A stretch of 31,469 bases of DNA from a virus. Under the pieces are notes generated by a model. That model ran no database searches, had not been told where the DNA came from, and was given only the letters and a program-made list of their open reading frames with translations. A program made the translations under genes and the position numbers. The stretch lies in the IMG/VR virus record IMGVR_UViG_3300036852_000056, positions 1-31,469 of that record, one strand, 5' to 3'. Shown here piece by piece: positions 1 through 31,469 of the stretch. The stretch's first letter is position 1. Every line of letters begins with the position of its first letter.

Positions 1-39
1 ACACGAAGTACAGCGGCAGGCGAGCTCGTGGCGCAGCAT
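1..39 (-). CDS. Partial small protein, cut by the window edge
   Basis: An ATG at 39 overlaps the TGA stop of the preceding gene in a TGATG junction, the arrangement used throughout this operon. Thirteen codons are visible, reading MLRHELACRCTSC, so at least three cysteines lie close together and a zinc-binding start is possible. The rest lies outside the window. The start sits in a 15-bp sequence that recurs at 569-583, again spanning a gene start. Function unknown. Confidence 0.45.
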   Translation of the reverse strand, partial: MLRHELACRCTSC

Positions 40-51
40 CAGGGCTTCTCA
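37..51 (-). repeat. 15-bp start-associated repeat, copy 1
   Basis: CATCAGGGCTTCTCA occurs here and, identically, at 569-583. On the coding strand it reads TGAGAAGCCCTGATG, so both copies carry the ATG of one gene. A weaker version (CATCGGGGCTCCTGG) lies at 1046-1060, again at a start codon. Confidence 0.6.
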
Positions 52-233
52 CCCACAATTCGCGGCGGCAGGAGAGCACCGTTGTAGTCGCGCACCCCTG
101 GCTCCGGCTCACTCGTAAAGGGGATGGGTGGTCCGGTCGGATCATCGGGGTTGTCGTAGCCGCCGGGGAATCCGAAGTGCCAATGTCGGTCGGTGCTAAC
201 GCATCCAATGAAGATGCACCGCTCGCTTGTCAT
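39..233 (-). CDS. Small hypothetical protein, 64 aa
   Basis: The start is the ATG at 233, which overlaps the stop of the upstream gene (ATGA). The reading frame is open further upstream, but that would overlap the upstream gene by about 40 bases. The protein is acidic and rich in proline and glycine, with two N-terminal cysteines (C6 and C11) and no membrane segment. I do not recognise a family. It belongs to the accessory end of the early operon and is presumably translationally coupled to its neighbour. Confidence 0.6.
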   Translation of the reverse strand: MTSERCIFIGCVSTDRHWHFGFPGGYDNPDDPTGPPIPFTSEPEPGVRDYNGALLPPRIVGEKP

Positions 234-571
234 CGCCACACCCGCACTTTTGCGGTCGGCCAGTCCCGACACTTGTCCGCGATCCAGACGAGGAAGGCAA
301 GAGCACCGTCGTAATCGCCCCAGCCGTTCGGCGGGTTCATGGCCCGGAACACTTCGGGCGACTCCATCATTTCCCCGATGGCGCGGCGGATGGTCGGTTC
401 GAGGTCACGCGCTACCGGCTCGGGATCGAGCAGGTCGCCCAATGTGACGCCGCCGAGGGCTCGATACCACATGCCCGAGACATTGGACGTGTAATTGCGC
501 CAGCCGTCCTCTAGGTCCGGGTTGTCATCGCCCGCCCCAACGTCCGCGAAGAACGTCACGTCGTAGCTCAT
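230..571 (-). CDS. Conserved-type phage hypothetical protein, 113 aa
   Basis: The protein begins MSYDVTFFAD and ends in a region with the motif NPPNGWGDYDGAL. From memory, this resembles a small protein widespread in phages of GC-rich bacteria, with no known function. It is soluble, acidic and lacks cysteine clusters. The ATG at 571 has no good SD but is preceded by the repeated block GAAGCCCTG, which also precedes the start at 39. Its stop overlaps the next gene by four bases. Family resemblance is recalled, not searched. Confidence 0.75.
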   Translation of the reverse strand: MSYDVTFFADVGAGDDNPDLEDGWRNYTSNVSGMWYRALGGVTLGDLLDPEPVARDLEPTIRRAIGEMMESPEVFRAMNPPNGWGDYDGALAFLVWIADKCRDWPTAKVRVWR

Positions 572-583
572 CAGGGCTTCTCA
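569..583 (-). repeat. 15-bp start-associated repeat, copy 2
   Basis: Identical to 37-51. It contains the stop codon of the 155-aa gene (581-583), seven intervening bases and the start codon of the 113-aa gene (571-569). No canonical SD is present, so the element itself may take part in initiation, or it may mark a recombination joint. Confidence 0.6.
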
Positions 584-1048
584 GGCTCGGACTTCTAGTG
601 ACTGCTTGGCTCGGATGATGAGGTCCACGGCATTGGCGACGGGAGCCGGGTAGTCGCTGGTCGGAACGCCTAGCTCACTGAGGGCAGCGTCCAGCAGCGT
701 CTCGGGGGTTCGTCGTTCCAACAAAGGCTGAACGATCTTCTCCCAGCCTTCGCGGGCCTTGCCGCCCGGTGCGAAATCATCGGCGCCGCTGCACCAAACC
801 AGGGCGTCCCGCAAACGATCCTCGATGCCCACAAAACCCGGTCGCGCATCGGTCAGCATGTCGCTCTCTCCTTCATTGAGGTTGTGCAGAAACGGCGTTT
901 CCACCACGTCTATGAGTTCGCGCAATACACACTCGTCGCCGTGGTGGTGCTCGTCGTAGCCGCAGTACGGGCAGTTGTTCAATGCCCGCAGAACCGCTCC
1001 CGTGGCGTAACGGATGCGGCGGTACTCGTCCTTCGTCAGCTCGCTCAT
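581..1048 (-). CDS. Hypothetical protein with N-terminal Cys/His cluster, 155 aa; possible fusion
   Basis: The N-terminal part carries CPYCGYDEHHHGDEC (about residues 26-40), a likely zinc-binding knuckle of a kind common in small phage proteins. After residue 60 the character changes to an acidic helical domain. The start at 1048 has an SD-like AGGAG and overlaps the upstream gene (ATGA). An internal ATG at 859 also has a good SD (AAGGAG, 8-base spacing) and lies just after a copy of the TCAATGAAGG repeat. The gene may therefore be a fusion of two older genes, or express a second shorter product from 859. Function unknown. Confidence 0.65.
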   Translation of the reverse strand: MSELTKDEYRRIRYATGAVLRALNNCPYCGYDEHHHGDECVLRELIDVVETPFLHNLNEGESDMLTDARPGFVGIEDRLRDALVWCSGADDFAPGGKAREGWEKIVQPLLERRTPETLLDAALSELGVPTSDYPAPVANAVDLIIRAKQSLEVRA

Positions 1049-1359
1049 CGGGGCTCCTGGGGCTCGACTGGAGCTACCCCGCCTTCATTGACGGAGAGGC
1101 GGGCGTCCGGTGACGACAAAGCGGTCCGATCCGGTGGACCGTCCGCGACTGTGGTATCCGGCTTTGTCGCGGTAATCATCTGCCCCTGCACGTCCGCACT
1201 AGTCCCACGGACGCTGCTCAATGCCCGGAAGTCATGGTCGCACCCATGCTTCTCGCGTAGATGGCGCTCAAGGTCGATGGCATAGAAGGCGAGCACGGCG
1301 CGACGGTTCTCCAACTCCTCCCGCTCCCCCACTGCTCCGAGGACTCCCTGCTGGGTCAT
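1045..1359 (-). CDS. Mosaic hypothetical protein, 104 aa
   Basis: The N-terminal block GAVGEREE (residues 8-15) and the C-terminal block ARLSVNEGGVAP are both repeated in the 238-aa protein encoded at 1798-2514, at the DNA level as well (24 bp identical; 38 bp with one mismatch). The unique middle contains HLREKHGCDHDF, a Cys/His-rich stretch. The two neighbouring genes thus share end modules around different centres, as if made by recombination between short repeats. It overlaps its neighbours by four bases at both ends. Function unknown. Confidence 0.6.
   Translation of the reverse strand: MTQQGVLGAVGEREELENRRAVLAFYAIDLERHLREKHGCDHDFRALSSVRGTSADVQGQMITATKPDTTVADGPPDRTALSSPDARLSVNEGGVAPVEPQEPR
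1069..1106 (-). repeat. 38-bp direct repeat, copy 1
   Basis: This matches 2062-2099 at 37 of 38 positions. It encodes the block ARLSVNEGGVAP in both genes. It contains an inverted repeat (CCCGCC at 1078-1083, GGCGGG at 1098-1103) and the 10-mer CCTTCATTGA, which occurs four times in the left 5.5 kb in the same orientation. Confidence 0.85.
1315..1338 (-). repeat. 24-bp direct repeat, copy 1 (partner 2248-2271)
   Basis: A 24-base block is identical at 1315-1338 and 2248-2271 and encodes GAVGEREE in both proteins. A shorter relative, CTGCTCCGGGGACTGAG, occurs at about 2385-2401 and 2487-2504, and a related version lies at about 1332-1345. Confidence 0.8.
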
Positions 1360-1601
1360 GGCTGTGGCTCCGACTCGGATACGACCCTGGCCGTTTCTTC
1401 GAGAATAGAGCGGGCCATTTGCAAACGTCGCTTAGCAGGGTCGGGGTCGTGGCGAATCTCGTCGGCCCACCATTCCAAGTCTGTCACTCCGAGAGCGTCC
1501 GCTAGTTGCTCCGGGTTGATGACCGTCTCTTGCTCGACCGCATCGGAACATTGGCATGCACTACAACCCGCATGGTGTTGAACCATCCGCGTCTCCGTCA
1601 T
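1356..1601 (-). CDS. Small hypothetical protein with CxxCxC, 81 aa
   Basis: The N-terminus contains HHAGCSACQC (about residues 9-18), which could bind a metal. The remainder is acidic and helical and resembles short host-interaction proteins of phages. It overlaps its upstream neighbour by four bases at 1598-1601 and its downstream neighbour by four at 1356-1359. No family recognised. Confidence 0.6.
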   Translation of the reverse strand: MTETRMVQHHAGCSACQCSDAVEQETVINPEQLADALGVTDLEWWADEIRHDPDPAKRRLQMARSILEETARVVSESEPQP

Positions 1602-1801
1602 GCCCCACCGTCCCGTTCATATGCGTTGACTGCTTCGACAATGAGGGCCGCGTTGGCTGCTCGATCGCCGTAGGTGTCGTCCAGTTCCGCTATAACCTTG
1701 GCGCCCGACCCATCCGCGTCCACTACAACGGCCCAGCCGCCTCCCTCGATGGTGTCAAGGCTCCACGGTCGCGGTGTGGCGCGCTGCAGCAATCCGGTCA
1801 T
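1598..1801 (-). CDS. Ea22-like small protein, 67 aa
   Basis: The pattern of an N-terminal LLQRATPRPWS and a C-terminal ANAALIVEAVNAYE is typical of the Ea22-like/DUF551-neighbour type of small phage proteins, which are usually much longer and often truncated in mosaic accessory regions. This copy keeps only the two conserved ends. The role of the family is not known. It is coupled to both neighbours by ATGA overlaps. The assignment rests on pattern memory. Confidence 0.6.
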   Translation of the reverse strand: MTGLLQRATPRPWSLDTIEGGGWAVVVDADGSGAKVIAELDDTYGDRAANAALIVEAVNAYERDGGA

Positions 1802-2514
1802 CGGTCCGACTCGGATGCGAGGGCATCGAGGATGGCGCTGATGTCGTCGTTGTAGGCGTTGACCCGTCGCTTGCCGTCAGGACGAAAGCCATCCGCGTGC
1901 ATCAGTTCGTCCCTGATCCGCTCCACCACCTTGCGGCGTTCGAGGGCGGCGTTTGCCTGCTGAATCGCGGCGATCCACTCGTCCTGAGTTGCAACCGATA
2001 CATCCTCTTCCTCGGTCATCGCCACGGCTAACAGCCGCTCCAACGCCGCCCGCAAGTCCGGTGGAGCTACCCCACCTTCATTGACGGAGAGGCGGGCGTA
2101 CTCCGCGGCAATGGCTTCGGCCTCGATGCGCCAGACCTCCGGGTTTCGTTCACCAGCAAACGAGGTCGGCCACTCGCCTCCCTTCTCCTCCCAGTCGCGC
2201 TTGTTGACGTTCCACGTCGCTTCGGCCAACCGCTCCACGTCAAGCGGCTCCTCCCGCTCCCCCACTGCTCCCCCGGCGTGGACCGCAGGGTCAGGGCAGT
2301 ATCGGTCGCCCGCCATGATCGCCTTCGCCGCCTCAATCTCTCCACGCTTCCATGCGGCGCGCTCCTCGTCGGTCGGTTTCCCCACTGCTCCGGGGACTGA
2401 GCCCGACGATTCTTCGACGGAAGGAGTGGGCCGCCACGTTACGGTTCCATCCTCGTTGGCCTCCGAGATTCCAGGGTCGGTCCAGTCTGCTCCGGGGACT
2501 GAGGATTCGGTCAT
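1798..2514 (-). CDS. Mosaic repeat-containing hypothetical protein, 238 aa
   Basis: The protein is acidic and built from short recurring blocks: SSVPGAD near residue 4, GSVPGAVG near residue 38, GGAVGEREE near residue 81, and ARLSVNEGGVAPP near residue 140, the last two shared with the 104-aa protein at 1045-1359. The C-terminal part (from about residue 152) is a helical region beginning DLRAALERLLAVA, common in small phage proteins of unknown role. It overlaps both neighbours by four bases. The architecture suggests stepwise assembly by recombination at short repeats; the function is unknown. Confidence 0.65.
   Translation of the reverse strand: MTESSVPGADWTDPGISEANEDGTVTWRPTPSVEESSGSVPGAVGKPTDEERAAWKRGEIEAAKAIMAGDRYCPDPAVHAGGAVGEREEPLDVERLAEATWNVNKRDWEEKGGEWPTSFAGERNPEVWRIEAEAIAAEYARLSVNEGGVAPPDLRAALERLLAVAMTEEEDVSVATQDEWIAAIQQANAALERRKVVERIRDELMHADGFRPDGKRRVNAYNDDISAILDALASESDR
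2062..2099 (-). repeat. 38-bp direct repeat, copy 2
   Basis: Second copy of the 38-bp element; the single difference from 1069-1106 lies at 2074 (A here, G at 1081). It lies inside the 238-aa gene and in the same reading frame as copy 1. Confidence 0.85.
2248..2271 (-). repeat. 24-bp direct repeat, copy 2
   Basis: Identical to 1315-1338 and in the same reading frame of a different gene. Together with the 38-bp repeats it frames the unique centres of the two mosaic genes. Confidence 0.8.
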
Positions 2515-2684
2515 GCTGCCACCAGTTTCAGCCCGAGCTCATCAAGCACTTCGACAAGGAAGTGGGCCGGCGGATTCCGCTTCTTCGACCGGCGCTGTGC
2601 CTCCCGAACGGCCATATCGAAGATCAGGAGGTCGCGCATCCGCTTGTCCTTTGACGCGACGGTGGTTGTGGTCACGATAGTCAT
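2511..2684 (-). CDS. Small basic hypothetical protein, 57 aa
   Basis: The ATG at 2684 overlaps the upstream stop (ATGA) and follows an SD-like GGAAG. The frame is open for 93 codons upstream, but that part runs antisense-like through the nuclease gene and is not believed. The protein starts MTIVTTTTVASKDKRMRD and has a basic helical middle (REAQRRSKKR) that could contact nucleic acid. No family recognised. Confidence 0.6.
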   Translation of the reverse strand: MTIVTTTTVASKDKRMRDLLIFDMAVREAQRRSKKRNPPAHFLVEVLDELGLKLVAA

Positions 2685-3112
2685 GCTGCTGCCTTTCTTC
2701 CAAGTGCTGCTTCGATCCACGCCAGGGCGCGACCATCTTCGACTTGACGTGGGGTGGCCCGGATCACGCGGTACCCCAGGATGGCGGCGGCCGATTGCTT
2801 CTCTGCATCCGCTTCCACGCCCGTTCCTCGGACGTGGCGGCCGGCCACGAAGGCTCCCCCGTCGATCTCGACGAGGACGCCGTTGGCTCGGTGGGTCGCC
2901 ACCACGCCGCCACCCAGGTTCTCCTTCCAGACTTTGCCGAACACCACGAAGTCGGCCCGCCACTCGCGCTTCATTGCGAGCTTGGCGAAGCGGTACTCCC
3001 GCTCGAACGGAATCCCCGCCTGCTCAAGCTGCACGGCCAACAGGATCTCGGCCGGACTCCCGGTGGGCAGCCCTGCGACTTCGGAGCGGGTGAGGCGTCC
3101 TCGACGGGTCAT
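2681..3112 (-). CDS. PD-(D/E)XK-type endonuclease, 143 aa
   Basis: The core fits the endonuclease-like fold: a buried strand ending WRADFVVF (D54) followed by VLVEIDGG (E82-x-D84), then GRHVRGTG and a strand-helix GYRVIRATP. This E-x-D arrangement after a DF motif is the catalytic signature of the family, which includes Vsr-like and resolvase-like enzymes. A role in recombination or in processing branched DNA is plausible beside the replication gene, but the substrate cannot be told. The start at 3112 overlaps the replication gene (ATGA) and leads into MTRRGRLTRSE. A second, different PD-(D/E)XK protein lies at 4038-4451. Confidence 0.7.
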   Translation of the reverse strand: MTRRGRLTRSEVAGLPTGSPAEILLAVQLEQAGIPFEREYRFAKLAMKREWRADFVVFGKVWKENLGGGVVATHRANGVLVEIDGGAFVAGRHVRGTGVEADAEKQSAAAILGYRVIRATPRQVEDGRALAWIEAALGRKAAA

Positions 3113-4041
3113 GCTGCCACGCTTTCGTTTGCGTTCAGCCACGCTTCGAGCTCATCGAAGTCAGTGGGGACCGGATCAGCCGGCCGCTGCTTGATCCAAA
3201 GACCGATCGCTCGGCGCGTGATGTCGGCCCGACGCCGCTCCTCGTCGGTCACGGATTCGGCCTTCTCCTTGAGTCGTTCACGCTCGAGACGCGCAGCCTC
3301 GGCCTGGGCTTGTTCACGTTCGATCTCGCTCTCCCTGACGCGCTCGGCCAATGCCAGCTCGACGGTGTGCTTGAGCACCCACGGCTTGACCTTCGGGTTC
3401 TTTGAGTGGAGCCGGGTGTAGGCCAACTGGATCTCGTCGCGTACCCACTCCTTGCCAAACCGTCGGTCCAAGTCCTCCCAGGCTTCGACGTACTCGGCAT
3501 CTCCGAGCCAACGCCCTCCATTGACGAAGTAGCGGCAAGCGAGGGTTGCTGAATCCTCAGCGGCCGGCAAGCCTTCTCCCGGCTGGGGTGGCTTGCTGTT
3601 GGCTGTGGCTGGGGAGGGGGGCTGGGGCTGAACGCCCGCGTGGGTATCGTGACCTTCTCCGTCACGACTCGTGACATCCTCGTGACCGTTGGACTCCGCT
3701 CGTGACCGCCGCTTGCGCTCTGCGGTGGCTTCTGGGGAGTCGGACGGGTACTGAGGCCGGTCATGGTCCGCCCGGTCATGGACAACGACGCGCCCATCCT
3801 CAACATCGAATAGGGTCAGATCCACCAACCGCTGGAGCATCGCTTTGGGGTTAGGTATGCGTCGGCGTCGGAGGATCAGCACCGCCTCATCCCAGTCTCG
3901 AATAACAGCCCGATCTCGCAGCTCAGCCGCAGAGCGGAGAGCCAACCAGGCACCGAGCTCGAGGCCCGACATCTCACGGAACTTCGGGTGCTCCTCGATC
4001 TGACGGGCATACACGCGGAACCAGCGCCCCTTGTCGCTCAT
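3109..4041 (-). CDS. Replication-initiation/helicase-loader-like protein, 310 aa
   Basis: The N-terminal 90 residues (WFRVYARQIEEHPKF, then MSGLELGAWLALRSAAE) look like the winged-helix domain of phage replisome organisers and DnaD-like loaders. A low-complexity linker rich in Q, P and S follows (about 130-165), and then a helical C-terminal domain with a charged coiled coil (about 235-275, REREQAQAEAARLERERLKEKAE). Such proteins bind the phage origin and recruit the host helicase. No phage helicase, primase or polymerase is recognised here, which fits dependence on the host replisome. The start at 4041 overlaps the upstream gene by four bases. Confidence 0.6.
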   Translation of the reverse strand: MSDKGRWFRVYARQIEEHPKFREMSGLELGAWLALRSAAELRDRAVIRDWDEAVLILRRRRIPNPKAMLQRLVDLTLFDVEDGRVVVHDRADHDRPQYPSDSPEATAERKRRSRAESNGHEDVTSRDGEGHDTHAGVQPQPPSPATANSKPPQPGEGLPAAEDSATLACRYFVNGGRWLGDAEYVEAWEDLDRRFGKEWVRDEIQLAYTRLHSKNPKVKPWVLKHTVELALAERVRESEIEREQAQAEAARLERERLKEKAESVTDEERRRADITRRAIGLWIKQRPADPVPTDFDELEAWLNANESVAA

Positions 4042-4451
4042 GCGGCGTCCCTCCAGCGCGCAACCTGCTGGAGCATGTGCGGCACTTCCCAATGCTGAAT
4101 GCGGATTACCCGGTAGCCTGCGGCCCGCATGACCTCATCGCGAGTGGCATCCGACTCAGCCTTCTCCTCGTGCGAGCTGCCGTCCACCTCGATGACGACC
4201 TTGTTGGCGCGATCGAGGAAGTCCACGATCCAGCCCATGACCACCTGTTGGGGCTCCACATCGCAGCCTAGGTGGTACAGGACGCGGGCCATCATCCGCT
4301 CGGAGGTCGTCTGGTTCTCGCGCAGATAGTCAGCATAGGCGCGCTTGGGATCGCCACCCGTGCGGGCGGCTTCCACCGCCACGTCGGGCTCGAGGCCCAT
4401 CATCCGGAGGATCTCGCCCAACCGAACAGGGCGAGACTCAAAGTCGCTCAT
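4038..4451 (-). CDS. DUF559/Vsr-like nuclease-fold protein, 137 aa
   Basis: The central part has the restriction-endonuclease-like layout: SERMMARVLYHLG (helix), VMGWIVDFLD (D77), KVVIEVDGSSHEE (E88-x-D90), then an RDEVMRAAGYRVIRI helix-strand and W121. This is close to DUF559 and very-short-patch-repair-like proteins. The N-terminal 45 residues are an extra helical part (LGEILRMMGLEPDVAVEAAR). Likely a DNA nuclease of the early region; whether it serves repair, recombination or host DNA attack is unknown. It overlaps both neighbours by four bases. Confidence 0.7.
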   Translation of the reverse strand: MSDFESRPVRLGEILRMMGLEPDVAVEAARTGGDPKRAYADYLRENQTTSERMMARVLYHLGCDVEPQQVVMGWIVDFLDRANKVVIEVDGSSHEEKAESDATRDEVMRAAGYRVIRIQHWEVPHMLQQVARWRDAA

Positions 4452-4936
4452 CGACTCACCTCCAAGGCGGTATCAGGAAGCACTGTCGTCGGCACTGGCG
4501 GCTCACCCCGCACGGGCGTCACGGTCACCGCGAACAAGCCAGCGGGCGGGTCCAGCCCCAGCGCCCGCACCTGGTCGTGGGTGAGGTCGATCAGGCGCCG
4601 ATCGGTTTTCCAATGGCACATGCAGAACTGGGCCGGCGTGACGATGATGGTGACGCCGGTGACGTGGCTCTGCACCGAGACCGTCGTGCATTCTTGCCAC
4701 GGATAGGTGCACCACTGGGCCGCCGCGATCGGGCCGCCCCATGTCGAAGCCACGCCCTCGGTGGGTCCGTCCAGCGTGCAGCCCTTCGTCCCGGCCGGGT
4801 GCCATGGCGTCTCCGGTTCGGGCTGGCACGTCTCGTCTCCTGCTTCCGTCACCGCCACGAACACGAGCAGCGCCACGACCGTCCAGAACAGCAGGCCCAC
4901 GACGAGGAGCGAGACGACCTTGACGAGCTGGATCAC
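4448..4936 (-). CDS. Membrane-anchored double-psi beta-barrel (RlpA-like) protein, 162 aa
   Basis: Translation should begin at the GTG at 4936, which overlaps the TGA of the zinc-ribbon gene (GTGA). Residues 4-29 are a single hydrophobic segment (VKVVSLLVVGLLFWTVVALL), either an anchor or an uncleaved signal. The rest fits a double-psi beta-barrel: GVASTWGGP near residue 63, a central strand VTGVTIIVT, and RLIDLTHDQVRALGLDP near residue 117 followed by FAVTVTPV, the typical end of RlpA-like domains. The usual catalytic NDRGP segment is replaced by a Cys-containing stretch (CMC), and several other cysteines suggest disulfides outside the membrane. It may bind or remodel the cell wall. Confidence 0.65.
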   Translation of the reverse strand: MIQLVKVVSLLVVGLLFWTVVALLVFVAVTEAGDETCQPEPETPWHPAGTKGCTLDGPTEGVASTWGGPIAAAQWCTYPWQECTTVSVQSHVTGVTIIVTPAQFCMCHWKTDRRLIDLTHDQVRALGLDPPAGLFAVTVTPVRGEPPVPTTVLPDTALEVSR

Positions 4937-5397
4937 GCCGCCCGCTCTTTCTGCTCTCGCAGCAGCGCACGCTTGGCAGCCATCCAGCGTCGGGCGTAGG
5001 AGCGTTGACGCTTGCGCTTGCGTGCCTCGCGGCGTGCCAGGGCTTCGAGATGAGCCGGGCTGTCGGCGGTGTGCTGCCGGTACTTCGAGGCCCGGTACGG
5101 CTCGTGGCACATCAGGCAGCGGCGGATGGCGTAGCGGCTCTTGCGGAAGTGGGCGTAGCGGCGGCTCTCGGCGCGGCCGAAGAACGAGCCCTTGGCGATG
5201 CGGTGCTCCTCCGTCTCCCACCAGGCTCCACAACGAATGCACTGGCGGCGCCGGACCCGGACGTGCTCCGCGTCCTTGTCGGTGTCCTTGACGTAGGACT
5301 CCTCGCAGCCGCAGTCCCAGCAGCCCCATAGGCCGGTCGATTGCTTGGCGGCATCGTCGGACCACTGAATCTGCTCGGCGGTGCGCTGCGCTACCAT
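4933..5397 (-). CDS. Double zinc-ribbon protein with NrdR-like N-terminus, 154 aa
   Basis: Residues 26-65 closely follow the zinc ribbon of the NrdR repressor: CWDC (26-29), VKDTD, then RVRRRQCIRCGAWWETEE (C53, C56). NrdR itself has VxDSR and RRRxCxxC. The ATP-cone domain that follows in NrdR is absent. A second finger follows, C94-x2-C97 with H109 and H116. The C-terminal 35 residues are strongly basic, as in nucleic-acid binders. Probably a DNA- or RNA-binding regulator. The ATG at 5397 is preceded by GAAGGCGAG, part of a recurring DNA element. Regulation of nucleotide reductase genes is only a possibility. Confidence 0.65.
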   Translation of the reverse strand: MVAQRTAEQIQWSDDAAKQSTGLWGCWDCGCEESYVKDTDKDAEHVRVRRRQCIRCGAWWETEEHRIAKGSFFGRAESRRYAHFRKSRYAIRRCLMCHEPYRASKYRQHTADSPAHLEALARREARKRKRQRSYARRWMAAKRALLREQKERAA

Positions 5398-5453
5398 CGC
5401 TCGCCTTCATTGACGTAGGAGCCGCGTAGAGCTCCGGGAAAGCGCCCAGTCAT
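5391..5453 (-). CDS. Micro-gene bridging two genes, 20 aa
   Basis: The ATG at 5453 overlaps the preceding stop (TGATG), and the frame ends at a TAG seven bases into the next gene. The peptide ends YVNEGERW, echoing the repeated SVNEGG block of the left end. It may be a real micro-peptide, a coupling device that carries ribosomes to the zinc-ribbon gene, or the remnant of a deleted gene. Only position and repeat content support it. Confidence 0.3.
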   Translation of the reverse strand: MTGRFPGALRGSYVNEGERW

Positions 5454-5656
5454 CACGCGACCTTCTTTGAGGGAGGAGCGGGAGTTTGGATGATTCGTTC
5501 TGCCCACTCTGAATCCCTTATCGGTTCCCCGAAGAACTGCTCAGCAATGACCTGTCGCCATGCCCATCCCGGAATCGCTCCTCTAGAGTGATTGCCACCT
5601 GCGACGGCACGGGCGCGACGCTCGATCTGATCCAGCGATTCAGCGATAGAGGTCAT
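5453..5656 (-). CDS. Small hypothetical protein, 67 aa
   Basis: The start at 5656 overlaps the upstream gene (ATGA). The protein begins MTSIAESLDQIERRARAVAG and has an amphipathic N-terminal helix, then WAWRQVIAEQFFGEPI, and ends PAPPSKKVA. The C-terminal coding DNA (5462-5480) resembles 6110-6128, where the codons for TPSKKK lie. No family recognised. Confidence 0.6.
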   Translation of the reverse strand: MTSIAESLDQIERRARAVAGGNHSRGAIPGWAWRQVIAEQFFGEPIRDSEWAERIIQTPAPPSKKVA

Positions 5657-5817
5657 GCGTCATCCCATCGGTGCCAGCCGGTCCACCAACGACGGACGAA
5701 GCGGATGATCGGCCCCTGGCCCTCCAGCCAGCCGAACCGGCCCGGCCCCCAGTCAATGCGTGAAGCCCACGGCCCGACAAAGACTTGGAAGCCGTGACGG
5801 TGGCGGAAAATCCTCAC
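5653..5817 (-). CDS. Small Trp/Arg-rich hypothetical protein, 54 aa
   Basis: Translation starts at a GTG at 5817 that overlaps the upstream TGA (GTGA) and ends in an ATGA with the next gene, so the gene fills the space between its neighbours exactly. The protein is rich in tryptophan, arginine and glycine (VRIFRHRHGFQVFVGPWAS, then RRWWTGWHRWDDA). It may bind nucleic acid or sit on a membrane surface. No family recognised. Confidence 0.6.
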   Translation of the reverse strand: MRIFRHRHGFQVFVGPWASRIDWGPGRFGWLEGQGPIIRFVRRWWTGWHRWDDA

Positions 5818-6023
5818 TTCTTCGTCCTCTCCTGCCGTCGCCCAAAGTGTTCAGTGAAGTGACCTTCTTCGATGGGGTCGGGCCAGCCGCACTGACAGCG
5901 GAGGTATCCATCTGTCGTGTTGGTCGCGTAGATGACGGGCTCATGCCGTATCGCCTCGTCCGCGCGCTCTACGGGGGTCCCTCCTGAAACGGTCGAACGC
6001 CTAAGCCATTGGATAGCCCTCAT
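5814..6023 (-). CDS. Small hypothetical protein with CxC, 69 aa
   Basis: One of the strongest ribosome binding sites of the operon (GGAAGGAGGAG) lies just upstream of the ATG at 6023. The middle reads DGYLRCQCGWPDPIEEGHFTEH, a compact Cys/His group that could hold zinc in a short ribbon. The C-terminus is basic. The strong SD suggests higher expression than for its neighbours. Function unknown. Confidence 0.65.
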   Translation of the reverse strand: MRAIQWLRRSTVSGGTPVERADEAIRHEPVIYATNTTDGYLRCQCGWPDPIEEGHFTEHFGRRQERTKK

Positions 6024-6070
6024 CGCCGCTCCTCCTTCCTAGTCCGTCGCTTCACCCTCGCCTCCTTCAT
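6020..6070 (-). CDS. Micro-gene, 16 aa, very basic
   Basis: The ATG at 6070 overlaps the stop of the methyltransferase remnant (ATGA) and the TGA overlaps the next start (ATGA). The same frame is open upstream to about 6174 without a usual start codon and has a good coding look (DLADHWAALKASARRYSLK onward). This frame is probably the intact tail of an older gene whose beginning was lost. Whether the 16-residue peptide is made is unknown. Confidence 0.25.
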   Translation of the reverse strand: MKEARVKRRTRKEERR

Positions 6071-6225
6071 GGAGTCCAACCGATCAGAGTCAGCGCGACG
6101 TTCGGCTTCTTCTTTGAGGGAGTAGCGGCGGGCCGAAGCTTTGAGGGCGGCCCAATGGTCGGCAAGATCTCAAAGACGTTTCCGTGATAGATCGTGACCG
6201 CTCCATCCTCGTAGTACGGCTTCAT
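6067..6225 (-). pseudogene. Truncated DNA methyltransferase start, 52 aa
   Basis: The first 24 residues (MKPYYEDGAVTIYHGNVFEI and LPTI) look like the conserved beginning of phage DNA adenine/cytosine-N4 methyltransferases, which read MKPYYxD...VTIYHGD...xxLP. In intact enzymes the DPPY catalytic motif and a further 150-200 residues follow. Here the sequence instead passes into an unrelated lysine- and proline-rich tail and stops after residue 52. From about 6174 a different frame takes over the coding character, which suggests an out-of-frame deletion joint. No SAM-binding FxGxG or DPPY motif exists, so it cannot be an active methylase. It is still held in the chain of overlaps. Confidence 0.6.
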
Positions 6226-6287
6226 GTCCGCCTCTCACGGTCTTGTGGCATAGCCACAGGGGTCGGAGTTCCACCGAAAGAGGTCAC
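6222..6287 (-). CDS. Micro-gene, 21 aa
   Basis: A GTG at 6287 overlaps the stop of the winged-helix gene (GTGA), and its TGA overlaps the ATG of the methyltransferase remnant. The predicted peptide is VTSFGGTPTPVAMPQDRERR plus a final T. Nothing beyond position supports it. It could simply carry ribosomes across the gap. Confidence 0.25.
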   Translation of the reverse strand: MTSFGGTPTPVAMPQDRERRT

Positions 6288-6616
6288 GCCGCCTCCTCCT
6301 CAAAGAGAGGTAACTGCTCCAGTTGGGCTTCCGCTGCCGCCATGCGCCGCGCAGCCCGCCTCATGGCCCGCGCCACGATGGCCTGGGTGATGTAGCGCCG
6401 ACGTAGGGCGTTGGCGGCGCTACGGGCTTCCTGTGCGCTCTGGGCTAGGTGTACGCCGCGGTCCCCGGACACGATGGGATGACCATCGAGCCGTGCGGCT
6501 TGGATGGCGGCCTCGACCTCGCGCCGTGAGACTCCGGCGTGCTCGGCGATGTGGCCGATGGTCCGGGCTTCGGCGGCCGACGCTCCGATGAGGGTGAGCA
6601 GGTGGGCGGGAGTCAT
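6284..6616 (-). CDS. Winged-helix/HTH protein, 110 aa
   Basis: The start at 6616 overlaps the HNH gene (ATGA). Residues 18-50 read ARTIGHIAEHAGVSRREVEAA and continue into RLDGHPIVSGDRGVHLA, a helix-turn-helix followed by a wing. This is the pattern of small phage wHTH proteins in which a short SGxxGxxL strand ends the wing. A long basic helix follows (RRRYITQAIVARAMRRAARRM). It is probably a DNA-binding replication or regulatory factor. It lies directly downstream of the ERF and HNH genes. Confidence 0.6.
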   Translation of the reverse strand: MTPAHLLTLIGASAAEARTIGHIAEHAGVSRREVEAAIQAARLDGHPIVSGDRGVHLAQSAQEARSAANALRRRYITQAIVARAMRRAARRMAAAEAQLEQLPLFEEEAA

Positions 6617-6960
6617 GCGGCCTCGACTCGCTCCAAGTAAGCGACGAGCAAGGGTCGCCACGTCTTGCCGTAGTCCGTCTTGAGACGGTGATGCCAGCGA
6701 CAAAGAACGACCATGTTGCTTCGATGGGTGGATGACTTCATGCCAATGCCACCGGATGCTCGAACGTGGTCTACGTCGAGCGGGCCTTCGCACCGGACCT
6801 CGATGTACGGTGGGCCATTGTCCGTAGCCCTCATGGCCACGCAGCCCCGGTCCCGTTCGCGGACGTACCGCTTCTCAGCGGCCTCGTCGGGCGTGTCGCG
6901 CTTCACCTTCGGTGCCTTGCGAGGTAGCGGTGCTGCGAAGGGACCGGATGGACGGGTCAT
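6613..6960 (-). CDS. HNH endonuclease, 115 aa
   Basis: The C-terminal half carries a clear HNH motif: CEGPLDVDHVRASGG (first His, residues about 59-73), then STHRSNMVVLCRWHHRLKTD with the Asn and final His. The N-terminal 40 residues are basic (PLPRKAPKVKRDTPDEAAEKR). It is small for an HNH enzyme and follows the ERF gene with a one-base TAATG overlap, so a role in recombination or DNA processing is likely. It is not positioned like the packaging-associated HNH nucleases that sit beside terminase. Confidence 0.8.
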   Translation of the reverse strand: MTRPSGPFAAPLPRKAPKVKRDTPDEAAEKRYVRERDRGCVAMRATDNGPPYIEVRCEGPLDVDHVRASGGIGMKSSTHRSNMVVLCRWHHRLKTDYGKTWRPLLVAYLERVEAA

Positions 6961-7919
6961 TATGCCCGTACCTTCGCCTTCGCTGCCTTTGCTTCGGCCC
7001 GCAGAATGGCGTCCTGTACCGTGCCGGGTTCGGGCGTTACTTCCTCGCCGTTCGTCACGGCCAGGATGTCGTCCATGAGGTCATTGGGTGCCGCCGACTG
7101 AGACGGAGGGGGAACCGCCTCAGTCGGCGTAGCCGCATCGGAACCCGACGAATCGGGGCTGCCCTCCGACATGGCGTTGTCGGCGGCGGGGCCCGAGCTA
7201 ACCCCGCCGCCCGCCGGGGCGGAAGGGACTCCGCTACCCGGCTGCTCAATGAACGCTTCCCGGATGTGGTCAATGAGCCTGTCCATGCTCACGTCACTCA
7301 TCGGTCGTTCCTTGGGAGGGATGCCGGCGTTCGCGGCCATCACCTCAACCGTGGCGTTGTTCAGATTGTGGTCGGCCATGAGGTCGGCCAGCTCATCGCG
7401 GCGATAGCGGGTGGGCTGCACCGGAGCCGGGGCCGCGGACCTTGACGGGGGTTGCGCCTCCCGCTTTGGAGCCCGTTCGCCCCGCTCCGGCTGCTCATAC
7501 GATCCGTGGTAATCGGGATCGTCTCCGGTGACGATGTGGTAGAGCATGAAGAAGGCGTATTTGCGTGCGTTGCTTTGCGCTTTGGGCAGTGCCTTGTCGC
7601 CCGTGTCGGCTCCCTGGCCGAACGTCTCGAAGCGCAGCGATTCCTTGCCATCGGTGACATGCCAACTCGTCTTGATGTTGCCGATGAACTGCTTCTCACT
7701 GAGGCTCAGGCCCATCGACAAAAGCTCGACGTGCTCAGGGATCATCACGATGCCGGCCTCGGCCATCTTCGGAGTGACGGCTTCCATGACATCGGAGTCG
7801 CGGGCGAACTTGTAAGTTGGTCCGCTGCCCTGCGACGTGATCTTGCCCTTTTTCTCGACCCGTCCGACCTCGCCCATGATCCGGGCGAGACGGAAGGCAA
7901 GTGTCTGCTCGGTGGTCAT
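6960..7919 (-). CDS. ERF-family single-strand annealing protein, 319 aa
   Basis: Residues about 1-150 match the ERF superfamily: LARIMGEVGRVEKKGK, YKFARDSDVMEAVTPKMAE, and the diagnostic stretch GADTGDKALPKAQSNARKYA followed by TGDDPD. ERF proteins bind and anneal single-stranded DNA and often circularise the phage genome. The C-terminal 160 residues are a low-complexity region rich in P, S, A and G with a short conserved patch (IPPKERPMSDVSMDRLIDHI). The start is the ATG at 7919, overlapping the HNH gene (ATGA); 24 further upstream codons would lie inside that gene. Confidence 0.85.
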   Translation of the reverse strand: MTTEQTLAFRLARIMGEVGRVEKKGKITSQGSGPTYKFARDSDVMEAVTPKMAEAGIVMIPEHVELLSMGLSLSEKQFIGNIKTSWHVTDGKESLRFETFGQGADTGDKALPKAQSNARKYAFFMLYHIVTGDDPDYHGSYEQPERGERAPKREAQPPSRSAAPAPVQPTRYRRDELADLMADHNLNNATVEVMAANAGIPPKERPMSDVSMDRLIDHIREAFIEQPGSGVPSAPAGGGVSSGPAADNAMSEGSPDSSGSDAATPTEAVPPPSQSAAPNDLMDDILAVTNGEEVTPEPGTVQDAILRAEAKAAKAKVRA

Positions 7920-8350
7920 GCTGCCTTCTTTCCAGGAGCCCGGTGCTGCCGCCAGTACTCCCGCTGATAGCGACGGGTGCAAGCGCGGCACTCACGGGTA
8001 CCCCGCTTCTTGATAACTGTGTTCTCGGGCGTGTACTCATGGCCATGGATGCAATGGGTCCTATGACTGCCGGGGCCATTTAGTCCACGCCGAACGTTCT
8101 CTAGGCGGGTCACTGGTTCCAGATGGCTTGGATTAGCGCAGGCTCGATTGCGGCAGAGATGGTCCAGTTCTAAGCCAACCGGAACGATGCCCACTAAGGT
8201 TTCGTAGGCGACCCGATGCACGACTCGGGCTCGCTTACCCACGCCAATGACGCCATATCCCCCCGGGGTTTTAGCGCCGGTCCACTGCCAACAGCCGCGT
8301 TCGGTGATGACGACACGCGCCATGAGGCGGTCCATGACTGGGCCTCTCAT
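7916..8350 (-). CDS. HNH endonuclease (HNH_3 type), 144 aa
   Basis: The order GCWQWTGAKTPGGYG, RVVHRVAYETLVG, GLELDHLCRNRACANPSHLE and PVTRLENVRRG is that of HNH_3 proteins, often free-standing homing-type nucleases. A Cys/His tail (CIHGHEYTPENT, RECRAC) is probably a zinc knuckle that aids DNA binding. The ATG at 8350 overlaps the upstream gene; a second ATG five codons later is also possible. Insertion between the 171-aa gene and the ERF gene without disturbing the overlaps suggests long residence. Confidence 0.85.
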   Translation of the reverse strand: MRGPVMDRLMARVVITERGCWQWTGAKTPGGYGVIGVGKRARVVHRVAYETLVGIVPVGLELDHLCRNRACANPSHLEPVTRLENVRRGLNGPGSHRTHCIHGHEYTPENTVIKKRGTRECRACTRRYQREYWRQHRAPGKKAA

Positions 8351-8862
8351 GCCGCAGCCTTCTTTGGGGCGCGGGCCTCGCGCACCTTGAGCGCAGCGCG
8401 CCGGCCGCCCTCAGTGCGCCAGCCACGGTCCTTGCATTCGGTATGGAGGTGTTTCGCTACGGGGTCGCCGTTATGGACGCCCTCCCCCAGCGCAGCGGTG
8501 TTGATCTCGAAGTGATCGGGGATGTGCTTGACGTACTCTGGCGACATGAGGCTGATGATCGACATGTACTCCTGCACGCCCGCGTCGCCCCAGTTGCCCT
8601 CGTCGTTGCAAGGCCACTCCACGTCGAAGGCTTCCCACGCGACCGTGATCGGCCCCAGTCCATCGGGGTACTGACGGACTACCTCTTCGACTAGCCCGTC
8701 CTTCTTGGCCTGCCTGATGACGCGATTCATGCGGAGCTGCATCTGATGGAGGATCGCCAAGAACGCGAGCCGATCCTCGAGCGGCATCTCCGGATCGAGC
8801 AGTCCGGCCATGGCGTCGTTGATGACCTTCGGCGTGGCGAGGGTGGTGAGTTGATTGGTCAC
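8347..8862 (-). CDS. Hypothetical protein, 171 aa
   Basis: A GTG at 8862 overlaps the stop of the XRE gene (GTGA). The N-terminal half is helical (MPLEDRLAFLAILHQMQLRM), and the middle is rich in acidic residues and tryptophan (DVEWPCNDEGNWGDAGVQEY). The tail is basic and alanine-rich (RRAALKVREARAPKKAAA). It precedes the recombination genes and may serve them, but I do not recognise the family. Confidence 0.6.
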   Translation of the reverse strand: MTNQLTTLATPKVINDAMAGLLDPEMPLEDRLAFLAILHQMQLRMNRVIRQAKKDGLVEEVVRQYPDGLGPITVAWEAFDVEWPCNDEGNWGDAGVQEYMSIISLMSPEYVKHIPDHFEINTAALGEGVHNGDPVAKHLHTECKDRGWRTEGGRRAALKVREARAPKKAAA

Positions 8863-9068
8863 TGCACCACCGCCTCGCCGGTCACTTCTTCGATGCGGCG
8901 CAGGGTCCACAACGAGGGGTAGTGCAGGCCGTTCTCCCAGTACGACACGGCAGCGCCGTCTGCATAGCCCACCGCGACGGCCAGCCGATTCTGTGTCCAA
9001 CCCTTGCGCTGGCGCACATCGCGGATGCGTTGGCCCAGCTCGGAGTAGAACTGGTCGATGGGGGTCAT
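8859..9068 (-). CDS. XRE-family helix-turn-helix protein, 69 aa
   Basis: Nearly the whole protein is one HTH_3 domain: LGQRIRDVRQRKGWTQNRLA, VAVGYADGAAVSYWENGLHY, then PSLWTLRRIEEVTGE. The recognition helix is around DGAAVSYWE. At 69 residues it has no dimerisation or cleavage domain, as in Cro-like or excisionase-control proteins. It is not at the divergent control region, so it may act as a delayed-early regulator. It is coupled to both neighbours by overlaps. Confidence 0.8.
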   Translation of the reverse strand: MTPIDQFYSELGQRIRDVRQRKGWTQNRLAVAVGYADGAAVSYWENGLHYPSLWTLRRIEEVTGEAVVQ

Positions 9069-9403
9069 TCGTTCGCCGCGATCTCACCGGACCGCTCGTG
9101 GTCGGTGTACTCAAAGAGCCGCGCGTGACCTCGGCAGTACCCGTCATCGATGGCGGGCAGGGAGCAGGCTCGACAGGTCAAGGCTTCGACGTAGGCGGAT
9201 GTCACCATGAAGTCGGCGATCTTGTCGAAGATGTCCAGCTGGTCGGTTCGGCTGACGGCGGGTGTTTCATGGACACTGACGCCAATCCGGGACAAGTCAC
9301 CGGAAGCACGCATCATTCGGAGCTCTCCTCCGACACCATGCCCACCGTCATGTTCAATGGGGGCGCTATCGGCTCCCTCAATCGGTCGTCGTGACTCACA
9401 CAT
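9065..9403 (-). CDS. Small zinc-finger-like protein, up to 112 aa
   Basis: The C-terminal half has CRACSLPAIDDGYCRGHARL, a C-x2-C-x9-C-x2-H group of treble-clef type. Two starts are possible. The ATG at 9403 overlaps the upstream gene by eight bases but has a poor SD. The ATG at 9316 lies eight bases after GGAGGAG, one of the best SD sequences of the region, and gives an 83-aa protein beginning MMRASGDLSRIG. The shorter form is at least as likely. Function unknown. Confidence 0.6.
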   Translation of the reverse strand: MCESRRPIEGADSAPIEHDGGHGVGGELRMMRASGDLSRIGVSVHETPAVSRTDQLDIFDKIADFMVTSAYVEALTCRACSLPAIDDGYCRGHARLFEYTDHERSGEIAANE

Positions 9404-9608
9404 GGATCACCCCCAATTCGTGGAGCGCCCACACGATCACCACAACTTCGAGGAAGGCGACCGAGAGCAGGATGTTCAGGAGCCGTACTGGCGGGATGCG
9501 AGTATCGACCGGACTCTGCGGGAGCGCCCTGATGGTTCGAGGGGTGCGATTGCGCCGTCGTCCAATGGAGTCCAGGACGACAAGCTCAGACGGGTGGCGC
9601 TTGCTCAT
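9396..9608 (-). CDS. Small single-span membrane protein, 70 aa
   Basis: The N-terminal 40 residues are basic (RRRNRTPRTIRALP) and the C-terminus is one hydrophobic helix (LLNILLSVAFLEVVVIVWAL, residues about 43-64). This arrangement predicts a cytoplasmic basic domain and one membrane span. It could be a superinfection-exclusion or holin-like factor, but nothing specific points to either. It starts at 9608 in an ATGA overlap. Confidence 0.6.
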   Translation of the reverse strand: MSKRHPSELVVLDSIGRRRNRTPRTIRALPQSPVDTRIPPVRLLNILLSVAFLEVVVIVWALHELGVIHV

Positions 9609-9982
9609 CGGAGTACCATCCCGGCGTGGCCGCCCGCTTCGACTATGCGGTGTTCAGCGATGACCGATTCGTGACGAATGCCTTGCTCACTGTCCGCGAG
9701 GCTAGAGACATGGAGCTCGACGGCTTCCGCTGCTTGCGGGTCCGCGACACTGAGGGCGAGGGGCTGCCACGGTTTCGGGCAAGGCGTTCTGTTCTGCCGC
9801 GCCGCGACAGTCGCAGGTGGGACCGCTAGTACGTCGGTCCTAGCACTAGGCGAAGTGGGTAAGTACCCACCCTGAACTAGTAGTTCTGTGATGTTATGAG
9901 ATGTAGCGGGTACGAGCGTACTAGCACGCTGCGGAATCCGCAGGGCACGGTCGCTACTTCCGCAAATCGTCGTGTCGTTCAT
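9605..9982 (-). CDS. Hypothetical protein, 125 aa; doubtful in its first half
   Basis: The ATG at 9982 has a strong SD (AAGGAAG) and overlaps the LuxR-type gene (ATGA), and the stop overlaps the next gene (ATGA); both ends fit the operon. However, the first half uses codons such as CTA, GTA, ACA and AGT far more than its neighbours and lies over a run of palindromes (9820-9943). An opposite-strand frame at 9626-9829 has good GC3 and would end just where the palindromes begin. The gene may be real with an embedded control region, or the chain may be broken here. No family recognised. Confidence 0.45.
   Translation of the reverse strand: MNDTTICGSSDRALRIPQRASTLVPATSHNITELLVQGGYLPTSPSARTDVLAVPPATVAARQNRTPCPKPWQPLALSVADPQAAEAVELHVSSLADSEQGIRHESVIAEHRIVEAGGHAGMVLR
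9820..9943. promoter_or_regulatory. Cluster of six consecutive palindromes
   Basis: In about 125 bases six different inverted repeats follow one another: GGACCG/CGGTCC (9820-9840, nine-base centre), CCTAG/CTAGG (9839-9850), GTGGGTA/TACCCAC (9855-9870), GAACTA/TAGTTC (9874-9886), GCGT/ACGC around ACTAGC (9916-9929), and CTGCGGA/TCCGCAG (9929-9943). Several have CTAG cores, otherwise rare in GC-rich DNA. The arms differ, so they are not copies of one operator. They may be protein-binding sites, a partition or origin element, or a chain of RNA stem-loops in the early transcript. Confidence 0.5.
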
Positions 9983-10215
9983 GCTGACTTCCTTCCGCGC
10001 AGACGAAGCGTCCGAACCGATGGCAACTGATCCATGAACATCCGGGCCAGGGCCAGCGTGGTCGGCGCTCCGGTTCGCAGTCGTGCCGTGCGCAGCTCGT
10101 TCTTGGCGGTCTGCTCGGCAATGCCCAGCAGAGACGCGGCGCCCTTGACGGTGCCCTCGTGCCACCAGCCAGCCACCACGTCGAGCTCTCGCTGACTCAG
10201 GTTGCCGCGGGTCAT
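9979..10215 (-). CDS. LuxR/GerE-type HTH protein, 78 aa
   Basis: The sequence LSQRELDVVAGWWHEGTVKG and ASLLGIAEQTAKNELRTARL is a LuxR-type (GerE) DNA-binding domain, with the recognition helix near EQTAKNELRTARLRTG. No receiver or ligand domain is present. The tail is basic (RTLRLRGRKSA). It is an early gene immediately upstream of the palindrome cluster at 9820-9943, which could hold its sites. It starts at 10215, overlapping a 26-aa micro-gene. Confidence 0.75.
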   Translation of the reverse strand: MTRGNLSQRELDVVAGWWHEGTVKGAASLLGIAEQTAKNELRTARLRTGAPTTLALARMFMDQLPSVRTLRLRGRKSA

Positions 10216-10292
10216 GCGGGCACGCTTTCGCGGAGACGAGCGAGGGCGGCCAATGCCTTATCGTGCTTGGCGATCCAGAAGGCGCGGGTCAT
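10212..10292 (-). CDS. Micro-gene, 26 aa
   Basis: The ATG at 10292 shares one base with the upstream stop (TGATG), and the TGA overlaps the next ATG (ATGA). The peptide begins MTRAFWIAKHDKALAALARL and looks like an amphipathic basic helix. It is the most convincing of the micro-genes, because both junctions and the GC-rich third positions fit. Function unknown. Confidence 0.45.
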   Translation of the reverse strand: MTRAFWIAKHDKALAALARLRESVPA

Positions 10293-10498
10293 CACAGGAC
10301 CAGCCCTGAGATGTGGCGCACATCATGGCGGTACATCGAACAAGAAGGGTCGAAGCCGTCTGCCTCCCGACGAACGACCGCGACCTTCTCGTTGGCCCAC
10401 GCCCAGTGCATCGGCTCGCAAATCAGGATGTCGCCCTTCTGGAGTCCGAAGTCAGGATCATCAATAAGTAGCTCGTAACGGGGTGGTCCCTGGCTCAT
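10292..10498 (-). CDS. Small hypothetical protein, 68 aa
   Basis: It begins MSQGPPRYELLIDDPDFGLQ, with KGDILICEPMHWAWANEKVA and VVRREADGF following. The pattern GDILICEPMxWAW...KVAVVRRE suggests a small beta-barrel (SH3- or KOW-like) fold, but this is a guess from strand alternation. It overlaps both neighbours. No family recognised. Confidence 0.6.
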   Translation of the reverse strand: MSQGPPRYELLIDDPDFGLQKGDILICEPMHWAWANEKVAVVRREADGFDPSCSMYRHDVRHISGLVL

Positions 10499-10683
10499 GC
10501 CGCTCCCCCATCGCCATCCGGCACCCAGGCGCCGAGTCGATAGAGGCTCTTGACCGGCAGGTTGCGCTCAGCCAGTCGCTTGGCGAACGGGCTCATCTTC
10601 TCGGTGATGGGAACCGGACAGACAGGACCGACGCGCTTCTGTCGGCGCTCGACAATCCTGGTCAAGAGTGGGGTGGTGCCCAT
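10495..10683 (-). CDS. Small basic hypothetical protein, 62 aa
   Basis: The start is set at the ATG at 10683, which has the SD AGGAGA about ten bases upstream. A longer frame begins at 10725 but would start within a hairpin and without SD. The protein is basic at the N-terminus (LLTRIVERRQKRVGP) and then reads MSPFAKRLAERNLPVKSLYR. No family recognised. Confidence 0.55.
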   Translation of the reverse strand: MGTTPLLTRIVERRQKRVGPVCPVPITEKMSPFAKRLAERNLPVKSLYRLGAWVPDGDGGAA

Positions 10684-10703
10684 GGTGTACGCTTCTCCTG
10701 TCT

Positions 10704-10744
10704 GAGCCGGTGCCTCTGCCTTCACGGGAGAGGGGCGCCGGCTC
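10704..10744 (-). other. Hairpin in early leader, after the Fis-like gene
   Basis: GAGCCGG at 10704-10710 pairs with CCGGCTC at 10738-10744, and the stem continues after a mismatch and a bulge to TCT/AGA around an 11-base loop. No T-tract follows on the transcribed strand, so it is not a standard terminator. It lies in the only real gap of the early operon and could slow polymerase or protect the message. Confidence 0.4.
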
Positions 10745-10747
10745 TGG

Positions 10748-10921
10748 CTATGCGGCCTTGACGGTTCGCTCGGTGATGACTTCGATGCCGTAGCGCTGCA
10801 TTGAGCGGTAGACCGTTGACGGCGTCACTTCGAGCGCGACCGCCGCCTTGATGAGATCGCCGTCAGTCGCTTTGAGAGCGGCGATGATCTCGTCCTTGGT
10901 GTACTTGGGCTGGCGGCTCAT
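10748..10921 (-). CDS. Fis-type HTH protein, first gene of the early operon, 57 aa
   Basis: The sequence reads MSRQPKYTKDEIIAALKATD, then GDLIKAAVALEVTPSTVYRS, MQRYGIEVI and a basic tail. The KAAxALxVTPSTVYRxMxRYGI pattern is that of the Fis/HTH_8 DNA-binding helices. The ATG at 10921 is preceded by GAGGACGA. As the first gene behind the leftward promoter and opposite the repressor gene, it holds the place of a Cro-like or early activator protein. The 57-residue size leaves room for little more than the HTH. Confidence 0.7.
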   Translation of the reverse strand: MSRQPKYTKDEIIAALKATDGDLIKAAVALEVTPSTVYRSMQRYGIEVITERTVKAA

Positions 10922-10950
10922 TCGTCCTCGATTCCCGTCATGTGCTCTGC

Positions 10951-10980
10951 ATTGTGCGCCTAACGCTATGGACCTGTCAA
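10951..10980 (-). promoter_or_regulatory. Leftward early promoter (sigma-70 type)
   Basis: On the minus strand a perfect -35 box TTGACA (10980-10975) is followed after 18 bases by CACAAT (10956-10951), four of six matches to TATAAT. Transcription would start near 10944, about 23 bases before the ATG at 10921. It is the best promoter seen in the window and would drive the whole early operon. Confidence 0.65.
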
Positions 10981-10997
10981 GCGAATAGGGCTATGCA
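10969..10997 (+). promoter_or_regulatory. Rightward promoter for the repressor gene
   Basis: TGGACC (10969-10974; four of six) and TATGCA (10992-10997; three of six) are 17 bases apart. Initiation about seven bases after the -10 box falls on the GTG start at 11004. The -35 boxes of this promoter and of the leftward promoter are directly adjacent, so one bound repressor could cover both. Confidence 0.4.
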
Positions 10998-11003
10998 GAT
11001 TGC

Positions 11004-11528
11004 GTGAAACGCGATAAGGTGGTGCGTCTAGGCACCACGAAGGACGAGGACGTGATCGGCGCAGACCGCAATGCGGTCATTCAGGCAATCCGAGCGGCAC
11101 GCACCCGAGCAAGGCTGACACAGGAAGCGGCAGCAGCTCTAACGCACCACGCCACGTCCACGATCAGCCGATGGGAAACCGGCGGGCTCCCCAACAAGTG
11201 GGACGATCTCATTGAGTACGCCCACGCTATGAACCAGCAGATCGTCCTAGAGTTCGGGCCATCGCCGGACGCAACGAAAGAACCCCCGCCCGAATGGGCA
11301 GGGGTACTGATGGCGCGAGACGAGCTGGCAGCCTACGTCGATCAAGCCAAGGATGAAGTGCTCAATGCCATCGATGCTGGGCGTAATGATCTGATCGACG
11401 CGATCGCCCAACGGGTGGCGGAACTAGCCGCGCAGAAGCTTGACCGAGAGAATGACGAAGAAGGGCACGACGGAAACCCGGATCGGCTGCCAGGGTCGCA
11501 GGAACCGCCGCCAGCCCCAGAGCCATGA
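11004..11528 (+). CDS. XRE-family repressor-like protein, 174 aa
   Basis: Residues about 24-75 form an HTH_3 domain: AIRAARTRARLTQEAAAALT, HHATSTISRWETGGLP, then a helix ending VLEFG. Residues 95-145 are a helical, probably dimerising, segment (DELAAYVDQAKDEVLNAIDA), and the tail is acidic and proline-rich. No S24 peptidase domain is present, so control would not be by RecA-linked self-cleavage. The GTG start has no SD and coincides with the predicted transcription start, suggesting a leaderless message. Its position, divergent from the early operon, makes it the probable immunity repressor. Confidence 0.65.
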   Translation: MKRDKVVRLGTTKDEDVIGADRNAVIQAIRAARTRARLTQEAAAALTHHATSTISRWETGGLPNKWDDLIEYAHAMNQQIVLEFGPSPDATKEPPPEWAGVLMARDELAAYVDQAKDEVLNAIDAGRNDLIDAIAQRVAELAAQKLDRENDEEGHDGNPDRLPGSQEPPPAPEP

Positions 11529-11654
11529 TGCGTTCGGCCAAGTGAAGGATGGCAATGTCGATGACAGCCAAGAGCAGCATCCCCTTCTACCCCAAGAGTA
11601 CGGCCCGACGTGACACCTAGTCGGTCGTTATCCACAGCCGGTCAAGGAATAGTG

Positions 11655-12440
11655 GTGACGCGAGTCGCCATCAATTGGCGCACCATCGCGTTGGTTCTCG
11701 TCGGAGTGCCGAGCATCATCGTGTCGGCGGTCCTGATCTCGCTGCTATTCCTTGATGGAGAGTCCTTCGACTGGTGGACGTTCGAGATCGCAGCCTCGCG
11801 GAGTCCCGCCACGATCTACGAATGGGGCCTCCCCTCACCCTACGCCGGCGAACCGTACAGCTACCGCTACGGGCCGCTGTTTGCGTACCTGATGACGCCC
11901 ATCACCGCGCTCGGTTTGTGGGTGTGGCGGCTGCTCCACCTCGCCGCCCTGCTGCTACTTCCCCGCCGGCTAGCCCTCATCACGCTGGTGTTCGCGCCGT
12001 TCTGGTATGACGTGCTCAACGCCAACGTGATGACCTTCGTGTTCGTGGCCGCGTGGTTCGCCATTCAGGGCAATCGCTGGGGCACGCTGGCCTTCTTCGC
12101 CCTGCTCGTGATGGTCCCCCGACCCTTAATGCTCCCTATCGCGGCGTGGATCGTCTGGCAGCGCCCTGAATGGAGACTACCGGCAGCGGGCTTCGCGGTG
12201 ATAGGACTTCTGACGCTGGCGTGGCCAGGATTCCTCCCGGCTCTCGTCAACAGCGGAGAGCTCGCTGCGATCAGCGACAAGCTGTGGGAGCCGGGACTGT
12301 GGTGGTTCGCTATCGGGCTCCCGCTGGCAGGATGGTTGACGTGGAAGGGGCGGGTCGGACTGGCCTCTCTGGCGGTGAGTCCCTACATCCTGCCCCACTA
12401 CTTCCTGATGCTGCTGCTAGAGCTTAGGAATAACCGGTGA
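11655..12440 (+). CDS. Polytopic membrane protein resembling GT-C glycosyltransferases (GT87/DUF2029-like), 261 aa
   Basis: About seven or eight hydrophobic segments span the protein, beginning TIALVLVGVPSIIVSAVLIS. Between the first two is a loop with FDWWTFEIAASRSPATIYEW and SYRYGPLFAYLM; this YxYRYxPLFAYL motif is typical of GT87-type polyprenyl-phosphate-mannose transferases, and acidic residues in the first loop fit GT-C enzymes. The protein is shorter than most family members. The GTG at 11655 has an SD (AAGGA); a GTG at 11610 in the same frame is possible. Expressed with the repressor, it may alter host surface glycans in lysogens. A plain exclusion protein is the alternative. Confidence 0.6.
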   Translation: MTRVAINWRTIALVLVGVPSIIVSAVLISLLFLDGESFDWWTFEIAASRSPATIYEWGLPSPYAGEPYSYRYGPLFAYLMTPITALGLWVWRLLHLAALLLLPRRLALITLVFAPFWYDVLNANVMTFVFVAAWFAIQGNRWGTLAFFALLVMVPRPLMLPIAAWIVWQRPEWRLPAAGFAVIGLLTLAWPGFLPALVNSGELAAISDKLWEPGLWWFAIGLPLAGWLTWKGRVGLASLAVSPYILPHYFLMLLLELRNNR

Positions 12441-12538
12441 GAGAGGTTACCCAGTGGGAGTGGGCGCTGCTAGTTGCGCTGGCGGTCATCGCCATTCTGT
12501 GGGCGGCAATGCAGCCACCACTACCCTACTACCCGTAA
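12437..12538 (+). CDS. Small single-span membrane peptide, 33 aa
   Basis: A GTG at 12437 overlaps the stop of the glycosyltransferase-like gene (GTGA). The peptide is VREVTQWEWALLVALAVIAI followed by LWAAMQPPLPYYP: one membrane helix and a proline/tyrosine tail. The coupled translation suggests it works with the upstream membrane protein. Its last ten bases overlap, tail to tail, the end of the PhoD-like gene on the other strand. Confidence 0.55.
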   Translation: MREVTQWEWALLVALAVIAILWAAMQPPLPYYP

Positions 12539-13827
12539 ACCTTCGACAGACTGAACACCTCCGTCTCGGTGGCGCCGGGACTGACTGACAGCGCCCAACC
12601 TTTGGCAACAGCGGTGATCTGCGTCCCCGTATCAGTGAACGCGATGGTCCCGTACATCTGCTTGCGAGTCTGATATGGGCCGTGGGTGAAGGTGCCGCCA
12701 ACATTGGTGAACGCCGCATCCAACGGCGCGAACTGGACGTAGGGCGGGCCATCCGTCACGGCACCGGGGTCAAACTGGGTATTCGTACCATCGTCACCCG
12801 CCAGTTCATGGATATCCGCCCCGAGCAGGAGCAAGCGGGAGGTCAGGTCATTGTCCTCGAAATATTCGGCCAGCTCCTGGCGCTCGGTGCTGAACGACTC
12901 CCAACCATCAGTGAAGCCAACCGTGGTACCCCACCATGACCCGATCTCTAGGACGATGCAGGGCTCGGTGGCTGCAAGCAATGTGTCCTTGAGCCATTGT
13001 TTCTGCGTGGCCCCGAGACGTGTCTTGGCGGCGTCATCGGTCGCAGTGTTGGCGGTCCGTTCGGAGCGGATGTCGAGCAGGATGAACCGCACCCGACCGA
13101 TGACGAAGGTCTGGTAGATCGACGCCGCTGGGACGGTCCAGTGCGGCACATAGTCACGGTACGCCTGCTGCGCTGCCGCCTTGCCGGTGTACGTCCCGTC
13201 CGAGTCGTTGGGGCCGTAGTCGTGGTCATCCCACACGTAGGCGGTCGGACACTCGCGGATGAGTTGCGCAAAGCGAGCGTTGGCAATCACGTCCTTGTAC
13301 GCCGTCCGATACGTCGCCACGTTGGTTGTATTGAGGTTGCGGTAATGCAGATCTCCCAGGTGGATGAACAACAGCGGGTCGCGGTCACGGATGCGGTCGA
13401 AGGCAGGGGTGTTCGAGGTCTCAGCCGCGCCCGGATAGTCTGGAGCGTTGCCGCTGTCACCACTGGCGGCGATGGTGAACGAGGCGGCTCCGCTGGGAAA
13501 GGTTCGCAGCTTCCCCGTCAAGTCTGCTCCGGCGAAGCCGAAGTAATACTGAGTGTTGGCTGTCAGCCCCGACAGAGTGCAAGTCCACACGTCATCAGAG
13601 CCTTCACTGCCCGCCGCAGTCGAATAGCCAGCCAGTCCCGGGTCGGTCGAGTAGCGCAGCGTCACCGATGTCGCGTCGGTGCTGCGGGCCTTGACCGTGG
13701 CTCCCGTGGTGGAGACGTTGCCGACCCAGGCGTGGATGACGGTGATGGGGTCGGGTTCCGGCTCTGGCTCCACGTCAAGGCCGGTGCCACCACCCCCACG
13801 GGTCTGCACGCGGCGTGCGAAGGTCAC
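12529..13827 (-). CDS. PhoD-like metallophosphoesterase with fibronectin-like N-terminal domain, tail-associated, 432 aa
   Basis: After an acidic proline-rich stretch (EPEPEPDP), residues 27-110 form a purple-phosphatase/FN3-like domain (VIHAWVGNVSTTGATVKARS). The catalytic domain has GDSG (D124), HLGDLHY (D159, H161), the PhoD hallmark WDDHDYG (199-205) and LLLGADIHE (D338, H340). All main metal-ligand positions appear present. PhoD enzymes are Ca/Fe phosphodiesterases that degrade teichoic acids and other phosphoesters. No secretion signal is visible. The gene is the last of the tail module and overlaps the LamG gene (GTGA), so the product is probably on the virion and may cleave a surface polymer during adsorption. 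Confidence 0.8.
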   Translation of the reverse strand: MTFARRVQTRGGGGTGLDVEPEPEPDPITVIHAWVGNVSTTGATVKARSTDATSVTLRYSTDPGLAGYSTAAGSEGSDDVWTCTLSGLTANTQYYFGFAGADLTGKLRTFPSGAASFTIAASGDSGNAPDYPGAAETSNTPAFDRIRDRDPLLFIHLGDLHYRNLNTTNVATYRTAYKDVIANARFAQLIRECPTAYVWDDHDYGPNDSDGTYTGKAAAQQAYRDYVPHWTVPAASIYQTFVIGRVRFILLDIRSERTANTATDDAAKTRLGATQKQWLKDTLLAATEPCIVLEIGSWWGTTVGFTDGWESFSTERQELAEYFEDNDLTSRLLLLGADIHELAGDDGTNTQFDPGAVTDGPPYVQFAPLDAAFTNVGGTFTHGPYQTRKQMYGTIAFTDTGTQITAVAKGWALSVSPGATETEVFSLSKVYG

Positions 13828-14516
13828 ATCGACGCCTTCCCGGCACGATATAAATCAGCGGCCTCAGCCTCAGTCAGGACGCGATTCCAAACGGCCCAGT
13901 GCGCCATGAGCCCATCGAAGTCGAGATTGGTGCCGGCCGAATTGAGTCCGAACTTCGGATCGGTCGCTGCCGCCACGAAGGTTTGGTCGGCTGTGGTTCC
14001 CCCGCCGGGGTCGGACACACCATCGACATAGCACTTCGTCGTGGTGCCCGTCTTGGTGAAGATGACATGGTGCCAGCCCTTGGTATAGGGCGAGCCCCAG
14101 TCCGTCGTGGCCGTGGCGAACACGTCACCCGTCCCGGCCTTGCGCAGAACAAGACGGCCGGCATTCGTTCCGGCCGGGAACCATGGCCCGAAGTCCCCGA
14201 CTCCGAAGTGGCATAGCACCGGCCCACCGCTGGCATCGTCGCCTTGCCCCGTGCGGTTGAACCAGCCGCCCACGCTGAGCGTGTTGCCGGGGTGGTACGA
14301 AGTGTGAGTCGGCACAACGACAGCAGCGTCGTTGTTAGCGAACTTCAACGAGCCCGAGCCGATGAAGGGCCCTGCACCGAATACCGTATTAGGTCTGGTA
14401 ACCGCGATGCCACGCACCAGCTCGCGTTGTCCGTCGCCCTGCATCGAGACATACAGAACGGGGCGCGTAGCGAGCACAACGTCGCTGTACTCCCGCCGTG
14501 GCCGACCGAGATCCAT
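13824..14516 (-). CDS. LamG/concanavalin-like lectin-domain tail protein, 230 aa
   Basis: Residues about 45-225 fit a LamG-type jelly roll: GSGSLKFANNDAAVVV, TLSVGGWFNRTG, then TKGWHHVIFTKTGTTTKCYV with DGVSDPGG, and AHWAVWNRVLTEAEAADLY at the end, which is the typical closing strand and helix. Such domains bind glycans and are common in tail-tip and fibre proteins. It lies between an unknown tail protein and the PhoD-like enzyme, with one-base and four-base overlaps, so the three probably form an adsorption apparatus. Confidence 0.75.
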   Translation of the reverse strand: MDLGRPRREYSDVVLATRPVLYVSMQGDGQRELVRGIAVTRPNTVFGAGPFIGSGSLKFANNDAAVVVPTHTSYHPGNTLSVGGWFNRTGQGDDASGGPVLCHFGVGDFGPWFPAGTNAGRLVLRKAGTGDVFATATTDWGSPYTKGWHHVIFTKTGTTTKCYVDGVSDPGGGTTADQTFVAAATDPKFGLNSAGTNLDFDGLMAHWAVWNRVLTEAEAADLYRAGKASM

Positions 14517-15124
14517 CAGTGCTGCCGGATGTGCAGGATGACGGTGATGTCAGAAGTTCCGATCAGCGTCACCACAGAGCGCGTGACGAGCTGGCCGAAC
14601 AGCGAGGTACCCGCCAGCTTGGCGGAGAGGCCGACGCCGAACCGCGTAGCCGCCGAGTTGTCGGCGAAGTCAGCCCACGTCGTGAACGGGATGACCCCGA
14701 CCAGGTTGAGGATGTCTGTATCGGACACGTCCAGGGCCGCGTTATCCGTCCCGGCCGTGAAGGTCTGGTCGAATAGCAGTAGGTCCAAAGAAGGCATGGT
14801 CGCCGACAGATCAGTGACCACTCCCCCTTCGATGGTGATAGCTCCGCCGGATGCTCGCGCCGAGTTGGCGAAGGTCAGCAGCCCGCCCATGCAGTCCTTG
14901 GCGGCGTAGGCCGAAGTCGAGACAGTCGGCGTCTGGGAAACACGCACGATCTTGCCGCCGACAGGCAAGAGCGCAGCGGGCACTGCCGCAGTGCCATCCA
15001 CGAGACTCTCGGTCCCGGCTGATCCGAGATCGAGCATCATCGCTGGCGTCTTGATACCTGCGCGATCCTTCGTGCGGATGGTGTCGCCACCAGAGCCTAG
15101 GTTCGTAATGGTGTTGTCGGCCAT
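14516..15124 (-). CDS. Putative tail-tip/accessory structural protein, 202 aa
   Basis: The protein begins MADNTITNLGSGGDTIRTKD and is rich in beta-forming residues, with a conserved-looking end (GQLVTRSVVTLIGTSDITVI). Proteins of this kind, with GGAITIEG and LLLFDQTFT motifs, recur in the tail modules of many phages, but the role is not known to me. The ATG at 15124 follows TAGGAG, in which the upstream stop codon forms part of the SD. Confidence 0.6.
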   Translation of the reverse strand: MADNTITNLGSGGDTIRTKDRAGIKTPAMMLDLGSAGTESLVDGTAAVPAALLPVGGKIVRVSQTPTVSTSAYAAKDCMGGLLTFANSARASGGAITIEGGVVTDLSATMPSLDLLLFDQTFTAGTDNAALDVSDTDILNLVGVIPFTTWADFADNSAATRFGVGLSAKLAGTSLFGQLVTRSVVTLIGTSDITVILHIRQH

Positions 15125-15134
15125 GAGGGGTCTC

Positions 15135-18002
15135 CTAGAGATTCGTGCTGAGGGCTAGGACTGGGAAGGTTCCGCCGCCCGCAGCAGCGGCCGGTGTGTA
15201 AGCGCCGTAGTGGTGGCCGAACCAGTTGGTCCCACCATCGAGGGTGACGAGCTTGACGACGTTCACGTCAAGCCCCGTCGTGGCAAGGGTCGGCGCCACA
15301 CCGCTTGGCCATTTGACCGACGACGGCCATGACACGAGGCGCGAGCCGGTGGCGTCCTGACGGAGGTACAGCATTACGCTGTTCTGTACGCCGCTGACGG
15401 GAGCGGTCAGGGTCAGCGTCACCGTTGCTGCGTCGAGTGTCAGATCGTGGGCATTACCGTTGGCCAGGTCTACCGTCTCAGTCGCCCCGGTGTTACCGTG
15501 GACCTGGCGCGTCTCTCCGCCGCCACCGACCACAGTCGTGTACGCGGAGTGGTCGTCGTCGGCCAGCCCGGTCAAGCCACCGTGATCGGATACGACCGCT
15601 GCACCTGCACTGCCGATCCAGTTCGTTCCCCCATCAAGGGTGAACAGCACGATGACATCGAAGGCCGCTGCTGCCGTCTGGAGGGTCGGGGCGGCTCCAC
15701 CGATCCACGTGACTGAACCGGGCCATGTGACAAGTCTTGAGCCGGTCCCATCCTGGCGCAGCAGGACCGTGATGGCACACGCCACACCCGCCGTGGCGCC
15801 GGTCAGAGTGATGGTGCAGTTGGCTGTCAACGTCACGTCGTGGACATTGCCGGTCACGAGGTCCAAGGTTTCGGTAGACCCCGACGCGGCGACGGTGTTG
15901 ATGACTTCCTTGCCGCCGAGGGTGGTGCGGACGAAGCCTCCCCCACCGACGTTAATGGGCCCGAGCTCTTGGAGCTGCGCTTCGACATTCGTGCCGGTGT
16001 AATACCCACCCGCGTCAGCGGCGGTCACATCCTCGGCCATGTGGTACGGGCCGCCTACCACGATATCGCCATGCTCGTGGACGTGTGACGGTCCTACGAA
16101 CGTTCCATCGTTGGTACCTACCGTCCCCGTTCCGGTCGCACCTACTGGCTGCGTCGCGGCCCCCGAGCCTTGTACCGCGATACCGATGCCCAACCAAAGA
16201 CGGGCGCCACCAAATGTCCAGCCCGGTGTCGAGTCACCGTGACCGCCAGCATGTTCAATCGAGGAGTCGTTGGCTGCATAGCACTGCGTCTGACCAGCCA
16301 CCACGACGGGAGTGGCGTTGACAAGCGGTTCGTTGATACCGAAACCGTTGATGTAGAAAGCGCCCGATGACTCAGCAATGGTCAACTCACCACTGGCGTC
16401 AATGCCCTCCGCAGTGACGATCGAGCCGAACGGGTCGGACGAATCAACGTTCTTGAAAAGCCAGAAGCCTTTCCAGCCGGTGTTGCTACTCAATGCACCA
16501 CTACCAGCCGTGGGATTGAGCAGGTAGAACGCTTGCATGGCGGATCGCCAGCCCAGCGGGTTAGCAATCGAGTGGATGATCCCGGTGCCAGGCACCGATG
16601 TCATGACCTGAGGCGTCCCGCCGACCGTCCACGTCGCTGAGAACGGTGTGTCCAGATTCGACTTGTTGAGCATGCAGACCAGCATCGAGTTCGTCAGCCC
16701 CGAGGGGATGACGATGGTGTGGTCCCCATGGCCTGCGGTCCCCCGGCCACATTCGACAAGCTCCGCGCTGCCACCGCCGGCGGGCTTGGGTCCCACCGGC
16801 AAACCTACCCGCTCAGGCAAGACCTTTTGCGGGCGGTCGAGCATGAGATGCAGGTTGTAGAACCCGTCCACCGCCCCTACGTTCGGAGCGATGGGTTCCT
16901 TCTTGCACTGAGCGATCCTGCGCGTCTGGACCGTCCCGAGATATTGGCCCGCCATCGCAGCCGCGGCGCGAATCTCGATCGACATGCCCGCTTCGACAAG
17001 ATGGACCTCATCGGCCCGAACTTGGATCGTGACCTGATGGGTGACGTGCTCCCGACCGCGATATCTACGGGTCGAGTCGGCGCGACGCTGCGCCTGCGTG
17101 GCATTGACGCTGGTCGAGTCGTTGAACGTCTCAGCCCAGTAATCGTAGGCGGTGATGATCGTGGCGTCAGTGGAGACCACAAAGGAGTCATCACCCGACC
17201 CGTGGCGGGAGATGAGGGTGCTGATCGGATTCTCGCCACCCATCTCGACCGTGGCATCGCCCTGCTCCCACTGGGGTGGGTATTGGGTCGTCAGGTTGGG
17301 CGAGGTGTCGGTGATCCGATAGGTGGACAGGTAAGTGGTGTGGTCGTCCTCATCGATGTACAGGTAGCACAGGTGCGACCCGCCCGAGTGATGAAGAACG
17401 ACACCGCCGATCTTGCCCTCGACGGCGGCGCAGTCCTCAAGGATCTCACCCAGCGGCGCACCGGCCAGGTACTTCTTGGCGGGCATGGTGACTTCGCCGC
17501 CAGCCGCCACGAGGTGAGTAGCGATGACCGTCGTCAGGCGCGGCGAGCCATTGCAGAACGCGGCCAGCGCAGCGAGGGTGCGGGTTCGGCCCGTCTCCGA
17601 GGGACGGTCCCAGTGAGCAGTGAGGTTCAGCCCCTTGAGATCGATATTGCCGTCATCGACCCTGACGCTGGCCGCGCGTGAGTCGCCCCATGGCTTGTCG
17701 CCGCGACCCCAGCCCTTGTCGGCGATCCGTCCGCGGGCGGTCCAGTACTCAGTTCCTGATGCGTCCTCGCTGACGGTAACCACGTTGTGCGAGGCCAGGT
17801 TCTTGGTCAGATCAACGCGCGGAATCTCGCCTACATCATCGTCCACCTCGAACTCGAACTGGCTCGCCGCGCCATTGTCATAGCGGTGCGACGCCGTAAG
17901 CAGAGGCTCGGAGTCGTCGCCGAATACCCTCACCTGTGACGTGGCGTTCCACGTCGTTGACCCCACGTCCCCGCCGATGCGGACCGTGACCTTGATCGCC
18001 AC
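15135..18002 (-). CDS. Large tail-tip protein with duplicated C-terminal domains, 955 aa
   Basis: The start is the GTG at 18002, sharing one base with the tape-measure stop. Residues 1-400 have the look of distal-tail/tail-associated baseplate proteins (FEFEVDDDVGEIPRVDLTKN, later a domain with ILEDCAAVEGKIGG). A Gly-rich middle follows, then HVHEHGDIVVGG and GGYYTGTNVEAQLQEL, a linker motif common in fibres. The C-terminus holds two related domains of about 100 residues, each with TET(L/V)DL.NGN.HD(V/L)TL, LRQD.(T)GSRLV.WP and TLDGGTNW. It probably contains the host-contact end of the tail. Confidence 0.7.
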   Translation of the reverse strand: MAIKVTVRIGGDVGSTTWNATSQVRVFGDDSEPLLTASHRYDNGAASQFEFEVDDDVGEIPRVDLTKNLASHNVVTVSEDASGTEYWTARGRIADKGWGRGDKPWGDSRAASVRVDDGNIDLKGLNLTAHWDRPSETGRTRTLAALAAFCNGSPRLTTVIATHLVAAGGEVTMPAKKYLAGAPLGEILEDCAAVEGKIGGVVLHHSGGSHLCYLYIDEDDHTTYLSTYRITDTSPNLTTQYPPQWEQGDATVEMGGENPISTLISRHGSGDDSFVVSTDATIITAYDYWAETFNDSTSVNATQAQRRADSTRRYRGREHVTHQVTIQVRADEVHLVEAGMSIEIRAAAAMAGQYLGTVQTRRIAQCKKEPIAPNVGAVDGFYNLHLMLDRPQKVLPERVGLPVGPKPAGGGSAELVECGRGTAGHGDHTIVIPSGLTNSMLVCMLNKSNLDTPFSATWTVGGTPQVMTSVPGTGIIHSIANPLGWRSAMQAFYLLNPTAGSGALSSNTGWKGFWLFKNVDSSDPFGSIVTAEGIDASGELTIAESSGAFYINGFGINEPLVNATPVVVAGQTQCYAANDSSIEHAGGHGDSTPGWTFGGARLWLGIGIAVQGSGAATQPVGATGTGTVGTNDGTFVGPSHVHEHGDIVVGGPYHMAEDVTAADAGGYYTGTNVEAQLQELGPINVGGGGFVRTTLGGKEVINTVAASGSTETLDLVTGNVHDVTLTANCTITLTGATAGVACAITVLLRQDGTGSRLVTWPGSVTWIGGAAPTLQTAAAAFDVIVLFTLDGGTNWIGSAGAAVVSDHGGLTGLADDDHSAYTTVVGGGGETRQVHGNTGATETVDLANGNAHDLTLDAATVTLTLTAPVSGVQNSVMLYLRQDATGSRLVSWPSSVKWPSGVAPTLATTGLDVNVVKLVTLDGGTNWFGHHYGAYTPAAAAGGGTFPVLALSTNL
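15200..15920 (-). repeat. Tandem duplication encoding two C-terminal fibre domains
   Basis: Two blocks of about 310 bases (roughly 15600-15920 and 15200-15520 in coding order) encode related domains sharing GSRLV.WP and TLDGGTNW. Identity is clear in the protein but only patchy in the DNA, so the duplication is old and has diverged, as expected under selection for receptor range. Confidence 0.65.
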
Positions 18003-19687
18003 TAGATCGGCACGGTGAGGCCGGCCATCGGCGTTCCAGCGCGCACCGAGCTGGTCACGATACGCTGCCACTCATTGATGCTGATCTGGTTGGTGATCAT
18101 GGCCTGGATGATCGGAGAGAATGTGGTGCGCTTGGCGAGGATGCCGCGCTGCACGCCGACCGACTCACGCGTCACGCCCTCGATGCGGGCCAGGTTGCCG
18201 GCAGCGACGGCGGCTCGTGACTCAGCGCGGGCGCTGGCCTGCTGAGCGGCTGAGAGATTGCGCTGCGCCCACGGGATAGCATCACGAGCAGCGTTGGCAC
18301 CACGCTCCGCGGCTGCCGCGACGCGCTGCGCCTCAGGATCACGGACCGAGACCGGACCTGACATCACCTCATTGATGAGCTCCTGGATCGGATCGCCCAG
18401 TGCTCGACCGATCAGGCCGCCTACACCCTGCGAGAGCATGCCCCGCATGACGCCTTCTTCGGTGCCGGTGCGAATGTCCTCCAGCGCCAGAAGGCCGCCG
18501 CCGATAACGGCTGCCGCTCCAGCCGTCCCGACTGCACCTGCCACCATGCCGCCACCGCGGCCTGCTACTCCCGGCACTCCCCCGCCCGCTCCCGTGACCG
18601 TGGCAGCGTTGATGTTCACCACCCCGGCGTTCATGCCGAGCACGCCCTTGATAAGCCCCGAACCGAGCGCCCCGACGATAGACCCCAATGCCCCACCAGT
18701 CAGTTTGTTGAGGCCCCAGCCGGTGAGGATGGCGGTCTGCAACCACGGCGGGGCTCCGAGGAAGGCGTCCATCGCCATGCGTGCGCCAGTGCCGGCCGTC
18801 TGGAGGGCAGCGCCCACCTGCGCCCATGGGATGTCCTCGGCGAAGTCCAGCGCCGACTCGAAGGCACCGGCCATGGCGCCGCCGAAGTCCTCGATGCCTT
18901 GGATGAATGCAGGGTCGGCGGCCAGCTCCTGCATCTTGTCGGACGCCCGCTCGATCAACGGCAGGAAGCCGGTGGCGAGGTGCATCTGCATGTCCTCGAT
19001 GGCATCGCCCCACCGACGCTGCGCTCCACCTGCACCCTCGCCCAATGCTGCTGCCGAGCCGCCGAGCTGCGTTTCCAGCTCGGCGAGGATGAGCGTCTGT
19101 GCCCCGGCCAGGTCGTTCGCCTCGACCATGGCCTTGATCTGATCCTGCTGCGCCTCGGTGAATGAGATGCCTGCCCGGCGCAAAGCAGTGATGCCGCGCA
19201 CCGGATCTTCGAGCGCCTTGCCGACTTGCAGGATGGCGCCGTTGAGGTCGCCGCCCATGCGGGTCGAGAGATTGAGCGCCGCCTCCATGGCGGGCTCGAA
19301 CGCATCCTCGCGCACGTTGCGGAAAGTGAGCAGGACGTTGGCGCCTGACTGGATGAGCTTGTCGTCAATCGTGGTCTGGCGCTCGAACGCCTCGGACATG
19401 GCGCGGATCTCGTCCGCCGTCAGCCCTGCCGCACCACCTGTAGATTCAATCGCCGCGCGGGTCTGGGCCTGTGCTTCCTCCAGCTCGACCAGCGAATTGA
19501 TGCCAGCGTGAACCTGGACGGCCAGCCCTGCCCCGACCGCGGCGACAGCAAGACCGACGTTGCGCCCGACGTTAGAGCTTGCCCGCCGCGCGGCGCCCTC
19601 GACACCTTCTACGTCGCCGCGGACACCACGAAGCACACCGCCCGCCATGTTGCGAGCGGTGACGAGGATTTGAAGCTCACGAGCCAT
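18002..19687 (-). CDS. Tape-measure protein, 561 aa
   Basis: It directly follows the frameshifted chaperone pair and has the expected composition: a long N-terminal helical region (LVELEEAQAQTRAAIESTGG), tape-measure motifs such as GVLLTF-like NVLLTFRNVREDAFEPAMEA and LAGAQTLILAELETQLGGSA, and Gly/Ala-rich hydrophobic segments (MVAGAVGTAGAAAVIGGGLL). At about 1.5 angstrom per residue it predicts a rather short tail of about 80-85 nm. The start at 19687 has SD GAGGA and overlaps the chaperone end by 11 bases. Confidence 0.85.
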   Translation of the reverse strand: MARELQILVTARNMAGGVLRGVRGDVEGVEGAARRASSNVGRNVGLAVAAVGAGLAVQVHAGINSLVELEEAQAQTRAAIESTGGAAGLTADEIRAMSEAFERQTTIDDKLIQSGANVLLTFRNVREDAFEPAMEAALNLSTRMGGDLNGAILQVGKALEDPVRGITALRRAGISFTEAQQDQIKAMVEANDLAGAQTLILAELETQLGGSAAALGEGAGGAQRRWGDAIEDMQMHLATGFLPLIERASDKMQELAADPAFIQGIEDFGGAMAGAFESALDFAEDIPWAQVGAALQTAGTGARMAMDAFLGAPPWLQTAILTGWGLNKLTGGALGSIVGALGSGLIKGVLGMNAGVVNINAATVTGAGGGVPGVAGRGGGMVAGAVGTAGAAAVIGGGLLALEDIRTGTEEGVMRGMLSQGVGGLIGRALGDPIQELINEVMSGPVSVRDPEAQRVAAAAERGANAARDAIPWAQRNLSAAQQASARAESRAAVAAGNLARIEGVTRESVGVQRGILAKRTTFSPIIQAMITNQISINEWQRIVTSSVRAGTPMAGLTVPI

Positions 19688-20419
19688 CGGTCATGTCCTC
19701 ATCGGGTGGGTCTACGGGGAACAGGGAGTCATGGACTTCACGCGCAGCGTCGCGGCCCTTCTGAACGATCAGGCGCTCACGGGCGGTGCCACGCCTGAGC
19801 GGCGGGGTGTGGTACATCTCCTCGGTGGCTGGCGTCCACATCAACTCGCCGATAAGTCGCCAGCGCAGGCGGGCCACTGTTCGAGGATCAGCTAGCCTCA
19901 GCTCGTCGTCTGTCCAGCCGGTGCGGAGTTGGATCTCGGCTTCGATCGCTTCGCTGCCCGCCTCGTCTCCCGGTTCGGTCCAGCGGGCGAGCTCTCCGGT
20001 GACGAGGGCGGAGATGGCTCGCCTGACGGGTTTGGGAGGGCCTGCCGTTTCAGAGCGTCGAGATACAGGGCATTGACTCGTGCACCGATGGTGTTGCCGA
20101 TGTCATCGCGCAGCGTGCGAATCGACTTCTCATCGAGAAGCGTCGGCGTCCCGTCGTCCTCGAGGAAGGTCCACGCCTTGACCGCGATCTCAAGCAAGGC
20201 GAAGTGCTCACGCTCGGGATCGGTGACAGTGACGATGGCAGCGCTGCCGTCCTTGTTGTGGGCCGGTATGAACATGAGGCACTTGCGCTGAATGTCGGTC
20301 AGGTCGCCGTAGCCGTACTCACTTCTGACGGTGACGGTATCCATCTCGTGCGGCGTGCCCTCACACGGACACGGAATCTCGATCGTCTCGGTAGCGTCAG
20401 GGTCGATGCGGGCGCTCAT
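19677..20419 (-). CDS. Tail assembly chaperone, -1 frameshift product (gpGT type), about 247 aa
   Basis: The zero-frame protein is read from 20419; at the slippery heptamer CCCAAAC (20036-20030) a -1 shift enters a frame that stays open to 19677. That frame has no start at its beginning but codes continuously (PVRRAISALVTGELARWTEP onward, then TDDELRLADPRTVARLRWRL), which is strong evidence that it is an extension rather than a separate gene. The fusion has about 130 residues from the first frame and 117 from the second. Such pairs guide the tail-tube protein onto the tape measure, which follows immediately. Confidence 0.85.
19898..20419 (-). CDS. Tail assembly chaperone, short form (gpG type), 173 aa
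   Basis: This is the product made without frameshifting. It has the layout of tail chaperones: IEIPCPCEGTPHEMDTVTVR near residue 15, a helical middle (YGDLTDIQRKCLMFIPA), a Trp-containing part (FALLEIAVKAWTFL), and a disordered tail rich in S, P and R beyond the slip site. The ATG at 20419 overlaps the 77-aa gene (ATGA). Confidence 0.85.
   Translation of the reverse strand: MSARIDPDATETIEIPCPCEGTPHEMDTVTVRSEYGYGDLTDIQRKCLMFIPAHNKDGSAAIVTVTDPEREHFALLEIAVKAWTFLEDDGTPTLLDEKSIRTLRDDIGNTIGARVNALYLDALKRQALPNPSGEPSPPSSPESSPAGPNRETRRAAKRSKPRSNSAPAGQTTS
20030..20036 (-). promoter_or_regulatory. -1 ribosomal frameshift site CCCAAAC
   Basis: In the zero frame the codons are CTC CCA AAC, so the heptamer fits X XXY YYZ exactly, with both tRNAs able to re-pair on CCC AAA. 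It lies at codons 128-130 of the chaperone gene, the usual place for tail chaperones. GC-rich DNA downstream could form a stimulatory structure, which I have not folded. Confidence 0.85.
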
Positions 20420-20649
20420 CGCTCCACCATGCCGAAGTCATAAGTGCGTGGTGCTCCGGTCGCGGGCTTCGCATTGACATTGACGAAGTGCATCGGCACT
20501 CGGAGGAGCAGATAGGTTTCCGAGGATCGTCCGTTCGAATCGCTCACGACCTCCACGCGACTGGTCGGAAGTACGGAATCACCGACAGTGACGCGCGTCA
20601 GGGCGGGCTCGTCGGCTAGGTCTACCGTCAGAAAGGCGAGGTCATTCAT
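20416..20649 (-). CDS. Small structural-module protein, 77 aa
   Basis: The protein is mostly beta-type (FLTVDLADEPALTRVTVGDS, then SSETYLLLRVPMHF). The start has a good SD (AGGAG, six bases from ATG) just after the terminator-like hairpin. It lies between the tail tube and chaperone genes. No family recognised; it could be a tail-associated accessory protein. Confidence 0.6.
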   Translation of the reverse strand: MNDLAFLTVDLADEPALTRVTVGDSVLPTSRVEVVSDSNGRSSETYLLLRVPMHFVNVNAKPATGAPRTYDFGMVER

Positions 20650-20678
20650 GGCTCACTCCTGTTGGCTCACGGCACAAA

Positions 20679-20715
20679 GAGACCCCGCCGGGGTGAGCCA
20701 TCCCGGCGGGGTCTC
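20679..20715 (-). terminator. Rho-independent-type terminator after tail-tube gene
   Basis: A perfect 14-bp stem, GAGACCCCGCCGGG (20679-20692) with CCCGGCGGGGTCTC (20702-20715), has a nine-base loop and on the transcribed strand is followed by CTTTGTG, a weak T-tract. It lies 13 bases after the tail-tube stop and probably lets only part of the transcripts continue, giving more tube protein than downstream products. Confidence 0.75.
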
Positions 20716-20727
20716 ATCAATCACCTG

Positions 20728-21738
20728 CTACGGCAATGTGGCATTGGCTACGCCCGCAATGGCGAACACCACGTCCGTGGCTAGGGTGGAGTCGTAGGTG
20801 GCCAGCGCATCGACGCTGACGAGGTATTCCCCGTCACGCCCGTCCGGCTCAAGGTGAACGTCTTGGAACAGCAGGCGGTGATCGATGATGAGGGTCTTGG
20901 TGCCTGAGCCCGTGGCCGTGATCCGCCAGCGCCGTTCAGTCGGAAGAGAGCCCGCCACGGTGAAGATGTCCCAAATGTCCGAGACGGTCGTGGCGCTGAA
21001 CTTGAGCATGGCCGTGACGGAGCACACGCGCTTGCGCAGCCCGATGGCCGAGGCTACATCGGTCGCCGAACCGTATGGACGTAGCGGCTTCTCCTGCTCG
21101 CCGCGGATGCGGTAGCTGACGAGATGCGCCGACAGAGCAGCGAGGGAGCCAAAGGCCGTGGCTACTGTGCCCTGGTTGAGCGTGGTCAGGTGTCCCTCGA
21201 TTGTCTCCAGTACCGATGGGATAGCAAGGGCGGCGGTGGCCGTACCCTTGACGAGGTTCGCCGCCTGGAGATCGGCGCTGACCGTCCACATCGTGTTCTC
21301 GCCCGGGCCGATCTCGTCGTAGCCAAGGTCCACACTGGTCGCCACCACGCCAGTGGCGATCATGTCCTGCGTGTCGTTGTTGACCTCGTAGGTGGCCGAC
21401 TCGTGCGTGGTCGTGGTGGTGCCGGCGGTGTAGGTCTGGGTATACGGTCCGACCCCGGTGTAGACGGGCGCGGCGTACATGTAGCGCAAGACCTGGCCCA
21501 GGTCCTCGAAGCGTGCCTGCGCCGAAATGCTGGCGGTGGCGATGCGAACGCCAGTCGATGCGCGCCCTCCGAGGTGGGCCACCTGCGTACCGAAGTCCTC
21601 TGTCGGGATCTCGGTCGCACGGTCAAGGGTGAACTCCCCCGAGCCCTCGTCAGTCGGGAAGATGGTGGTGGCATCGACCTCGGTGCCGAAGGTGGTTTCC
21701 TTCCCGAGCTGGATGCCACGATAGAGCGATTCAGCCAT
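20728..21738 (-). CDS. Major tail (tube) protein, 336 aa
   Basis: The sequence begins with GIQLGKETTFGTEVDATTIF, a typical start of siphovirus tail-tube proteins (GKExTxGTxVxAT), and has alternating beta strands throughout. The position before the chaperones and tape measure, and a strong terminator behind it, fit the most abundant tail protein. The start at 21738 has SD AAGGAG, which includes part of the upstream stop context (GAGTAG). Confidence 0.8.
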   Translation of the reverse strand: MAESLYRGIQLGKETTFGTEVDATTIFPTDEGSGEFTLDRATEIPTEDFGTQVAHLGGRASTGVRIATASISAQARFEDLGQVLRYMYAAPVYTGVGPYTQTYTAGTTTTTHESATYEVNNDTQDMIATGVVATSVDLGYDEIGPGENTMWTVSADLQAANLVKGTATAALAIPSVLETIEGHLTTLNQGTVATAFGSLAALSAHLVSYRIRGEQEKPLRPYGSATDVASAIGLRKRVCSVTAMLKFSATTVSDIWDIFTVAGSLPTERRWRITATGSGTKTLIIDHRLLFQDVHLEPDGRDGEYLVSVDALATYDSTLATDVVFAIAGVANATLP

Positions 21739-21741
21739 TGC

Positions 21742-21951
21742 CTACTCCTTGTCGGACTTGCTATCCGCCGTGGAGGCGGCTGGCTTGGACTCCGAATAAA
21801 TGCCAGTGGCGAGCAATGCCCGCTTGACGGCTGCTCTGTCTTTGCCGTGACGCCCGCCCGCCAGAGCTTCGAGGTCGTCATCGGTCAGGTCGCGTGCGGG
21901 GACGCCCATGACGAACGGCACGCCCTCCTCATTGCCGGTGTAGCGCAGCAT
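21742..21951 (-). CDS. Small head-tail module protein, 69 aa
   Basis: It reads MLRYTGNEEGVPFVMGVPAR with DLTDDDLEALAGG following, then AVKRALLATGIYSE and an acidic, lysine-containing tail. The pattern GVPARDLTxDDLEAL is like small helical adaptors found before tail-tube genes. The SD TAGGAG contains the upstream stop codon. Function unknown. Confidence 0.6.
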   Translation of the reverse strand: MLRYTGNEEGVPFVMGVPARDLTDDDLEALAGGRHGKDRAAVKRALLATGIYSESKPAASTADSKSDKE

Positions 21952-21960
21952 GGGTATCTC

Positions 21961-22359
21961 CTAATCGAGGTCTAGGACGGCTTCCAGTTCGGCTTCCGCG
22001 ATACGCAGGGCCTCGTCATCCCAACGGTCGGCGGTGCGCTCAATGAATGGGTTGGGTCGGATACGCCCACGGAAGGCACCGGCTCGGGTGTAGCGGTCCT
22101 TCGTTCCACCTTGGACGATGGGATTCAGACGGTGGCGGGCGCTCACCACCGAGCCCGGTCGGTCGCGTCTGGCGTTCCTGGCGCGGACGGTAGGCTTGAG
22201 TCTGCGGGGTTTCGGCGGGGCCTCGGCACGCGCCTTGCCAGCCAAGAAGTTGCCCGCCTTCTTGGTGGCCTTCTTGAGCGCGTTGCTTGTGTCGCGGCTG
22301 CTCAGGTCATCGAGGGCCTCGGTGACTTCGGAGGAATCGACCCGTATGACGAGCGGCAT
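21961..22359 (-). CDS. HK97 gp10-like neck protein, 132 aa
   Basis: The ATG at 22359 shares one base with the upstream stop (TGATG); 11 further upstream codons lie in the preceding gene. The protein shows SSEVTEALDDLSSRDTSNAL, KKATKKAGNFLAGKARAEAP and a basic middle, the pattern of HK97 gp10/neck proteins (KAxxKAGxxLxxxARxxAPxxTGxL). This family sits at the head-tail interface. Confidence 0.7.
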   Translation of the reverse strand: MPLVIRVDSSEVTEALDDLSSRDTSNALKKATKKAGNFLAGKARAEAPPKPRRLKPTVRARNARRDRPGSVVSARHRLNPIVQGGTKDRYTRAGAFRGRIRPNPFIERTADRWDDEALRIAEAELEAVLDLD

Positions 22360-22820
22360 CAGACGGCTACCGTCACGGTGTCCTCGGTCCACACCCTAGC
22401 CACGAAATGCCAAGCGTGGTACTCCGTCCCGGCGTAGGTGTACGAGTCGAAGTCGTAGTCACTAGTGACGACGGCCTTCATCACCACCGGAGCAAGGCCG
22501 AGCTTCATCTGCCCCTGCAAGGCTCCGCGCATGACCGGCCACCACAAGTAGATCCTATGTAGGTCCACCGGCTGATCGCCCGACGCCTTGTTGAGCAACA
22601 GGTACACATCGAAGTCGTGCTGATCCTTGATGCGCGCAGACGGGAAGCCCTCGGGCATCCCGAGCTCCCCCGAAGGCGGAGTGACGATGACGTAAGGCGT
22701 ATCGGGGATGTTGTTGGGCAGCCGTGCCGTGGCGCCTGCGAGCGTGTAGCCGGTAGGCGGAGTGGCCGCCGCGAAGCGTGCCGCGATCGCATCGGCGATG
22801 GCCAGCAGATCGGTCGCCAT
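22359..22820 (-). CDS. Head-tail joining or tail-terminator-like protein, 153 aa
   Basis: The N-terminal helix LLAIADAIAARFAAATPPTG and the strands YVIVTPPSGEL, HDFDVYLLLNKAS and YHAWHFVARVW resemble small alpha/beta tail-terminator and stopper proteins. It follows the connector, as such genes do. Exact class (stopper or terminator) cannot be decided from the sequence. Confidence 0.6.
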   Translation of the reverse strand: MATDLLAIADAIAARFAAATPPTGYTLAGATARLPNNIPDTPYVIVTPPSGELGMPEGFPSARIKDQHDFDVYLLLNKASGDQPVDLHRIYLWWPVMRGALQGQMKLGLAPVVMKAVVTSDYDFDSYTYAGTEYHAWHFVARVWTEDTVTVAV

Positions 22821-23434
22821 CAGGCCACCAGGGCTGAGCGGTAGCGGTCCAGCGTGTGCTTGAACTCGGGCGCCACGATCTTGGTCACGATCGGTGCGCC
22901 CGTCTCATCGGAGCCAACGATGTCGGTCATGCCCGACTGCCGCCCGTGCCACGCACGCGTAGCGATGTTGAGGGCGACCGCTCTTACGTCGTCAGGCACC
23001 GCCGCGAATCCGGCGGTCATCGTGACCTTGATGGTCCCGTAGCCACGGTAGAAATAGGTTCCCGTATTGAGGACGATCTGCGTGGCCGGCTCACCATTGA
23101 GCAGATTGAGCGGGCGCAGGAAGTATTCGGTGCTGGCCACGGTCGTGAAGGCGCCGCCTGTGGTAGTCGCGGTCTCCAGCAACGTCACAGCCCGCACGCC
23201 GAGCCGGAACAGGTCCAGCGTAGAACGGTCAGGGTTGTCCGGTCCCCCGCCGTCGAAGGTGTACACCGCCGACGCCACCGGACCCATGACCCGCCCGGTG
23301 TACGCCTCGACCCATTGGTTCGTCTCATCCACGATCTCGGTCAGGATCGCGTCACGGGTGGCATCAACCGAGGTGTTACCGGTCCGCGCCTTGAGTTGAG
23401 CGAGCGTGACGTAGACGCCGAGGGCGGTGGCCAT
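22820..23434 (-). CDS. Head-tail connector (gp6/gp15-like adaptor), 204 aa
   Basis: The beginning YVTLAQLKARTGNTSVDATR and ILTEIVDETNQWVEAYTGR is the helical start of adaptor proteins that sit under the portal. A beta-rich insertion (TVASTEYFLRPLNLLNGEPA) and the C-terminal helix DDVRAVALNIATRAWHGRQS complete the family pattern. It is preceded by TAGGAGCACCC. Confidence 0.75.
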   Translation of the reverse strand: MATALGVYVTLAQLKARTGNTSVDATRDAILTEIVDETNQWVEAYTGRVMGPVASAVYTFDGGGPDNPDRSTLDLFRLGVRAVTLLETATTTGGAFTTVASTEYFLRPLNLLNGEPATQIVLNTGTYFYRGYGTIKVTMTAGFAAVPDDVRAVALNIATRAWHGRQSGMTDIVGSDETGAPIVTKIVAPEFKHTLDRYRSALVA

Positions 23435-23442
23435 GGGTGCTC

Positions 23443-23553
23443 CTAGCGACGGCGAGAGGGACGCCCAACGGGCGGGCCAGTGGAAGATCCGGGTGGCGGT
23501 TCGGGCGAGGCAACCGCAAAGGCGGTTGGCTCGAAAGCATCAGGGTTGAACAT
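23443..23553 (-). CDS. Small proline/arginine-tailed protein, 36 aa
   Basis: It starts at 23553 with a TGATG overlap and stops in the TAG of the TAGGAG SD of the connector gene. It reads MFNPDAFEPTAFAVASPEPP and ends PVGRPSRRR. Short FxPxAFxxxAF sequences are familiar in phage structural operons between fibre and head-tail genes, without known function. Confidence 0.55.
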   Translation of the reverse strand: MFNPDAFEPTAFAVASPEPPPGSSTGPPVGRPSRRR

Positions 23554-24527
23554 CAATCCACCTTCGTCAGCAGCAGCGAGCTGCCACGCATCGCCCGCAC
23601 CACGAGGCTGGCAAGCTCGGCTGCCATGAGCAATCGGAGGTTGCCGATCGTCGACGCCACAAAGACGCCTTCGATCGTCATGAGCAGGTTGGCATTGGCA
23701 GTGTCCACACCGATCGTCACGCCAGGGCGGGTGTTCTTGAGACGGGCTGTCTTAACCTCCATCAGCCCAGCCGCCGTTCCGACACCCTGCTGGTCGGCGA
23801 TGCCCGTCGCTGCTGCACCTCCGGTCGAGCCGAAGTAGGCGTTGGACACGAACTCAGTCAGCGTGCCAGAGTGATCGACCACGAACTCCACACCGGTCGT
23901 AGTGGCCGTGGTCTGATAGATGACCCGATACACAAACTGGTAGGTTCCAGCTGCCAGAGAAGCGACGGTGAGCGAAGTCAGCTCCACCAGCGTGATGCCG
24001 GTGATGTCGGCCTGATTCGCCGTCAGCGCCCGCGTCGTGATACGCGGGTCATTGCCTCCCCCACCATGTGAGTGACCCGCCGCCAGCGCAGCAGCATCGA
24101 CCAGGGCCAGGAGTGACCGTCCGTATGCCGTCGTAGAAAGCGCAGCGATGGCAGTCAGGTCAGAGTCGATGGGCTGGTAGGCGTTGGCTTCCGCAGTGGT
24201 CAGATACTCGGGGTGCGGATCGACCGCTTGTTCATGCGCCGTGACCTTGGCGGCAGCCTCTGCGCTCGTTTCGTAGACAGGGTGCGGATTAGCGGCAGCC
24301 TCATGGGTGGTAATCGCTCCGGTGACTTCGGAGTCCCGCGCGATCCCTGTGGGGATATCCGCATCGACATGAGCGTGAGCAGTCGGGGTCCGAGCGTCCG
24401 ACAGGCGCGGATCGGTGTCGGCCACCACTCCCTCGATGACGTGATTCTCGTTCCAGTTAGACGGCTGGATCAGGTTCGGGTTGCCCGAATCAGAGGCCGC
24501 CGAAACCTTGACGTGGGCGACGCGCAT
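23553..24527 (-). CDS. Fibre-like protein within the head module, 324 aa
   Basis: Residues 45-130 hold repeats familiar from fibres (ITTHEAAANPHPVYETSAEA, then VTAHEQAVDPHPEYLTTAEA, and YQPIDSDLTAIAALSTTAYG). The C-terminal 170 residues are a beta domain (VASLAAGTYQFVYRVIYQTT, later TRPGVTIGVDTANANLLMTI) common as a fibre head. Its place between capsid and connector genes suggests a head fibre or collar whisker rather than a tail fibre. The SD is TAGGAGG. Confidence 0.65.
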   Translation of the reverse strand: MRVAHVKVSAASDSGNPNLIQPSNWNENHVIEGVVADTDPRLSDARTPTAHAHVDADIPTGIARDSEVTGAITTHEAAANPHPVYETSAEAAAKVTAHEQAVDPHPEYLTTAEANAYQPIDSDLTAIAALSTTAYGRSLLALVDAAALAAGHSHGGGGNDPRITTRALTANQADITGITLVELTSLTVASLAAGTYQFVYRVIYQTTATTTGVEFVVDHSGTLTEFVSNAYFGSTGGAAATGIADQQGVGTAAGLMEVKTARLKNTRPGVTIGVDTANANLLMTIEGVFVASTIGNLRLLMAAELASLVVRAMRGSSLLLTKVD

Positions 24528-24553
24528 CGGGGGTGCCTCCTAGTACAAGGCAT

Positions 24554-24580
24554 GGCCGGGGTGGTACTAGCACCCCGACC
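24554..24580 (-). other. Hairpin between head genes
   Basis: GGCCGGGGTG (24554-24563) and CACCCCGACC (24571-24580) form a ten-base stem with one G-U pair and a seven-base loop. No T-tract follows. It fills the 112-base gap at 24528-24639, the largest in the structural operon, which holds no gene. Confidence 0.55.
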
Positions 24581-24639
24581 GTCAACTATGGTGCGACACA
24601 ATCCCCCGCCTTGGCTATTGGACGTTCGACCGACGACTG

Positions 24640-25206
24640 CTAGGCCGAATAGATGACAGTCACATCTGAGGCCGCTGCGAGGGTGACCGACAAGAACCCG
24701 CCGACATCCACGTCGTAATAGTAGGTGCCCTCAGCGATACTCGACTTGAGCGTCGCGAACGTGCCAGCCGCATCGGTCAATGTCACGGTCCCCGCGGCGG
24801 TGGTATTGATCACGATCGCGTGGAGCTGCCCCTGACTATCTAGGATTCCCCCGCCTGCGGCGGCACCGACCACAAGCGTGTCATTCGTGCCGGCGATGAC
24901 CCAGCCGGCACCTACCACATCGGTGACAGTCACAAACCACTTGGTCCCGGTCGCAACCGCATCCGCGAGCGGCGTGATGGTATCGGTGATGACATTGCCG
25001 CGCAGATCCGTGCCGGTGACGGCGATAGTGCCGAGCGTGTCGGTCGTGACGACGGTGGTATGGGTAACCGTGATGCGCCGCGCACCAGGGGTAGTGGGCA
25101 TAGTGGCGTTGGCTACCGTGTAGGCGCCCACGATCATGTTGGTGGTGGTGACGAAGCGATTGGCTACCGCCGGGTTAGCAGCACTGAGTCGGAGCTTACT
25201 GGCCAT
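24640..25206 (-). CDS. Putative head decoration or stabilising protein, 188 aa
   Basis: The protein is nearly all beta strand and small residues (TPGARRITVTHTTVVTTDTL, GTIAVTGTDLRGNVITDTIT), as in immunoglobulin-like capsid decoration proteins. It lies soon after the capsid gene and before the fibre-like gene. No specific family is recognised. Confidence 0.55.
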   Translation of the reverse strand: MASKLRLSAANPAVANRFVTTTNMIVGAYTVANATMPTTPGARRITVTHTTVVTTDTLGTIAVTGTDLRGNVITDTITPLADAVATGTKWFVTVTDVVGAGWVIAGTNDTLVVGAAAGGGILDSQGQLHAIVINTTAAGTVTLTDAAGTFATLKSSIAEGTYYYDVDVGGFLSVTLAAASDVTVIYSA

Positions 25207-25207
25207 C

Positions 25208-25519
25208 TCAGCGGCCCTTGAACGAGTCGGTCGTGATCGCCTTGCCAGCGGCCGGTTCGGGCTCCGGCTCCAGCTCTAGCTCAGGCTCCTTTGCCTTGCG
25301 GCGAATGCTCAGTCGTCGCTTCTCGCCGGGTGCGGAGGTGGCTTGCTCGACTGCGCGCACCGTTCCCGCGCGCAGCACGAGCGGGGCAAAATGGTTCGGC
25401 ATCTTCTTGATGGCCGGATCGTCGGCGGGTACGACCTCGCCCGCGTGGTATTCGACCTCGGCCCCGTTGAGATGGCCGACGAATGAATCGGTGACGGTGT
25501 AGTGCGTAGGCGCAGCCAT
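25208..25519 (-). CDS. Small head-module protein with acidic repeat tail, 103 aa
   Basis: The ATG at 25519 is chosen because GGAGG lies nine bases upstream; an ATG at 25528 would overlap that SD. The N-terminal 60 residues are beta-type (HYTVTDSFVGHLNGAEVEYH), followed by a basic patch (EKRRLSIRRKAK) and EPELELEPEPEP. Small proteins like this are common after capsid genes. Role unknown. Confidence 0.6.
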   Translation of the reverse strand: MAAPTHYTVTDSFVGHLNGAEVEYHAGEVVPADDPAIKKMPNHFAPLVLRAGTVRAVEQATSAPGEKRRLSIRRKAKEPELELEPEPEPAAGKAITTDSFKGR

Positions 25520-25546
25520 GCGGATCATCCTCCAGGGGGGTGGGGT

Positions 25547-25576
25547 GAGGGATGGCGACCGATGCCGCCATCCCTC
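25547..25576 (-). terminator. Perfect hairpin after the capsid gene
   Basis: GAGGGATGGCG (25547-25557) and CGCCATCCCTC (25566-25576) form a perfect 11-bp stem with an eight-base loop, 14 bases beyond the capsid stop. No T-tract follows, so it may slow rather than end transcription, or protect the 3' end of the capsid message. Confidence 0.6.
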
Positions 25577-25589
25577 GACAGAGCTACGC

Positions 25590-28067
25590 CTAGGTCAGGT
25601 AGCGCAGCGTGCGACCGGCATCCACGTTGATGGGCGCCGCGTGATTGCGGTACATGAAGTACAGCGCCTGCTGGCCGGTGGCCAGGGCAGACGAGTTGAG
25701 GATGAACGGGATGAACTGCACGCTCATGCCCACCCGCTCCACGATCACGTAGGACTGCGGAGCGAGCAATGTCCCGATCACGATGTTGGCCGTCTGCGCT
25801 GTCGGCAGCGAAGGCGACTCGTTGACGGGATAGCCCAGCAGCCGAAGGCCAGTGTTGCCCGCGCGATCGAGCTCGGGAATCCCGACAGACTGGTACTGCT
25901 GGCCACCGAACAGCTTGCCGCCCGTCGTCTCCAGCGTCTGGAAACGACGGATGGACTGGCGATTCAGGAACCACTGCGCACCGAAGCGATGCCGTACCGG
26001 CAACGCCGCCTCGACTGCATCCGCATCGGCCGCTGCGAGGGTAACCGACGTGGCCGTGGTGATCGAGGTATAGGCACCCGTGGTGCCGTTGACGGGACCG
26101 ACGCCAATAGACGCGGTGCCCGCACCGGCACCAGTGGCCCACGAAGTCTCTTCCTCGTTATCCTTGGCCTCCTGAATAAGGACGGCCATCTCGGACGCGA
26201 GGTCGGTGCGGTCCTGGAACATTTCGAAGCTAGCCGTGATCTGGCCCTGTGCCCGCTTCACGATGTACTGCGGCTGAGCGAAGGTCGGCCCCTGCTCAAT
26301 GGCGGCCGCAGCCTCAGTGGTGCGGGTCGCCACGACCGCCGTGGCGGTCAGCGCGTTCCACGTATCGGTGCCGACGATGTTCACGACGCGGCAGGCGCGC
26401 CGGTACGGGTTGACCGCACCGGACCATGCACCGATGGCGATGACGGTCGGGTCGAAGGCGAACGGGACGGTAAACCCGCCTGTCGCATCCACGCCCACCG
26501 CCAGCGCCGTACCGCGCTGCTCCTCGGGGGTCAGGCCGATGGTGCTGCCCTTGGCCTTGATGATCTTCTCGAACGCACGCAGGTAGACGGGCGATCCGGT
26601 GTACTTGATGCGCCGCGCGAGTTCCCCATCGGGACTGTCGTGATGATCGAGCAGATCGGCGATCTTGTCCCGGCTGCGCGCCTCGTCGGCGAGCCCGTAG
26701 GGGAACGATGCCTTCTCGGTGATGCGCATGGCGTCGTCGCGGAATTCGACCACGCGACCCTCAAACGAGGTCGCTCGTGACTCCGGGCTGTGCAGCTCGG
26801 ACTCGGACTTGCGGTTGATCTGGTTGACGGTCTTCGTGGGCTCGAACACGCGCTCGACCTTGGCCGGATCGGCCGCGCGCTCGATGAGCACCGCCTGGCG
26901 CGACTCCCACGCCTCGAGGTCCTTGCCAAGCTTGTCGCGCTCGTCAACGTCGGCGTTCCAATGCACCTGCTCCTCGTCAGGCAGGATGCCCGGATAAGCC
27001 GACGCCTGGCGCGCGAGCGCCTCATTGAGTTCATCGAAACGAGCCCGCTTGTCTTCGATGGTCGTAAGGGGTTCCACTGGTTCACTCCTTGAATCAGAAG
27101 GCCCGCTCTCAAGCGGACTCTCGGGGACTGGCGCCGGTTCGTCCGGCGGCGGTTCGATCCGCGGAGTGTCCGGCTGCGACGGCTCCTCGATGGGAGTGTC
27201 GTCCGGCGGCTCGTCGGATGGGGGTGCGGCTTCGGTATCGACCGAAGTGCGGGCGACTTGTGCTGATCGCAGCAGCGCCTCGAACTGCTCGGGGTCGCGG
27301 CTGCGCTGATAGAAGGTATCGGTAGTCGAGCGGGCTCCGACCGTGGCCTTGGGATTGGCCGGGAAGGTAACCGGGCCGAACTCATAGACCCGCGCCTCGG
27401 TGATGGTCCGCTCGGGTAGGCCCTCGGGGTTGTGATCCGAACGCTCGGGACTGTGGTCCCACACGTCCTTCTCGACGGTGAAGCGGAAGGATGAACCATA
27501 GGCCCCTGCCATCAGGCCCGGTGCGAGGTCGCGGTTGTAGGACGTGTCGAACAGCGGCACGATATAGGCCGGACCGATGTTATCGGAGCGCAACTCCTCG
27601 ATACGGCCTAGCACCTTGTTGCCGATCTGCGGGTCCTGGCCGTGGTCATACAGGACCTTCATCTGGTCGCGGCTCTCGCGCATCGTTTTCTGGAAGGCGC
27701 GCGGGCTCACGCTCTCTAGGAAGTGACCTTCGAGGAACGAATCGACCTCGTACCAATCCCCATAGGTCGAGAAGTGGCCCACCATCGTCGGCATTTCACC
27801 ATCACTGGCACGGGCCTCGACGGCTGAAGCCACGGCACGAGTAACAGGGAACGGCAAGCGGGCAGGTGGAACCGTAGCCAAGTCTTCAGGTCTCAGGTGT
27901 CCAGCCATAGAGTTCACTCCTGGTTCGTTGGCGTACAAAGCGGCGAGCTGTTTCTGGGCAGCAGCCTTAGTGGCATGGCAACCAGCTACCGATGAATCAC
28001 TGTCCTTGATGACAGCGAAAGGCTTAGAGTCAGAGCATTCCTTGGATGAGCCGATATGCCAGGGCAT
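25590..28067 (-). CDS. Fused prohead protease and HK97-fold major capsid protein, 825 aa
   Basis: Residues 1-50 are a small Trp/Cys domain (CSDSKPFAVIKDSDSSVAGC, then QKQLAALYANEPG). Residues 90-245 are an S78-type prohead protease, with H142 in LYDHG and S192 in AYGSSFRF as the probable catalytic pair. A proline- and acid-rich linker (275-335) leads into a coiled coil like the capsid delta domain (340-400). Residues about 500-825 are an HK97-fold capsid protein (GVDATGGFTVPFAF, ITASFEMFQDRTDLASEMAV, GYPVNESPSLP). The start follows GGAGG with five-base spacing. A second start at 27908, with AGGAG, would remove the first domain. Cleavage probably frees mature capsid protein. Confidence 0.85.
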   Translation of the reverse strand: MPWHIGSSKECSDSKPFAVIKDSDSSVAGCHATKAAAQKQLAALYANEPGVNSMAGHLRPEDLATVPPARLPFPVTRAVASAVEARASDGEMPTMVGHFSTYGDWYEVDSFLEGHFLESVSPRAFQKTMRESRDQMKVLYDHGQDPQIGNKVLGRIEELRSDNIGPAYIVPLFDTSYNRDLAPGLMAGAYGSSFRFTVEKDVWDHSPERSDHNPEGLPERTITEARVYEFGPVTFPANPKATVGARSTTDTFYQRSRDPEQFEALLRSAQVARTSVDTEAAPPSDEPPDDTPIEEPSQPDTPRIEPPPDEPAPVPESPLESGPSDSRSEPVEPLTTIEDKRARFDELNEALARQASAYPGILPDEEQVHWNADVDERDKLGKDLEAWESRQAVLIERAADPAKVERVFEPTKTVNQINRKSESELHSPESRATSFEGRVVEFRDDAMRITEKASFPYGLADEARSRDKIADLLDHHDSPDGELARRIKYTGSPVYLRAFEKIIKAKGSTIGLTPEEQRGTALAVGVDATGGFTVPFAFDPTVIAIGAWSGAVNPYRRACRVVNIVGTDTWNALTATAVVATRTTEAAAAIEQGPTFAQPQYIVKRAQGQITASFEMFQDRTDLASEMAVLIQEAKDNEEETSWATGAGAGTASIGVGPVNGTTGAYTSITTATSVTLAAADADAVEAALPVRHRFGAQWFLNRQSIRRFQTLETTGGKLFGGQQYQSVGIPELDRAGNTGLRLLGYPVNESPSLPTAQTANIVIGTLLAPQSYVIVERVGMSVQFIPFILNSSALATGQQALYFMYRNHAAPINVDAGRTLRYLT

Positions 28068-29456
28068 TCACGCCTCCACCGGCATCGTTGGTTTGCCATT
28101 GCTGGGCGCGGGTTCAGTCATGGAACCAGGAGGCTGGAGCTGGACCGATACCAGACCAGTCCACTTGAGCAGGCTCATGTCTTCGGCGTTCACCGCCTTG
28201 ATTACCGAGGGCGGGTCGTATCCGCCGTCCGTTAGGGCGCGAATGGTCTGCGCCTTGATCTGCTGAATCTCGGCAGCGTCCTTACGGTCCTCACGCAAGA
28301 ATGGGATGGCACTGGCATCGACCCACAACTGCGAGCCGGGCGGCGGCTTGATAAGCGTCTCCATCGAGCCGCAGAAGTTGCCCCATAGCCACCACAGCGT
28401 CTTATCGGCGACAAGGCGCCGGGCCGCACCGAAGTTGCCCGCATTGAGGCTCGCGCCCTGCAACCCCTCGGATAGTCCGGCGATGGCCGGATGGATGCCA
28501 CCGGCCGCCGCCATGCGCGTCTCGCCCGCTCCCTGGGTAGCCTTGAACTCCAACTGCTGGAGATCCTTGCCAACCACGGTGACATCTGCGCCCGCGGTGA
28601 GATACAAGGTGCGGTAGGCGTTAGCGACTCCGGTATGACCGGTGTCAATGATCTTGCGCCACTCATCGAACTGCGCCTTGGTCGGAGCATCGGGACGCTT
28701 GACGACCATCTGCGGCGTGGCGCCACTCTCGAAGAACTTGAGTTTATGCGTGGTGGCCGCCGAATCGCCCATGATCTCGCGCACAATGGGCGTGATCCAG
28801 CTCATACCACGCACGTGGGCTTCTGGATCAGGAATGGGGGCAAAGTGAGCAATCTGGCTGCGTTGCAGATATTCGGGCGGATTACCGCTGTGTTCTCCAC
28901 CGGGATAAAAGATGACGCCCAGGAATTCGGCATTGAGGTCATCGGATGACACATCGGGATCGTCGGTCCCGAATACCATCGTCACCCATCCCGGATGCAG
29001 CCGCTTGATCTGGTCGAGGCCGCGAATCCTGCGACGGGTGGCGTAGAAGTTGCCGGCGATGTCGGCGTCGGTAATGGCACGCGCCAACAGATCGCCGGTT
29101 GTGGCGTTGGCCCACGGGTGTTGCAGAATGTCGAGGTTCGGGTCGCCAAACAGGTGACCATCAGCAAAGCCCCGATACCGGAAGCGAGCCTGCGAGAACA
29201 ATGCCAGCCGATCACGCATGATCGAAAAAACGATGCTGTTGCCCTTATAGGCCCGCTGCACGTAGCTCGTGAAGTTGGACTCGATCTCCTCCTCGCGCGA
29301 ACCAGGCGTGGTGAGTTTGAGGTTGTCGAGCGGATACGTCTGACCGTCGAAGTTGATATACGGCCAGAAGTTATCGACGCCCGGCAGCCACGCAGGGATC
29401 ACCGTCGAACGCGACGGCCCGATCATCCATTCAGTGAAGCGTTCAATCAGCCCCAT
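28068..29456 (-). CDS. Portal protein (HK97 type), 462 aa
   Basis: The middle has portal-family features: SNFTSYVQRAYKGNSIVFSI, LDILQHPWANATTGDLLARA, and the AHFAPIPDPEAHVRGMSWIT segment followed by KFFESGATPQMVVKRPDAPT, which is the FFxNGAxPxGxL-type motif. The start is set at the ATG at 29456, overlapping the terminase end by ten bases; a start 11 codons earlier lies deeper inside terminase. The portal forms the dodecameric DNA channel of the head. Confidence 0.9.
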   Translation of the reverse strand: MGLIERFTEWMIGPSRSTVIPAWLPGVDNFWPYINFDGQTYPLDNLKLTTPGSREEEIESNFTSYVQRAYKGNSIVFSIMRDRLALFSQARFRYRGFADGHLFGDPNLDILQHPWANATTGDLLARAITDADIAGNFYATRRRIRGLDQIKRLHPGWVTMVFGTDDPDVSSDDLNAEFLGVIFYPGGEHSGNPPEYLQRSQIAHFAPIPDPEAHVRGMSWITPIVREIMGDSAATTHKLKFFESGATPQMVVKRPDAPTKAQFDEWRKIIDTGHTGVANAYRTLYLTAGADVTVVGKDLQQLEFKATQGAGETRMAAAGGIHPAIAGLSEGLQGASLNAGNFGAARRLVADKTLWWLWGNFCGSMETLIKPPPGSQLWVDASAIPFLREDRKDAAEIQQIKAQTIRALTDGGYDPPSVIKAVNAEDMSLLKWTGLVSVQLQPPGSMTEPAPSNGKPTMPVEA

Positions 29457-30928
29457 GCGGCCAAAACCTCTTGAGGTGGAGCAGTCCACAGCGCCCGGTC
29501 TACCGCGAGGGCCAACGCGATCACTCCGTCGATCCGTCCGCGACTCTTCGACTTCTGGAGCGTGAAGCCGCGCTCGTTGAATCTCGGCACGGCATTGAGA
29601 ACATGGGTGGCCAGAACCTCGTCACCATCATGCCTGAGCTCACCACGCTTGATGAGTTCCAGCAACGAGCCACAGATGGGCGTCATACGCTCCGGTGACT
29701 GCGGGACTTCCTCCATCGGCTGGCCCTCGTCGGCCAGCATCTTGGCCGGCACATCGAAGAAGCGGTTGTCGAAGCTCACCGCCTGGAGGTCGTAGGCGCG
29801 TGACAGTTCGCGGATGTGCTCCATCACGTCGGTGACATCGACCGGCTCACCCGGAGTAGGGAGCCAGAAGCGGGCGGTGGCCCTGAGCATCCCGGTCTCG
29901 TCACGCTGCACGGCCACGACGGCGGTCGAGTCACGCTTGAGCCCCACGTCCACGCCGACCCATGTCGGAGCGCCGGCTACGAAGTCATACGGGTCGGCCA
30001 ACGCGTCCCACGTCGGGCGTCCGTTGGGCCCGAGCCAGGAGTCCACGCCCTCGTAGTGCTGGCCCAGCCGGAAGATGCGGAAATGTCCTTCGGGTGTGAT
30101 GCCCAGATCCGTCTCCAAGGCTGACTCTCTGAGAAAGCCAGCCTTGATAGCGAAGTTGGCCACCCGCCACGCCGCCCGATCATCGACCTTGCAGTCATCG
30201 GGAGCGGCGTATTCGCGGAAGTACAGACCCGGCAGCTCGGCCCCTTCCTTGATCTTGGTGCGGAGATGGGTCAAGGCGTTGTCGCGGTCCAGTCCTGGTG
30301 TCCCCACACCGATGGCGAGAGAGCGTGCGCGCTTGCCCGACCCCATACGAAGGGAATCCCACGACTCGATTGGTTGGAATCCGATCTCGTCCACGATGGC
30401 CAGGGAATAGTCCAGCCCTTGAAGCCCATCGGTGTCGTTGGAGATCGGGAACATCTCGCCTTCGTTGAAGGGGACGACGATGCGTGGGGTGGCGATACCG
30501 GTGTAGATGAGTGCTCGGCTCAGTAGCTCTGGCTCAGCCTTGACCATCGACACGCCCACGCCATAGCACGAGCGGATGGCCTGCCCCACGGTGGTGGCTA
30601 CGACGGGTACCTGTGGTGATCCCGTCTCGTCATCATCGAAGGTGGCCCAGTCGGCCAGCGCACCGCCGAAGGTTGATTTGCCGTTGCCTCGCGGTGTGCC
30701 GAATACGGCTAGGTCGATGCCATCGGCCAGAGCTTCTTCCAGAAACTCCTTCTGCTCCATCGCCAGCTTGAGCGGCTTGCCGTGGCCCTGACCCTTCGGA
30801 GCTCGGCAGTAGGCCTCGATGAAGCGGATGGCCCTGCCCCAACGGGATAGGTTCTTAGGCCACGACTTCCATGGGCCAGGAGAGGTATCAGCGACTCGTT
30901 TGGTAGCGTAGCCGTAGGTTCTAGGCAT
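29447..30928 (-). CDS. terL: Terminase large subunit, 493 aa
   Basis: A Walker A-like GTPRGNGKST lies near residues 77-86 and Walker B with catalytic Glu (YSLAIVDEIGFQ) near 175-184, followed by the coupling motif RSLAIGVGTPG. The nuclease half has VGVDVGLKRDSTAVVAV, FDNRF and GRIDGVIALALAV, giving the three acidic positions of the RNase H-like fold. The enzyme cuts and pumps DNA into the prohead. The ATG at 30928 is preferred; a GTG two codons upstream is possible. No small subunit is recognised beside it, as the genes upstream run in the other direction. Confidence 0.9.
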   Translation of the reverse strand: MPRTYGYATKRVADTSPGPWKSWPKNLSRWGRAIRFIEAYCRAPKGQGHGKPLKLAMEQKEFLEEALADGIDLAVFGTPRGNGKSTFGGALADWATFDDDETGSPQVPVVATTVGQAIRSCYGVGVSMVKAEPELLSRALIYTGIATPRIVVPFNEGEMFPISNDTDGLQGLDYSLAIVDEIGFQPIESWDSLRMGSGKRARSLAIGVGTPGLDRDNALTHLRTKIKEGAELPGLYFREYAAPDDCKVDDRAAWRVANFAIKAGFLRESALETDLGITPEGHFRIFRLGQHYEGVDSWLGPNGRPTWDALADPYDFVAGAPTWVGVDVGLKRDSTAVVAVQRDETGMLRATARFWLPTPGEPVDVTDVMEHIRELSRAYDLQAVSFDNRFFDVPAKMLADEGQPMEEVPQSPERMTPICGSLLELIKRGELRHDGDEVLATHVLNAVPRFNERGFTLQKSKSRGRIDGVIALALAVDRALWTAPPQEVLAAWG

Positions 30929-30932
30929 GTTC

Positions 30933-30960
30933 ACCGTGCACCGTGTATCGTGTACCGCAT
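30933..30960. repeat. Four 7-bp tandem repeats at a divergent start
   Basis: ACCGTGC, ACCGTGT, ATCGTGT and ACCGCAT follow without gaps, the last being degenerate. They fill the space between the terminase start (30928 or 30934) and the start of the ribbon-helix-helix gene (30959). Such proteins bind short repeats, so this is a candidate operator that could silence both genes. Confidence 0.5.
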
Positions 30961-31168
30961 GAGTACCTACAAGCGGCGCATCGTCTATCTCAGCGATGAG
31001 GAATGGGAGCAGCTCGGTCGGATCGCAAAGGGGCTCAAGCAGACGATCAGCGCGACGGTTCGCGACCTACTGTTTGTCCCGTTGCCATCGGAGCACAAGC
31101 CGATCGTCAGCGTGACTAGCCAAGCTCGACGCGACGAACTGCTACGGAAGATCAACAGGAGCAAGTGA
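30959..31168 (+). CDS. Ribbon-helix-helix DNA-binding protein, 69 aa
   Basis: The N-terminus STYKRRIVYLSDEEWEQLGR continues IAKGLKQTISATVRDLL, the beta-strand plus two helices of CopG/Arc-type proteins (R-x-V-x-LS-DEEW, then S-x-x-VRDLL). The C-terminal 30 residues are basic. It is read divergently from terminase, with a repeat at its start, and probably represses itself and perhaps the late operon. No SD precedes the ATG; a GTG at 30950 is an alternative. Confidence 0.75.
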   Translation: MSTYKRRIVYLSDEEWEQLGRIAKGLKQTISATVRDLLFVPLPSEHKPIVSVTSQARRDELLRKINRSK

Positions 31169-31446
31169 TGACTGATAGCACGACTCGCACTGAGCCACGG
31201 CACCACTACGAATTTGACTGTGGCAACTGTGGTGAGCGCATCACCGCGCTGATTCCCTGCGAGGCTGCTAAGGCTCCCGCACGATCATCGGAGCAGGTGA
31301 TTCGTGATCTCTTGGAGATTCGAGCAGATCTCCGTGCTCTCATAGCAACACTAGATGCCCCGAATCCACAATTCGCCCTCTCGACTGGCATCGGAACCAT
31401 CGACTATCGCCTTGCGCTCATTCCTCGTGAGTTGGCCCGCCTTTAG
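31168..31446 (+). CDS. Small CxxC protein, 92 aa
   Basis: The ATG at 31168 shares one base with the stop of the ribbon-helix-helix gene and has SD AGGAG six bases upstream. The N-terminus holds FDCGNCGERITALIPC, with a CxxC and a third Cys, possibly half a zinc ribbon. A helical segment follows (SSEQVIRDLLEIRADLRALI). Function unknown; it is co-transcribed with the regulator. The last 23 bases of the window hold nothing recognisable. Confidence 0.65.
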   Translation: MTDSTTRTEPRHHYEFDCGNCGERITALIPCEAAKAPARSSEQVIRDLLEIRADLRALIATLDAPNPQFALSTGIGTIDYRLALIPRELARL

Positions 31447-31469
31447 TCCGCCGAGTGTGTGCAAAACGT

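Follow-up and report, generated by a model that had tools for sequence, protein, structure and literature searches.

A PhoD-family phosphoesterase encoded at the end of a phage tail operon, a candidate entry enzyme for phosphate-bearing host-surface polymers

Among the closest described systems is PhoD of Bacillus subtilis (2YEQ), an exported host enzyme that uses a cysteine to ligate Fe and carries a C-terminal capping helix. The PhoD family also includes the phospholipase D of Streptomyces chromofuscus, and both Cys and Asp have been reported at the Fe-ligand position of its cellular members (PMC4223295). In a soil survey, 23 phage phoD genes were counted as auxiliary metabolic genes for phosphate acquisition, and one of the encoded proteins, PhoD22, was active in vitro; its authors point out that it exceeds some known bacterial PhoD proteins in length. 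The main text of that survey contains neither "tail" nor "virion" (PMC10987575). The extra length of PhoD22 would fit a tail fusion. For ORF22, the PhoD protein of Thermobifida phage P1312, the genome authors predicted a signal peptide and proposed superinfection prevention or teichoic-acid hydrolysis; their LC-MS/MS analysis of the virion detected 24 of 93 proteins, and ORF22 was missing from the list, as were the tail proteins ORF13, 15, 16, 18, and 21 (PMC4569894). A homologue in the Microbacterium phage Rowlf is annotated as function unknown (PMC12352085). A search of a limited literature collection returned no paper that places phage PhoD in virions or treats it as a receptor-binding protein.

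The DNA analyzed in this work (the window) is a complete IMG/VR record of 31,469 bases. On its minus strand, a gene with a GTG start (12529..13827) encodes a PhoD-family phosphoesterase of 432 aa, as assigned from the family profile, alignment, and a structure model. The protein scores 77.9 bits with Pfam PhoD (PF09423; cut-off 27, E 1e-21), and a profile search scored PhoD at E 1e-31 versus 6e-5 for the purple acid phosphatase 1xzw. The cut-off of the cellular secreted PhoD equivalog NF058638 was not reached (20.4 bits versus 1000). The protein belongs to the PhoD superfamily, but not among the cellular secreted PhoD enzymes. Residues 1–27 (13747..13827, minus strand), Gly-rich and then PEPEPEP, form an N-terminal extension delimited by sequence, alignment, and model, and the AlphaFold2 model has low confidence over about residues 1–20. 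The extension is followed by an FN3-like beta domain at about residues 28–115 (13483..13746, minus strand; Pfam and model), the N-terminal domain usual for this superfamily, where a Pur_ac_phosph_N match at residues 31–99 (E 2e-4) lies below the family cut-off. A sequence-only reading of the window had described a complete PhoD core after this domain, and all four of its motifs, GDSG, GDLHY, WDDHDYG, and GADIHE, are present in the translation. GDSG is no GDSL-type motif, since residue 124, its Asp, falls in the alignment on the PhoD Fe ligand, which is Cys or Asp. A true purple acid phosphatase was rejected, the second-metal motifs GNH[DE] and GHxH of those enzymes being replaced by WDDHD and GADIHE.

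The residues expected to bind the metals were located by sequence alignment with 2YEQ rather than from a metal-bound structure. On the minus strand, the codon of Asp124, at the Fe-ligand position (PMC4223295), lies at 13456..13458; those of Asp159 to Tyr162 (GDLHY), which cover the positions of the bridging Asp and the Fe-ligating Tyr, at 13342..13353; those of Asp200 to Asp208 (DDHDYGPND), the Ca-ligand loop, at 13204..13230; and those of Asp338 to His340 (GADIHE) at 12808..12816. Missing ligands had been named as a result that would speak against the enzyme, and the alignment instead predicts a complete Fe and two-Ca set: D124, D159, Y162, D200/D201, N207/D208, D338, and H340. Across 53 aligned viral homologues, D159, Y162, D201, H202, D203, D252, D338, and H340 are invariant, and position 124 is Cys in 30 and Asp in 23, with nothing else; the window protein has Asp. 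A chance match is excluded by the family scores together with the invariance of these ligand positions. The AlphaFold2 model (mean pLDDT 91.7, pTM 0.90) points to the same family: its closest solved structure is Bacillus PhoD 2YEQ (E 2e-26, TM 0.76), followed by plant purple acid phosphatases, so that the predicted fold is that of PhoD.

The gene is the last recognizable one of a minus-strand late operon, in agreement with its earlier description as the end of the tail module. The operon starts with the terminase large subunit (29447..30934) and the portal protein (28068..29489), each assigned by family match, and continues with an 825-aa ORF in which the capsid protease and the major capsid protein are fused (25590..28067; phrog_80 and phrog_10). 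Connectors follow, including a head-tail adaptor (22820..23434), then the 561-aa tape measure protein (18002..19687) and a 978-aa tail protein whose C-terminal part matches tail-fibre families (15135..18071), all by family match. A 202-aa gene without an assigned family (14516..15124) and a 230-aa LamG/ConA-like lectin protein (13824..14516; PF13385, E 4e-14) precede PhoD, and all of these genes are on the minus strand. PhoD overlaps LamG, as the sequence-only reading had noted; the start of the one and the stop of the other share 4 bases (GTGA), and a Shine-Dalgarno-like GGGAAGG stands just 5' of the GTG start. PhoD is probably translationally coupled to LamG. A programmed -1 frameshift between the two was also considered; the frames fit, but no canonical slippery heptamer was seen by eye, and reinitiation is the simpler reading because GGGAAGG and the GTG start are present. 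A promoter scan around the PhoD gene found nothing. In GC and GC3 the gene agrees with its neighbours, and recent capture from a host was rejected on this ground.

Two further genes of the window are described here in their own right. On the plus strand, convergent with PhoD, 11610-12440 encodes a very hydrophobic 276-aa membrane protein that by eye resembles a GT-C (GT87-type) glycosyltransferase; searches of Pfam, PHROGs, and NCBIfam gave no match for it, and peptide patterns retrieved no IMG/VR relative. An ERF-type single-strand annealing protein is encoded at 6960-7991 on the minus strand.

To place the gene among its relatives, we assembled homologues from two IMG/VR scans, one prokaryote-genome scan, and annotated phages, in all 81 distinct PhoD genes from viruses and 64 from cells. 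For 27 of the 81 viral genes, the second or third gene upstream of PhoD encodes a tape measure; this count is a lower bound because many contigs are short, and not a probability because related phages are not independent. The local tape-measure search was seeded with proteins mostly identified by PHROGs, and PHROGs confirmed the calls near PhoD in selected loci. Only one cellular locus has a tape measure upstream of PhoD, and this Streptomyces sequence matches a listed viral contig. In P1312, PhoD directly follows the tape measure and a tail protein; the gene immediately before PhoD matches tail families in L027, L011, L015, and L031, all of which fall in the window's own, weakly supported tree branch; and in cyanophage YongM the PhoD gene precedes an annotated capsid fibre gene. 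Homologues lying always outside tail modules had been set down in advance as evidence against a tail enzyme, and the 27 loci near a tape measure, together with several fusions to tail families, show otherwise. Some homologues do lie outside: that of Streptomyces phage Jay2Jay is found among tRNA genes and that of Microbacterium phage A3Wally near nucleotide-metabolism genes. Because some phage PhoD genes are so placed, the tail reading is confined to this lineage and does not extend to every phage PhoD gene. It should be noted that A3Wally (L007) carries, at 9062-13366 and outside the tail module, two adjacent PhoD-family genes beside two other metallophosphoesterase genes.

Viral PhoD proteins are mostly large, with a median of 809 aa and a median C-terminal region of 312 aa; in cellular ones, little follows the domain (median 17 aa). 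With a simple hydropathy measure applied to the longest ORF, an N-terminal hydrophobic segment was found in 6 of 81 viral versus 38 of 64 cellular proteins. The fused protein of L009 has a C-terminal region matching phrog_1885, a family of minor tail proteins (5e-27), and the corresponding region in L018 matches phrog_1887, a family of tail proteins (2e-48). In L023, L029, L073, and L080, PhoD is free-standing and is directly preceded by a separate gene whose domain recurs at the C terminus of up to 16 fused proteins. In the window, too, PhoD is a free-standing protein encoded behind tail genes. The window's 978-aa, 202-aa, and LamG proteins have no homology to the C-terminal domains of the fused relatives at E 1e-4, and Pfam recognizes no C-terminal tail domain in its PhoD. 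In L024 and L025, a GH16 domain is fused to PhoD. Each of these two phages has two PhoD-family genes (9257-13039 and 15330-18146 in L024; 3952-7803 and 9305-12385 in L025), and GH16 is carried by the first gene of each pair.

A tree of 132 PhoD domains shows strong clustering by viral versus cellular label. Most tape-measure-linked members fall in a 30-row all-viral clade with a support of 99; the window PhoD sits on a long branch within a viral group of modest support (81), which includes the Jay2Jay and A3Wally homologues among others. These data bear on whether the gene is an auxiliary metabolic gene, that is, whether PhoD is synthesized during infection and released so as to liberate phosphate from organic phosphoesters under scarcity. 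The soil-phage phoD genes have been treated in this way, with the in vitro activity of PhoD22 at hand, and the Jay2Jay and A3Wally homologues stand among non-structural genes. We nevertheless consider this unlikely. The sequence-only reading had noted the lack of a secretion signal, and we also see no hydrophobic N-terminal stretch in the window protein, as judged by inspection of the N-terminal sequence and a simple hydropathy test rather than a dedicated signal-peptide program; export before lysis is therefore not expected. The gene overlaps LamG at the end of a tail operon, relatives are fused to minor tail proteins, and the all-viral clade that holds most tape-measure-linked members stands apart from host PhoD. 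Export, a non-structural location, and host kinship, which would mark a metabolic gene, are thus not what we found, with the window's grouping with viral PhoD being weakly supported, and phosphate acquisition is doubtful for this tail lineage.

Alternatively, PhoD could be a soluble late enzyme outside the virion, freed at lysis to act on debris, biofilm, or receptor polymer and so keep progeny from being trapped, or to block superinfection. The window protein is without a recognizable tail-attachment domain, and the P1312 homologue is absent from the virion LC-MS/MS list, its authors having proposed roles of this kind. However, other tail proteins of P1312 escaped detection too, and in relatives PhoD is covalently joined to domains of minor tail proteins, which makes a non-virion enzyme quite unlikely.

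We then compared the locus with that of sister phages, taken as terminase relatives with 66–84% identity. None of the seven records, several of which are short fragments, has a PhoD match. In L180, whose TerL is 69% identical to that of the window, a gene homologous to the 202-aa one (41% identical) is followed by a LamG gene and then by a 625-aa protein in which a GDSL hydrolase is fused to a LamG domain (P0010, 7296-9173), a cassette like that of PhoD. The LamG proteins of the window and L180 have no BLASTP likeness and are similar at the family level only. The L180 cassette sits upstream of the terminase instead of directly behind the tape-measure and tail genes, and a small additional ORF lies in between. 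L187 has a pectate-lyase-like protein after or beside the tape measure. No LamG relatives of the window protein were found in the phage collection, and the near relatives by tape measure amount to one partial contig, L185. The idea that PhoD replaces the usual surface enzymes is supported by the GDSL esterase in a similar cassette and weakened by the different genome place of that cassette. With this difference in location, an exchange of PhoD with other surface enzymes is seen in related phages, and PhoD as a putative substitute for another surface-polymer enzyme is supported for this phage group. The same enzymes bear on the target: that a tail protein of PhoD fold acts on another phosphoester, such as membrane phospholipid, to aid membrane penetration is very unlikely, since, although the family includes a phospholipase D and some relatives infect cyanobacteria, which are not known to have teichoic acid, the ConA-like domains paired with PhoD (LamG and GH16), like the GDSL and pectate-lyase-like enzymes of the sisters, point to a glycan.

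Taken together, the family assignment, the full ligand set, the place in the late tail operon, the tail fusions of relatives, and the different enzyme in the sister cassette favor a tail-associated metallophosphodiesterase of PhoD fold that probably acts on a phosphate-bearing polymer of the host surface at entry, and genome comparison supports the tail reading. In the mechanism we propose, PhoD would be made together with the tail proteins, probably by translational coupling to LamG, and assembled into or onto the tail tip. During adsorption it would cleave phosphodiester or phosphomonoester bonds in the surface polymer, to which the adjoining ConA-like (LamG) protein may bind; the likeliest substrate would be wall teichoic acid or a sugar-phosphate glycan. 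A broader proposal, for which we see even prospects, is that PhoD-fold phosphodiesterases are a widespread unrecognized class of tail enzymes, exchangeable with glycan esterases and lyases, and that many phage phoD "metabolic" genes really encode entry enzymes. If so, the known virion phosphodiesterases (GDPD) would gain a second, unrelated fold, what soil virus ecology reads as a nutrient-acquisition gene could instead belong to the entry apparatus, and these proteins would offer enzymes for attacking phosphate-bearing surface polymers. The cultured phages P1312 and Rowlf make the tail reading directly testable.

GDPD differs from PhoD in fold and active site. Like the enzyme predicted here, GDPD is a tail-module phosphodiesterase, and in the baseplate of Lactobacillus phage Ld17 and in an enterococcal tail it is aimed at teichoic acids, its activity having been studied (PMC10194240), whereas the activity of the window PhoD is predicted from its sequence. 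The soil-phage phoD genes belong to the same enzyme family and are read there as phosphate acquisition (PMC10987575). The Microbacterium proteins annotated as "purple acid phosphatase" (Rowlf, PMC12352085; EK phages) are homologous to the window PhoD, and the Rowlf gene is flanked by the major tail gene on one side and further structural genes on the other; unlike the window protein, they carry a long fused N-terminal region. P1312 ORF22 shares with the window a PhoD domain in the tail module, but it is a protein of 1096 aa with a long C-terminal region, whereas the window protein, which matches phrog_24476 "phosphodiesterase" (E 7e-72), is free-standing at 432 aa; we rejected the signal peptide predicted in ORF22 because in the alignment this stretch falls on the conserved beginning of the FN3-like domain. 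Finally, the window PhoD shares with B. subtilis PhoD (PMC4223295) the predicted fold, the Fe and Ca ligand positions, and the N-terminal beta domain at 17% identity in the structural alignment, and it differs in having Asp at the Fe-ligand position, no export signal, and a place in a phage tail operon.
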